47,711 nucleotides of DNA. Origin: a bacterium. GTDB taxonomy: Bacteria > 4484-113 > JAGGVC01. The DNA is taken from positions 1-47,711 of the forward strand of contig JABRWB010000019.1 in the NCBI GenBank assembly GCA_039961635.1, given 5' to 3'. The position numbers and the translations under genes are program-made. Of this stretch, positions 1-47,711 are shown one piece after another. Position 1 is the first letter of the stretch, and each line of letters opens with the position of its first letter. The notes beneath the pieces are model-generated. The model ran no database searches. It was not told where the DNA came from and was given only the letters and a program-made list of their open reading frames with translations.

Positions 1-7
1 TTTTGGT

Positions 8-69
8 GTAACCTCCCCCGGTTTTCGCCGTTTTCGAGGTTACGGAAGCCGGCTGGAAGACGAAAACCG
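8..69. repeat. Nested inverted repeats at the window edge
   Basis: Two inverted repeats are visible. GTAACCTC (8-15) pairs with GAGGTTAC (36-43), and CGGTTTTCG (19-27) pairs with CGAAAACCG (61-69). The pairings overlap, so they would be alternative folds. No U-run follows on either strand, so this is not a clear terminator. It may be the end of an element outside the window. Confidence 0.3.
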
Positions 70-120
70 TCCGCTCCGCACGCTCCGGCGGCTTGCCGAA
101 TCCCGCGTGTGATTCCGAAG

Positions 121-192
<72 letters not shown>

Positions 193-197
193 ATTAA

Positions 198-226
198 AGT
201 ATACGGGCGGCGCGCGCCCGTGTCAA
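198..226 (-). promoter_or_regulatory. Promoter of the initiator tRNA
   Basis: A near-perfect sigma-70 promoter reads on the minus strand: TTGACA (226-221), a 17-bp spacer and TATACT (203-198). Only 5 nt separate the -10 box from the first base of the mature tRNA, so transcription should start at or within one base of the mature 5' end. The spacer is itself palindromic (CGGGCG-N5-CGCCCG). Confidence 0.85.
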
Positions 227-329
227 GAAAATCCGCCGGCGCGCGGAATGGCAACAGGCGGGTAAATTCCGCGGCCGCGGTTTGCCGGCTGCGGGAAAGG
301 GAATTCGAAATCGGCCAAACCGGCCTGCC

Positions 330-1391
330 CTACCCGCCGGGCTTTTCCGCGTCGCCGCCGCCGTTCGCGCCGCTTTTTTCGGAATCCGCGGATTTACCCT
401 CCGCCTCGCCGCCGGATTCGGAAGACGCCGCTTCCTCTTGCTTTTCTTCCATCTTGAGCTGGGACAGCGCGGTTATCTTGAGAGGAGAGAAGCTTACGCT
501 GCCGATTTTGAATATCGTGTCGGATTTGCCCTCTATGTACGCGTTCACGTATCCCGCGTCTTCCGCGGCGAAAAGCGCCCGCAGCTTGGTGCCGTCCGCG
601 AACGTGAGCAGCACTTCGCTTGCGGGCTTGGACAGCCCGGCCTCCTCAATCGGCTTGTCCTCGAATCCGGTCGCTTCAAGCTCGGAAAGCGATTTCAACT
701 CCGCTTCGATTTTGATGCCGTTCGCGGGCGACTCCTCCGGCTCGAGCAGCATCCAGCCCTTGTCTTCTTTTTTCACGCGGTACTTCTGGCCGTCGAAATC
801 GAAGTACGCTTCGGTGACGAGAGCGGGGTCGAATTTCATAACGTGCTTGTCGCGCCATCCGTTCAAGTCGCGGTTGAAAACGGCGCTCAACTGCCGGGCG
901 ATCAAAAACGTGCGGTCGTCTCCGTCCTTGCGGACGAATGTGGAGGAATAATCGGGGCCCTGCTTTCCGATGATGAACTTCGCGGCCGGTTCTTCGCCTC
1001 CCGCGTAAACGGCAACCTGCGTGCCGGTCTTTTCGTCCACCTCGAACTGCGCGTGCTTTTCCTTGAGGCTCGACGCGACGTTGTCTTCGGTCAAGTCCTG
1101 TTTCATGCAGTCGAGAACCTCGTCCACCTTGGTCTTGTCCGCGGGGAAAAATTTTGCTCCGTCGGATGACACAAGCCAGCCGTCGCCGGTTTTTTCGAGC
1201 GTGCGCTTGTCTATTCCGTCGTCTATGAAAATCTTGTTCACTTTGTCCACGTCGAGGGAGGGAAACAGGTTGGGCGCGCTTGAAGCGCCCTCGCGAATCC
1301 GCCTTTCCTGTTCGATGCGCGGCTTTTGAACGACAAACACCGCCGCCGCCAAAAGCAACAGAATGACGAGCAGCACTATCAGCCTTTTCAT
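330..1391 (-). CDS. DUF4340 protein of a GldG-type ABC system
   Basis: A 353-residue protein with one N-terminal membrane anchor (residues 4-21) and a long extracytoplasmic part matching the DUF4340 pattern, including the repeated structure of lysine-bearing beta strands and the stretch around FNRDLNGWRDKHVMKF, where the family contacts substrate or partner. The tail after about residue 310 is low-complexity, rich in Glu, Ser and Gly, and probably disordered. It is the last gene of a four-gene operon, overlapping the GldG-like gene by 4 bp. In this family arrangement DUF4340 proteins accompany an ABC-2 exporter whose substrate is unknown outside gliding bacteria. The assignment rests on motifs and context; no substrate can be read from the sequence. 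Confidence 0.8.
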   Translation of the reverse strand: MKRLIVLLVILLLLAAAVFVVQKPRIEQERRIREGASSAPNLFPSLDVDKVNKIFIDDGIDKRTLEKTGDGWLVSSDGAKFFPADKTKVDEVLDCMKQDLTEDNVASSLKEKHAQFEVDEKTGTQVAVYAGGEEPAAKFIIGKQGPDYSSTFVRKDGDDRTFLIARQLSAVFNRDLNGWRDKHVMKFDPALVTEAYFDFDGQKYRVKKEDKGWMLLEPEESPANGIKIEAELKSLSELEATGFEDKPIEEAGLSKPASEVLLTFADGTKLRALFAAEDAGYVNAYIEGKSDTIFKIGSVSFSPLKITALSQLKMEEKQEEAASSESGGEAEGKSADSEKSGANGGGDAEKPGG

Positions 1392-3058
1392 TTCGCATCA
1401 CCTGCCGGGGCATAACGGGCCGCGATACGAGCCCTCGACGCGCGTTTCATGAAAAACCGCGCGATTCCGTATAGGATTACAAGAAGCGGAACGAGTATCA
1501 AATTCGCGGTTTTGATGACGTTCCTGGTGGCGGGACTGATTCCGGGCATCATTTTGAGCGTGGTGGTTCCGCGGCTGCGAATGCCTATAAGCTTGTCGCC
1601 GTAACCCAGAAAATCCGCGATGTTGAGCAGCAGTATGGAGTTTTCGCCTCTGTCCTGCTGGAGATACTCATCGCTGGCGAAACGCGCGTTGCCGATGGCG
1701 ACGATTGCGCCTTCTTCGATGGAAAGGTCAACTTTTTCCGGAATCTCGACCGGCGGGACGAGGTCGTCGCCCTCGCCTTCCGAAGGCTTGACCGGCGCGG
1801 GCGCTTCCTGCCCGGCGAAGAAGCTGGGAAAAATTCCGCTCGAATAAACGGCGACGCTGTGCCTTCCCAATTCCTTCCGCTCGGTTCCTTCCCACGACTG
1901 AAGCGGATCGAGGTTGTAGGGACTTTCCATCAACCAGGAATCCTCGGTAGTGGACATTATCGTGCTCACCTTGAACTGCGCGTCCGCCGGCGGATTCGGC
2001 TTTATAGGAGACGCCCAGTAGAACGTCGCGCCTTCAAGCTGCGCGGTGGGAGGGAAATCGTCGCTCATGTTCGCGGCCAGAATTTTGATCCAAGGATAAT
2101 AAGGAAGCATCACCACCATCCCCGGACCGGTGGGTATCTGCGGCCGGTCGCACTGAACGTCAAGCAGCAGCCTGCGGTCCAAGTCCACTCCCCACTTGCG
2201 CATCATCTCTTCGATTCCCGGGAGGCTGGGATACGCCTGAAGCCCCTGGCCGATGGTTATCCCGTCAATCAGCCAGACGATTTTGCCGCCGCGCATCAGA
2301 AACTGGTCGATCAAATATTTTCCGAATTCGCTTATCCCCCACGTGTCGCTGATAAACAGGACGGTAACGTCTTCCGGGATTTTTTCTTCGGCGTCGAAGT
2401 TGACAGACACCACATCGAACTGGGAGGAAAGCAGGCTGCGCAGCGAATTGTAGCGGTTGGGCTGCTGGCCCTGCATCTGGGGCCCGCGGATTTCCAGTAT
2501 GCCGATTTTGGGAAGCTTTTCGTTCGTCACCTTGACGATGGCGCTTGTAAGCTCGTATTCGAGATTGTCCACCGCGGTGACGGACGGAATCACTTCTTTT
2601 TTGTCGCCATACTCCACCGAAATGCCCAGCCAGGCCTTCTGGACGTTGAATCCTTCTTTTTCGATGACCTGCACCTGGATTTCCTGGATGCCGAGTCCCT
2701 TCGCCCGTTCGAGCGCTTTCTGGTCTACCGTCGGGTCGTAATATTTGACGCGGAAATTCGCGTTCCCGTACGCTTCGTATTCGGCCAGCAGGTCGCGCGT
2801 GTCGTTCACCAGCGGAAGCACCTGCGCCGGAACCTTGCTCGAAATGTAAACGCCCACGTTCAATACGTCCGGCAGCGTCCGCACCACTTCGCGGGATGCG
2901 GGCGCAAGCGTGTACATTTTGTCCTTCGTCAAATCCGCGCGGGCGAACAGCCTCGTCGCGAGGAAATTGACCAGTGCGAGGATGAGCAGAACCACCGCCA
3001 CCTCGGCAACCATAACCATCCGTTTTGCTCCGTGCCCTTTCATCCCGTTTACCTCCAC
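1388..3058 (-). CDS. GldG-like ABC transporter auxiliary protein
   Basis: A 556-residue protein with a membrane helix near residues 15-36, a large periplasmic region and a second membrane helix near the C-terminus (about 520-540) followed by a basic tail. The segment after the first helix (RADLTKDKMYTLAPASREVV) is typical of the GldG / ABC_transp_aux family, which has a substrate-binding-like fold (DUF4350-like). Families of this type work with a GldA ATPase and GldF permease. The start at 3058 lies inside the preceding permease gene; an internal Met at 3043 is an alternative that removes five residues. Its own stop overlaps the next gene, so translation is probably coupled. The exported substrate is unknown. 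Confidence 0.82.
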   Translation of the reverse strand: MEVNGMKGHGAKRMVMVAEVAVVLLILALVNFLATRLFARADLTKDKMYTLAPASREVVRTLPDVLNVGVYISSKVPAQVLPLVNDTRDLLAEYEAYGNANFRVKYYDPTVDQKALERAKGLGIQEIQVQVIEKEGFNVQKAWLGISVEYGDKKEVIPSVTAVDNLEYELTSAIVKVTNEKLPKIGILEIRGPQMQGQQPNRYNSLRSLLSSQFDVVSVNFDAEEKIPEDVTVLFISDTWGISEFGKYLIDQFLMRGGKIVWLIDGITIGQGLQAYPSLPGIEEMMRKWGVDLDRRLLLDVQCDRPQIPTGPGMVVMLPYYPWIKILAANMSDDFPPTAQLEGATFYWASPIKPNPPADAQFKVSTIMSTTEDSWLMESPYNLDPLQSWEGTERKELGRHSVAVYSSGIFPSFFAGQEAPAPVKPSEGEGDDLVPPVEIPEKVDLSIEEGAIVAIGNARFASDEYLQQDRGENSILLLNIADFLGYGDKLIGIRSRGTTTLKMMPGISPATRNVIKTANLILVPLLVILYGIARFFMKRASRARIAARYAPAGDAK

Positions 3059-3780
3059 TTCCTGCTTTCGACCGAGCGGACGGTGAGATAGAGAAACAGG
3101 CCGATTACGCTCAGGTAATAGACAATGTCGCGGGAATCAATCACTCCCCGCGCGATGCTGTTGAAGTGCTTGTTCAGCCCCAGATATTCGATCCACGGGG
3201 CGAGCAGCCCCGGCAGGAACGCAGTCACAATCCGCTCGCCCAGAATCATCAGCACGAAGCTGGCCGCAATGCCAAGGATAAACGCAACAATTTGGTTTTC
3301 GGTCAGGCTCGACACCCAAATCCCGATCGCAAGGAACGCCGCTCCCAGAAGCACGGCACCGAGATAGCTCGTCAGGATCGGCCCCCAGTCAACCAAATCC
3401 TTCTTTTCGGCGAGCAAATACGCCGTCAGCGGAATCGAAAACGTAAGCGCAAGCGACAACACCAAAAACAGCAGGCTCGCGCCGAACTTGCCGGCGACGA
3501 CCTCCCAGTCCCGCACCGGCAGCGTCATCAGCACCTCAAGCGTCCCGGCCTTTTTCTCCTCCGCCCACAACCGCATCGTCACGGCGGGAACGAAGAAAAG
3601 AAACAGCCACGGGATAAACAAAAACATCGGCCGCACCGTAACTTCCTCGACCAGAAAGAACGTCCTGAAAAACAGCCAAGACGCCGTCACCAGAAATACC
3701 GTGATAAAAATGTAGCCGATCGGCGAATCGAAATACTGCCGAAACTCCTTCCGCAATATCGTCATCGAATTCTGCATCAC
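3049..3780 (-). CDS. ABC-2 type permease (GldF-like)
   Basis: A 243-residue integral membrane protein with six predicted hydrophobic segments. It opens with the ABC-2 signature layout: a short cytoplasmic N-terminus with KEFRQYFDSPIGYIF, then the amphipathic EEKKAGTLEVLMTLPV coupling segment that contacts the ATPase. Length and pattern match GldF and NosY-type permeases. It overlaps the ATPase gene upstream by 4 bp and the GldG-like gene downstream by 10 bp, so all four genes form one tightly packed operon. It probably forms the transmembrane pore of the exporter as a homodimer or with the GldG-like partner. Confidence 0.9.
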   Translation of the reverse strand: MMQNSMTILRKEFRQYFDSPIGYIFITVFLVTASWLFFRTFFLVEEVTVRPMFLFIPWLFLFFVPAVTMRLWAEEKKAGTLEVLMTLPVRDWEVVAGKFGASLLFLVLSLALTFSIPLTAYLLAEKKDLVDWGPILTSYLGAVLLGAAFLAIGIWVSSLTENQIVAFILGIAASFVLMILGERIVTAFLPGLLAPWIEYLGLNKHFNSIARGVIDSRDIVYYLSVIGLFLYLTVRSVESRKWR

Positions 3781-4733
3781 GCCTCTCCTTCAATTCCGCC
3801 GTGCTGGATCCGCCTGGTGAGGCGGTTGAACACGTCTTCCAGGCTCGCCTTCTCCCGGTACAGCTCCACCACCTTCAGCCCGGAGCCGGAAAATGCGTCG
3901 AAAATCCGCTCGCAAACGTCCTCTCCGCCTCCGGTAATTCTGAACGAAGCCGCGCCGCCCCCGCCCTGTACCGGCTCGATCCGCGCGCCCGCCGCCGCCG
4001 CTTCAAGCAGCTCCTTCGCCCTCTCCCCGTCGCCCTTCACCGACACGTGCGTTATAGCGTCTCCGGCGGCCATCGCGGACAACTCCTCCGGAGTGCCCTC
4101 GCCCGCCAGCTTGCCGTCGCTTATTATCAAAATCCGGTCGGAAACGGACTGCGCCTCCGGCAATATATGCGTGCTGAAAATCACCGTCTTCTGCCGCCCT
4201 ATGTTCCGGATGAGCGTGCGGATTTCCTGAATCTGGATAGGATCGAGGCCGCTTGTAGGCTCGTCCAGAATCAGCACCGGCGGATCGTGGATCAGCGCCT
4301 GCGCCAGCCCGACGCGCTGACGGAAGCCGCGGGAAAGCTGGCCGATGTCCTTGTGCGCCATCGAGCCCAGCGATGTGACCTCGACGATTTCGTCCAGCCG
4401 GGCTTTCCTTTTGGACGGGTCGATCCCCCGGATCCCCGCGATGAAGGACAGGTAATCCAGCACGCCCATATCGTGGTACAGGGGATTGTTCTCCGGCAGG
4501 TAGCCGATGCTTTTGCGAACCGCGACCGGGTCGCCTTCGACGTCGTAGCCGTTCACTTTGACCCGACCGCCCGTGGGAGAATGAAAGCAGGTGATCACCT
4601 TCATCGTGGTGGTTTTGCCAGCGCCGTTCGGGCCGAGAAATCCCACGATCTCGCCGTCGCCCACCTTGAACGTGATGCCGTCCACGGCTTTCACTTCTCC
4701 GAAATGCTTCGAAAGTCCTTCTACCTCGATCAT
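3777..4733 (-). CDS. ABC transporter ATP-binding protein (GldA-like)
   Basis: A 318-residue ATPase with Walker A GPNGAGKTT at residues 34-42, a LSRGFRQRV signature, Walker B ending LILDEP and the switch His in FSTHIL. The C-terminal 90 residues form an extra regulatory domain of the kind seen in ABC-2 drug or polysaccharide exporters. I chose ATG 4733 rather than the longest frame (start 4817), because the ABC domain begins right there (MIEVEGLSKHF) and a GGAG motif precedes it. The added 28 residues would be arginine-rich and unrelated. It is the first gene of the operon with the permease, GldG-like and DUF4340 genes. Confidence 0.92.
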   Translation of the reverse strand: MIEVEGLSKHFGEVKAVDGITFKVGDGEIVGFLGPNGAGKTTTMKVITCFHSPTGGRVKVNGYDVEGDPVAVRKSIGYLPENNPLYHDMGVLDYLSFIAGIRGIDPSKRKARLDEIVEVTSLGSMAHKDIGQLSRGFRQRVGLAQALIHDPPVLILDEPTSGLDPIQIQEIRTLIRNIGRQKTVIFSTHILPEAQSVSDRILIISDGKLAGEGTPEELSAMAAGDAITHVSVKGDGERAKELLEAAAAGARIEPVQGGGGAASFRITGGGEDVCERIFDAFSGSGLKVVELYREKASLEDVFNRLTRRIQHGGIEGEA

Positions 4734-4744
4734 TTTTCGCTCCG

Positions 4745-4770
4745 CCGGCGGGCAATGTAAGTCCCGCCGG
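4745..4770 (-). other. Hairpin in the ABC operon leader
   Basis: CCGGCGGG (4745-4752) and CCCGCCGG (4763-4770) form a perfect 8-bp stem with a 10-nt loop, immediately upstream of the ATPase ribosome binding site. A third CCGGCGGG lies at 4791-4798 and could pair alternatively. This may modulate translation initiation of the operon; no known riboswitch was recognised. Confidence 0.4.
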
Positions 4771-4832
4771 AGATAAATTAACCAATGCGGCCGGCGGGAG
4801 TTGCGCCGGCCGAGCAAATGCGGACGGGACGG

Positions 4833-4860
4833 ATAATACCCCGTTCCGCCCGAAAATCAA
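4833..4860 (-). promoter_or_regulatory. Candidate promoter of the ABC operon
   Basis: The minus strand carries TTGATT (4860-4855), a 16-bp spacer and TATTAT (4838-4833). Transcription starting near 4826 would give a leader of about 90 nt that contains the hairpin at 4745-4770. Confidence 0.55.
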
Positions 4861-4904
4861 CCTGAAAATGACGATTTAAGAACCTAATTGTTCAGTGTCC
4901 GCGC

Positions 4905-4943
4905 AAAAAAAAGCGGGGCATCCCCGGCTTGGGAATGCCCCGG
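4905..4943 (-). terminator. Intrinsic terminator after the acidic lipoprotein gene
   Basis: On the minus strand a GC-rich stem (GGGGCAT with ATGCCCC, extended by a CCC/GGG pairing) is followed directly by eight T residues. It lies about 60 bp past the stop of the lipoprotein gene at 5001 and separates it from the ABC operon. Confidence 0.85.
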
Positions 4944-5000
4944 CATCTCAATAAACCCGGACCCTGAAAAGAGCCGGGCGTGTTTTCGGATAGTTACGGC

Positions 5001-6566
5001 TTAGTTATCGTCCTCTTCCTCGCCGTCTTCACCATCACCGCCGTTGTCGTCGCCGTTGCCACCGTTGTCGTCACCGGTTTCCTCGCCGTCGTCGTCGCCG
5101 TTTCCGCCGTTGTCGTCGCCGGTTTCCTCGCCGTCGTCATCGCCGTTGCCGCCGTTGTCGTCACCGGTTTCCTCGCCGTCGTCGTCGCCGTTGCCGCCGT
5201 TGTCGTCACCGGTTTCCTCGCCGTCGTCATCGCCGCCGTTGCCGCCGTTGTCGTCACCGGTTTCCTCGCCGTCGTCATCGCCGCCGTTGCCGCCGTGGTC
5301 GTCGCCGGTTTCCTCGCCGTCGTCGTCGCCGTTGCCGCCGTTGTCATCGCCGATTCCGTCTTCGGTTTCGTCCTCGATCTTGAGCTTCTTCAGGTACATC
5401 GAGCCGTTTTCGAGTGTCCAACCTTCGATCTCGACGAACATTCCAACAGCCAGCTCGGCGAGAGTTATCAGGTTGCCGGAGTCATTGAGGAATTTCGTAA
5501 ATTCGTCGAAAGTATAAACCTGGCCGTCCACCGTGATTGCGCCGTCTCCGACTGCCTCGATTGTTCCTTTGAATTCGAACGCGGTGCCGTTGTCGTCACC
5601 GCCTTCAACCTCGGACTCGTCCTCGATCTTGACCTTTTTCAGATACATCGAGCCGTCCTCCAGAATCCAGCCCTCTATTTCGACAAACGTTCCCGCCGGA
5701 AATTCGGCAAGCGTCACCGGCTCGCCCGTATCGTTCAGGAAGCGGGTGTTCTGGTCAAACGCATATTCAACGCCGTCAACCGTAAGCGTGCCTTCGCCGA
5801 CAGCATCGATAGTGCCGGTCAATTCGAACTCCACGTTGTCTTCCATCCCGTCTCCGTTCTGATCGTCGTCGCCTTCGTCCCTGATTCCATCGTTGTCGTC
5901 ATCGGAATCGTGCTCGTTGGCGATGCCGTCCGCATCGTCGTCGCTGACCGAATCGTCGAACGTGCCATCGCCGTTCGAGTCAATCTGGGTTTCGCCGTCG
6001 CGCTGGCGGTGGCGGGTGCGCTCCTGATGGACGCCGTCGCCGTCGCGCAGCTCGGTCTCGACGTCGATGCTGTCGGGAATCCCGTCGCCGTCCGCGTCCG
6101 CAAGCCCGAGCATCTGGATCAGCTCTGTCGCCTGGCCGGGCGTGACCATCACTTCGAAGCTCAATTCGACCTTGTCGGGAGTGCCGTCGCCGTTGAGGTC
6201 GAATTCAAGCTCAAGTTTCACCTTTACTTGATACTGCTCGCCCGCGGGAACCATCTCGAACTTGAACTCGCCGTTCGCGTCGGTCAACGTTTCGCCGATG
6301 ACCCGTCCGGTGAGCTTCTCTACAAGCTGGACGATCACACCCGACAAGGGAGCGGGATCTTCCGCCTGGCTGGTGCCGCGGAATGCAAGGCCCGCATCCG
6401 TGAGCTTGCCCTGAACCGTGCCGTACTGCGTCTGATCCGCGGGCGGATTCCCCGGGCCGGGGACGATGGAGTTTCCGCCGCCGCCGCCGCAGGCCGCCAC
6501 TGCAAACAGAGCCGCCGCAACCAAAACCGCCATATACAAACTTCTGAAAATTCCAAACGACTTCAT
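5001..6566 (-). CDS. DUF5666 lipoprotein with calcium-binding-like and acidic repeat regions
   Basis: A 521-residue lipoprotein. The signal peptide ends in a lipobox with Cys26, followed by a run of glycines. Residues about 45-145 resemble a carboxypeptidase-regulatory-like beta domain. About 150-230 is rich in DxDxDG-type motifs (DADGDGIPDS, DSNGDGTFDD) like thrombospondin type 3 calcium-binding repeats. About 232-390 holds two copies of a DUF5666-like domain (a GTI/GTL-TVDG start and a DGSMYLKK end). From about 400 on there are six near-identical 15-16 residue GGNGDDDGEETGDDN repeats. A strong AAGGAGA precedes the ATG. It is probably displayed on the outer or inner membrane and binds divalent cations; no enzyme motif is present. 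Confidence 0.78.
   Translation of the reverse strand: MKSFGIFRSLYMAVLVAAALFAVAACGGGGGNSIVPGPGNPPADQTQYGTVQGKLTDAGLAFRGTSQAEDPAPLSGVIVQLVEKLTGRVIGETLTDANGEFKFEMVPAGEQYQVKVKLELEFDLNGDGTPDKVELSFEVMVTPGQATELIQMLGLADADGDGIPDSIDVETELRDGDGVHQERTRHRQRDGETQIDSNGDGTFDDSVSDDDADGIANEHDSDDDNDGIRDEGDDDQNGDGMEDNVEFELTGTIDAVGEGTLTVDGVEYAFDQNTRFLNDTGEPVTLAEFPAGTFVEIEGWILEDGSMYLKKVKIEDESEVEGGDDNGTAFEFKGTIEAVGDGAITVDGQVYTFDEFTKFLNDSGNLITLAELAVGMFVEIEGWTLENGSMYLKKLKIEDETEDGIGDDNGGNGDDDGEETGDDHGGNGGDDDGEETGDDNGGNGGDDDGEETGDDNGGNGDDDGEETGDDNGGNGDDDGEETGDDNGGNGDDDGEETGDDNGGNGDDNGGDGEDGEEEDDN
5031..5345. repeat. Tandem 45/48-bp coding repeat
   Basis: About six copies of a 45- or 48-bp unit encode the acidic tail of the lipoprotein. 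Copies differ by whole Gly codons (GGNGDDD versus GGNGGDDD) and a few synonymous changes. This fits unequal exchange or replication slippage that preserves the reading frame, so copy number may vary between strains. Confidence 0.85.
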
Positions 6567-6611
6567 CTCAAATCTCCTTCTTAAACCAGAACTGCCCGTT
6601 GCTTTCCCGTA

Positions 6612-6630
6612 ACCCCGCAGAACTCGGGGT
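6612..6630 (-). other. Hairpin in the leader of the 5001-6566 gene
   Basis: ACCCCG (6612-6617) and CGGGGT (6625-6630) form a 6-bp stem with a 7-nt loop, about 45 bp upstream of the lipoprotein start and 44 bp past the neighbouring stop. There is no U-run, so it may be a leader structure or a weak transcript end. Confidence 0.3.
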
Positions 6631-6673
6631 GTATCCGGCCCAGCGGCCGATTGATACCTATTTAATTGCAGGC

Positions 6674-7921
6674 CTAAAGCTCCGAACCGCCATCGCCGCC
6701 GTCATCGCCGGGATCTTCAGGATCCTCGGGATCCTCCGGCTCGTCGCCCGAATCCCCGTCACCCGAACCATCGTCACCCGGATCGTCTATTTGGCCGTCA
6801 TCCGATCCGTCATCGCCGGAATCGTCGCCGGAACCGTCGTCACCAGTTCCGTCATCGCCGGAGCCGTCGTCCGAGCCGTCGTCGCCAGAGCCATCGTCAG
6901 AGCCATCGTCATCGGAACCGTCGTCCGACCTATCATCATCCGAGCCGTCTTCGCCGCCGACACCGCTTACTTCGTCGTCGCCGGATTCGAGCTTCACTTT
7001 TTCCGCGTAGGTGTTTCCCAGCGGCGTCGTGTAGCCCTTCACCTCGACAAGATCGCCCGGCTGCAATCCCGTGCGGGACGCGCCGTCCTCGTACGAAGTG
7101 CGCGTGTCCAGAGTGAACGTAACGCCGTTTACAGTTATGGAATTTTCGGTTTTGGACTGAATTACGCCCTTCTCCTCGACCTCCACAAAGTCGTCGTGGT
7201 GCTCGTCCTCTTCTTCGCGTTCGTCCTCGATGCCGTCGTTGTCGTCGTCAGCGTGCCCGGAGTCGTCGTCGAAGCTTCCGTCAAGATTCGCGTCGAACGT
7301 CGTCGTGTTCATTCTGAAATCGATAACGTACCTTACGGTGCGCTCGCCGTCCGGCCCGGAATAGTGGTATTCGATTTCGACCTTGCCCGAATCGTCCGAG
7401 GAAGGTTTGCGAAGCGACGCAGTTCCGGCGATTCCCCAGAGTTTCACCGAAACGTCCAGCGAAGTTTTGGCGCTTGCCGCGATCTGTACCGGAATGTTGA
7501 CCGCAATCGGCGTCGCGACCGCTCCCGTGCCTTTCAAATCCACCGGAGTTGCGAAGTTGACATTAAGATAGTTGACCTTGCTGGGCTGGAGATTGCCGAC
7601 AGCGAACTGGCCGGTTGCCCCCGGATTGGTGGCCGCGATGAATCCGATTTCCTCGCTGGGATCGATCACTTTAAGCGTGGCGCGGGTGACGTCGGCCGGC
7701 GCTCCCGACTCGTCGCTCACCGGGATTCCGTTGACGTCGAGCACGCCCTCGATGGCTCCGGTCGTTCCGGCGGGGGGATTGACCACCGGGGGATTGACGA
7801 CCGGGGGATCCACTGCCGGCGGATCGCCGCCCGGATTCGGAACCGGCGCGCCGCCCCCCCCTCCGCAGGAGGTTAGGAAAAACACAGCAGCAACCGCAAT
7901 CAAAAACAATCTGAGAATCAT
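6674..7921 (-). CDS. DUF5666 lipoprotein with Asp/Ser/Gly-rich tail
   Basis: A 415-residue lipoprotein: signal peptide with lipobox Cys19, then glycine and Pro-rich (DPPVVNPP) linkers. A beta-rich middle (about 55-190) resembles DUF4382-like surface domains. A DxDxDG stretch near 205-230 is followed by one DUF5666-like domain (about 238-305: GVIQSKTENSITVNGVTF to GNTYAEKVKLE). The C-terminal 100 residues are almost entirely Asp, Gly, Ser and Glu in DGSDDG-type repeats. It shares this plan with the downstream lipoprotein and is probably its paralog. It starts 18 bp after the MocR-type gene and may be co-transcribed with it. Function unknown; cation binding at the surface is inferred from composition. 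Confidence 0.75.
   Translation of the reverse strand: MILRLFLIAVAAVFFLTSCGGGGGAPVPNPGGDPPAVDPPVVNPPVVNPPAGTTGAIEGVLDVNGIPVSDESGAPADVTRATLKVIDPSEEIGFIAATNPGATGQFAVGNLQPSKVNYLNVNFATPVDLKGTGAVATPIAVNIPVQIAASAKTSLDVSVKLWGIAGTASLRKPSSDDSGKVEIEYHYSGPDGERTVRYVIDFRMNTTTFDANLDGSFDDDSGHADDDNDGIEDEREEEDEHHDDFVEVEEKGVIQSKTENSITVNGVTFTLDTRTSYEDGASRTGLQPGDLVEVKGYTTPLGNTYAEKVKLESGDDEVSGVGGEDGSDDDRSDDGSDDDGSDDGSGDDGSDDGSGDDGTGDDGSGDDSGDDGSDDGQIDDPGDDGSGDGDSGDEPEDPEDPEDPGDDGGDGGSEL
6715..6960. repeat. Imperfect GAY/GGM coding repeat of the second lipoprotein
   Basis: A low-complexity stretch built from short units encoding DDGSDDG and SGDDG. Units of 15-18 bp recur imperfectly. It parallels the 5031-5345 array but is more degenerate. 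Confidence 0.6.
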
Positions 7922-7939
7922 CTCAGCAGACCTCCGCAG

Positions 7940-9478
7940 CTAAAGTTCGCCGTCGCGCCCGTATGCGCCGTTCAGTACGGCGGGGCGCGCGGCTATATCG
8001 TTCAAGACCGAGCCGAGCCTTTCGATACCCTTCTCGATCTCCGATTCGTCAACTTGGGAAAAACTCAAGCGGAAACCGTTCGCGTCTTCCTTCCCGCTCC
8101 AGAAAAAGTTTGCCACCGCGAATTCCACGCCGCGCTCGCGCGCCATCACGAAAACGGGAAGGCTCTTCCAGCGGGGGGGGAGCTTTACCCAAAGCGACAG
8201 GCCGCCGTCGGGCGCGTTCCAGCTGACGCAGTCCGGGAAGTGCCGCTCCATCGCGGCCAGCATCGCGTCGCGCCTGGCGCGGTAGATGCGCGCCGTGCGC
8301 TTGATATGGTTCTCGAAGTGTCCCTTCTTGATGAACTCGTGCAGGATCACCTGGAGGAAAAAGCTGTCGCTCTTGTCGCATGCACGCTTCAAATGAAAAG
8401 CGTGGACGGCCGCATCCTCCGGCAGCGTCATCCAGCCGAGCCGCAATCCCGGAAGAAGAGTTTTCGAGAAGCTGCCGACCTGGATCACGTGTCCGCCTCT
8501 GTCCAGCGCCTTGAGCGTGGGCATTACCTCGCCGCCGTAGCGAAGCCGGTTTGCGTGCGCGTCCTCGATTACCGGAACCGAGTATTGCTCGGCCAGCTTC
8601 AACAGAGCGTGTCTGCGTTCGAGCGACATTGTCGTGCCCGTCGGGTTGTGATAGGTCGGTATCGTCACGATCATCCCGACGCGCTCTTCCTTCAGAATCG
8701 CGGCGAGCTTGCTCACCATCATTCCGTTTTCGTCCACGGGAACGCCGACGTATTTGATACGCTTGCCGATGAGCAGGTTCAGAATGCCGGCGTAAGTGGG
8801 ATTCTCCACGACGACGGTCTCGCCGTTCCGGATTAGCATTCCGGTTAAAAGGTTAAGCGCGTTTTGGAAGCCGTTCGTGATTATCACATGGTTCGTGCCC
8901 GGCGCGCCCTCCTTCATCACGACGCCCTCGAGCGCCATCTGCTGCTCGATATATTCGACTAGCGGCTGGTAGCCCTGGGGATTGCCGTAATTGAAAAAGA
9001 ACTCTTTCGGATACCAAAGGAGGGTTGAAGTGATCTGCTTTATCTGCTCGAACGGAAACAGCCTGTCGTCCGGCAGCGCCTTTGTGAAGCTTACGGGCGC
9101 GTCGTCGCCGTTCCTGCGCTCGCGAGGCGGCATGGCGAAAAAGTCGCCCGGAACCGCGTAAGGCGACCAATCCATCAACGCCACGCCGTTCGGGACTTCG
9201 GGCTGGGAGCTTGCGCCCACGCCGTGCGTCGCCAAAGTGCCGCGGTTGCGGACGTATGTCCCGCTCTGCGGCCTCGTCTCTATATATGCTTCGGCTTCCA
9301 GCTCCGTGTAAGCCGTGAGTACGGTCTTTCGGGAAACGCCGAGCTGGTCCGCAAGCTCCCGGGTTCCGGGCAGCCGGGTGCCGGCCTTCAGGGTACCCTC
9401 GTCCACCATACGGCGGATCTGGTCCCGGATTTGCCGGTAAAGCGACCTGCTCTGCGTTTTGTCTAGTTCGATGTGCAT
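7940..9478 (-). CDS. MocR/PdxR-family regulator (GntR wHTH fused to aminotransferase fold)
   Basis: A 512-residue protein with an N-terminal GntR-type winged helix (about 5-75, including LPGTRELADQLGVSRKTV) and a fold-type I aminotransferase domain (about 120-495). The PLP-binding lysine is in VGSFSKTLLPGLRLGW (Lys339), with the NPTYAG and HNPTG motifs also present. The family controls PLP synthesis, GABA or other amine metabolism, typically from an adjacent gene. Here the downstream neighbour is a lipoprotein and no PLP or amine gene is adjacent, so the target is unknown. The start was taken at 9478 because the winged helix begins there. A candidate operator lies at 9617-9637. Confidence 0.88.
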   Translation of the reverse strand: MHIELDKTQSRSLYRQIRDQIRRMVDEGTLKAGTRLPGTRELADQLGVSRKTVLTAYTELEAEAYIETRPQSGTYVRNRGTLATHGVGASSQPEVPNGVALMDWSPYAVPGDFFAMPPRERRNGDDAPVSFTKALPDDRLFPFEQIKQITSTLLWYPKEFFFNYGNPQGYQPLVEYIEQQMALEGVVMKEGAPGTNHVIITNGFQNALNLLTGMLIRNGETVVVENPTYAGILNLLIGKRIKYVGVPVDENGMMVSKLAAILKEERVGMIVTIPTYHNPTGTTMSLERRHALLKLAEQYSVPVIEDAHANRLRYGGEVMPTLKALDRGGHVIQVGSFSKTLLPGLRLGWMTLPEDAAVHAFHLKRACDKSDSFFLQVILHEFIKKGHFENHIKRTARIYRARRDAMLAAMERHFPDCVSWNAPDGGLSLWVKLPPRWKSLPVFVMARERGVEFAVANFFWSGKEDANGFRLSFSQVDESEIEKGIERLGSVLNDIAARPAVLNGAYGRDGEL

Positions 9479-9975
9479 CTTGGTTGTTTTTCAAGCGATT
9501 CCGCTCGAAATACGGGAAGAGCGGGGAGGAGCGCTTCGACTTGGAGATTTGGGCTTGCGCCCGGCGCTCCTTCCCGCCCAGCAAACGGAACTCGGTTTTC
9601 AAATTGGACACCCGCTGGTATCCACAAACCTTATACCGGGGAATCCAGCATATTGTACATATCCAGTCGGAATTATATGTTTGGAGTCCAGTTGGCGGAA
9701 AAACGCGCAGGCGATACGGTGGACGGGACGCAAATGGTCAATGCCGGAGCGGGTTTTCGGGGCTTTTGAATGCATTCGAGGGGAAGAATTCCCGCCCGTC
9801 TCGGCGAAATTTCGGAAGGGCAAAATATCGGTTCATTTTGGATTCATACTCAAATGGTAGGATTTAGCCGGTTGAGCGAGCGCAAAAACGCCACGTTTGT
9901 TAAGGAAATCGGCCGTTCGGTCGAACCCGAACCGCAGGCGCGCGCCCGGATCGCCGAAAACGCCGATGATTGGAT
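9479..9975. other. About 500-bp intergenic region upstream of the MocR gene
   Basis: No convincing gene is present: the frames here are short, lack ribosome sites and have composition unlike their neighbours. The part nearest the regulator is relatively AT-rich (9620-9690) and probably contains its promoter. GGTAT (9617-9621) and ATACC (9633-9637) form an 11-bp-spaced inverted repeat; MocR proteins such as GabR bind ATACCA-like half sites. No clear terminator for the M56 gene is visible. Confidence 0.4.
9617..9637. promoter_or_regulatory. Candidate operator for the MocR-type regulator
   Basis: Inverted GGTAT-N11-ATACC, with the left arm extended to TGGTAT, about 140 bp upstream of the regulator start. 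The resemblance to GabR-type ATACCA half sites is suggestive only. Confidence 0.3.
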
Positions 9976-10863
9976 TTAATATCCCAGGAAGCAAATCACG
10001 GCGCAGCGCGGCACCGACGCGACGAGCATTGCTGCCACCGGAATCAGCACGGCTGCGAAGGCGATTCCGTATGACAGCGCAAGCGTGCCAAAGCCTTTGT
10101 TTGCAGCGGGAGTTGGGCAAACTCCCAGTGCGGCCAGTCGCTCCCCCTGGAATGCGGAATCAATCTCGCCGGCACACAATTCCGTCAGCCCGATTTTGTA
10201 GGCTTCCTCGCCGACGGATTTCGCAACCGCGGCGTCGCATTCGTACTCGCACAAAAGCGGAAATACGCGCGCGAGCCGGTGAAGCGGCAGATTCATCATG
10301 TTCAGTCGAAGCAGCGCCCGCATTCCCAGCTTCATCCAATTGTGCCCCAAAATATAATGAGCATGCTCATGCGCGAGTGCGATATCGCGCGATTCCCCCG
10401 CAAGCGAATCGGATACGGCTATAAAAGGCCGGATTGCGCCGACGAGCGCGGCTCCCCTGATGACTGCAGTTGTTGCGACGGGCAGGCCGCAATAATTCTC
10501 GGCAGGACGCGCCCCGCGGATTCCCGCGCCGCCGCCCCGCACGAACAGATAGCTGGTCAAAAGCGAAAGCGCCATACCCGCAGTGCCGGAAAGAAGGATG
10601 GCAAGCTCCCCGCCGCCGTGCATCAATCCGTGAAAATAGGGCGTGACCATCCCGATCGCGCCGGTGCGGGCAAGCGCAGCCATAAGCGTTGTGAATCCGG
10701 CAGCGGCCAATACCGCGGCGATGAGCGAGAAAAACGCAAAACGCGCGCGTCCCGGCGGCGCGATCCCCGCAAGTAGACGCTCGACCGAAGCCGATGCGAT
10801 GTAAACGAGAATCGCCTGAACCAGAAAGAAAAGCGCTGCGATCTTTAAAGCCTGCTCGAACAC
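9976..10863 (-). CDS. M56-family membrane metalloprotease (BlaR1/MecR1-like, no sensor domain)
   Basis: A 295-residue membrane protein with hydrophobic segments near 5-27, 43-65, 85-107 and 262-285. The zinc protease motif HEHAH is at 165-169, and the presumed third ligand, Glu208, is in YECDAAV. This matches the peptidase part of BlaR1/MecR1. Unlike those, it ends just after the last membrane segment and has no penicillin-binding sensor domain, so beta-lactam sensing is unlikely. Its start overlaps the stop of the BlaI-type gene by one base, so the two are co-translated. Known family members inactivate the BlaI repressor by proteolysis, and that role is inferred here. The inducing signal could be metal or envelope stress; nothing in the sequence decides. 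Confidence 0.82.
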   Translation of the reverse strand: MFEQALKIAALFFLVQAILVYIASASVERLLAGIAPPGRARFAFFSLIAAVLAAAGFTTLMAALARTGAIGMVTPYFHGLMHGGGELAILLSGTAGMALSLLTSYLFVRGGGAGIRGARPAENYCGLPVATTAVIRGAALVGAIRPFIAVSDSLAGESRDIALAHEHAHYILGHNWMKLGMRALLRLNMMNLPLHRLARVFPLLCEYECDAAVAKSVGEEAYKIGLTELCAGEIDSAFQGERLAALGVCPTPAANKGFGTLALSYGIAFAAVLIPVAAMLVASVPRCAVICFLGY

Positions 10864-11249
10864 TAAATGTACTTCCGTTCCTTGAGCTCGCGGACCAGCT
10901 CGTCGATCCGGGACGGATCCTCGTCCTCCAAGGCATCGAGGAGGTGGCTTGCCACCACCTTCTCTTCCGTACCGAAGAGTGAGACGAAAAAGTTCCTGAT
11001 CCGCTCCACTTTATACCCCCGTTTGTCGGAAGTCGGCCTGTATATATATGAGCGGCCGTTTTTTCTGCGCGACAGCATTCCGCGCTCCCATAGCTGGCTC
11101 ATAACGGTCAGCACCGTTGTATATGCCAGCGGCTCGGCGCGCTCCTTGTTTATTTCGTCAAGCACGGCCTGGACGCTGCCCCTGCGCATCCGCCAGAGCA
11201 CTTCCATTATCTTGCCTTGCAATGGCCCAAGGTCGTTCAATCCGATCAC
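10863..11249 (-). CDS. BlaI/MecI/CopY-family transcriptional repressor
   Basis: A 128-residue protein with a winged helix in the first 75 residues (LQGKIMEVLWRMRRGSVQAVLDEI, then YTTVLTVMSQLWERGML and a wing at RSYIYRPT) and a C-terminal dimerisation region. It has no cysteine, so the copper-sensing CxC motifs of CopY are absent and induction must come another way, probably through the adjacent M56 protease. The annotated start is GTG 11249. A TTG at 11240 sits at better spacing behind a GAGGTGATC Shine-Dalgarno and may be the true start. Three ACTA-N7-TAG palindromes lie between it and the divergent efflux operon. Confidence 0.9.
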   Translation of the reverse strand: MIGLNDLGPLQGKIMEVLWRMRRGSVQAVLDEINKERAEPLAYTTVLTVMSQLWERGMLSRRKNGRSYIYRPTSDKRGYKVERIRNFFVSLFGTEEKVVASHLLDALEDEDPSRIDELVRELKERKYI

Positions 11250-11255
11250 CTCAAT

Positions 11256-11272
11256 TACTAGCCGCCATAGAA
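11256..11272. promoter_or_regulatory. Candidate BlaI operator 1
   Basis: TACTA-N7-TAGAA, in the leader of the repressor gene just upstream of its ribosome binding site. It shares the core ACTA-N7-TAG and the exact spacing of two other palindromes in this intergenic region. Confidence 0.6.
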
Positions 11273-11286
11273 TTAACGGCCAAATG

Positions 11287-11316
11287 AATATACCCTGAAA
11301 CTATGGCGCATAGCAA
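11287..11316 (-). promoter_or_regulatory. Promoter of the blaI-M56 operon
   Basis: Minus-strand TTGCTA (11316-11311), an 18-bp spacer and TATATT (11292-11287). Operator 2 (11299-11315) occupies most of the spacer and overlaps the -35 box, which would allow autorepression. Confidence 0.65.
11299..11315. promoter_or_regulatory. Candidate BlaI operator 2
   Basis: AACTA-N7-TAGCA, inside the repressor promoter. Its centre is 43 bp from operator 1 and 83 bp from operator 3, close to four and eight helical turns. Confidence 0.55.
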
Positions 11317-11372
11317 CAAAATCGGCTATAGTTCTGGAAAATAAATTTTTTTTTCAACAGGGCTCCAACCTC

Positions 11373-11402
11373 TTGACAAACTACTAAGCAATCTAGTAAA
11401 AT
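11373..11402 (+). promoter_or_regulatory. Promoter of the metal efflux operon
   Basis: TTGACA (11373-11378), an 18-bp spacer and TAAAAT (11397-11402). The spacer is filled by the best of the three palindromes (operator 3). The predicted start of transcription is near 11409. Confidence 0.8.
11382..11398. promoter_or_regulatory. Candidate BlaI operator 3
   Basis: A perfect TACTA-N7-TAGTA palindrome between the -35 and -10 boxes of the efflux promoter. Bound repressor would exclude RNA polymerase. BlaI-family operators are palindromes of this general TAC/GTA type. Confidence 0.7.
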
Positions 11403-11411
11403 GCCTCCGCT

Positions 11412-12923
11412 TTGGCTCCATTCGGAGGAAAACCGGGCTTTCGCACGAAGCGTCGCGCGCTTATGACGGCCATTTGCGCGTTTGCAGCCGTCTATTCGGC
11501 GGCTCTTTGCGCGCGTCCGGCTGTAGCGGGCGAAGCGGTCAGGATCGAGAGAGCCGGCCGGGAGATTCGAAACGCGTTTTCGGGACAGGGCGCGCCCGTG
11601 GGCAAGCTGGCCGCGCTTGAAGAAGAAGCGCGCGGCCGCGTTCGCGAAATCCTGGAGAGGCCGGGCTTTCTGGTTTCGGATCCGTCCGGCGTTTACATTC
11701 CCTCACCGCTCGGCAAGTTGATGGCGATGACCGTCGCCAAAAATCCGGAGCTCGCGCTTATGCGCAGCGACGTGGCCGTGATGGAAGAGCAGGCGCGGCA
11801 GATGGGGGCGTATATGGACCCGATGGTCGGTTTGATGCTGGGAAACATGATGGTCCAGTGGCCGTGGGAACAGATGGAGCCGATGACCATGCAGGAGCTC
11901 AAATTCCAGCAGAGCTTCATGAGCTACGGCAAGCGATCTTCGATGAAAAAGATCGCGGGCTACGACGTGAAGCTTGCGGAAATCGCGGTGAAGGAAGCGG
12001 AATACAACATGTCGGGCGACGTAATAGACATGTACTACGACTTGCTTGCGAACGCCGTCAACATCGAAATGCTGGACAAGCGCAAGGCTCTGCTTGAAAT
12101 AATGCTCGAAATCGCTCGCGCGCGTTACGAATTGGGCTTGGCGCCGATGAGCGACGTGCTTTCCACTCAGAAGATGATCTCGATGGTGGATGCGATGCGC
12201 GCGGAGATGGAAGAGATGCGCGGGACGATGACCGCAAAGCTTGCCGGAATGATCGGGATTCCGGATGGCGAGCTCGAATTGGAGCTTGAGGCGGCGGAGG
12301 GCGATGCGTTTGCCGCCGATGCCGACGCGGAATCGCTGTGGTTCGAAGCTTACAAGCTTCACCCGGAGCTTGCCTGGTTGACGGTATGGGACGCGCAGCT
12401 TGCCGAAAAGGAAAAGCTGGCGGAAAAAAACTACCACCCCGATTACACGATCGAAGCTGGATACGGATTCCGCCAGAATTTCGCCGACATGTTTTCTTTG
12501 GGAGTCATGTTCAATCTGCCCATATACCAGCGCGACAAGCAGGACGCGGCGTTCAAGGAAGCGGCCGCGATGCGCGAGCAAGTTCCTTTAAAAGAGCAGG
12601 CATTGCTGAACCGCATCAGGCGCGACGGCGGCGCGGAGCTTGCCAGGCTGCGGCTTATCGGCGCGCGGATAGACCGGTACAAAAACGAGCTGATTCCTCT
12701 TGCCGAAACCTCGTTCGACGCTACGCTTGCGGGCTATCAAGTCGGCAAGGCGATGTTCGCGGATTTGTTAATGACGCAGATCGATCTGGTGGATTACGAA
12801 ACGGAGCACAGGTTGGCGCTGGTCGAAAGGGCGCGGGCGCGCTCGAAGCTTTATTACATCACGCTGGGCGCGGTGGCGGATGCCATGGCGCCGAATCGTG
12901 AGGAGGTTGACGATACGGAATGA
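11412..12923 (+). CDS. TolC/CusC-type outer membrane efflux channel
   Basis: An outer membrane factor of about 490-503 residues. It has a signal peptide (AICAFAAVYSAALC ending near PAVAG) and two long alpha-helical repeats typical of the TolC family: residues about 95-290 and 310-495, each with SxxxAE/ARYELG-type heptads (IARARYELGLAPMSDVLST; ATLAGYQVGKAMFADLL). The start is uncertain. TTG 11412 is nearly leaderless from the promoter and supplies the basic residues before the signal peptide; ATG 11463 gives a shorter signal peptide with no good ribosome site. The region is unusually Met-rich near residues 120-170 (MVQWPWEQMEPMTMQEL), which would suit Cu/Ag handling. It is the first gene of the efflux operon, and its stop overlaps the next ATG (ATGA). 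Confidence 0.88.
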   Translation: MAPFGGKPGFRTKRRALMTAICAFAAVYSAALCARPAVAGEAVRIERAGREIRNAFSGQGAPVGKLAALEEEARGRVREILERPGFLVSDPSGVYIPSPLGKLMAMTVAKNPELALMRSDVAVMEEQARQMGAYMDPMVGLMLGNMMVQWPWEQMEPMTMQELKFQQSFMSYGKRSSMKKIAGYDVKLAEIAVKEAEYNMSGDVIDMYYDLLANAVNIEMLDKRKALLEIMLEIARARYELGLAPMSDVLSTQKMISMVDAMRAEMEEMRGTMTAKLAGMIGIPDGELELELEAAEGDAFAADADAESLWFEAYKLHPELAWLTVWDAQLAEKEKLAEKNYHPDYTIEAGYGFRQNFADMFSLGVMFNLPIYQRDKQDAAFKEAAAMREQVPLKEQALLNRIRRDGGAELARLRLIGARIDRYKNELIPLAETSFDATLAGYQVGKAMFADLLMTQIDLVDYETEHRLALVERARARSKLYYITLGAVADAMAPNREEVDDTE

Positions 12924-13648
12924 CGGATAACAAGAAATCAGCCGCGGATTCGGGAGCGGAAGACATGCACGCGCCGCATCCGATTCCGCGCGAGGTCGAA
13001 TCCGGCACCGCCGGTCAGGGATTCGTCGGCGTGCTTTTCGCGCTTATGGCGCTTGGCGTAATCGCATGGCTCTTCACCAAGTTGATGGCGCCTTATCCGG
13101 GCTATTCGAACCCGTCGGAAGCTGCGGCGAAGGCGGCGGGCAACGACAAAACCGCCGAAGCGATGGCGAATCCACCGCCGGCGGGAACGGCGAAGACTTC
13201 CGATATGAAAGCGCCCGCCGCGGACGACGGCTCGTATTCCGCACGGCTCGCTTCTTTCCCCGGCGGCGGTGATCCTATCTGCGGGATGGCGCCGGAAAAG
13301 TCGTCCAGCATGGTCGCGGCGCACTTCGATTCCGGATGGGTCGGCTTCGTCTCGCTTGCTTGCTTTTTTCAATATGCCGAAAAAAACAAGCCCCATGCTG
13401 TCGAGGTGCTCGACTACTCGACTTTTCGCAAGGAACCGGCTGACAGGAAGCTGGTCCCGGCAGAGGACGCGGTGTACCTGATTGGTATCGACGGCGTCCC
13501 GCCCGGCTCGATGCCGCCCGGAGTCGCTGCTTTCTCCACGAAAGACGCGGCGGAGTCCGCGATGGGCGACCTCGGCGGAAAAATCGCCGATTTCGAAGAA
13601 ATGAAGAAATACGTACGTGATTGGCTGCTGGAACAGGGGATGCTTTGA
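12920..13648 (+). CDS. Membrane-anchored NosL-like protein
   Basis: A 242-residue protein with a cytoplasmic N-terminus, one membrane helix (about 34-55), an Ala/Pro-rich linker and a C-terminal NosL-like domain (about 115-235). Key features are DPICGM (Cys121, Met123), a second cysteine in FVSLACFFQYAEK (Cys148), LDYSTF, and SMPPGVAAFSTKDAAESA, which corresponds to the MG/AF motif of NosL. NosL is a copper-binding accessory protein of nitrous oxide reductase, but no nos gene is nearby. Here the first motif has a single Cys, not CxxC. The 4-bp overlap with the TolC gene and a TGATG junction with the next gene indicate coupled translation. A periplasmic metal-carrier role for the pump is inferred. 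Confidence 0.72.
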   Translation: MTDNKKSAADSGAEDMHAPHPIPREVESGTAGQGFVGVLFALMALGVIAWLFTKLMAPYPGYSNPSEAAAKAAGNDKTAEAMANPPPAGTAKTSDMKAPAADDGSYSARLASFPGGGDPICGMAPEKSSSMVAAHFDSGWVGFVSLACFFQYAEKNKPHAVEVLDYSTFRKEPADRKLVPAEDAVYLIGIDGVPPGSMPPGVAAFSTKDAAESAMGDLGGKIADFEEMKKYVRDWLLEQGML

Positions 13649-13752
13649 TGGCTGCACTTACCGACAGACAGTTGAAAATCCTCGCGTTCGCCATTGTATT
13701 CATTATGGCGGCCGCGTTCGTAGCGGGAGTATTTCTGGGAATCCGGCGATGA
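13648..13752 (+). CDS. 34-residue single-pass membrane peptide
   Basis: A small reading frame starts at the ATG that overlaps the preceding TGA (TGATG). It encodes 34 residues: a short polar N-terminus (MAALTDRQLK), one hydrophobic helix of about 20 residues and an RR end. Stop-start overlap, membrane-helix composition and position inside the operon support translation. Small membrane subunits often tune transporters (AcrZ with AcrB is the known RND example), but no similarity to AcrZ is claimed. It could also anchor the neighbouring NosL-like proteins. Confidence 0.6.
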   Translation: MAALTDRQLKILAFAIVFIMAAAFVAGVFLGIRR

Positions 13753-13798
13753 CGCGCCGGTCCGTTTCTATCACCAATTTGCAAAGGAGTTGTTTCGA

Positions 13799-14821
13799 AT
13801 GATGCGCATTTTTGTTTTGATGTCAATGATTGTGTTTGCGGCGATTCTAGCCGGTTGTCCCGAATCCGGCACGGAAAACGGCGGCGACACAGGCGCGCAG
13901 TCCGGCACGCCGCCTGCCGCGACCGCGGACAACCAAACGATTCTCGGCGCGGAAGGAGAGAAGGCCTCCTGCCCGCATTGCGGAATGGACGCTTTGGCCA
14001 GCAACGCTCGGATCAAAACGGCGGACGGGATGTTCGACAGCCTCGCGTGCTGGGTGGCCTATGCGGAGGAAAACGGCAAAACCCTGACCGACGCCGAAGT
14101 GCTTGACCTTTCCTCGGGCGCGGAAGAAAAAATGATGAAGGTCACGGACGCCAATTTTGTCAAAGTCAAGCTGATGCGCGGCTCGATGCCTCCGTTTTTC
14201 GCGGCTTTCAGCGACAAGGCGAAAGCCGCGGAGACCGCCAACCTGGAAGCATCGGAAGTTTTGGATTTCAATGGCGCGGTCGAATTGGTTAAATCCGAAA
14301 AGCCGATGCACGGCGAAGCCGCCGAATCCGGCGACGGACATGAACACGAGCATGGGGAAACTGCCAAGTCGCCGGAAAAAGGATTCGCTGCGCCCGCAGC
14401 TTCCAAAAATCGCCAGGTGACCAACGAAAAATGCCCCATGTGCTCGATGAGCACGCTGAAAACGCCGACCCTTGTCAAGTACGGCCCGGAGGGCAAAGAA
14501 ACCTACTTTGCGAGCATGGAATGCTGGCTTGAATACGCCGAGGAAAACAAGCTGCCGCCCGAATCCGCGCAAATCGTAGACTACGACACGCTCGGCAAGG
14601 AAGAGCGGTTCGAGCCAGTTTCCGCGATGTTCTATGTTCAACTGGACTCGTTGAGATATTCGATGCCGCCGTACTTCGCAGCGTTCTCGGATCTCGCCAA
14701 GGCCGAAGCGTTCGCCAAGGAGCACAACAGCAAGGCCGTGGGCTTCGGGGATGTGCAGATTGAAGTTTTCAAGTACGAACAGGAAGAAAAGAATGCGGGC
14801 CGCGGGGGGCATCATCACTAG
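13799..14821 (+). CDS. Lipoprotein with two NosL-like domains and a His-rich linker
   Basis: A 340-residue lipoprotein. AAGGAG lies 9 nt before ATG 13799, preferred over an upstream TTG at 13790. The lipobox is LAGC (Cys20). Domain 1 (about 55-165) has CPHCGM at 58-63, a third Cys84 in SLACWVAYAE and SMPPFFAAF. The linker at 171-186 alternates His and Glu (HEHEHG). Domain 2 (about 208-325) has CPMCSM at 212-217, Cys242 in SMECWLEYAE and SMPPYFAAF. The protein ends in HHH. The CxxCxM plus Met and His pattern fits soft-metal binding such as Cu(I) or Ag(I). It is probably anchored in a membrane leaflet facing the periplasm, handing ions to the CusB-like adaptor. Function is inferred from family and operon. 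Confidence 0.75.
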   Translation: MMRIFVLMSMIVFAAILAGCPESGTENGGDTGAQSGTPPAATADNQTILGAEGEKASCPHCGMDALASNARIKTADGMFDSLACWVAYAEENGKTLTDAEVLDLSSGAEEKMMKVTDANFVKVKLMRGSMPPFFAAFSDKAKAAETANLEASEVLDFNGAVELVKSEKPMHGEAAESGDGHEHEHGETAKSPEKGFAAPAASKNRQVTNEKCPMCSMSTLKTPTLVKYGPEGKETYFASMECWLEYAEENKLPPESAQIVDYDTLGKEERFEPVSAMFYVQLDSLRYSMPPYFAAFSDLAKAEAFAKEHNSKAVGFGDVQIEVFKYEQEEKNAGRGGHHH

Positions 14822-14858
14822 GCCTGTTTTCGGGATATACCCCAACGGAGGAAATGAA

Positions 14859-15536
14859 ATGCAAAAGGCGAAGTTTTACGCAGTTTTGATAGTCGCGGGG
14901 CTCCTCGCGATTCAAATGGCGATCGCGGGATTTGCTCGCGTATCTCCTGAAACGCAAAACGGACCGTCAGCGGCTGCGTCCGGCGACGATTGCGAGATGC
15001 ACGGCGACGCTGCGGCCTCGAGCGGCGACGACGGATGCGGGATGGACGGCGGAGGCTGCTGCGGCGACGGAGGCTCGCAAGTCGCGTCGGCCGAAATGGC
15101 AAGCTCCGAAACTTCCGCGCAAGCGCGCGAGGTCGCGAACGACGAGTGCCCGATGTGCTCGATGAGCACAGAAAAGACGCCCACGCTTGTGCGTTATATC
15201 GCCGGCGAGGACGACGAAGTGGATTTCGTCAGCCTCGAATGCTGGATAGACTATGCCAAGAACGAAAAGATCGCTTTTGAAAAGGCGCTCGTTCTTGACT
15301 ACTCCACGCTCGGCGCCGTGGAAAAAATGGTAAAAGCGGACAAGGCGTTTTACGTGCCCCTAGAAGCGCTGAAGTTTTCGATGCCGCCATACCTGGCCGC
15401 GTTCGCGGAAAAGGATAAGGCGAGGAAATTCGCCGAATCCAAGGGAAGCAAGGTGATATCGTTCGCCGAAGCGAAGGAAATGATTCTCGATTACCAGGAA
15501 AACGAAGAAGACGAAGGGCACGCGCATCACCATTAA
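14859..15536 (+). CDS. NosL-like protein with Cys/Met/His-rich linker
   Basis: A 225-residue protein starting at ATG 14859 behind GGAGG (5-8 nt spacing); the longer frame from 14751 would run into the preceding gene. It has an N-terminal membrane helix or uncleaved signal (5-24), then a flexible linker with Cys45, Met47, Cys60, Met62, Cys67 and Cys68, and one NosL-like domain (about 92-212). That domain carries CPMCSM (97-102), Cys128 in SLECWIDYAK, VLDYSTLG and SMPPYLAAF. It ends HAHHH. The domain is closely similar to domain 2 of the preceding lipoprotein (shared CPMCSMST-KTPTLV), so duplication within the operon is likely. The linker cysteines could be additional Cu(I)/Ag(I) ligands. Confidence 0.74.
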   Translation: MQKAKFYAVLIVAGLLAIQMAIAGFARVSPETQNGPSAAASGDDCEMHGDAAASSGDDGCGMDGGGCCGDGGSQVASAEMASSETSAQAREVANDECPMCSMSTEKTPTLVRYIAGEDDEVDFVSLECWIDYAKNEKIAFEKALVLDYSTLGAVEKMVKADKAFYVPLEALKFSMPPYLAAFAEKDKARKFAESKGSKVISFAEAKEMILDYQENEEDEGHAHHH

Positions 15537-15593
15537 GCATTGACGCGGGCGCGGAACGCTCCGCGCCCGCGCGCATCGCCGCGAGGGTCAATC

Positions 15594-16976
15594 ATGGTCA
15601 GAGTCAATCTGGGCGTACTTGTTTTTCTTTTCGGGTGCATCGTCATCCTGGCGTATCTCGCCTACTTTCAGCGCGGCCAGATTGATCGCCTGCTTGAGGC
15701 GGGTTATGTAATGCCTGCTTCCGGCGAAGGAGGGGGGGAGTCGGGCGATTTCATTTACATAGACTCCATGCATCCTTGGATAACCAGCGACAAGCCCGGA
15801 ACTTGCCCCATCTGCGGGATGGAGCTTATCAAGGTGTCCGGCGAAGACGCAAAGAAGATGCAGGAAGCCGTCAAGAGCGGCGTGGCCAAGGTGTCGCTCT
15901 CGCCCATAGACCGGCTGACGTCCAACGCGCAGGTTTCCCGCGTTGAAGAGATCACGATTTCGCCCGAAATCAAGACCTACGGAACCGCCGTAGCTCCGGA
16001 AACCGGTTTCCAGGTGCTGACGACCTGGGTCGAGGGGCGCATCGAAAAATTCTACGTTCAGGAAACCGGCGTCTACCTGAAAAAGGGCGCGCCGCTGATC
16101 GACGTTTATTCGCCGATGCTGGTCGAGGCGCAGCAGGAGTTCCTTGTATCGGTGCGCGCCAAAAAGAAGCTCGCGGAAAGCGGCAACCAAAGCCTGGGCA
16201 GCAACACCGACAAGCTTATCGAAAGCGGGCGGCGCAAGCTGTCGCTTATGGGAATGACCGACAAGCAGATTGCGAAACTAGAATCGGACGGAACCGTCGT
16301 GGATAAAGTTACGGTTTACGCGCGCGCCGGCGGAATCGTGATGCGGCTGATGGCTACCCAGGGGATGTACATGATGGAGGGGGGGGAAATCCTGGAAGTC
16401 GCGAACCTTTCGCCGATCTGGGTGGAGCTTAACGTCTACGAACAGGACATCCCCAGGGTCGCCGTGGGCGACCGCGTGGAGCTGACCGCGACCGGCCTCG
16501 GCGGGGAAGTGAAACTGAACGGCCCGGTTACGCTGCTTCTTCCCGAAGTGATGGGCGAATCGCGCACGCTGATGGTGCGCGCCGAAGTCAACAATCCCGG
16601 CCTCGCGCTTCGCCCCGGAATGTTCGTCGAAGGAAAAATCAAAAAGCGCACGTCCGAAAAAGTGCTCGTCGTGCCGCGCGACAGCGTTCTGTGGAGCGGC
16701 AAAGGCGCCAAGGTGTGGATACCCACCGTGGACGAGCCTGGCACTTACGTCGCGAAAGAGATCAAGGCGGGCCGTATTTTGGGCGACAACGGCGAGTGGA
16801 TCGAGGTGCTGGACGGGCTGCGAAAGGGCCAGTCGGTGCTTTCGGGCGCGGTGTTCCTCATCGACAGCGAGGCCGAGCTGATGAACGTGGGCGCGGCCGC
16901 GGACTCGGCGGCGGAGGCCGGCGGGCCGTCAGAAAAAGACGGGGGGGGAGATAATCCGCCCGGGCACGTGCATTAG
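15594..16976 (+). CDS. cusB: CusB-type periplasmic adaptor with heavy-metal-binding domain
   Basis: A 460-residue membrane fusion protein. It has an N-terminal helix (about 5-25), then a heavy-metal-binding zinc-ribbon-like domain (54-81) with MHPWI and PGTCPICGMEL (Cys71, Cys74, Met76) as in many CusB/SilB/CzcB adaptors. Next are the barrel-sandwich and hairpin parts (TWVEGRIEKFYVQETGVYLKKGAPLIDVYSPMLVEAQQEFL) and a beta-barrel/MP domain to about 420. The tail is Gly-rich and ends HVH. ATG 15594 follows a GAGGG; the frame extends upstream to 15540 without support. It bridges the TolC-type channel and the CusA-like pump, 36 bp downstream. Confidence 0.9.
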   Translation: MVRVNLGVLVFLFGCIVILAYLAYFQRGQIDRLLEAGYVMPASGEGGGESGDFIYIDSMHPWITSDKPGTCPICGMELIKVSGEDAKKMQEAVKSGVAKVSLSPIDRLTSNAQVSRVEEITISPEIKTYGTAVAPETGFQVLTTWVEGRIEKFYVQETGVYLKKGAPLIDVYSPMLVEAQQEFLVSVRAKKKLAESGNQSLGSNTDKLIESGRRKLSLMGMTDKQIAKLESDGTVVDKVTVYARAGGIVMRLMATQGMYMMEGGEILEVANLSPIWVELNVYEQDIPRVAVGDRVELTATGLGGEVKLNGPVTLLLPEVMGESRTLMVRAEVNNPGLALRPGMFVEGKIKKRTSEKVLVVPRDSVLWSGKGAKVWIPTVDEPGTYVAKEIKAGRILGDNGEWIEVLDGLRKGQSVLSGAVFLIDSEAELMNVGAAADSAAEAGGPSEKDGGGDNPPGHVH

Positions 16977-17012
16977 CCGCGAATTCCGCATTCGTTTTGC
17001 AAGCGACATCCG

Positions 17013-20000
17013 ATGATCGAAAGCGTACTCGAATACTGCCTTAAGAACAGGTTCATCGTGATCCTGGCCGCCGTCGCGCTTTTCGTCTGGGGCGTGATTA
17101 CGTTGCGCGAAACGCCTGTGGACGCGCTGCCCGACCTGTCGGACAATCAGGTAATCATTTATACGCCATGGGCGGGCCAGGCGCCGCTGACTGTCGAAGA
17201 CCAGGTCACCTACCCGCTCGAAACCGCGATGATGGGGCTGCCGCATGTCAAGGACGTGCGCGGCCAGAGCTTTTACGGATTCAGCCTGATTTACGTAATC
17301 TTCGACGACAGCGTGGACATCTACTGGGCGCGAAGCCGCGTTCTGGAAAGGCTCGCCAGCTCGCAGGGACTTATCCCCCCCGGGGTGACGCCGCAGCTCG
17401 GCCCGGACGGTACCGGCGTAGGACACGTTTTGTGGTACATAATCAAGGGCGAAGGAAAATCGCTCGCCGACTTGCGCAGCATCCAGGACTACTACATCCG
17501 ATATCAATTGGCGGCGGTGGACGGCGTCAGCGAGTGCGCAAGCGTGGGCGGATTCGTGCGCGAATACCAGGTGGATCTCGACCCCGACCTGCTGCGAAAG
17601 TACGGCGTGACTTCAAGCGACGTCGTCAACGCGATCAAGATGGGCAACGGCGAAGTCGGCGCTCGCGTTCTCGAGCAAAGCGACCAGGAGTACTACATCC
17701 GCGGCCGCGGATACGTGGAATCCATCGAGGACATCGGCAACATAGTAATCAAAGCGACCATGACCGGCGTGCCGGTGCTCGTAAAGCACGTGGCGAAGGT
17801 GCAGCTCGGCACGGACATGCGCCGCGGTCTTCTGGAGTTGAACGGGGAGGAGGAGGTCGTCGGCGGAATTATCGTGATGCGTTTCGGCGAAAACGCGAAG
17901 GCCGTCATAGACCGCGTCAAGGAGAAAATCAAGGAAGTCGAGCGCGGCCTGCCCGAAGGCATGTCCATCGAGATCGTGCACGACCGCAGCGCGCTCATCG
18001 AAAAGGCGATAGACCACCTCAAACACACGCTGTTCGAGGAAATAATCGTCGTCATAATCGTCGTACTTGTATTCCTTCTCGACTGGCGCGGGAGCCTGGT
18101 GATAACTATCGCGATGCCGCTCGCGGTGCTGGCGGGATTCATCGTGCTCCGCCAGTTCGGGCTGAACGCGAACATAATGAGCCTGATGGGCATCGCGATA
18201 ACTATAGGCGTGATCGTGGACGACGGAATCGTGCTTGTCGAAAACGCGCACAGGTGGATCGTGAACGCGTCCGACGGCGGGAAAAGAACTCTCACCTACA
18301 AGGAGAAATTCGAGGCGGTTCGAGGCGCGTGCATTCAGATAAGAAAGGCGTTGCTCTTCACGCCGCTCATCGTGCTTACAAGCTTCGTTCCTGTGTTTCT
18401 CCTTACCGGCCAGGAAGGAAAGCTGTTCATTCCGCTGGCGCTCACCAAAAGCGGGCTGATGCTTGCATCCGCGTTTCTGGCAATCACATTCAAGCCGGTG
18501 CTGCTCACATTCATTATGGGGCGGCGCGCGCGTCCCGACAGCGCGAATCCGATAACGCGGTTCTTCGACTGGCTTTACGCGCCCCTCGTCCGCGGCGCTC
18601 TCAAGTTCGGCTGGCTCGTAATCGCGGCATCGTTCGCGATCGTCGCCCTCACATACCCGATTTACAAAAAGCTCGGCACCGAATTCATGCCGAATCTTAA
18701 CGAGGGCGAGCTTGTTTACATGCCGGTTACTATGCCCGGAATAACGACGACAGAAGCAAAGCGGCTTTTGCAGCTCACGGACAAAATAATGATGCAGCAT
18801 CCGCAGGTCGCGCGGGTACTCGGCAAGGACGGACGCGCGGAGACCGCAACCGACCCCGCGCCGATGAACATGATCGAAACGTTTGTCCAGTTCACGCCAG
18901 AGGAAACCTGGCCGAAGGGCAAGACGATAAACGACATCCGCAGCGAGCTGGACGCGATGCTTAAAGTGCCCGGCCTGCAGAACGGCTGGACGATGCCCAT
19001 CATCAACCGCATCCAGATGCTCGCGACGGGCGTGCGCACCGATGTCGGGATAAAAATCTACGGAAACGACCTGGACACCCTGGCGCGCCTGTCTCTGGAA
19101 GCCGAAAAAATCGCGAAGGGCGTCAACGGCGCGGTGGACGTGTTCGCCGAGCGCGTCATGGGCGGACGGTACATCAACATCAAGCCCGACCGCGAAAAGG
19201 CGGCGCGCTACGGACTGAACGTCGGCGACGTGCAGATGGTGATTGACAGCGTGCTCGGAGGGATGGCGCAGACGACCACGGTGGAAGGCCGCGAGCGCTA
19301 TGGTATCCGCGTCAGGTACGCGCGCGATTTCCGCGACAACACCGACCGGATTATGGACACGCTCGTACCGACGATGGACGGCGGGCAGATTCCGCTGCGG
19401 ATGGTTGCCGACGTCTACTACGAAGACGGGCCGCCGATGGTGTCGAGCGAGAACGGCATGTTGCGCTCGCTCGTTTACCTGAACATCCGCGGCCGCGACA
19501 TGGGTAGCACCGTGAACGCGCTGGACAAAGCGCTGTCCGAAAACCTGGAACTGCCGGAAGGCTACTACTACCGGCTTTCCGGCCAGTGGGAAAACCTGGT
19601 GCGCGCGCGGGCGCGGCTTGCGATAATCCTTCCGTTCGCGCTCGTCATAATTTTCGTGCTTCTGTATTTCACTTTCGGCAACTTCACGGACACGATGATC
19701 GTGATGCTGTCGGTACCTTTCGCGTTCATCGGCGGAGTGTGGCTGTTGGCCTGGCACAACATGAACATAAGCGTCGCGGTGTGGGTGGGATTCATCGCTC
19801 TGTTCGGGCTGGCGGTATCGACCGGCGTCCTGATGGTCGTCTACCTGGAGGAAGCGTTTTTGCGCGTGCGCGACCAGAACGGCGGCGTGATGACGCCCGC
19901 GCTGATATTCAAGGCCGCGTACGAGGGCGCGGCGCTGCGGCTGCGCCCCAAGCTGATGACGGTGGCGACGTCGGTCATCGCGCTCTTCCCGATAATGTAC

Positions 20001-20174
20001 TCGCACGGAACGGGCAGCGAAGTGATGAAACCGATTTGCGTGCCGCTTATCGGCGGGTTGCTTTCAAGCACCGTGCTGGTATTGATCGTAATTCCGGTGC
20101 TGTACGCCTGGGCGCGGATAATCGAGCTGAAACTCGGAATAACCTACGAAACCAAGAGCGGGATGAAGCATTAG
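17013..20174 (+). CDS. cusA: CusA/CzcA-family heavy-metal efflux RND pump
   Basis: A 1053-residue HME-RND inner-membrane pump with the usual twelve helices, two large periplasmic loops and the ETPVDALPDLSDNQV opening of the family. The fourth helix reads GIAITIGVIVDDGIVLVENAHR, giving Asp403/Asp404 and Glu410 for proton relay. Three methionines fall where, by my recalled alignment, the CusA metal triad sits: Met620 (APMNM), Met669 (NRIQM) and Met716 (ERVMGGRYI). This favours Cu(I)/Ag(I) over Zn/Co/Ni, as does the company of NosL-like proteins. The operon ends here. Confidence 0.92.
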   Translation: MIESVLEYCLKNRFIVILAAVALFVWGVITLRETPVDALPDLSDNQVIIYTPWAGQAPLTVEDQVTYPLETAMMGLPHVKDVRGQSFYGFSLIYVIFDDSVDIYWARSRVLERLASSQGLIPPGVTPQLGPDGTGVGHVLWYIIKGEGKSLADLRSIQDYYIRYQLAAVDGVSECASVGGFVREYQVDLDPDLLRKYGVTSSDVVNAIKMGNGEVGARVLEQSDQEYYIRGRGYVESIEDIGNIVIKATMTGVPVLVKHVAKVQLGTDMRRGLLELNGEEEVVGGIIVMRFGENAKAVIDRVKEKIKEVERGLPEGMSIEIVHDRSALIEKAIDHLKHTLFEEIIVVIIVVLVFLLDWRGSLVITIAMPLAVLAGFIVLRQFGLNANIMSLMGIAITIGVIVDDGIVLVENAHRWIVNASDGGKRTLTYKEKFEAVRGACIQIRKALLFTPLIVLTSFVPVFLLTGQEGKLFIPLALTKSGLMLASAFLAITFKPVLLTFIMGRRARPDSANPITRFFDWLYAPLVRGALKFGWLVIAASFAIVALTYPIYKKLGTEFMPNLNEGELVYMPVTMPGITTTEAKRLLQLTDKIMMQHPQVARVLGKDGRAETATDPAPMNMIETFVQFTPEETWPKGKTINDIRSELDAMLKVPGLQNGWTMPIINRIQMLATGVRTDVGIKIYGNDLDTLARLSLEAEKIAKGVNGAVDVFAERVMGGRYINIKPDREKAARYGLNVGDVQMVIDSVLGGMAQTTTVEGRERYGIRVRYARDFRDNTDRIMDTLVPTMDGGQIPLRMVADVYYEDGPPMVSSENGMLRSLVYLNIRGRDMGSTVNALDKALSENLELPEGYYYRLSGQWENLVRARARLAIILPFALVIIFVLLYFTFGNFTDTMIVMLSVPFAFIGGVWLLAWHNMNISVAVWVGFIALFGLAVSTGVLMVVYLEEAFLRVRDQNGGVMTPALIFKAAYEGAALRLRPKLMTVATSVIALFPIMYSHGTGSEVMKPICVPLIGGLLSSTVLVLIVIPVLYAWARIIELKLGITYETKSGMKH

Positions 20175-20184
20175 AAAAAGTACG

Positions 20185-20201
20185 GGCGGGTTTACCCCGC
20201 C
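20185..20201 (+). terminator. Weak hairpin after the efflux operon
   Basis: GGCGGG-N5-CCCGCC, 10 bp past the pump stop codon. It lacks a following T-run, so termination efficiency is doubtful. Confidence 0.35.
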
Positions 20202-20253
20202 TGCAGTCGAAATGCTTGATTCATAACCGCTATACGGCTATTTGCACCTGCTG

Positions 20254-20259
20254 TAAAAT
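20254..20259 (+). promoter_or_regulatory. -10 box of the tadA gene (leaderless)
   Basis: TAAAAT ends exactly 6 nt before the ATG at 20266, and there is no Shine-Dalgarno. The transcript should start at the ATG. The -35 region is not clear. Confidence 0.5.
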
Positions 20260-20265
20260 CCATAC

Positions 20266-20748
20266 ATGCCTTCTCCCGACTGGACAGCCTGGATGCGAAT
20301 CGCGCTTGACGAAGCGCGCGGCGCGGCTGACCGCGGGGAGGTGCCCGTCGGCGCGGCGCTGGTTGCGTTTCCGGACGGCGAGCCCGGCGGCTTGCTTCTT
20401 GCACGTGCCGGCAACCGCACGCGCGAGCTTTGCGACGCATCCGCGCACGCCGAGATACTCGCGCTGCGGGAGGCCGAGCGCGCGGCTGGCGACTTCCGCC
20501 TCGACCATCTCGGCCATGTAGCATGCGTCTCGACAATCGAACCGTGTCTGATGTGCCTAGGCGCGCTCGCGCACGCGCGCATCCGGCGCGTCGTCTTCGG
20601 CGTCCGCGACGAAAAGTTCGGCGGTCTGTTCGGCAGGTTCGGCCTGCAGGAGCACCCGTTTTTCGCGGATTGGGAAGTATCGGAGGGCGTACTGGCGGAG
20701 GAATCCGCTGCGCTGCTTCGGGAGTTTTTCAAGGGCAAGCGGCCTTAA
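20266..20748 (+). CDS. tadA: Nucleoside deaminase, probable tRNA adenosine-34 deaminase
   Basis: A 160-residue cytidine/deoxycytidylate deaminase-fold protein with the zinc site HAEILAL (His and catalytic Glu) and PCLMCLGAL (two Cys), the exact PCxxC spacing of TadA. The RIRRVVFGVRDEKFGG region and overall length fit TadA, which converts A34 to inosine in tRNA-Arg(ACG). A guanine deaminase-like role is less likely. Short 5' spacing from a TAAAAT box suggests a leaderless message. Confidence 0.85.
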   Translation: MPSPDWTAWMRIALDEARGAADRGEVPVGAALVAFPDGEPGGLLLARAGNRTRELCDASAHAEILALREAERAAGDFRLDHLGHVACVSTIEPCLMCLGALAHARIRRVVFGVRDEKFGGLFGRFGLQEHPFFADWEVSEGVLAEESAALLREFFKGKRP

Positions 20749-20777
20749 GCAATCGATTGCAGGCCTTTAATTCCGAA

Positions 20778-20957
20778 TTATACGTACTCCGGCATACCGA
20801 GTTCGCGGCGCACTTCGAGGCACAGCTCGATGGCCTCGCGGATATTTTTCCTCGCTTCCTCTTTTGTATCTCCGTGCGAAACGCACCCGGGCAGGTTCGG
20901 ACACTCGGCGATGAATCCGCCGTCCTCGTCCGGCGTTTAGGTGACGATGTATTTCAT
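20778..20957 (-). pseudogene. HicB-like antitoxin interrupted by a stop at codon 7
   Basis: On the minus strand, ATG 20957 opens MKYIVT, then TAA (20939-20937), then in the same frame TPDEDGGFIAECPNLPGC and EEARKNIREAIELCLEV, ending PEYV at 20778. The parts together make a typical 59-codon HicB-type partial RNase H-fold antitoxin. Family members usually have a Tyr, Glu or Leu near the stop position, so one base change (TAT or TAC to TAA) would explain it. No start codon follows the stop closely, and no hicA toxin lies upstream, where the butyrate kinase gene ends. I call it a decayed orphan antitoxin. Confidence 0.75.
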
Positions 20958-21005
20958 TTCGGCTCCGCGCCAGCAATTGGTTCGCGGCACATTTGATTAT
21001 ACCCG

Positions 21006-22112
21006 CTACTCCGGTTCGCCGCCGGGATACTTGCGTATCGGCTCCTCGCCCGATAGCGCGGCCAGCGCGCCCCGCGCCAGCGCGCCCATCTCGTCCTCTC
21101 CCGGAAAAACCATCACGCGCGCAAGCGGATCGAGGTACTCCCGCAAGTCGCGCACGAGCCGCTCGCTCTTCGTCATCCCGCCGGTCAAAAGTATCGCGTC
21201 GCCCCTGCCTTTGAGCGCGGTCCAGTACGCGCCCGCGTTCTTCGCCACCTGGTACACCATCGCGTCGTAAACCAGTTTCGCCTCGGCGTCGCCCGCGTCG
21301 ATGCGCGCTTCGACCTCCCGGAAGTCGCTCGTCCCAAGGTAGCCCTGGAACCCGGACTTGTTCGAGAGAAGGTCTTTCACTTCGTTTTCGGGCATCGAGT
21401 AGCACAGCTTCATCAGCCCGCGCAACGGCAGGACGCCAGCCCGGTTGACCGAGAACGGCCCCTCGCCAAGCTGCGCGTCGGTCACGTCCTTTATGCGGCC
21501 GCGCTCTATCGCGGCGATCGAAAATCCGCTTCCCAAATGCGCCACCGCGAAGCTGCATTCCGCGAACGGCTTGCCCAGCTCGGATGCGGCGCGCTTGGCA
21601 ACCGCGCGGATGTTGAGCGTGTGCAGCCGCGACGCACGCGCGATCCCCGGCACGCCGGATATGCGCACGACGTCGTCGAACTCGTCCACGACTATCGGAT
21701 CGACAATAACAATCGGCACCTCGTCGCCGACCAGCGCATGCGCCACCTGCGCTGAAAGATTGCTCGCGTGCGCGCCGAATTTGTTTTCGCGCAGGTCGGA
21801 AAGCATCGCTTCGTTCACGCGCGTCACGCCTGCGGGAAGCGGCGAAAGAATCCCGCCCCGGCTCGCCACGATGTCGAACGCGGCGGCGAACGACGCGTGA
21901 TCGGATGCAGCCTGCCCGCCTATGCCCTGCTCGGCAAGGAACGCCCGCACCTGCGCGGTTCGATCCGGCACCTCGTCCGCAAGGTTCGCGTACGGCTTTC
22001 CCGGATGGAACGGCACCGACGCCTCGGCGTGGCACCGCTCGCCTGAAAAAATGGCTACCTTCGTCGAGGTGCCGCCGATATTTAGAACCAGAATCCTTGG
22101 TGCGCCTGCCAT
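21006..22112 (-). CDS. buk: Butyrate kinase
   Basis: A 368-residue member of the ASKHA acetate/butyrate kinase family. It has the N-terminal ILVLNIGGTSTKVAIF phosphate loop, the CSFAVAHLGSGFSIAA motif and the C-terminal LLTGGMTKSERLV adenosine motif; length and layout match Buk rather than AckA (about 400). It interconverts butyryl-phosphate and ADP with butyrate and ATP in the cytoplasm. A good AAGGAGG precedes the ATG. The usual partner, phosphotransbutyrylase (ptb), is not in the window, so substrate range (butyrate, isobutyrate or branched acids) is open. Confidence 0.9.
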   Translation of the reverse strand: MAGAPRILVLNIGGTSTKVAIFSGERCHAEASVPFHPGKPYANLADEVPDRTAQVRAFLAEQGIGGQAASDHASFAAAFDIVASRGGILSPLPAGVTRVNEAMLSDLRENKFGAHASNLSAQVAHALVGDEVPIVIVDPIVVDEFDDVVRISGVPGIARASRLHTLNIRAVAKRAASELGKPFAECSFAVAHLGSGFSIAAIERGRIKDVTDAQLGEGPFSVNRAGVLPLRGLMKLCYSMPENEVKDLLSNKSGFQGYLGTSDFREVEARIDAGDAEAKLVYDAMVYQVAKNAGAYWTALKGRGDAILLTGGMTKSERLVRDLREYLDPLARVMVFPGEDEMGALARGALAALSGEEPIRKYPGGEPE

Positions 22113-22334
22113 ACGACCTCCTTAAAAGGAAATCGCTTCGAAGGTACGCCGCGCGGGCGGATGAGTCAAGCCGGATGCGGAAAGTGCGAAAGTGAGCAGA
22201 CAGATTTACCCCGATATACGGCGCCTAATCCTGACGGCGAGATAACAATCCCGCCGCGCAGGTACCAATTCTGGCGGGCGCGCCGCAAATCGCGCCAATC
22301 CAATTTCCCGATTGCGAAAAGCGAGGCGTATGCG

Positions 22335-22805
22335 ATGAGGATGACGACGTTCCTTTGGTTCGACACCGATGCGGAAGAGGCCGCGGAGTTTTACGTTTCG
22401 ATTTTTCCGGATTCGAGGATAACCTCCGTGGCGCGCAGGCCCAAAAACGTGCCGGGCGAGACCGGCGGCGCAATGCTTGTGTGCTTCGAGCTGTGCGGGC
22501 AGAAGTTCATGGCGATGGGCGGCGGGCCGTCGCAGAAGTTCAACCAGGCGGTTTCGATCATGGTCCACTGCGAGACGCAGGAGGAAATAGACCGGATCTG
22601 GGAGAAACTGACGGACGGCGGAGAGGAAATCCAGTGCGGCTGGCTGAAAGACCGCTACGGGCTCTCCTGGCAGATCGATCCCGAGTCCATCGAAACGATG
22701 CTCACCGCCGGCGGCCCCGAGGCAACCGAGCGCGTGATGGAGGCGGTGATGGGAATGGTCAAGCTCGACATGGCCGAGCTCCAAAAGGCGTACGAAGGGG
22801 GGTAG
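22335..22805 (+). CDS. VOC-family (PhnB/3-demethylubiquinone-like) protein
   Basis: A 156-residue protein of the vicinal-oxygen-chelate superfamily, PhnB subgroup: TTFLWFDTDAEEAAEFYVSIFPDSRI opening, CGQKFMAMGGGP and GWLKDRYGLSWQIDP. These are often annotated 3-demethylubiquinone-9 3-methyltransferase, but the reaction is unknown for this subgroup. ATG 22335 fits the family start; the frame extends upstream to 22161 with unrelated composition. The gene stands alone. Confidence 0.82.
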   Translation: MRMTTFLWFDTDAEEAAEFYVSIFPDSRITSVARRPKNVPGETGGAMLVCFELCGQKFMAMGGGPSQKFNQAVSIMVHCETQEEIDRIWEKLTDGGEEIQCGWLKDRYGLSWQIDPESIETMLTAGGPEATERVMEAVMGMVKLDMAELQKAYEGG

Positions 22806-22852
22806 GGATAGACCAGCAGCCAAGAGAAAAAATCTTTCGTGAGTTCGCCTAA

Positions 22853-23728
22853 TCACCTATCGGCAGAAACGATTGATTTGACTATCGGGCGCAATGCGCC
22901 AATGACGGTATGATAGTCAGGCAACTCAGGCACCAACGGTCCAAGGAACTGATCCCACGTTTTCTCGACATAAGCAAGCATTCGCTCCTCGAAAAAGTCC
23001 TCCGGAGCATTGAAAAAGATTTTTCGCGCTGCGCACTTCTCCTTCAGCAAGGACGGGAAATGGGCAAAGTCCATCGAGCCTCCATAGGTTTCGATCACCC
23101 GCCAGATATCGTAGAAATCCCGGGCGCGGGATCGGCTCCATCCCCTCTCTTCGAGCATCGCTGCATGCTGGAGAATCGCGCGGAGCTTTTCCGCAACAAT
23201 TTCCTCCAGCGCATAGACCTGGATTTCCGCGTCGAGCGGTTCTCCATATTCATGTATTATTTTCTTTTTTGGCGCGGGCATAACAACCCTTTCATCTATG
23301 GTCGTCTCGATCAGCACGCGCGTATTGGGCTGGCTTTGCCAATGGAATCGAGCCCTGATAATAAACGCCTCCTGGCCGCCCGGATGCGGTTCCTTCTCCG
23401 TGTAACGCTCGCAGGCGATGTCCACCGGCGCATATTCGTCAAGCAAAGACGACGCGGCATCGCACGCATCGCGAATTGCATGCTCCATTTTGCCTCCAGT
23501 TGGAACGCCGGGAAGGGCTGAAAAATCCAGGTCCTCCGAAAATCTGTAGTCACCGAAGTAGCATTTTCTTAGCGCCGTGCCGCCTTTGAATACAAGCGTG
23601 TCACGAAGCGATTCGACATGCCCGATACCTGCCAGAATCCAAGACAGCAGATAGTCGCGTTCCAATATCTCCCAGGGGAGCCCAAGACGCTTTCGCGCTT
23701 CCTGGAGCCGCGTGCGCAACGGCTTCAT
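22853..23728 (-). CDS. abiEii: AbiEii-type nucleotidyltransferase toxin
   Basis: A 291-residue DUF1814 protein. The nucleotidyltransferase core is clear: FKGGTALRKC (residues about 48-57), then RFSEDLDFS with paired Asp, and the ALEEIVAEKLRAIL and SRARDFYDIWRV motifs of AbiEii/MenT toxins. Known relatives transfer nucleotides, in some cases to tRNA acceptor ends, and arrest growth or abort phage infection. It overlaps the antitoxin gene upstream by 4 bp (ATGA), the standard AbiE order. All catalytic motifs appear intact, so the toxin is probably functional. Confidence 0.88.
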   Translation of the reverse strand: MKPLRTRLQEARKRLGLPWEILERDYLLSWILAGIGHVESLRDTLVFKGGTALRKCYFGDYRFSEDLDFSALPGVPTGGKMEHAIRDACDAASSLLDEYAPVDIACERYTEKEPHPGGQEAFIIRARFHWQSQPNTRVLIETTIDERVVMPAPKKKIIHEYGEPLDAEIQVYALEEIVAEKLRAILQHAAMLEERGWSRSRARDFYDIWRVIETYGGSMDFAHFPSLLKEKCAARKIFFNAPEDFFEERMLAYVEKTWDQFLGPLVPELPDYHTVIGALRPIVKSIVSADR

Positions 23729-24585
23729 GCATTCACCTTTCCGGGGAGGTTTTCCTGAATCATCCAGCGCGAGTTGGTGGGTCCCCTGCGAGGCCCCTTC
23801 GGATCGAGCTTGCGGTAGCCTTTTATCGGAAGTGCGGCCAGCCGTTTCAGCTTGGAGTACGCAATTCCCTGCTTTTCGAGCACCCAGCCGAGCCGCTTGG
23901 CGGTTGCGGCGTCGAGCCTCAGCGCGTAATCCACGATTCTTTCTATATCGAGGCTTGCGCCGCGCACTCGAAACGCGTGGAGCACATTCGCAAAGTCGCC
24001 GCAGTATTGAGGCATATTAAGTCCGTCAAGCAGCGTCCGCTCGGGATCCGTAATTTTCACTCGCGCTTCGCCGATCCACGCATTCACGGTTCCAAAAAAA
24101 CGTTCGGGCTTTACCTGTACGAAACGGAAAGAAACGTCACCAACGCCGAAAATTCCACCGCCATGCTTGGCCTCCGCATCGCGCAACCGCGGCACCGACG
24201 CATCGGTCGTCGTTAGAACGAATACCATGCCCGGAACCTGTTCAGTCAAGCCGTGATGGCTCAATGCCGACCAATGCGAGATGGCGGCCGGCTTTACCAG
24301 AGACATTGCGATTTCGAACTCATGAACCGGCGCGCTTCCAGGCACGGCGGACGAAATCGCGTAAATGCCCTTGCGCAATCGTATCACCCAGCCCGTCCTC
24401 GCCAGGTGGTGGAGCGCCTGCCGAAGATAGCCGTCGGAAATCCCAGCTTCCCCGGCAAGCTCGCGGGCGCGCGCCAGAGTGAATATGCGATCCCCTTCGC
24501 TCACCAGGCATCTGACGAGGTCCATTCGAGAACCGGCTCGGAGCAGATTGTTTCCGGACATAGTTTGCCTCATTCGAACATCCAT
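23725..24585 (-). CDS. abiEi: AbiEi-type antitoxin/repressor
   Basis: A 286-residue protein. The N-terminal winged helix (about 20-80: FTLARARELAGEAGISDGYLRQALHHLARTGWVIRLRKGIYAI) is followed by the AbiEi domain, with ISHWSALSHHGLTEQVP and ITDPERTLLDGL motifs. AbiEi proteins neutralise AbiEii and repress their own promoter by binding inverted repeats. A fitting repeat and promoter lie directly upstream. The start at 24585 lacks a Shine-Dalgarno; in-frame ATGs at codon 5 or 9 are alternatives. Confidence 0.86.
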   Translation of the reverse strand: MDVRMRQTMSGNNLLRAGSRMDLVRCLVSEGDRIFTLARARELAGEAGISDGYLRQALHHLARTGWVIRLRKGIYAISSAVPGSAPVHEFEIAMSLVKPAAISHWSALSHHGLTEQVPGMVFVLTTTDASVPRLRDAEAKHGGGIFGVGDVSFRFVQVKPERFFGTVNAWIGEARVKITDPERTLLDGLNMPQYCGDFANVLHAFRVRGASLDIERIVDYALRLDAATAKRLGWVLEKQGIAYSKLKRLAALPIKGYRKLDPKGPRRGPTNSRWMIQENLPGKVNA

Positions 24586-24589
24586 ACAT

Positions 24590-24606
24590 TCGGGTCATCA
24601 ACCCGA
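24590..24606. promoter_or_regulatory. Candidate AbiEi operator
   Basis: A perfect inverted repeat TCGGGT-N5-ACCCGA between the -10 box and the antitoxin start, where repressor binding would block transcription. It may also form a hairpin in the leader. Confidence 0.55.
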
Positions 24607-24615
24607 CGATTAGCT

Positions 24616-24644
24616 ATTTTACGGCAATTGTTCGCATTCGTCAA
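24616..24644 (-). promoter_or_regulatory. Promoter of the AbiE pair
   Basis: Minus-strand TTGACG (24644-24639), a 17-bp spacer and TAAAAT (24621-24616), followed by the inverted repeat at 24590-24606. Confidence 0.7.
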
Positions 24645-24748
24645 ACAATCACCGCAGAAAAGCTACAACCAAGAGTGCAAGGGATCGATCCAGGCGTTTT
24701 GGGAACGGCACACTAAATTACAATATATAATTGCCGAGGCACAACAAC

Positions 24749-24776
24749 TTGACAATCTTAATATCTATGTTAAAAT
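24749..24776 (+). promoter_or_regulatory. Promoter of the DUF2089/SHOCT pair
   Basis: TTGACA (24749-24754), a 16-bp spacer and TAAAAT (24771-24776). The ATG at 24787 is 10 nt past the -10 box, leaving at most a 3-5 nt leader and no room for a ribosome site. Confidence 0.7.
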
Positions 24777-24786
24777 CCTTAATGTT

Positions 24787-25191
24787 ATGGCGAAGAAGAC
24801 TTACGATTTCGGCGGGCCCTGCCCGGTGTGCGGCGGGGCGATGGCGGTCTCCCGGCTCTCGTGCGACGGGTGCGGCTCGGAGCTGTCGGGAAGGTTCCGG
24901 CAGAGCGAGTTCGCCTCGCTTTCGGGCGAGGATCTCGACTTCCTGCGGGCGTTCCTGCGGGCGCGCGGCGTGATCAAGGACGTCGAAGCGGCTCTCGGAA
25001 TCTCATATCCGACTGTGCGCGGCCGGCTGGAGCGCCTTATCGTACGGCTGGGTCTGGGCGCGGGGAAGGCGGAGCGGGGCGCTCTGGAAGCCGAGCTTGC
25101 GGCGCGGCGCGACGAGGTTCTCGATTTGCTCGCGGCGGGCGAGATAACCGCTGAAGAGGCCGAGCGAAGGTTATCGGAATTGCGAAGTTGA
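24787..25191 (+). CDS. DUF2089 zinc-ribbon/helix-turn-helix protein
   Basis: A 134-residue protein. An N-terminal zinc ribbon (CPVCGG at about 11-16, CDGCGS at about 25-30) is followed by a helix-turn-helix-like part (FLRAFLRARGVIKDVEAALGISYPTVRGRLERLI) typical of DUF2089. A C-terminal segment (DEVLDLLAAGEITAEEAERRLSEL) matches the SHOCT-like helix hairpin at the start of the next protein. It is probably a DNA-binding regulator. The start was taken at the ATG immediately after the promoter; the frame continues upstream only through the promoter. Confidence 0.8.
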   Translation: MAKKTYDFGGPCPVCGGAMAVSRLSCDGCGSELSGRFRQSEFASLSGEDLDFLRAFLRARGVIKDVEAALGISYPTVRGRLERLIVRLGLGAGKAERGALEAELAARRDEVLDLLAAGEITAEEAERRLSELRS

Positions 25192-25239
25192 GCTACCGGG
25201 AACCGCGGCATTAACGCCGCGCTTAATCGAGGTGAAAAA

Positions 25240-26124
25240 ATGGGCAGTGCGCATGTGAAGATTCTCAACCTTTTGAAAGACGGAAAGATTTCGGTCGAGG
25301 AGGCCGAGCGGCTTCTGAAGCTGGTCAACGAAGACCCATCGCCGGACGCGGCGGGCGCGGGCGAATTCCGCGAGTTCATCCGCGAGCTACCCGACGCGGT
25401 CGTGCGCAATATGAAGGACGTGTACGGCGCGCTCTCCGAGGCGGCGAAGGCCGCGGGTGTGAAGGGCAAGGTCATTTTCGCGAAAGGCAAGGACAAGGTG
25501 GTGAGCGCGTATTCGAGCGAAAAAAACTTCCGCGTCAAGCTGCCGGAAGGCCTGGCCGAAGCGAGAGTGATCGTATCCGCCAAGGTCGGAGCGGTGAAGA
25601 TCCGCGGCGCGCACGATGCGCCTGACCTGCTCGCGTCGGGCACGCGCAGGGGCGTGGCGCCGGACGGAATTTCGTTCCATGCGGATGCGGACGACGCGTC
25701 GAAGGGAACGCTTTTGCTCGAAACCGAGGCGGGAACGCTCGATTGCACGCTGCATCCGGGCGCACTTTACGACGTCGAAGTTGACACTGGGGCGGGCGCG
25801 GTGAAGCTGGATCTGCGCGATATCCGCGTGCGCAGCCTCGTTATCGAGAACAGCCTGGGCGGAGTGTCGGCGAAACTCGGCTCGCTCGTACCGGAAGTCG
25901 CGGTCAGCGTGTCGAACAACGCGGGAAAGGTGAAGCTAGCGATCCCTGAAGGAGCGGGAATCCGCGCGGAGGCGGACGGCGACATGGGCGTGCACAACTT
26001 GGACGACGCGGGACTCGTGCGCGACGGCGCGGCATACGTATCCGACGGCTATACTAACGCGGCGGTGAAGTTTGCGCTCACGATTGAACAAACCGTCGGC
26101 GCGTTCAAGCTGAAACGCGGTTAA
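25240..26124 (+). CDS. SHOCT-like / DUF4097-like (YvlB/LiaX-type) protein
   Basis: A 294-residue protein with no signal peptide. The N-terminal helix hairpin (VKILNLLKDGKISVEEAERLLKLV, 6-29) is the SHOCT-like element of YvlB and LiaX. A charged linker follows, then from about 95 a beta-solenoid/toastrack-like domain with repeating hydrophobic strands and GAVKLDLRDI, GGVSAKLGSL and NNAGKVKLAI. A good GAGGTG precedes ATG 25240. Firmicute relatives belong to envelope-stress modules controlled by an upstream regulator; the neighbouring DUF2089 protein may fill that role. Confidence 0.72.
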   Translation: MGSAHVKILNLLKDGKISVEEAERLLKLVNEDPSPDAAGAGEFREFIRELPDAVVRNMKDVYGALSEAAKAAGVKGKVIFAKGKDKVVSAYSSEKNFRVKLPEGLAEARVIVSAKVGAVKIRGAHDAPDLLASGTRRGVAPDGISFHADADDASKGTLLLETEAGTLDCTLHPGALYDVEVDTGAGAVKLDLRDIRVRSLVIENSLGGVSAKLGSLVPEVAVSVSNNAGKVKLAIPEGAGIRAEADGDMGVHNLDDAGLVRDGAAYVSDGYTNAAVKFALTIEQTVGAFKLKRG

Positions 26125-26129
26125 TCGGG

Positions 26130-26936
26130 CTAAGGCTCGTAGTTTGGGTTGGGACACTGAAACTTCAAACTGTCCGGATCGATGAGTGGGTCGCCTTCTG
26201 TTGCAGTCGCGCTGTAATCAACTCCGTTAATCGTGACTGTCCAGACTTCACCGGCGGCATGCGCGCGTCCGTAAAATTTGCCATATTCAGGCGGGATCGG
26301 CACGTTGACCCAAGTCAGTTTAGCCCATTCGGGATCGCATTCAAACGGGTAGCTTCCCGGAGTCGAAACCATTGCTTCCGGCATTAAACCCGATTTGAAA
26401 TACGCCCAAAATCCATGCCCGAGGCTCAATTGGCCTTGCCTGTCCCATTTATCCTTCCAGATATAACGAATTGAGTAGTCGGTGTAAGCATCAGGATCGA
26501 ATGGCGTGTCCGCTATCAATCCGCATGCGCCGTTGCGAAAAATCCACTCTTCGCCAGGTGTCTTTTGTTCGGCAAGAACCATCATCACACCGGGTTTCAT
26601 GACCTTGTACCATAGGTGGCCCTGCTCTAGCTTTGGAAATTCCTGGCCTTCTTTAAGCGGGTAGTTTATGGCAATCAGCTTCAGCATCCCGCCTTCTGAA
26701 GAAGGAAACTCGAGCCAACTGACAACATTTTTGCCGTAATACCATTTCCCGTAGTCCTTGAGTTCTCCGCCAACCCATCTTTCCCAAATCAAGGCTCCGC
26801 CGATTCCGCAACAACCAGTTTGAGTGCTGGTTGTATTCTCGGTGCTTGCGGTCGTATCATGTGCTGAGACTGCGCATATCAGCGCAAAGAACAATGCAAG
26901 CAGGGCGAACAAAGGTATGCGATGAAATGTTCGCAT
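26130..26936 (-). CDS. Secreted protein of unknown function
   Basis: A 268-residue protein starting at ATG 26936 behind GGAGGATAAA (the frame is open to 27077 but overlaps the next gene). The signal peptide (RTFHRIPLFALLALFFALICAVSA) probably ends at SAHD. The mature part begins with a Thr/Ser stretch and an adjacent Cys pair (TGCCGIGG) and is rich in Trp and Tyr. I recognise no family. It lies 34 bp downstream of another small secreted protein and probably shares its promoter. It converges with the SHOCT-like gene, with only 5 bp between stops. Confidence 0.65.
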   Translation of the reverse strand: MRTFHRIPLFALLALFFALICAVSAHDTTASTENTTSTQTGCCGIGGALIWERWVGGELKDYGKWYYGKNVVSWLEFPSSEGGMLKLIAINYPLKEGQEFPKLEQGHLWYKVMKPGVMMVLAEQKTPGEEWIFRNGACGLIADTPFDPDAYTDYSIRYIWKDKWDRQGQLSLGHGFWAYFKSGLMPEAMVSTPGSYPFECDPEWAKLTWVNVPIPPEYGKFYGRAHAAGEVWTVTINGVDYSATATEGDPLIDPDSLKFQCPNPNYEP

Positions 26937-26970
26937 TTTATCCTCCATCACAATGACCGTAAAGCCGAAT

Positions 26971-27339
26971 TTATGCGCAGGTCGAGCTAGCATGACAATT
27001 GGGAGCCTCAAGCGAGCAAGTCCCTGTTGAGTCAGATCCACAATCCCATCTTGACCTGCAACCCGGTCCTTCATCAATCACGCAGTAATAGTGACCTGTT
27101 GCTTTTGCGGGAACGTCAGCCCAATCGCCGCCCCAAACGGAAACCCATGCATCGTAGCCTGAACCCGAATAATGCGCCCAGCCAGCGGCATTCGCATCTC
27201 CGTCGTAAATGGGAATTACAATTGACTGAAAGCCCGGTTTGGTATATACCGCAAAACCAATCGGGTCATCCGCGTGCACCGGCATCGCCAGACCGGCAAC
27301 CAATGTGCAAACCGCAAGCAATGTAAAAAGCTGTTTCAT
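26971..27339 (-). CDS. Small Cys-rich secreted protein
   Basis: A 122-residue protein starting at ATG 27339 after AAGGAGATTTGT, a strong ribosome site. The signal peptide (MKQLFTLLAVCTLVAGLAMPVHA) is cleaved before DDPIGF. The mature region has Trp/Tyr/Gly-rich beta-like segments and a Cys-rich C-terminus (YYCVIDEGPGCRSRWDC, then TGTC, NC, TCA), suggesting disulfides or metal binding. No family recognised. Together with the next gene it forms a secreted pair. Confidence 0.65.
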   Translation of the reverse strand: MKQLFTLLAVCTLVAGLAMPVHADDPIGFAVYTKPGFQSIVIPIYDGDANAAGWAHYSGSGYDAWVSVWGGDWADVPAKATGHYYCVIDEGPGCRSRWDCGSDSTGTCSLEAPNCHASSTCA

Positions 27340-27360
27340 ACAAATCTCCTTAAGTGTATT

Positions 27361-27377
27361 CCCGTCACTGTGGCGGG
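27361..27377. promoter_or_regulatory. Palindrome at the secreted-pair transcription start
   Basis: CCCGTCAC-T-GTGGCGGG is a near-perfect 17-bp palindrome (one T/G mismatch pair). It lies around the predicted transcription start of the secreted pair and could be an operator or a small 5' hairpin. Confidence 0.4.
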
Positions 27378-27382
27378 ATTGG

Positions 27383-27411
27383 AAACTATCAGAAAAAAAA
27401 AAACCTGTCAA
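27383..27411 (-). promoter_or_regulatory. Promoter of the secreted pair, with a T11 tract in the spacer
   Basis: Minus-strand TTGACA (27411-27406), a 17-bp spacer that contains eleven consecutive T, and TAGTTT (27388-27383). The -35 is perfect and the -10 is weak. A length change in the homopolymer would alter promoter spacing. Confidence 0.5.
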
Positions 27412-27457
27412 TGCCAACATACGTATAGATTATAGGCCATTTCCGGGATAGCGGAAT

Positions 27458-27649
27458 TCAGCACTTTCGAACCACAATCCAAAGCGAGTCGACATTGCTA
27501 AAATGGCAGACAACCGCCTCTCGCATGTTCTCCCTGAGTTCTTCAAGCGTGTCGGCCTCCGTGATTATGTCTTCGCCGAGCGCTTCCGCGATGTAGCCGC
27601 CTTCTTCGGCTTCCTCGACGTTGAACACGATTTCCTGCCTGGGTTTCAT
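27458..27649 (-). CDS. HicB-like antitoxin, shortened C-terminus
   Basis: A 63-residue protein matching the HicB-type short family up to about residue 50: KPRQEIVFNVEEAEEGGYIAEALGEDIITEADTLEELRENMREAVVCHF. Relatives continue with about 20 residues predicted as a further strand (typically IRLHFV). Here the frame ends quickly with FSNVDSLWIVVRKC, so the C-terminus is truncated or replaced. No HicA toxin gene is seen on either side; the divergent neighbour is a metal exporter. Confidence 0.7.
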   Translation of the reverse strand: MKPRQEIVFNVEEAEEGGYIAEALGEDIITEADTLEELRENMREAVVCHFSNVDSLWIVVRKC

Positions 27650-27711
27650 ATAATCACCCCAGCCTATTATACCCCGGGCCGACCATTCGAAGTTGCTTTG
27701 CCTTCATCGGC

Positions 27712-27717
27712 TACAAT
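27712..27717 (+). promoter_or_regulatory. -10 box of the NicO gene (leaderless)
   Basis: TACAAT lies 7 nt before the GTG start at 27725, with no Shine-Dalgarno between. No good -35 at normal spacing. Confidence 0.4.
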
Positions 27718-27724
27718 CCCGCCC

Positions 27725-28519
27725 GTGGAATTTGCGATTCTCGCCGTCACATCTTTCTGGCTCGGGGCGCTGCACGCGTTGGAACCCGGCCACGGGAAGA
27801 TGATAATCGCCGCGTATCTTGTCGGCACGAAGGGGCGCGTGTACGACGCGGTAGTGCTCGGAATAGTCGCGACGATCACCCACACGGGCAGCGTGATTAT
27901 CCTCGGCGTGCTCGCGACCGTCGCCGCGGAGTTTTTCGTTCCGGATACGGTGCAGAGGGCGCTTGAGCTTATATCCGGGCTGCTGATTCTTTTCGTCGGC
28001 GGATGGATGATCGGCGTGCGCGTTCGCGAAGCGAAAACCGGCGTCGCCGCGCACGCGCATCATCACCACGGCCACGCGCATCCGCACGGGCATGAGCACG
28101 GCCATCCCCACGCGGGTGAACACGAGCATCAACACGATCTTTCAAGCGAAAACACCAAAGCCGCTCCAGCCGCGCAGAAGCCGCTTTTCGCGCAGCTCGT
28201 CGCGCTCGGAGTGTCGGGCGGAATCGTCCCCTGCCCCGGCGCGATGACGGTGCTGCTGGCGGCCGTCGCGTACGGGCGTTTCGCCCAGGGATTGATTCTC
28301 GTCGTGATCCACAGCATCGGGATGGCGTCGGTTATGGTCGCGATCGGCATCGCGCTGGTCAAGGCCGCGGGGTTGATCGGAACGAAGGTCGCGGAAAGCA
28401 AGTGGGCGCGGATCGTGCCCGTTATCAGCACTTCGATAATCACGCTTCTGGGCGCGGCGCTGACCGCGCGCGCGATTTACCACATCGCCACCGGCGCGCC
28501 GGTGGAGCATCATCACTAG
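27725..28519 (+). CDS. NicO/RcnA-family nickel-cobalt exporter
   Basis: A 264-residue membrane protein with about six helices and the family motif HALEPGHGKMIIAAYLVG in the first helices. A second motif in the C-terminal half reads SGGIVPCPGAMTVLLAAVAYG. Between them is a cytoplasmic or periplasmic loop with about 15 histidines (HAHHHHGHAHPHGHEHGH and on), and the protein ends HHH. It exports Ni(II), Co(II) or similar ions. GTG 27725 is the first start before the first helix; the frame extends upstream to 27503 across the HicB-like gene without support. No RcnR-type regulator is adjacent. Confidence 0.85.
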   Translation: MEFAILAVTSFWLGALHALEPGHGKMIIAAYLVGTKGRVYDAVVLGIVATITHTGSVIILGVLATVAAEFFVPDTVQRALELISGLLILFVGGWMIGVRVREAKTGVAAHAHHHHGHAHPHGHEHGHPHAGEHEHQHDLSSENTKAAPAAQKPLFAQLVALGVSGGIVPCPGAMTVLLAAVAYGRFAQGLILVVIHSIGMASVMVAIGIALVKAAGLIGTKVAESKWARIVPVISTSIITLLGAALTARAIYHIATGAPVEHHH

Positions 28520-28533
28520 GATTTTCGTGAATT

Positions 28534-29394
28534 TTATTTCGGCCACGCGACGCCGCGCCAAACGAGCGGCTCGTCGTTCGGCTCCGCGCCGAATCCCTTT
28601 ACCAGTTCCTGCGACGCCGTGTTCCAGTCCAGGATGTGGCAGAACGCGATTCCGTGCATCGCAAGCATCGTGTCGATTTGGAACGCCGCGAGCGAACGCG
28701 CATAGCCCTTTCTGCGGTGCTCTTCCGGAGTGTAAATCATCCCCATCGCGCCGGACAGATGCGTGCAGCTCCAGCAGACCGGCAGTCCGTCCACCTCGCA
28801 CACGAACGACGGGCCGGCGTCAAGGCATCGCGCCGTGTACTCTCCTTTCTCGTCATAGTGGATTCCCTGCATCAACAGCTCTTTTAACTCGTGTCCTTTT
28901 CCCAGGCGGCATGGATGCTTGACCAAATGCGCGAACCGCGGCTCGCCCGTTATCGCCCAGATGTGCGCGGTGTTCCTGTTGTCCTCCTCGTCGCCGGTGG
29001 CTTGGAATCCCGCGGCTATCGCCGCCTCCCACGCGGGCAACGGAGCCTGATCCAAAAACAGTCCGCGCTCGCCGTTCGAGGTTTCGCCGTCGTTGCGGGG
29101 ATTCTCCCAGTCATGCACAAGCGCGGGGTCCGGCCACGGCGGGGATTGTTCGACGCGCTCGCGGAAAAGATCTTCCATCACCGACGGCCATACCGACGGA
29201 TCGCTCGCCGCGAGCCTGCACCATCCGCCCAGATGTCCGAAAAGGACGCGCGGATTTTGCGGATCGTCCACGAGCGCGATTGGAACTCCCGCCTCGTGCT
29301 TCGCTGTGAAGTACGAAACAAGCGAGCGCTCGATCGCCGGATGGCCGGCGACCCGCGGAATTACGTCCAGAGGATTGTCTATCATCCAAAGCAC
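28534..29394 (-). CDS. GNAT-family acetyltransferase (FR47-like)
   Basis: A 286-residue protein with a C-terminal GNAT domain (about 185-275: AMGMIYTPEEHRRKGYARSLAAF gives the R/Q-x-x-G-x-G/A acetyl-CoA loop, then FCHILDWNTASQELVKGFGA). The N-terminal 180 residues resemble the tandem, degenerate GNAT-like half of GCN5-related FR47-type proteins. Substrate unknown. Start GTG 29394 or ATG 29385; neither has a ribosome site. It converges with the NicO gene. Confidence 0.75.
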   Translation of the reverse strand: MLWMIDNPLDVIPRVAGHPAIERSLVSYFTAKHEAGVPIALVDDPQNPRVLFGHLGGWCRLAASDPSVWPSVMEDLFRERVEQSPPWPDPALVHDWENPRNDGETSNGERGLFLDQAPLPAWEAAIAAGFQATGDEEDNRNTAHIWAITGEPRFAHLVKHPCRLGKGHELKELLMQGIHYDEKGEYTARCLDAGPSFVCEVDGLPVCWSCTHLSGAMGMIYTPEEHRRKGYARSLAAFQIDTMLAMHGIAFCHILDWNTASQELVKGFGAEPNDEPLVWRGVAWPK

Positions 29395-29508
29395 GCGGGC
29401 ATGATACTACCCGGGCGCAACCGCCTTGCGACCGCGTCATTCCGCGCGTCGAAAGTTCCGGTCTCGGCCAAGTCGCGCGGCTTGGGGGCAATTCAGCCTG
29501 CCTGGAAA

Positions 29509-30105
29509 CTACGATTCCCGCTCGGCGAACGAAATCCCGTGGAAAACGCGCATCAGCGTCAGCAAAGTTCCGCGATGCGCGGCTTCATGCGAAATAAGCG
29601 TGGCAATCACGCGCACCGGCGTCGCCGGGCCGTTCGCGAGAAACTCCTTGGGGAACTTGCCTTCCTCCACCTGTTTCTCCCATTCCTTGAACGCCTTCTC
29701 GGTGCCTGGAGTGGGCTCGTGCGCCTTCTCGATCGGCCAGGCCAGGACTTCCGCGAACTTGGCGCGCATTTCGGCGAACTTGGCCTTGACGTCTTCCAGC
29801 GTGAACTCGCGCGTAGGCATCCATTCGCCGGAACCGCCCTCGAAGTTTTCCGGCGGCTTCATGAACCAGTCGCCGTCCGAAAACTCGTCGCCCGAAAGCT
29901 GGCCGTAAAACATCAATCCCGCGTCCACGATGTGCGCCGCGAGCTCTCCGAGCGAAAAGTGCCAACTTCCGTCCTTGGTTTCGGGGCGCCAGTCGAAAAG
30001 CTCCGGCGTGAGCTTGGCTATCACTTTTTCCGTAAATTCGGTGTTCCATTTGTACGCCGGAAGCGCGTTGGCGATTGTTTTTGATGATGCAGCCTGCGAA
30101 TCCAT
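29509..30105 (-). CDS. DinB-family protein (second of a tandem pair)
   Basis: A 198-residue DinB/YfiT-like four-helix protein starting at ATG 30105 after GGAGGA. The family metal-site histidines are visible: one in SLGELAAHIVD and a pair in LISHEAAHRGTLLTLMRV. DinB-fold enzymes are often thiol (bacillithiol, mycothiol) transferases or of unknown role. It follows a paralogous gene by 94 bp, and the two share the layout PPENF, W-P and the HExxHRGTL helix. They arose by duplication. Confidence 0.82.
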   Translation of the reverse strand: MDSQAASSKTIANALPAYKWNTEFTEKVIAKLTPELFDWRPETKDGSWHFSLGELAAHIVDAGLMFYGQLSGDEFSDGDWFMKPPENFEGGSGEWMPTREFTLEDVKAKFAEMRAKFAEVLAWPIEKAHEPTPGTEKAFKEWEKQVEEGKFPKEFLANGPATPVRVIATLISHEAAHRGTLLTLMRVFHGISFAERES

Positions 30106-30199
30106 GATGATTCCTCCGTCAAAATTAGATTTATGCAGCAATTCCCCAAAGCCGCGGGAGCAAAAGGACTGCAACAAATCCGGTTCGCCAAGATGGAAC

Positions 30200-30784
30200 T
30201 TAATCTTCGGCGAACGAAACACCGTGATGAAGCCTAAGAAGCGTGATGAGCGTGCCTCTGTGTCCCGTTTCATGCGCCATAAGCGACGCGGTCGCGTGCA
30301 ACGCGTTTGCCGCGCCGAATGAAAGGAATCGCTCCGGCATCTTGCCCTCGCCAACCAGCTTTTTCATTTCCTCGAATTGGCGCAGCGCGCCATCCGAAGG
30401 AACATGCGCGGTCTCGAACGGTCGCGCCATAACTTCGGCCCATACATCGCGCGCTTCCTGCAGGTGCGCCTTGGCCTCATTCAGAGTGAAATCGAGTACG
30501 GGCGTCCATGTAACGTGCTGTCCGACGAAATTTTCCGGCGGGCGCAGGAAAAACTTCTCGAAAGAAAACACGCCGTCCAGCCGGCCGCGCCCTAGGAAAT
30601 ACGAATCGCCGATGTGCGCGACGATGTCCTTCAGCCTGAAATGATAGCTGCCGTCGGGTGTTGGCGGGCTCCAGTCCGCGATATCGGGCGTGATTTTGTC
30701 GACCACCTGCGCCGTGCGAGCCGCGCACCAATCATAGGCGGGGATGGCTTGCGCAAGAGTTTTGATTTCGAATTGTGAATTCAT
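30200..30784 (-). CDS. DinB-family protein (first of a tandem pair)
   Basis: A 194-residue paralog of the next gene with the same order of motifs: AYDWCAARTAQ, LKDIVAHIGDSYF, FLRPPENFVGQ and SLMAHETGHRGTLITLLRLHH. The three putative metal ligands (His in AHI; His pair in HETGH) are retained. GGAGAA precedes ATG 30784. It is probably a cytoplasmic metal-dependent transferase; substrate unknown. Confidence 0.82.
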   Translation of the reverse strand: MNSQFEIKTLAQAIPAYDWCAARTAQVVDKITPDIADWSPPTPDGSYHFRLKDIVAHIGDSYFLGRGRLDGVFSFEKFFLRPPENFVGQHVTWTPVLDFTLNEAKAHLQEARDVWAEVMARPFETAHVPSDGALRQFEEMKKLVGEGKMPERFLSFGAANALHATASLMAHETGHRGTLITLLRLHHGVSFAED

Positions 30785-30861
30785 ACAACTTCTCCTGAAC
30801 CTTGGCGGGACAACATGATACCCCGCGCGAACACCGAAAAGCGATTAAGATTGTTGCAAAC

Positions 30862-31908
30862 TCAAGGCGCGGCGGCGATGTGCGTAAAGCGCAAATACCA
30901 CGTTATCAAATCCGCGCCCCAGAAAATCGCGGCGAAGCATCCAAGCGCCAAGAACGGGCCGAACTGCAGCTTCAGCCCGCGTTTGTACCGTCCGGTTGCC
31001 ATCTTGGCGACGAGCAATCCCGCTCCGACGATCCCGCCCGCGAGCACCGCGTACGCGAACGCCGCGATCAGAAGCTTCCATCCTAGCAAAAGCCCCATGA
31101 AAGTCGCTAGCTTGATGTCCCCGCCGCCCATCGCGGATTGCTCTGCCGTTGCGCTTTCCGCGTCCAACACTTCGTCTTTATCGGCGTTGTCTTTGCCGAG
31201 AAAATGCCTAACCGGATAAGCGATCGGAAACGTCGCCAGGTACCAAAGCCACGCGAGCAACACAAGCGGGCCGCCTTCTTCGCGGAAAGTTTTCGGAAAA
31301 ACCACAGCGTTGCCGATCATTCCGATGATCACAAGCAATAACGACAACGCGAAATAGCCGATGATTGCTGAAATCCATCCTCCCGAAGGACTTTCCCCGG
31401 AGAAAATCAACGCGGCTGCAAGTACAATCCCCCACCAGACCAGTTGGTCGGGAATCAAATAGGTTTCGAGATCGATGACGAAAACCAGGAAAAGGACGAA
31501 GGCGCAAGCCGCGATTATCAAAGCGGGAAAAAGCTCATATCCGGCGCCGGTCGCCAGCCGGTACGTTCCGAGCCATACCAGCATCGTTCCGGCTTCCACC
31601 AGCGGATACCGAACCGAGATAGCGCCGCGGCAATCCCGGCACTTGCCGCCCAAAATCAACCACGACAACACTGGGATGTTGTCGTACCAACGGACGGGCT
31701 TGCCGCATATCGGGCAGTGGCTTGGAGTGCGAACCACCTCTTCCCCGCGCGGAAGACGCCATATCAGCACGTTGGCGAAGCTTCCCATAATCAAGCCGAA
31801 CACCGCGAGAGCCGCGTAAATGAGCGGCTCCGCAAGCGAGGCAATCGCGAGCTTGCGCGCGACTTCGGGGCTCATTTGCAGCAAGACCGGCACACGGAGT
31901 GCAGGCAT
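30862..31908 (-). CDS. pilD: Prepilin peptidase / N-methyltransferase
   Basis: A 348-residue inner-membrane aspartic protease. The cytoplasmic loop carries the paired cysteines CPIC (65-68) and CRDC (90-93) that bind zinc. Catalytic aspartates are in FVIDLETYLIPD (first) and MGGGDIKLATFMG (second). PilD cleaves type IV prepilin leaders and N-methylates the new N-terminus. A hydrophilic insert of about 30 residues precedes the second Asp. The start abuts the pilT stop (TGAATG), so the pair is one operon. No pilin gene is in the window. Confidence 0.92.
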   Translation of the reverse strand: MPALRVPVLLQMSPEVARKLAIASLAEPLIYAALAVFGLIMGSFANVLIWRLPRGEEVVRTPSHCPICGKPVRWYDNIPVLSWLILGGKCRDCRGAISVRYPLVEAGTMLVWLGTYRLATGAGYELFPALIIAACAFVLFLVFVIDLETYLIPDQLVWWGIVLAAALIFSGESPSGGWISAIIGYFALSLLLVIIGMIGNAVVFPKTFREEGGPLVLLAWLWYLATFPIAYPVRHFLGKDNADKDEVLDAESATAEQSAMGGGDIKLATFMGLLLGWKLLIAAFAYAVLAGGIVGAGLLVAKMATGRYKRGLKLQFGPFLALGCFAAIFWGADLITWYLRFTHIAAAP

Positions 31909-33051
31909 TCAGATTCCGGCCTCGAAATCTTCCCTTTTCTTGAGCCTGCCGGATTCGTACGCTTCAATCTTTTGGCCCTTCACCTTGTACTCCGCCGCCT
32001 GACGTTCGAGCAGCTTGAAGTCGTGCGGAGAGGTGGCCGCGTTAAGCGCCGTGTCGTAAGTGATTTTGCCCTTGTGATAGAGCATGAGCAGGTACTGGTC
32101 GAAAGTGATCATCCCTTCGGCGTTGCCTTCTTCGATCGCGTTCTTTATGGAGTAGGTCTGCTCTTGATCCTCGATGAACTCGCGGATGCGGGCGGTGGTT
32201 TTCATAATCTCCATCGCCGGAATACGGCCGCCGCCGACCATCGGCAGCAAGCGCATCGAGATTATTGCCTTTATTGTTTCCGAAAGCATAAGCCGGGCTT
32301 GCTTCTGCATGTCGTGAGGGTAATAGTCCACGACGCGGTTTATGGTCTGCACTACGTCCAATGTATGGAGGGTGGTCAGCACGAGGTGGCCGGTGAGCGC
32401 GGCCTGGAACGTAGCTGTGACGGTTTCGCGGTCGCGCATCTCGCCTACGAGGATGATGTCCGGATCTTCACGCATCGCGCCGCGGATGGCGTCTATGAAA
32501 TTGTCGGTGTCCACGCCGACTTCACGCTGGTTGATGATCGCTTCCTTGTCGTGGTGGACGAATTCGATCGGGTCTTCGAGCGTGATGATGTGAACCGGAC
32601 GACGGTGGTTGACGTATTCCAGCATCGACGCGAGCGTGGTGGACTTGCCGGAGCCGGTGGTGCCGGTCACGATGATAATGCCGCGCCGTTCGAGCGAAAG
32701 CTCTTCCAGTATCAACGGCAGGTTCAATTCCTCGAATCCGGGAATACGGTCGGGAATGAGACGAAGCGCAGCGGCCAGCTCGCCGGTCTTGCGGAAAATG
32801 TTGCAACGGAAGCGGCCGACGCCTTCGAGCTGGTACGCGAAGTCGATCTCGTTCTGCTCCTCCAATTTATACTCGCGTTTCGGAGTGAGCAGCTGCTTGC
32901 AGATCTTCTCAAGCGTTTCGTTGTCCAGCACGGGGAAGTCCGTGAACTGGAGGTCGCCGTCCACACGGATAATCGGCGGCCTGCGCGCGCCTAGGTGCAG
33001 GTCGGACGCGTTTTTGCTAGCCATATATCTTAAAAGGACATCAACATCCAT
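31909..33051 (-). CDS. pilT: Type IV pilus retraction ATPase (PilT/PilU family)
   Basis: A 380-residue hexameric ATPase with Walker A GTTGSGKST at 130-138, the Asp box ITLEDPIEF, Walker B region DPDIILVGEMRDRETV and the His box GHLVLTTLHT. N-terminal motif MASKNASDLHLGARRPP is typical. PilT depolymerises pili to drive twitching; PilU is the close alternative. A GGAGG sits before the ATG, and an extended -10 lies upstream. Co-transcribed with pilD. Confidence 0.93.
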   Translation of the reverse strand: MDVDVLLRYMASKNASDLHLGARRPPIIRVDGDLQFTDFPVLDNETLEKICKQLLTPKREYKLEEQNEIDFAYQLEGVGRFRCNIFRKTGELAAALRLIPDRIPGFEELNLPLILEELSLERRGIIIVTGTTGSGKSTTLASMLEYVNHRRPVHIITLEDPIEFVHHDKEAIINQREVGVDTDNFIDAIRGAMREDPDIILVGEMRDRETVTATFQAALTGHLVLTTLHTLDVVQTINRVVDYYPHDMQKQARLMLSETIKAIISMRLLPMVGGGRIPAMEIMKTTARIREFIEDQEQTYSIKNAIEEGNAEGMITFDQYLLMLYHKGKITYDTALNAATSPHDFKLLERQAAEYKVKGQKIEAYESGRLKKREDFEAGI

Positions 33052-33080
33052 CGCGGACCTCCGAAGTAAAGCAGGCTAGA

Positions 33081-33086
33081 ATTGTA
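33081..33086 (-). promoter_or_regulatory. Extended -10 of the pilT-pilD operon
   Basis: Minus-strand TGCTACAAT (hexamer TACAAT at 33086-33081), about 30 nt before the start codon. The -35 is poor, as is common with a TGn extension. Confidence 0.5.
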
Positions 33087-33113
33087 GCACACGTTCGTCG
33101 CCGTCACGTGCGC

Positions 33114-34157
33114 TCAGGCGCCCTGCCCAATAAATAAATCCTCAAGCGACAGCTTGTTCCCGCCGGTGGATAAAATGCGAAAACCATCGCCTTCGGCGGC
33201 GAGCAAAACGAATTCCGAAAGGAGCGTAATTCCCTCCCCGGTCACTTCCACTCGCCCCGACAGCGACACCTGCCTCGAACGTTCCCGCGCAGAGAACCTG
33301 CTGCAGGAAAAGTCAGCCTTTCGGCCGTCGGGGGCAATGAAATGACCCGATATCTTTTCGGAAGGCGAAGCGCGCGCGACAATCTCGAAGAGCCCTTTGT
33401 CGGTGGAAAGCGCGAGAGTCGGCGCGTATAGCGAGCCGCTAGGAGACTCGATCGAGATTCGCTCGCAGGCGGCGTCAAGAATTTCCCCGCCCGGCCCCAT
33501 AACCGCGGAAATCGAATCGCCCGACACGGATGCGGTTTCGCCGTAAAACGGGTTTTCGGGATCCTTAACAAAAAACATCGGAATCGCGCCGGAGAAGGCT
33601 TCCGGGATTTCCGCAAGGCCTTCGTCGGGGTAGTATTTTGCCTCGCCGGTTGCAACACTCCCGAATTCCGCCGCGTTCATTTCGACGTTTCCTCTGAACG
33701 CGGCCACGCGCCTTTCCGTTTTATTTGAAAACGCGCCCGCAAGCGAAGCTTCGTCCGCGGCCACGGATAGCGCCGGTTCGACGAACTCCGCGACTACATC
33801 GCGCGCCATAACCGCGTTCGCATCTTCGTCCGCGCGCAGCTCCGCGCACAGGAACTCGGAATCCCGCCAGCGCGCTTTGACTCCGCCCGTCAACTCGACC
33901 ACCACCGGGGGTTTCGACAAGGTCACGCTTTCGGCATTCGCGGTCAGCTCTCCCCAAGTGATCGTGATTGTGCCGCGGCCGACCCCCTTCGCCTTGCCGC
34001 CCTCGAACTCCCATCGCCAGTCCCCCCCGCTTATCCTAATCGGCCCCGAAAACGCGGACGCGCCTCCGGCCGCGATTCCGGAACCGTCCTGCGCGGCCGC
34101 GCCTGCGATAAGCGAAGCGAAAATGCCGCAAAGCGAAAGAAAAATCCTACTGCTCAT
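33114..34157 (-). CDS. Secreted OstA/LptA-like protein, function uncertain
   Basis: A 347-residue protein with a signal peptide (SSRIFLSLCGIFASLIAGAAA) and a beta-rich mature part with repeating short strands, for example GVGRGTITITWGELTANAESVTLS and RRVAAFRGNVEMNA, and a late SLSGRVEVTGEGITLLSE. This repeat style recalls OstA/LptA/LptC beta-jellyroll proteins that carry lipopolysaccharide, but similarity is weak and length exceeds LptA. It overlaps the NYN gene by 11 bp and ends the envelope cluster. Confidence 0.5.
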   Translation of the reverse strand: MSSRIFLSLCGIFASLIAGAAAQDGSGIAAGGASAFSGPIRISGGDWRWEFEGGKAKGVGRGTITITWGELTANAESVTLSKPPVVVELTGGVKARWRDSEFLCAELRADEDANAVMARDVVAEFVEPALSVAADEASLAGAFSNKTERRVAAFRGNVEMNAAEFGSVATGEAKYYPDEGLAEIPEAFSGAIPMFFVKDPENPFYGETASVSGDSISAVMGPGGEILDAACERISIESPSGSLYAPTLALSTDKGLFEIVARASPSEKISGHFIAPDGRKADFSCSRFSARERSRQVSLSGRVEVTGEGITLLSEFVLLAAEGDGFRILSTGGNKLSLEDLFIGQGA

Positions 34158-34662
34158 ATAGCAAAACGTCGCTGTTCAAGGCGGTGAACTCGGTTGCGGC
34201 CTTTTTAAGCTCCTCGGAAGTGTTCATCGGGAATCCGTACACCTCGACCCGCGAGCCGCGCGCCTTCAAGGCGTTGACAAGCTCGGAGAAGTCTCCGTCC
34301 CCGGTGACCAGTGCGATTATGTCGACGCGGTCGCACAACATCAGGCAGTCCAAGGCCATCCCCATGTCCCAGTCGCCTTTCGAGCTTCCGTCCGGCCTCA
34401 CTTTTAGCTCCTTCGATCTGACTTCGAAGCCGTTCAGCTTTAGAAAGTTCAAAAAACTCGTTTGATCCACTTCTCCCGCTTGTATAACGTACGCGATCGC
34501 CCGCGTAAGGTTGCGCCCGTTGACTATGAAATTAAGCAGTTTCGCGAAGTCTATCTTGCGATTGTACTGGTGCTTGGCCGAGTAAAACATATTCTGCACG
34601 TCTATAAACACGGCCACCCTCTGTCCGAGCATCATGTCCCACGGGCTGACGATTTTTTCCAT
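34147..34662 (-). CDS. NYN-domain (LabA/DUF88) protein
   Basis: A 171-residue PIN-like NYN ribonuclease-fold protein. Conserved acidic residues for metal are in VAVFIDVQNMFYS, KGDWDMGMALDCL and ALVTGDGDFSELV. Families such as LabA/YacP-like are implicated in RNA turnover or regulation; the substrate is unknown. An AAGGAG precedes the ATG. It follows the protease gene by 75 bp and overlaps the next gene. Confidence 0.82.
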   Translation of the reverse strand: MEKIVSPWDMMLGQRVAVFIDVQNMFYSAKHQYNRKIDFAKLLNFIVNGRNLTRAIAYVIQAGEVDQTSFLNFLKLNGFEVRSKELKVRPDGSSKGDWDMGMALDCLMLCDRVDIIALVTGDGDFSELVNALKARGSRVEVYGFPMNTSEELKKAATEFTALNSDVLLYEQ

Positions 34663-34737
34663 CCTTTAAGCTCCTTTTAAAATTGTGAAATTTGAGATGA
34701 AAGCATTTGGCGCGGCGTTTGGCCGCACCGCTCCGGA

Positions 34738-36447
34738 TCACCCGCCGGACGCCCCGGGTGTCTGGTTGGTGGAGTTTTCGTCCGATTCCGGCTCCAACGG
34801 ATTCTTTTCGGCGGCGTCCTCCTTCAGTTTGGCCGCGAACTCGGCTTCGGATTTATCGCGCGCGGCGGAACCCTTCGCGAAATAATCGTCGAAGGCGTCC
34901 TGCACCCTGCCCAACACCACATCACGCTCGCTCATGCTGTCGAAAAACTCCTGGCGTGCCTTGATAATCCGGTCGCGCATCTGGTTCACTTCGGCCTCGA
35001 TTTCGGCCAGCCTCGGGATTTCGCTCTTGTATTCCTCGAACGAAATTTGCACGTCTGGTTCGAGTCCGCCGTTCGCGTCGATGTCGTGGCCGTTCGGCGT
35101 GAAGTATGTGGCAACTGTCAGCACAATCGCAAGCTGGTCGGACTGCACGCCGGAAAACTTTGTCGCATTCGTAACATGCACGGGAACGTCCCCGACCTTG
35201 AATCCGTCGTCGGTGAGTGCGGTGATCGCGCCTTCGACGGACGCCTCGCCCGTGTCACGCGCAGGATCCGGATCGGCCTTGACTTCCGTCGCCCGCACCG
35301 AGCCGTCCGGCAGTTCGTACCCGTATACGATCACGTTTGCGGACTCGCGGAAATCTTCAAGCCGCATCTGCGAGGCATCGTTCTTTATCTCGACGATTTC
35401 CTGCACTTTTCCTTTTCCGAAAGTTTTCTCGCCCACCAGCACGGCCTTGCCGTGGTCGCGCAGCGCGCCGGCAAGCACCTCGCTTGCGGACGCGGTATTC
35501 ATGTCAACAAGGATAATCACGGGAATTTCGAAGCGGGGAAAATCCTTTTCGACTTTTCGCTCTTTTGCCTCGTTCCTGTAAACCAGCCTGGTAACCACCG
35601 CGCCTTTCGGCAGAAACATGCCGGCGATGTCTATCGCGTTGTCCAGCGTGCCTCCGCCGTTGCCGCGCAAATCAATTATCAGCTTTTTCATCCCCAGCTT
35701 ATCAAGGTTCTGCAGAGCTTCAAGCGTTTCTTTGGTCGTGTTTTCGCTGAAGCTTGCGATGCGGATGTAACCTGTTTGCGGTGCGATTATCCGCGAATCC
35801 TCAACGCTGTGAATCGTCACAGTCTTGCGCGTTATTTCTACATCGCGGGTGATGTGGGTAACCGCGTCGGATACGGTGAGCGAGACCTTCGTGCCTTCTT
35901 TGCCGGTGATCCTTTTTCCGATTTCATCCAATGTCAGCCCCTCGGTCGACGCTCCGGCGATCATTGTTATGTAATCGTTCACCTTCAGCCCGGCATCGGC
36001 GGCCGGAGAGCCGCGAAACACGCTCGATATCCGCGGAAGCATCTTGTCCGGATCGATCTCTATGCGCACCCCGATGCCCGCGTAGCTTCCCGTAGTTTCA
36101 GCGTTCAAACCGCGGTATCCCGAAGGATCAAGAAAGCTAGAATAGGGATCGAGAAAAGGTTCCCTGTGGAGCACCTCCACCATTCCGCGCATTGCGCCGT
36201 ACAAAAGGTCTTTTTTGTAATCCTTCAGCGGCTTGACGTATCTCCGGTTCAGCTCCGCGTAAGTCTTTTCTATCAGTCCGACCTGCAGCTCGTCGGCGCC
36301 GAACGCGGTCTGGCCGGGATTCGAGCCTTTCATATATCCCGCGCCGAATGCCACCACCGCGATCAATACGAATATCGCGATGGACAGCGCCCGGTCCAAT
36401 ATGTATTGGCTTCGCGATTTTGATTCGAATTTTAAATTCATATTCAT
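34738..36447 (-). CDS. ctpA: S41 C-terminal processing protease with a DUF5666-like insertion
   Basis: A 569-residue protein: N-terminal anchor (about 18-40), a PDZ domain (about 125-205) and the S41 catalytic region, with the Ser in MNTASASEVLAGALRD (about 320-322) and Lys in GEKTFGKGKVQ (345). CtpA-type enzymes cut tail residues of periplasmic proteins and regulate murein hydrolases. Unusually, about 80 residues (355-435) interrupt the domain just after the Lys; the family usually passes directly from GKGxVQ to the YYTPSG strand (here YFTPNG at 448-453). The insert looks like parts of DUF5666. The C-terminal 120 residues include a helical stretch and an acidic tail. ATG 36447 was chosen over TTG 36450 because GAGG precedes it. 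Confidence 0.88.
   Translation of the reverse strand: MNMNLKFESKSRSQYILDRALSIAIFVLIAVVAFGAGYMKGSNPGQTAFGADELQVGLIEKTYAELNRRYVKPLKDYKKDLLYGAMRGMVEVLHREPFLDPYSSFLDPSGYRGLNAETTGSYAGIGVRIEIDPDKMLPRISSVFRGSPAADAGLKVNDYITMIAGASTEGLTLDEIGKRITGKEGTKVSLTVSDAVTHITRDVEITRKTVTIHSVEDSRIIAPQTGYIRIASFSENTTKETLEALQNLDKLGMKKLIIDLRGNGGGTLDNAIDIAGMFLPKGAVVTRLVYRNEAKERKVEKDFPRFEIPVIILVDMNTASASEVLAGALRDHGKAVLVGEKTFGKGKVQEIVEIKNDASQMRLEDFRESANVIVYGYELPDGSVRATEVKADPDPARDTGEASVEGAITALTDDGFKVGDVPVHVTNATKFSGVQSDQLAIVLTVATYFTPNGHDIDANGGLEPDVQISFEEYKSEIPRLAEIEAEVNQMRDRIIKARQEFFDSMSERDVVLGRVQDAFDDYFAKGSAARDKSEAEFAAKLKEDAAEKNPLEPESDENSTNQTPGASGG
35143..35385 (-). other. DUF5666-like insertion in the S41 protease
   Basis: This segment of the protease gene encodes about residues 355-435. 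It contains VIVYGYELPDGSVRATEVKAD, like the end of a DUF5666 domain, followed by ASVEGAITALTDDGFKVGDV and VHVTNATKFSG, like its beginning. The order is that of a circularly permuted or half-and-half domain. The same domain type occurs in the two lipoproteins at 5-8 kb. Confidence 0.5.
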
Positions 36448-36572
36448 CAATCCTCAAACGATCCGATTGAAACGGCTAAAAGCCGCACATCAGGCGATTC
36501 CCGAAGCCCGCAGGAGCGGAGAGTTTAGTACAAACGTTCAATTGGCAGAATAAATGAATCCGTATTCCATAT

Positions 36573-37751
36573 CTACAACTTGCGCATAGGATCCACCGGG
36601 TCTCCGTTTATCCGCACTTCGAAATGCAGATGGCTGCCCGTCGAGTAGCCGGTCGAGCCCATCCGCCCGATAACCTGTCCCGCCTTCACCACATCGCCCG
36701 TTTTCACGCCAAATGCCGATAAGTGACCGTAGAGCGTGCTCACGCCCTTGCCATGATCGATGATTATGCATTTGCCGTATCCGCCGCGCCAGTCCGCCCA
36801 GATAACCTTCCCGTCGCCTCCCGCCTTTATCGGATCGCCCGTCTCGCCGTCGATATCCACCCCCGTGTGCATCTTCGTCACGCCGAAGATCGGATGTCTG
36901 CGGTATCCGAAGCCGGAAGTAATCGGCCCCGGCGCAGGCCGCAGAAAGCTGCCCTTCCATTCTCCTTTGTAACCGCCACCGGACGACGTGAGCCTTCTGA
37001 TGTCCGCCTGAATCCGCTTGCTTTCTTCTTCCAGCTCCTTTACCTGCTTCAGGTAAAGCGCCTCGTCCCTGGAAATCGCGTTAATCGCGTCCTGCTTGGT
37101 GCTGCGCGTTGCCTTTATCTCCTCTATTCGGGCAGCGATCTCCTCCTTTATCTCCTTCACCTCGTTGATCTTTTGCTCGACCGCGACACGCATCATCACC
37201 ACTTCGGCGATCTTGTCCTCCACCTGCTCGATAAGCTGTCCGTCGTTCTCGACTATCACCTGCAGGTAGAACAGCCTGTCGATGAAATCCGAGAAGCTTT
37301 GCGCGCCCAGGACGACGTCCAGATAAGTCATGTCGCCCTGCTTGTAGATTTCCACGCTGCGGTCGGCGAGAAGGCCGCGCTTGTCTTCCAGGTCCGCCTT
37401 GGCCGACTCGTGCTCTTCCTCAAGCCGCGCCTTTTCCTTTTCCTGCTCGGCCAGCTCCGCCCGAACGCCTTCAAGCTCCTCCTGCGACTTCAAAAGGTCT
37501 CCGTCCAGCTTGCGAAGCTCCTCCGAAAGGCTTCCTTTTTCCTCGCGCAGCTTGCGGATGTCCGCCTCGATGCGCTTCTTCCTTTCGCGGATGTCCTGCA
37601 GCCTGGATTTGTAGCTGCGTGCTGCCGACGCGGGGGCCGCCTGGAGCCCCGCGAAAGCGATGACAAGCGCCAGCGCGGCGAAAACCGCCGCCGCCCGGCC
37701 TCCCAACAGCCGCCTGAACACGCCTTTAATAATAACACTCAAGCCGTTCAC
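36573..37751 (-). CDS. EnvC-like M23 peptidase-family protein with coiled coil
   Basis: A 392-residue protein: signal peptide (to about ASA, residue 43), a long coiled coil (about 45-255, heptads such as LEEEHESAKADLEDKR), and a LytM/M23 domain (about 275-392) with MHTGVD and HLHFE zinc motifs. Unlike E. coli EnvC, which lacks catalytic residues, both His motifs are intact here, so it may itself cut peptidoglycan. FtsEX-controlled EnvC-type proteins act at the septum; its gene overlaps ftsX by 4 bp. Confidence 0.88.
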   Translation of the reverse strand: MNGLSVIIKGVFRRLLGGRAAAVFAALALVIAFAGLQAAPASAARSYKSRLQDIRERKKRIEADIRKLREEKGSLSEELRKLDGDLLKSQEELEGVRAELAEQEKEKARLEEEHESAKADLEDKRGLLADRSVEIYKQGDMTYLDVVLGAQSFSDFIDRLFYLQVIVENDGQLIEQVEDKIAEVVMMRVAVEQKINEVKEIKEEIAARIEEIKATRSTKQDAINAISRDEALYLKQVKELEEESKRIQADIRRLTSSGGGYKGEWKGSFLRPAPGPITSGFGYRRHPIFGVTKMHTGVDIDGETGDPIKAGGDGKVIWADWRGGYGKCIIIDHGKGVSTLYGHLSAFGVKTGDVVKAGQVIGRMGSTGYSTGSHLHFEVRINGDPVDPMRKL

Positions 37752-38680
37752 TTCCTGTCCTCCAGCTCGCGGCGGATTCTGGCGGTCTCTATCAGCATCT
37801 TTTCGTCCTCGTAAAGGAACCTGTTGAGCGCGCTGAAGCTTGATGCCAGGCCGACCGCCGAGCCGAGCGCGACCAGCGCCAATACTATGAACTCTAAACG
37901 GGCCGGCTCCATTTGCGCGCCCGCGGAAAGCACTTTAAGCTCGCCTATCAGGTTGGCCAGGCCGTAGTAGCTGGCCCATACGAGCCCCGCCGACACGGCG
38001 CCGCCGAGCATCCCGACCAGCATCCCCTCGAGCAGGAACGGCCAGCGGATGAACCACTTGGTTGCTCCGACGAGCTGCATAATCCTGATTTCGCGCCGGC
38101 GCGAATAAATCGAAAGCCTGACTATGTTGTTGATGGAAGAAAAGCTCGCTCCCAACAGCAAAAGAATCGTGACGCCGAATATCAGCTGCGCGACGAACAA
38201 CGCGCGCGAGAGCTTGACGACGATATCCTGGCCGTAGCGGACATCGTCAATTCCATTGATGCGCCTGACCTGCTCCGCAAGCTCCTTCACTTTGTCCAAA
38301 CGCTTCGCTTTGACCGTGTAGCTCGCGGGCAGAGGATTGTATTCGAGCAGACTTTCGAGGTCGGTTCCGGTCGTCTTGTTCCAGTTCTCGGCGGCTTCCT
38401 CGGCGCTTATGAACTTGACTTTTTCCACTCCTTCGAGCGCCTTTATTTCCTTGTCTATGCGCAGGAAATCCTCCGGCGCGAGATCTTTTGACAGATAGGC
38501 ATGAATCTCGACCATTTTCGACAGCCGGCCGATGAAATTGCTGATTCCGACGATTACAACGAGGAAGTATCCGAGAACCAGAAGCGAAATGGTCACCTGC
38601 AAGCCGTAGGTGAGCACGATGAACCTGTTTTCCCGCAGGCTGGAGAAGAACTCCGCGAAATAGAATCCCAGGTTGCCTAT
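37748..38680 (-). CDS. ftsX: Cell division protein FtsX, apparent ATA start
   Basis: A 310-residue inner-membrane protein with four helices, a large periplasmic loop after helix 1 (about 50-175) and the FtsX sequence NNIVRLSIYSRRREIRIMQLVGATKWFIRWPFLLEGM. Gene finders starting at ATG/GTG/TTG would begin at GTG 38617, but this cuts the N-terminal amphipathic segment. In frame upstream are 21 codons reading GFYFAEFFSSLRENRFI, as expected for FtsX, opening with ATA (38680-38678). AGGAGGG ends 8 nt before it and an in-frame TAG closes the frame just beyond. FtsX transmits FtsE ATPase state to the EnvC-type factor encoded next. Confidence 0.85.
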   Translation of the reverse strand: MGNLGFYFAEFFSSLRENRFIVLTYGLQVTISLLVLGYFLVVIVGISNFIGRLSKMVEIHAYLSKDLAPEDFLRIDKEIKALEGVEKVKFISAEEAAENWNKTTGTDLESLLEYNPLPASYTVKAKRLDKVKELAEQVRRINGIDDVRYGQDIVVKLSRALFVAQLIFGVTILLLLGASFSSINNIVRLSIYSRRREIRIMQLVGATKWFIRWPFLLEGMLVGMLGGAVSAGLVWASYYGLANLIGELKVLSAGAQMEPARLEFIVLALVALGSAVGLASSFSALNRFLYEDEKMLIETARIRRELEDRK

Positions 38681-38692
38681 TTCCGCGCCCTC

Positions 38693-39373
38693 CTAATCGT
38701 GGTAGCCCCCCGCGGATGTGTCGCTTACGATTCGCCCGTGCTCGATTCTGACGACGCGCTTGCGCAGCACGTCCACTATTTTTTCGTCGTGGGTGGCGAC
38801 CACGACAGTCGTCCCGCGCCTGTTGATGTCCAAAAGCAACTCCATGATGCCGATGCTGGTGTCCGGATCGAGATTTCCCGTCGGCTCGTCCGCCAGAAGA
38901 AGGCTCGGCCTTCCGACAAGCGCGCGCGCGATGCACAGGCGCTGCTGCTCGCCGCCCGACAACTCGGCCGGCTTGCGCTCGAACTTGCCGCCCAGCCCGA
39001 CCAGCTCCAGAGTCTCCGGAACCAGCGAGCGCTGCTGCCGCGCGCCCATACCCTGAACCTGAAGCGCGAACGCGACGTTTGCCCATGCGGTCTTGTTGGG
39101 CATCAAAAGAAAATCCTGGAAAATCACCCCTACACGCCGTCTGAAGTATGGAATTTCGCGCGGCCGCAACTTGGCCACGTCTTTGTTGAAGACGAAAACG
39201 CTGCCTGACGTCGCGATCACATCGCGGTAAACGAGCTTGAGCACGCTCGATTTGCCGCCGCCGGTCGGGCCGACGATAAAGACGAAGTCCTGCTTCGGAA
39301 TGTGCAGATTGACCTCCCGAAGGGAGCCGACCATGTTTCCGTAAGTAAGGCAGGCCTCGACCAACCTGATCAT
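38693..39373 (-). CDS. ftsE: Cell division ATP-binding protein FtsE
   Basis: A 226-residue ABC ATPase: MIRLVEACLTYGNMVGSL start typical of FtsE, Walker A GPTGGGKSS, LSGGEQQRLCIARALVG signature, LLADEPTGNLDPDTS Walker B and VVVATHDEKIV switch. I chose ATG 39373, which gives the normal FtsE length; a longer frame reaches 39724 inside the glycosyltransferase gene. Only an AGG precedes it. It follows the WecG-type gene by 73 bp. Its stop is followed closely by the ftsX ribosome site. Confidence 0.92.
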   Translation of the reverse strand: MIRLVEACLTYGNMVGSLREVNLHIPKQDFVFIVGPTGGGKSSVLKLVYRDVIATSGSVFVFNKDVAKLRPREIPYFRRRVGVIFQDFLLMPNKTAWANVAFALQVQGMGARQQRSLVPETLELVGLGGKFERKPAELSGGEQQRLCIARALVGRPSLLLADEPTGNLDPDTSIGIMELLLDINRRGTTVVVATHDEKIVDVLRKRVVRIEHGRIVSDTSAGGYHD

Positions 39374-39446
39374 TTGCCTGACACCGTATTCATAATATTT
39401 CTTGTTCCTGGCGAGCAGGGTAAGACGCAGGGGATCCACCTGCGGT

Positions 39447-40199
39447 TCACCGCTTTCCACCCGCATCGAACTTCGCCCGAAACGCCTCGTCCCGCTCCAT
39501 CGAAAGATAGTGCGGAATGAACTCCAGCCGCGCGATCCGCCGCGGATCGAGCATCGCACGGTACAGCCATTCCAGCCCGGCCGCGTTAATCCATCCGGGC
39601 GCCCTGCGGAAAGCGCCGCTCCACACCTCGAAACTGCCGCCCACACCCACAACCAGCCCGGCCGACAGCTTCGGACGCCACTCGTCCAGCCAAAGCTCTT
39701 GGTACGGGCTGCCCATTCCCGCAAGAAGCACTTTCGCGCCGCTGGCGTTTATCCGCTCCACGACCTTCTCGTCAAAGCCGCGGAAATAGCCGTGATGCGC
39801 GCCCGCTATGCGGCATCCCGGAAGCGTTTCGCGCAGCTTCGCCGCGGCTGCGTCCGCCACGCCCGGCTTGGAGCCGAGCAGAAAGACGGAGAAATCCCGC
39901 TCCCGGCTTTCGCGGACGAGGTCGAACGCGAATTCGATGCCGGGATAAACCTCCACGGCTTCTCCCGCGATGCGCCGCGCGCTCCTTGCGATGCTTTGCC
40001 CGTCCGCGATAAGCAGCTCCGCCCTCTCCAGAAGCATCCGAAACCGGACGTCCTGCGCGCCGCGGACGATCATTTCAGCGTTCAGCGTCACGACGTGCGA
40101 ACTTCGGCCCGAAAGGGCGCATGCCGCGGCCCAGTCAAGGATGTCTTTTCTGGGACCTTTGGCCACCTGCAGGCCGAACAGCGCGACCGTCGCAATCAC
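39447..40199 (-). CDS. WecG/TagA/CpsF-family glycosyltransferase
   Basis: A 250-residue GT26-family transferase. Motifs include VVTLNAEMIVRGAQD, ADGQSIARSAR, VFLLGSKPGVADAAAAKL, LLAGMGSPYQELWLDEW and the VGGSFEVWSGAFRRAPGWI stretch. It transfers N-acetylmannosaminuronic acid or N-acetylmannosamine-type sugars to lipid-linked intermediates in surface polymer synthesis. GTG 40199 is the start, 6 nt after a TATCAT -10 box, with no ribosome site. It leads a collinear cluster with ftsEX and the murein genes. Confidence 0.88.
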   Translation of the reverse strand: MIATVALFGLQVAKGPRKDILDWAAACALSGRSSHVVTLNAEMIVRGAQDVRFRMLLERAELLIADGQSIARSARRIAGEAVEVYPGIEFAFDLVRESRERDFSVFLLGSKPGVADAAAAKLRETLPGCRIAGAHHGYFRGFDEKVVERINASGAKVLLAGMGSPYQELWLDEWRPKLSAGLVVGVGGSFEVWSGAFRRAPGWINAAGLEWLYRAMLDPRRIARLEFIPHYLSMERDEAFRAKFDAGGKR

Positions 40200-40205
40200 T
40201 TGAAA

Positions 40206-40211
40206 ATGATA
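40206..40211 (-). promoter_or_regulatory. -10 box of the WecG-ftsEX cluster (leaderless)
   Basis: Minus-strand TGCTATCAT (hexamer TATCAT at 40211-40206) ends 6 nt before the GTG at 40199. With the TGn extension it is a plausible promoter for the whole envelope cluster. Confidence 0.5.
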
Positions 40212-40300
40212 GCACAGGGTTCTCCATAGGCCGGTGAACGGTTACATGGGCCGCTCATGCAATTGCAACCAAATATAAAATGCCAGGATTGCCCTGATTG

Positions 40301-41645
40301 CTAATTCATTACAGCCGCCACCACGCCGTCGCCGCTGGTCGCCATCAGCAGACGGCTTGGAAATTCTGGCATTACATGCAGCGCGAAAATCCTTGAATGC
40401 GTCAGCATGCCTCCGAGTTTCGACCAAGTCTGGCCGTTGTCGCCGGAATAGTAGATTCCCGCATCCTGTCCCGACCCGGCTTGGTACATCGAGCTTGAAG
40501 CCGCGACAAGCGAGGACGGCGCAGCCGGAAGAGCTGTCACGTCCATTACATACGGCTGGGAAAGCACTTCCGTGAAGACCTGCCCGTCGTCCGATACGGT
40601 AAGCCTGCCTTGCGAAATCGAGCCGTCGTACGTCCAGCCCGATACGAACAAGCGCCTGGGAGATCCCGCGAAGGCTATCGAAGCCACGTCGGTTTCCGGG
40701 AATCCCGCCGCCTGCGTCCAGGTCGCGCCGGAGTCCGACGAGCGGTACAGCCCGGCAGAAGCTCCGTATTCTCCGAACCAAGTCGAGAGTCCCGCGTAGA
40801 CTTCGCTGGGGTTTTCCGGATTCGCCTTGAGCGCGAACGCTAGTGATTTTTTTTCCGCGGGAATTCCCGTCGAGATTTCAGTCCAACCGGTTCCGCCGTC
40901 GTCCGATTTGTAAATCGTGTCGCCGTGAAACGCGACATAAACAACGTCGGACTGCCGAGTCGGCCCCCAAACAACATCAATCGCCGGTCGACCCGCATTG
41001 TCTGCAGACGATGGAGGAGTTATCTCCACTACGGTCTCTCCGCCGTCAACGGAGTGAAACACCTTTGCATTTGCTGTTTCTCTGATGCCGCCGCTCCATG
41101 AGGTGGCCGTGAAGTAAAATCGCGACGGATCGGCGGGATTGACAACCACCCGGCCCCCCGCGTCATTGTCTGGGTCAACCCTCTGGCCGGTGTCGTCCGT
41201 GTACCACCAGATTTGCTTCCATGTCTGCCCCTGGTCGTCAGAGCGCCAAAGGCCTATGTCCTCGAACGCGCCGTAGAGCGCGCCGCCGCCGCTCTCGATA
41301 TCGTACGCGTAAACGAGCTCCGCTCCCGTGCCCATCCACCTGTCACCGACCTTTTTTGTGGAAGCCTGGCGCCAGCTCGCGCCGCCGTCGTCGCTCAAAA
41401 GAACCGCAACATCGTTGCACGAAATCAATTTCGCCGGATCGGACTTTGATATCGCGATTCCCTCTGGCGAAATCTGCCAATCGGTGGCGTATGTGTCGTT
41501 AACCCAGCCTGAAGTCAGGTCCGTCCACGCGCCGTCGTATTTCCATACTCCGCCGCGGAATTCGTGCGTTCGCAAATTCAGGTACAGAATCGAGCTGTCC
41601 AGCGGATGCAGCGCCGCCCCCTGAGGCCGAAGCAGCTCCCCCCCC
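40301..41645 (-). CDS. C-terminal segment of the broken BNR-repeat protein
   Basis: The downstream frame holds the second half of the propeller: repeated SDDGG/SxDxGxTW blades such as LLSDDGGASWRQAS, RSDDQGQTWKQIWW, KSDDGGTGWTEIS, RSSDSGATWTQAAG and YSGDNGQTWSKLGG. It ends with LHVMPEFPSRLLMATSGDGVV. The open frame extends further 5' (to 41890), but that part is out of frame with the homologous sequence. If translated alone it would lack signal peptide and half the propeller. Confidence 0.6.
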
Positions 41646-42560
41646 TCCAACCTCGATTTCCTTTGGTATTCCGGGCACCTCCGTCCAAGAAATGCCATCG
41701 GTTGAACGGTAAATTCCTCCGCTCCAGTTGGCAACGTCTCCGTCGTCGCCAAGCACATGCAGGATGTACCAAAAATTCTTGGCGGAACCGGTTCCCGTAA
41801 TCGAAATCCAGTGTCCGTGGTCGTGCGCAAACGGCCCTCCGACCGGAGTAAAGGTGTCGCCGTTGTCCGAAGACTTGAACAATCCCGCACTTGTCGCCGC
41901 GTAAAGCTCTCCGGTTTCCGGATCGAAAGCGAGCGAGCTGATCACCGCATCTTCGTTTATCCCTACCGCATCCGCAAGCTCGAAGCTCGTTCCATTGTTC
42001 GTCGAACGGTAAACTCCCTGGCCTGTGTCGGGATAGTGCCAGTCGCCGGTGCCGGCGACCACAAGGTTGGGATCAAGGGCGGAGGATGCGACGCAGTCGA
42101 AAGGCACATCGCCCGCCGCGGGATTCCACGGCAAGGCCGGCGCGACGGCAGTCCAGGTTTCTCCCGTATCCGCAGATCTGAACAACCCGTTCCAAGCGGC
42201 AGCGTAAAAGACCGCGTCGTCAAGCGGATCAGCGAAGATGCCCGAAATGCCGTATGTGCTTGTCGTGAAATCCGGGCCGGTGATACCGCTGTTTACGTGC
42301 CTGAAGGTCTGCCCGCCGTCGGTCGTTTTGAATATTCCGCCTACATCCTGGCCCACAAGAAAAACATCGGAGTTCGTATTGTGAAACGCGGCCGAATAGG
42401 ACGCTCCCCCTCCCCCCGGGCCTAGGCTGGCGAATCCGCCCAACGAGGTCGGCGTACCTCCGATTCCTTTTGAAATTACATTGCTTGGGCCTCCGTAGGA
42501 GTCGTCGCTTTCGTCGAACGGAACGACGCGGTAATGGCCGTCGCTCGCCGCGGCAATCAA
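41499..42560 (-). CDS. Middle segment of the broken BNR-repeat protein
   Basis: A 353-codon frame with an Fn3-like start (GHYRVVPFDESDDSYGGPSNV) and BNR blades: FKTTDGGQTFRHVN, FRSADTGETWTAVA, YRSTNNGTSFELAD and FKSSDNGDTFTPVG. Homology stops at the poly-G tract (41638-41645); the last 48 codons (past 41640) are an out-of-frame tail. The frame is open upstream to the TAA at 42600, and the TTG at 42560 has no ribosome site, so independent translation is doubtful. Confidence 0.55.
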   Translation of the reverse strand: MIAAASDGHYRVVPFDESDDSYGGPSNVISKGIGGTPTSLGGFASLGPGGGGASYSAAFHNTNSDVFLVGQDVGGIFKTTDGGQTFRHVNSGITGPDFTTSTYGISGIFADPLDDAVFYAAAWNGLFRSADTGETWTAVAPALPWNPAAGDVPFDCVASSALDPNLVVAGTGDWHYPDTGQGVYRSTNNGTSFELADAVGINEDAVISSLAFDPETGELYAATSAGLFKSSDNGDTFTPVGGPFAHDHGHWISITGTGSAKNFWYILHVLGDDGDVANWSGGIYRSTDGISWTEVPGIPKEIEVGGGGAASASGGGAASAGQLDSVPEFANARIPRRSMEIRRRVDGPDFRLG

Positions 42561-42599
42561 ATGACTGAAAACAATAGCCCCCCCTCCGGTGGGAGCCGA

Positions 42600-43217
42600 T
42601 TAAGGGTCGAAGTACGCCGAGTCGATCCAGTCGAATTCAATCCCGTCGTAGCTGTACTCGATGTCGTATCCGCTTACCGTGCCGAGATAATTTATCGCGA
42701 TACTGGTCACGTCGGATACCCCCACCTCCCCGTTTCCATCTCCGTCTATCAAAACGTCGGCGGCGTCTGGAAACGCCCCCGCGCCGTTGTTGTGTAGAAA
42801 GTGCAACGCGATGGGCGTGATATCGGCGACAGAAACTTCACCGCTTTGGTCATAATCGCCCGTGTTTTTATAAGTCCAGGTCAATTCGAACCCTTCCCCA
42901 ACTTGCGTCCCGGAGAGGTCGGTTACGGTCCCCGCGGCCCCGGTCGGAGCTTTCGAGATTTTTCTTTCGGACAAAAGCCTCCCCGACCCAATCTGCCTGG
43001 CCAATTCGCTTTTTAACAATTCCAAGACGGAGTTGTCTCCGCGGAAATCTTCCGCCGGCTCGAACGCAGCGATTTCGGCCAGTATCTCCGCGGTGAATCC
43101 CTCCGCGGGTGCTTCCAGCTTTTCCTCGGGAACGCGGCTTTTGGGCTGGCCGCAAGAGAGCAACGCGAACGGCAATGCGATCAGAAACGCGAAAAGGGAA
43201 TTCCTAAAACCGGCCAT
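42600..43217 (-). CDS. Dockerin-like lipoprotein (N-terminal segment of the broken gene)
   Basis: A 205-residue product with a lipobox (LPFALLSC, Cys22). It has a helical N-terminal part, then two EF-hand-like dockerin type I repeats: DYDQSGEVSVADITPIALHFLH and DGDGNGEVGVSDVTSIAINYLG, each with the calcium-binding DxDxxG loop. It ends in the Fn3-like GYDIEYSYDGIEFDWIDSAYFDP, where a TAA cuts the frame. As it stands it could be an expressed short lipoprotein with a calcium-dependent module; the natural protein probably continued into the BNR propeller. Confidence 0.7.
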   Translation of the reverse strand: MAGFRNSLFAFLIALPFALLSCGQPKSRVPEEKLEAPAEGFTAEILAEIAAFEPAEDFRGDNSVLELLKSELARQIGSGRLLSERKISKAPTGAAGTVTDLSGTQVGEGFELTWTYKNTGDYDQSGEVSVADITPIALHFLHNNGAGAFPDAADVLIDGDGNGEVGVSDVTSIAINYLGTVSGYDIEYSYDGIEFDWIDSAYFDP

Positions 43218-43254
43218 TCCAAATCCACCCCGATGTCGTTATTGATAGAACGCG

Positions 43255-43269
43255 CCGCGGGTACCGCGG
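43255..43269. repeat. Inverted CCGCGG repeat upstream of the BNR lipoprotein
   Basis: CCGCGG-gta-CCGCGG forms a perfect inverted repeat about 40 bp upstream of the lipoprotein start and 107 bp past the stop of the neighbouring gene. It could be an operator or a weak terminator stem; there is no U-run. Confidence 0.3.
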
Positions 43270-43375
43270 GCCGGATAAAGCACCCGGACTGCATTCCCGC
43301 AACTGCAAAGTAAATACCCGCCAACCCGCTTTTTGTGCGCGTTTCCGCGGCTTCCGCAGGTTGTAAATTCCCCGC

Positions 43376-44143
43376 TTACTGCTCCGTTTCCGCGTCCACG
43401 ACCTGATCCCACTTGTCCGCCCAGTCAAGGCCGTCCGGGAAAATCATCAGGCACTGCGTCTTGCCCCCGACCGTTTTCGGGCGCAGCTGGAACCGCTGAA
43501 GCGTGCGGGTCACGCCGACCGCGAAACGCGCGAAGTCGCGCGCGTCCTGCGGCGTCATCCCCTCGAACCCGAGCGAAGGGAGCGCGATTTTGTGGTGCGC
43601 GCCGGAGCCGTCCCGGATTTCGGTGGCCGACAGCATCGTCGAGAGTATGTCCCCGTCGCCCATCCAAAGGCAGCCGTAAATCAGCCTCCCGTCGTGGAAA
43701 TTGATCTGCTTGGACGTGTTCTGGTGCGTGACCACGCTGTAAACTTCCGGAAACGGCGTGCCCGCGCCTTCCTCGAATCCGGCCACCAGAAACTGCGCCT
43801 TCGCGTTCGGATGGATGTCGTGAAAGTGCTTTCTAAGCGCCTCCGCCACTTCCTGGACGCTCGACTTCTCGGTGCAGTCGTTGTAAACGCAGTTGCGGAT
43901 TTCGAAGGAGAGCGGCTGGCCGTCCACCACGTGCTCGCCAATCGCGGCCACGCCCACGCGGTCGTAGAAAGAGAACACTTTCTCCGCCGTGTCGGTGGCA
44001 ACGGTCAGTATCCTCTGGGGCGGCTCCTTCGGCTCCTGGCCGTGCTCCGGCACTATCGGCCGGCGCTCGAGCTGCATCATCTGGCGGCTGTCGCTCGCAA
44101 GGACGATCGCTTCCGGAACGTAAACGCAAATCGCAAAGCTCAT
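43376..44143 (-). CDS. Ntn-hydrolase/proteasome-beta-like protein, uncertain
   Basis: A 255-residue cytoplasmic protein. The N-terminus AICVYVPEAIVLASDSRQM, with GVAAIGEH and PEVYSVV further on, recalls the strand order of proteasome beta-subunits and the Anbu family, where GxxxASDSR follows the catalytic residue. The expected Thr/Ser/Cys nucleophile directly after a short propeptide is not obvious: the third residue is Phe and Ser2 or Cys6 are the only candidates. Catalytic activity is therefore unproven. It overlaps the CNNM/CorC gene by 4 bp (ATGA) and is probably co-translated. Confidence 0.45.
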   Translation of the reverse strand: MSFAICVYVPEAIVLASDSRQMMQLERRPIVPEHGQEPKEPPQRILTVATDTAEKVFSFYDRVGVAAIGEHVVDGQPLSFEIRNCVYNDCTEKSSVQEVAEALRKHFHDIHPNAKAQFLVAGFEEGAGTPFPEVYSVVTHQNTSKQINFHDGRLIYGCLWMGDGDILSTMLSATEIRDGSGAHHKIALPSLGFEGMTPQDARDFARFAVGVTRTLQRFQLRPKTVGGKTQCLMIFPDGLDWADKWDQVVDAETEQ

Positions 44144-45483
44144 TTCCTGTCACTCCCGGCCGCGCCCGCGGCCTCGCCCGCGCGCGGCGTAATTTTCACC
44201 TTTGAAATTCTCATACCCTTCATGACAGTAACCTCGATATCGGCATTGTCCAGCCGGAGCACATCGCCCGGAGACGGCAGCCTGCCCAGCCCGTCCATCA
44301 CCAGCCCGGCGACGGTCTCGTAGCCCTCGCCCTCCGGCAGCCCGCATCCGAGCTCGTGGTTGAGATGGCGCACCGCGGCGATTCCCTGCGCGATAACGCT
44401 GCCGTCCGCGTTTTCCGTCCAGAGCAGCCCTGCGGGATCATGCTCGTCCTGGATGTCGCCGAAAACCTCCTCGACCACATCCTCAAGTGTAACAATCCCG
44501 GCCGTCCCGCCATGCTCGTCAATAACGACCGCAAAGTGATTGCGTCCGTGCTCGAGCTCCTTGTACAAGCTGAGAATCGGCAATGTCTCGGGGACAAACG
44601 GAATATCAGGGCGAAGCCAGCGCGTGACCGGCGAATCGTCCGTCGCCTCCGGGTCAAGCAAAGCGTCTTTCAGCACGACGATGCCGATTATCTGGTCGAT
44701 GCTGCCTTTGTACACCGGCAGGCGGCTTTTGCCCGAAGCGCGCGCCGCCGAGCAGAGCTCCGCGCGCGTCGCGTCCGCGCCGACCGCGATGACGTCCGGA
44801 CGCGGCGTCATTATCTCGTGCGCCAGCGTATCGCCGAACTTGAAAATCCGGCGCGCCAGTTCTTTTTCGAAATGCGGGATCGCTTCATGGCCGCGGATCA
44901 TATGCTCGATTTCCTGCTCCGTCACTTCGCTTTGGGTCACCTTGCCTTTCGTGAACGGCCTGCTGAAAAGGAGCGTGGACACCGAAATCAGCCAGACGAA
45001 CGGATAGGTAATCCAAATGAAAAAGACCAGGAGCGGCGCGGAAAGGCGCGAAATCCTTTCCGGAAACACTATCGCAAGCATTTTGGGAACCAGCTCGCCG
45101 AAAACGAGAAAAACGTAGGTCAGTGCAACGGTGACGAGTACGTAGCTGATCGCCATCCCGTAACCGGGCGCGATTTTCTCGATGGCCGGCGCGATAATCG
45201 GCGCGATCACAGCGATCACCGCCGCGCCGCCGACGAAGTTGACGATCGTGATTCCGAGCTGGACGGCGCCCAGCCATTCGCTGGGTTTGCGCGTAAGCCG
45301 CAAAAGAAACCGGTCGCGGGGATTCCCCATTTCCTCCAGCTGCTTCAGCCTGCTGCCGCGAAGCGCGACGAGCGCGGTCTCGGCCGCGACGAAATACGCG
45401 GAGCCTAAAACCAGAACCAGGGCCAGCAGAATTTGAAGCCCGACACCGCCTTCCGGCGGCGCGGAGCCGATTCCTCCGTGCAC
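44140..45483 (-). CDS. CNNM/CorC-type (HlyC/CorC family) membrane protein
   Basis: A 447-residue protein: DUF21/CNNM transmembrane domain (about 15-190) with the LGITIVNFVGGA and LVFGELVPKMLA motifs, a pair of CBS domains (about 215-335: TPRPDVIAVGADATRAEL, HFAVVIDEHGGTAGIVTLEDVVEEVFGDI) and a CorC_HlyC C-terminal domain (about 345-430). Family members mediate Mg2+ or Co2+ export or regulation. GTG 45483 is 6 nt past a TATACT box, so the message is probably leaderless. The frame extends to 45834, but that part lies over the divergent gene. Confidence 0.88.
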   Translation of the reverse strand: MHGGIGSAPPEGGVGLQILLALVLVLGSAYFVAAETALVALRGSRLKQLEEMGNPRDRFLLRLTRKPSEWLGAVQLGITIVNFVGGAAVIAVIAPIIAPAIEKIAPGYGMAISYVLVTVALTYVFLVFGELVPKMLAIVFPERISRLSAPLLVFFIWITYPFVWLISVSTLLFSRPFTKGKVTQSEVTEQEIEHMIRGHEAIPHFEKELARRIFKFGDTLAHEIMTPRPDVIAVGADATRAELCSAARASGKSRLPVYKGSIDQIIGIVVLKDALLDPEATDDSPVTRWLRPDIPFVPETLPILSLYKELEHGRNHFAVVIDEHGGTAGIVTLEDVVEEVFGDIQDEHDPAGLLWTENADGSVIAQGIAAVRHLNHELGCGLPEGEGYETVAGLVMDGLGRLPSPGDVLRLDNADIEVTVMKGMRISKVKITPRAGEAAGAAGSDRK

Positions 45484-45489
45484 GAAACG

Positions 45490-45495
45490 AGTATA
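45490..45495 (-). promoter_or_regulatory. -10 box of the CNNM/CorC gene (leaderless)
   Basis: Minus-strand TATACT ends 6 nt before GTG 45483. It overlaps the region of a plus-strand TATAAT at 45502-45507, so two divergent promoters sit back to back. Confidence 0.5.
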
Positions 45496-45501
45496 CCAGC
45501 T

Positions 45502-45507
45502 TATAAT
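45502..45507 (+). promoter_or_regulatory. -10 box for the plus-strand pair at 45.6-47 kb
   Basis: A perfect TATAAT, about 50 bp upstream of the GTG start at 45559. No convincing -35 (TTGACA) at normal spacing. Confidence 0.45.
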
Positions 45508-45558
45508 GCGTCCTCCGGCTGAACATCGGGTACGGTTTTTCTGTCGGAATGATGCCCT

Positions 45559-45915
45559 GTGTCGGTGGACGATCGTCATTACCTTGAAGTCGGAAGCTCC
45601 GAGCGCCCCGAGAGGGCGGCGGACGACGCGGCGTATGCCGGGGATGCGGCCGCAAAGCAGGCAGGCGCGGGATTGCGCGCCCGCGCGGACGATGCGGCGC
45701 CTACCGTCAAACGCGGCGAACGCGCCGGGGAATTCAATCCCTGCGCAACGTTCGCCGCGATCGACTTTCGCGGCGACCGCGCCCCGTCGGACTTCCTTTG
45801 CGTGGGCGAGCGGATCTCCAACATTTTCTGGCAAATAGTGATGCTGGCTGGTATAATCGCCGGGACTCTGCTCCTGTTCTCCAATTGTCCGGCGGTTCGA
45901 ATTCCCGCCGGATAG
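45559..45915 (+). CDS. Small single-pass membrane protein of unknown function
   Basis: A 118-residue product from GTG 45559. An acidic, Ala-rich N-terminal part (about 1-82) is followed by one hydrophobic segment near 88-108 (NIFWQIVMLAGIIAGTLLLFSN). No family recognised. Support comes from tight spacing: its stop is 9 bp before the next start, with a GAGG for that gene in between. The start lacks a clear ribosome site, so the gene call is moderate. Confidence 0.5.
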   Translation: MSVDDRHYLEVGSSERPERAADDAAYAGDAAAKQAGAGLRARADDAAPTVKRGERAGEFNPCATFAAIDFRGDRAPSDFLCVGERISNIFWQIVMLAGIIAGTLLLFSNCPAVRIPAG

Positions 45916-45924
45916 CGAGGTACG

Positions 45925-46971
45925 ATGATTTCACGTTTAATTTCGGTTTTCGCATTCATTTTTGCGCTCTCGATCGGCGCCGCTTTCGCCCAAAGCGAGG
46001 GAACCGCGCCGCCCGAGGACGGAAACGCCAAGGGAGGCCCGGTCGCCGAGGGCGGCAAGGACGAGCCGGTGGACCTGTCCATCGCGCCCGCGCCGCGGCA
46101 CGACATCGCCGGCCCGGATTCCACGGACGTTGCGTACTCCCGCGTCGAGTTCGTCAAGGGCCGCAATCTGCCCAACTGGACTTACACGTACAAGGTGTTC
46201 GACGCCGACCGGGAATTTCGCGGCAGGATGATAGTGCGAAAGTTCGAGGCGGACGACCTGCGATTCGGGCGGCTTGTGGTGTTGGACAAGGAATACATGT
46301 TCCCGCCGCAGCGCGTCATCCGGATGGCCTACCGCAAGGAAGGCGCGACTCCTTTGTTCAGCTGGATGACCTACCAGTTCGGGGACGAGGAAAAAAAATT
46401 CACCGCCGACTATTACTACGACCAGATATTCGTGCGCAACGAGGGCGAAACCGTTTTCTATCACAACGCGATTCCCAATCCGCCCGCGAGCTTCGACATA
46501 GACCAGCTCATCTGGATAGTCCGGCAGATCGACATCGGCCAGCTTTCCGGCTGGCGGCTTATGAGCGTCAACGTGCCCACGCTCGAAGAAAGCTACCAGG
46601 TGCGCGTGACGCGCGAGGATGACGTAGAAGTGAAGGCCGCCGATTTTAAAAAATACTCCTGCGCACATCTCGTTTTCGACTTCGGCTACGTCAACAAGGA
46701 CGACCGCGTCAAGGAGCATTATTTCGTGGAGCTTGCCGAGCCTTACCGCGTTATCCAGTACGCCAGCGGTAATATTCTTATGCTTTACGAAAGCGAGCGC
46801 CAGGGTAGCGGGGGCGACGACCTGATGCCCGGCCAGAACGTGCAGCAGATGCCGGAACTGCCCAAGGAAGGCGAAGCCTCACCGGCGGAGGGCGAAACCC
46901 CCATCCCACCCCCCGCGGAATCCGCACCGCCGCCCGCGGAAGCCGCGAAGGAAGCGCCCGCGAGGGGATAG
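45925..46971 (+). CDS. Secreted protein of unknown function (DUF3108-like style)
   Basis: A 348-residue protein with a signal peptide (MISRLISVFAFIFALSIGAAFA) and GAGG before ATG 45925. The mature part (about 60-290) is beta-rich: FRGRMIVRKFEADDLRFG, FSWMTYQFGDEEKKFTADYYYDQIFVRNEGE and EHYFVELAEPYRVIQYASGNILMLY. The alternation of long strands and the closing position recall DUF3108-type lipid-binding-like proteins, but I cannot confirm it. The tail from about 310 is Pro/Ala/Glu-rich. Likely in one transcript with the preceding small gene. Confidence 0.7.
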   Translation: MISRLISVFAFIFALSIGAAFAQSEGTAPPEDGNAKGGPVAEGGKDEPVDLSIAPAPRHDIAGPDSTDVAYSRVEFVKGRNLPNWTYTYKVFDADREFRGRMIVRKFEADDLRFGRLVVLDKEYMFPPQRVIRMAYRKEGATPLFSWMTYQFGDEEKKFTADYYYDQIFVRNEGETVFYHNAIPNPPASFDIDQLIWIVRQIDIGQLSGWRLMSVNVPTLEESYQVRVTREDDVEVKAADFKKYSCAHLVFDFGYVNKDDRVKEHYFVELAEPYRVIQYASGNILMLYESERQGSGGDDLMPGQNVQQMPELPKEGEASPAEGETPIPPPAESAPPPAEAAKEAPARG

Positions 46972-47148
46972 CCGGCCGGGTATATTCGCCGATACTGTCG
47001 TTTTCGAGTGGTAAGCATGCCGCAGCGCGGCCTGATCGGCGCATTATAGCCTGGTCCAGCGCCTTGGCACCGGCAGTTAAATGCCGGTAATTGCGCACCT
47101 GTATTCCGATATAATTGCGAGATTTCGCAAAAAACTCCGCCGCGCGTG

Positions 47149-47242
47149 ACCTTCCCGTGCGAGTGATTTTTCAGCGCGCGTGATTTTACCCGCGCGTGTT
47201 TTTCACCCGCGCTTGTTTCCCCCCGCGCGTGATTTTTTCCGC
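47149..47242. repeat. Degenerate tandem array of a 16-18 bp CGCGCGTGATTTTT unit
   Basis: About six imperfect copies of a unit like CCGCGCGTGATTTTTC, for example GCGCGCGTGATTTTAC, CCGCGCGTGTTTTTCA and CCGCGCGTGATTTTTTC. GC-rich and T-rich halves alternate with a period of about 17 bp, ending 10 bp upstream of a TATAAT box. May be multiple regulator sites or a slippage-prone promoter array. Confidence 0.7.
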
Positions 47243-47251
47243 GGATCGGGG

Positions 47252-47257
47252 TATAAT
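47252..47257 (+). promoter_or_regulatory. -10 box upstream of the terminal lipoprotein gene
   Basis: Perfect TATAAT. At 17 bp upstream lies GTGATT (part of the last repeat unit), only a fair -35. The message would include the small frame at 47309. Confidence 0.55.
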
Positions 47258-47308
47258 GCACGCGAACGGCTTCGGACGGCCGCGGACTATCCGCCGGAGG
47301 CGGAAGCA

Positions 47309-47419
47309 ATGACACGAAGAATAAGGGGCTTTTGGACAGGATCCGTTTCACGGAGGCACCCTCGCGCCCCTGTTTCGATAGCAAATCTCAACATTCTTGG
47401 AGGTAGCGCAAATGGTTAA
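47309..47419 (+). CDS. Possible 36-residue leader peptide
   Basis: ATG 47309 has a good GGAGG at 8-nt spacing and opens a 36-codon Arg-rich frame ending at TAA (47417-47419), overlapping the next ATG (47412) by 8 bp. It could couple translation of the lipoprotein. No recognised family; composition is not membrane-like. Confidence 0.3.
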   Translation: MTRRIRGFWTGSVSRRHPRAPVSIANLNILGGSANG

Positions 47420-47711
47420 GCGGCTGACAAATCTGGTCATGGGGGGGGGGCTGGGATTGCCATAATCCTCTCCCTGTCGGTGCTCGCCATGATCGCGGCT
47501 AGTTTCACAAGCTGCGGCAGGGGCGAAGGGAAGCAGTACGCCGCGTCCGCGCGGGACGCGGGCGAGGGCGGCACGAACCAATCCGGCGGCTCGATCGGCT
47601 CGGAGCGCACCCCGGCGATCGATCCCGGATTCGGCGGAGACGACGAGCCGGAAGGGGGCGGGGAAGGGCTGGACGGCGGGGACCTGATTGATCCGTTCGA
47701 GATGCAGGATT
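47412..47711 (+). pseudogene. Lipoprotein with a 10-G frameshift, running off the window
   Basis: GGAGG precedes ATG 47412, which opens MVKRLTNLVM followed by ten consecutive G (47441-47450). As written, the frame meets TAA after 17 codons. With 8 or 11 G the frame reads through GGAGIAIILSLSVLAM to a lipobox (SFTSC) and a Gly/Asp/Glu-rich mature part that stays open to the window end. The tract sits just inside the signal peptide, so it works as an on/off switch or reflects a homopolymer base-call error. The 3' end is outside the window. Confidence 0.65.

Follow-up and report, generated by a model that had tools for sequence, protein, structure and literature searches.

NosL-family proteins in the cusF position of a putative Cus-type copper/silver efflux operon

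Three NosL-family proteins, carrying four domains, were found between the outer-membrane channel and the adaptor and permease genes of a Cus-type pump in the stretch of DNA analysed here (47,711 nucleotides, hereafter the window), which is one whole contig of a draft genome (100 contigs, 96% complete, 1.6% contamination). The locus is probably a Cus-type operon for Cu(I)/Ag(I) efflux whose NosL domains stand in for CusF in both position and role. The most likely reading of the sequence is that the NosL domains replace CusF and hand Cu(I) or Ag(I) to CusB, a transfer that we infer from the genes and their conserved sites.

NosL proteins within the pump operon

The genes of the operon, all on the forward strand, were as follows.

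11412-12923 (+): TolC/CusC-type outer-membrane channel (PF02321, E 3.5e-33)
12920-13648 (+): NL1, 242 aa, membrane helix and one NosL domain (PF05573, 43.1 bits)
13648-13752 (+): 34-aa single-helix open reading frame overlapping the NL1 stop, read from sequence and hydrophobicity
13799-14821 (+): NL2, 340 aa, lipoprotein with two NosL domains and a His-rich linker (PF05573, 49.1 bits)
14859-15536 (+): NL3, 225 aa, N-terminal hydrophobic helix, Cys/Met-rich linker, one NosL domain and a His tail (PF05573, 44.9 bits)
15594-16976 (+): CusB-type adaptor with an N-terminal HMBD (M59, C74, M76; PF16576, PF19335)
17013-20174 (+): CusA-type heavy-metal RND permease with a three-Met site (TIGR00914, 1078.9 bits)

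All three NL proteins scored above the Pfam NosL cut-off of 24 bits, NL2 in two stretches, and a whole-genome profile scan placed four NosL matches in the window. Domain NL2a scored alone fell below that cut-off (20.6 bits, E 9.7e-4), and it matched at every key residue in an alignment of 16 domains. The Cys-x-Met motif reads C-G-M in NL1 and NL2a and C-S-M in NL2b and NL3; it forms part of CPxCxM in NL2a, NL2b and NL3, and NL1 reads DPICGM, without the first Cys. The later Cys lies in SLAC, SLAC, SMEC and SLEC (NL1, NL2a, NL2b and NL3, respectively), and SMPPxxAAF was counted four times, once per domain. In NL1 a hydrophobic helix spans residues 34-52, followed by CGM at 121, SLAC at 145 and SMPPGVAAF at 197. 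NL2, whose frame has a longer version beginning at a TTG (13790), carries the lipobox LAGC at residues 17-20, and the N-terminus of NL3 is a hydrophobic helix or a signal peptide. An earlier note on this DNA, made from the letters alone, had described three proteins with four NosL-like domains between TolC and CusB/CusA, a CPxCxM motif (ICGM in the first protein), a later Cys in an S-[LM]-x-C context, SMPPxxAAF throughout, differing anchors, and His-rich and Cys/Met-rich linkers in the second and third proteins; its placing of the genes was right, and every one of these features was read again in the sequence.

A structural model of the NL3 domain, the only one of the four that was modelled, was built from aligned sequences of the window's domains and of one relative (mean pLDDT 85.7). 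Foldseek returned five significant PDB matches, all of them NosL (7znq_L, 7og7, 7osf_H, 7osg_H and 7osj_H; probability 1.00, TM 0.57-0.63). Four residues were invariant across the 16 aligned domains: the Cys and Met of Cys-x-Met, the second Cys and the later Met of SMPP; the solved NosL structures share the Cys-x-Met pair and this later Met. By profile, by fold (in the NL3 model) and by conserved ligands, the three window proteins belong to the NosL family. As a marker of pump-type NosL the second Cys was considered and discarded, since it also occurs in the NosL encoded in this genome's nos cluster. The 34-aa reading frame, for which profile searches gave no solid family match, is possibly a small membrane subunit of the pump.

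The permease cleared the TIGR00914 cut-off of 701 bits, and its three-Met site (M573/M623/M672 in E. coli K-12 numbering) was kept in 7/7 NosL-linked CusA proteins, that of the window included. Among the other CusA methionines checked in the window protein, M391, M486 and M1009 were kept and M403, M410, M501 and M755 were changed. M59/C74/M76 of the window CusB, a Met/Cys/Met site, align with M49/M64/M66 of E. coli CusB, which are reported as Cu(I) ligands that interact with CusF, the N-terminal site exchanging Cu(I) with that protein (PMC6715271, PMC6235853). Because the CusA and CusB sites are kept, the pump is, as judged from these residues, of the Cu/Ag type. The same sites bear on a reading in which pump and NosL proteins act on a different soft metal, for instance Hg, by way of a distant structural relation between NosL and MerB that is discussed in PMC8261052: MerB2 was the next match of the NL3 model, a weak and non-significant one (E 0.98), while the strong fold matches were all NosL and the metal sites are those typical of Cu(I)/Ag(I), so that we give the Hg reading a nearly negligible probability.

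The order TolC-NosL-CusB-CusA sets the NosL genes in the slot held by cusF in the E. coli order cusC-cusF-cusB-cusA. The TolC and NL1 genes share 4 bases, the 34-aa frame begins at the NL1 stop, and the remaining gaps are of about 36 to 57 bases; from this spacing, the genes from TolC through CusA likely form a single transcription unit. No profile match to CusF (PF11604) was obtained in the whole genome, the E. coli control being positive, and CusF was present in 0/8 NosL-Cus genomes and 7/35 comparison genomes. The absence of CusF as proof of replacement was rejected as weak, since only those 7/35 comparison genomes carry it.

Other loci of the window were recorded in passing. A type IV toxin-antitoxin pair (AbiEii toxin and AbiEi antitoxin; 22853-24585, reverse strand) lies near the pump operon, a NicO-type nickel/cobalt transporter gene (27503-28519, forward strand) is a second metal transport gene on the contig, and multiple DUF5666 proteins, one of them joined to a PDZ-containing S41 protease, are encoded at 5001-7921 and 34738-36450 (both reverse strand).

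Related operons and the separate nos cluster

Among nine genomes of the same class, the whole block TolC-NosL-NosL-CusB-CusA was found in three (G002, G005 and G007), and G008 carried TolC-NosL as far as the contig end. The last NosL protein of the block ends in an HMBD in G005 (E 1.4e-6) and in G007 (E 3.3e-13), and this fused domain is the one found at the head of their CusB proteins. Of 63 genomes with NosL found outside the class, three (G294, G195 and G548) have a NosL gene no more than about 3.2 kb from a CusA gene; their arrangement is looser, with an ABC-transporter gene near and some of the NosL ligands different. The co-occurrence of NosL with heavy-metal RND genes thus extends to class-mates and to three genomes beyond the class, in samples that were non-random, so that the fraction is not a prevalence; the phylum of G294 was represented by two genomes only. 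A locus search with a four-sequence NosL alignment returned one locus, on a contig of G003, and a tblastn search of plasmids with NL3 gave no match. In G548 (L057, 1800-14469) FtsX and an ABC ATPase are followed by a NosL-like protein with a Gly/His-rich tail and then by NosL, TolC, CusB and CusA, perhaps a copper cluster that is related yet distinct. The CusB of G294 (L043, 7429-9219) carries YHS domains at its C-terminus.

The NosL-HMBD fusions weigh in the choice between a relay and its main rival, a periplasmic buffer. According to the latter, the NosL domains and the His/Cys/Met linkers would soak up Cu(I)/Ag(I) in the manner of SilE or PcoE, with no direct hand-off to the pump. Four domains with a His-rich and a Cys/Met-rich linker would suit such a function, and the known NosL binds Cu(I) very tightly (PMC6530538); an attomolar affinity could favour retention of the metal over hand-off. 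Against it, the genes occupy the cusF slot, the NosL-HMBD fusions of the relatives tie NosL to the entry domain of CusB, and three different anchors suggest positioning over bulk storage. Buffering without hand-off is regarded as unlikely.

The earlier note had remarked that no nos gene is nearby, which is correct for the window and did not extend to the genome, since a complete nosZ-D-F-L-Y cluster with its own NosL was found on another contig (C13; nosZ matched nos_propeller, E 5e-34). That pump and nos cluster belong to one genome rests on correct binning. In a tree of 40 NosL domains, a branch supported at 97/93 separated the 15 from nos clusters, without exception, from all the pump-linked and solitary NosL. 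Both kinds occurred in each of G000, G002, G007 and G008. A single, exclusive clade of pump NosL was unsupported, there being 5 label changes, with solitary NosL-like proteins nested among the pump-linked ones. Solitary NosL-like proteins of class-mates that are without Cys-x-Met (L032, 9416-10021; L035, 7238-7867; L039, 9635-10387; L031, 9302-10048) have a putative NosL-type fold.

The window NosL proteins have no adjoining nos gene and fall on a branch separate from that of the nos-cluster NosL; by location and tree, the pump-linked NosL are independent of the nos cluster. It might be argued that they serve nitrous oxide reductase, the pump linkage balancing copper for N2O respiration, as the genome does carry nosZ-D-F-L-Y and the protein closest to NL2a in the tree, itself a NosL of pump-linked subtype, is encoded tail-to-tail with nosZ-D-F-Y in G003 (L038, 868-1506; nos genes at 1525-7468), a draft genome in which no CusA was found above the search threshold. 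The nos cluster, however, encodes a NosL of its own, which falls in the nos-cluster branch, the window genes are embedded among pump genes away from nosDFY, and the same division between a NosL for nos and one for the pump was seen in G002, G007 and G008, which makes service to the reductase very unlikely. Because of the mixed tree and the G003 gene beside nosZDFY, the pump-linked subtype is not claimed to serve pumps only.

Promoter, operator and the BlaI/M56 pair

A pair of regulatory genes lies divergent from the tolC operon, and operator-like repeats were found in the region.

9976-10863 (-): short M56-type (BlaR1-like) membrane metalloprotease, 295 aa (PF05569, E 7.1e-6, 25.8 bits, below the cut-off of 31)
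10863-11249 (-): BlaI/MecI/CopY-type repressor (PF03965, E 9.9e-22)
11256-11272 (no strand): imperfect second operator-like repeat near the blaI start, with one mismatch to TACTA-N7-TAGTA
11373-11402 (+): promoter-like TTGACA-18-TAAAAT (11/12 match)
11382-11398 (no strand): perfect inverted repeat TACTA-N7-TAGTA inside the promoter, a probable BlaI operator

The repressor matched CopY_TcrY only weakly, below the cut-off, and the profile search of the M56-type protein found no recognised sensor domain. With one mismatch allowed, 0.05 occurrences of the TACTA-N7-TAGTA repeat are expected per window. Exact copies in the genome numbered two, one in the tolC promoter and one within the coding region of a gene that we take to be hflX. 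The CopY box TACANNTGTA showed no enrichment, unlike the BlaI-type palindrome, which is enriched. We take the repeat to resemble BlaI/MecI operators, and BlaI would bind it. In G005, a class-mate of another family, an equivalent divergent pair is present, the M56 homologue adjoining blaI (L027), and an identical repeat lies between blaI and tolC (L027, 7531-7547). No BlaI/M56 genes adjoin the operon in the stretches read of G002, G007 and G008, and a literature search for BlaI and M56 with copper found nothing.

This distribution also bears on a sensing function, in which one or more NosL proteins would offer Cu(I) to the M56 protease and so trigger the cleavage of BlaI, with any relay secondary. 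Such a function would accord with the short M56 homologue that has no recognised sensor domain, and with the adjacency of BlaI/M56 and the NosL operon here and in G005; since the pair is missing beside the operon in the stretches read of the three other class-mates, we see only a very slim chance that sensing is the main task.

Proposed copper route and comparison with known systems

The proposal that the NosL proteins would load CusB as CusF does draws on the HMBD fusions, the gene position and the conserved receiving site. The tethered domains would capture periplasmic Cu(I)/Ag(I) by Cys-x-Met and the later Met, possibly with the second Cys. The three anchors suggest a spatial arrangement, for which we propose an order of steps: NL1 would act at the inner membrane, perhaps receiving copper from a P-type ATPase (two of the Cu type are encoded elsewhere in the genome), NL2 at its lipid anchor and NL3 close to the pump. 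The domains would then load the HMBD site of CusB (M59/C74/M76), from which the ion would move to the three-Met site of CusA and out via TolC, and a rise in the metal probably leads the BlaI/M56 pair to derepress the operon. A periplasmic relay of Cu(I)/Ag(I) to the pump had been proposed in the earlier note, before the operator in the promoter and the nos cluster on C13 had come to light; the cusF slot, the CusA and CusB sites, the NosL-HMBD fusions and the separateness of the nos cluster now speak for it. A bolder version, which we consider rather doubtful, is that helix, lipid anchor and signal anchor form a NosL ladder from membrane to membrane that relays Cu(I)/Ag(I) step by step from the Cu-ATPase to the entry domain of CusB, and that copper detoxification is an old and separate NosL job beside that for N2O reductase.

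In the literature that was available, NosL is treated as an N2O reductase factor or as one of the periplasmic biogenesis chaperones, and surveys read it as a dedicated N2O reductase copper chaperone (PMC6769254). Searches for NosL with CusA, CusB, RND, heavy metal efflux or copper resistance yielded no description of a NosL-bearing pump, in agreement with the earlier note, to which this composition was not known as a described efflux system, with subscription journals lying mostly outside the search. If the NosL genes belong to a copper/silver pump here, NosL alone is no sign of N2O reduction. A protein family unrelated to CusF appears to have taken over its work, which would make this a case of chaperone replacement in which the receiving site of CusB was kept and the donor changed.

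With BlaI/BlaR1 and CopY systems the locus shares a BlaI-type repressor, an M56-like protease and a TACTA/TAGTA palindrome in the promoter, whereas the M56 protein of the window is short, below the Pfam cut-off and without a recognised sensor domain. In Shewanella oneidensis, nosL and nosY are listed with sir sulfite reductase genes in PMC5955497, which suggests that NosL has already found a use beyond the N2O reductase system; NosL is likewise employed there away from that enzyme, although it accompanies nosY and an enzyme system rather than an efflux pump. The NosL of N2O reductase (NosDFYL) is alike in profile, fold, Cys-x-Met and later Met, and the window proteins differ from it in the lack of surrounding nos genes, in their tandem or multiple copies, in their anchors and in their tree branch. 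E. coli CusCFBA has channel, periplasmic-carrier slot, CusB and CusA in the same order, with the three-Met site of CusA and the N-terminal metal site of CusB, whereas in the window the CusF position is taken by three NosL proteins with four domains, the HMBD of CusB is of a Cys type, and the neighbours are BlaI/M56 instead of CusRS.
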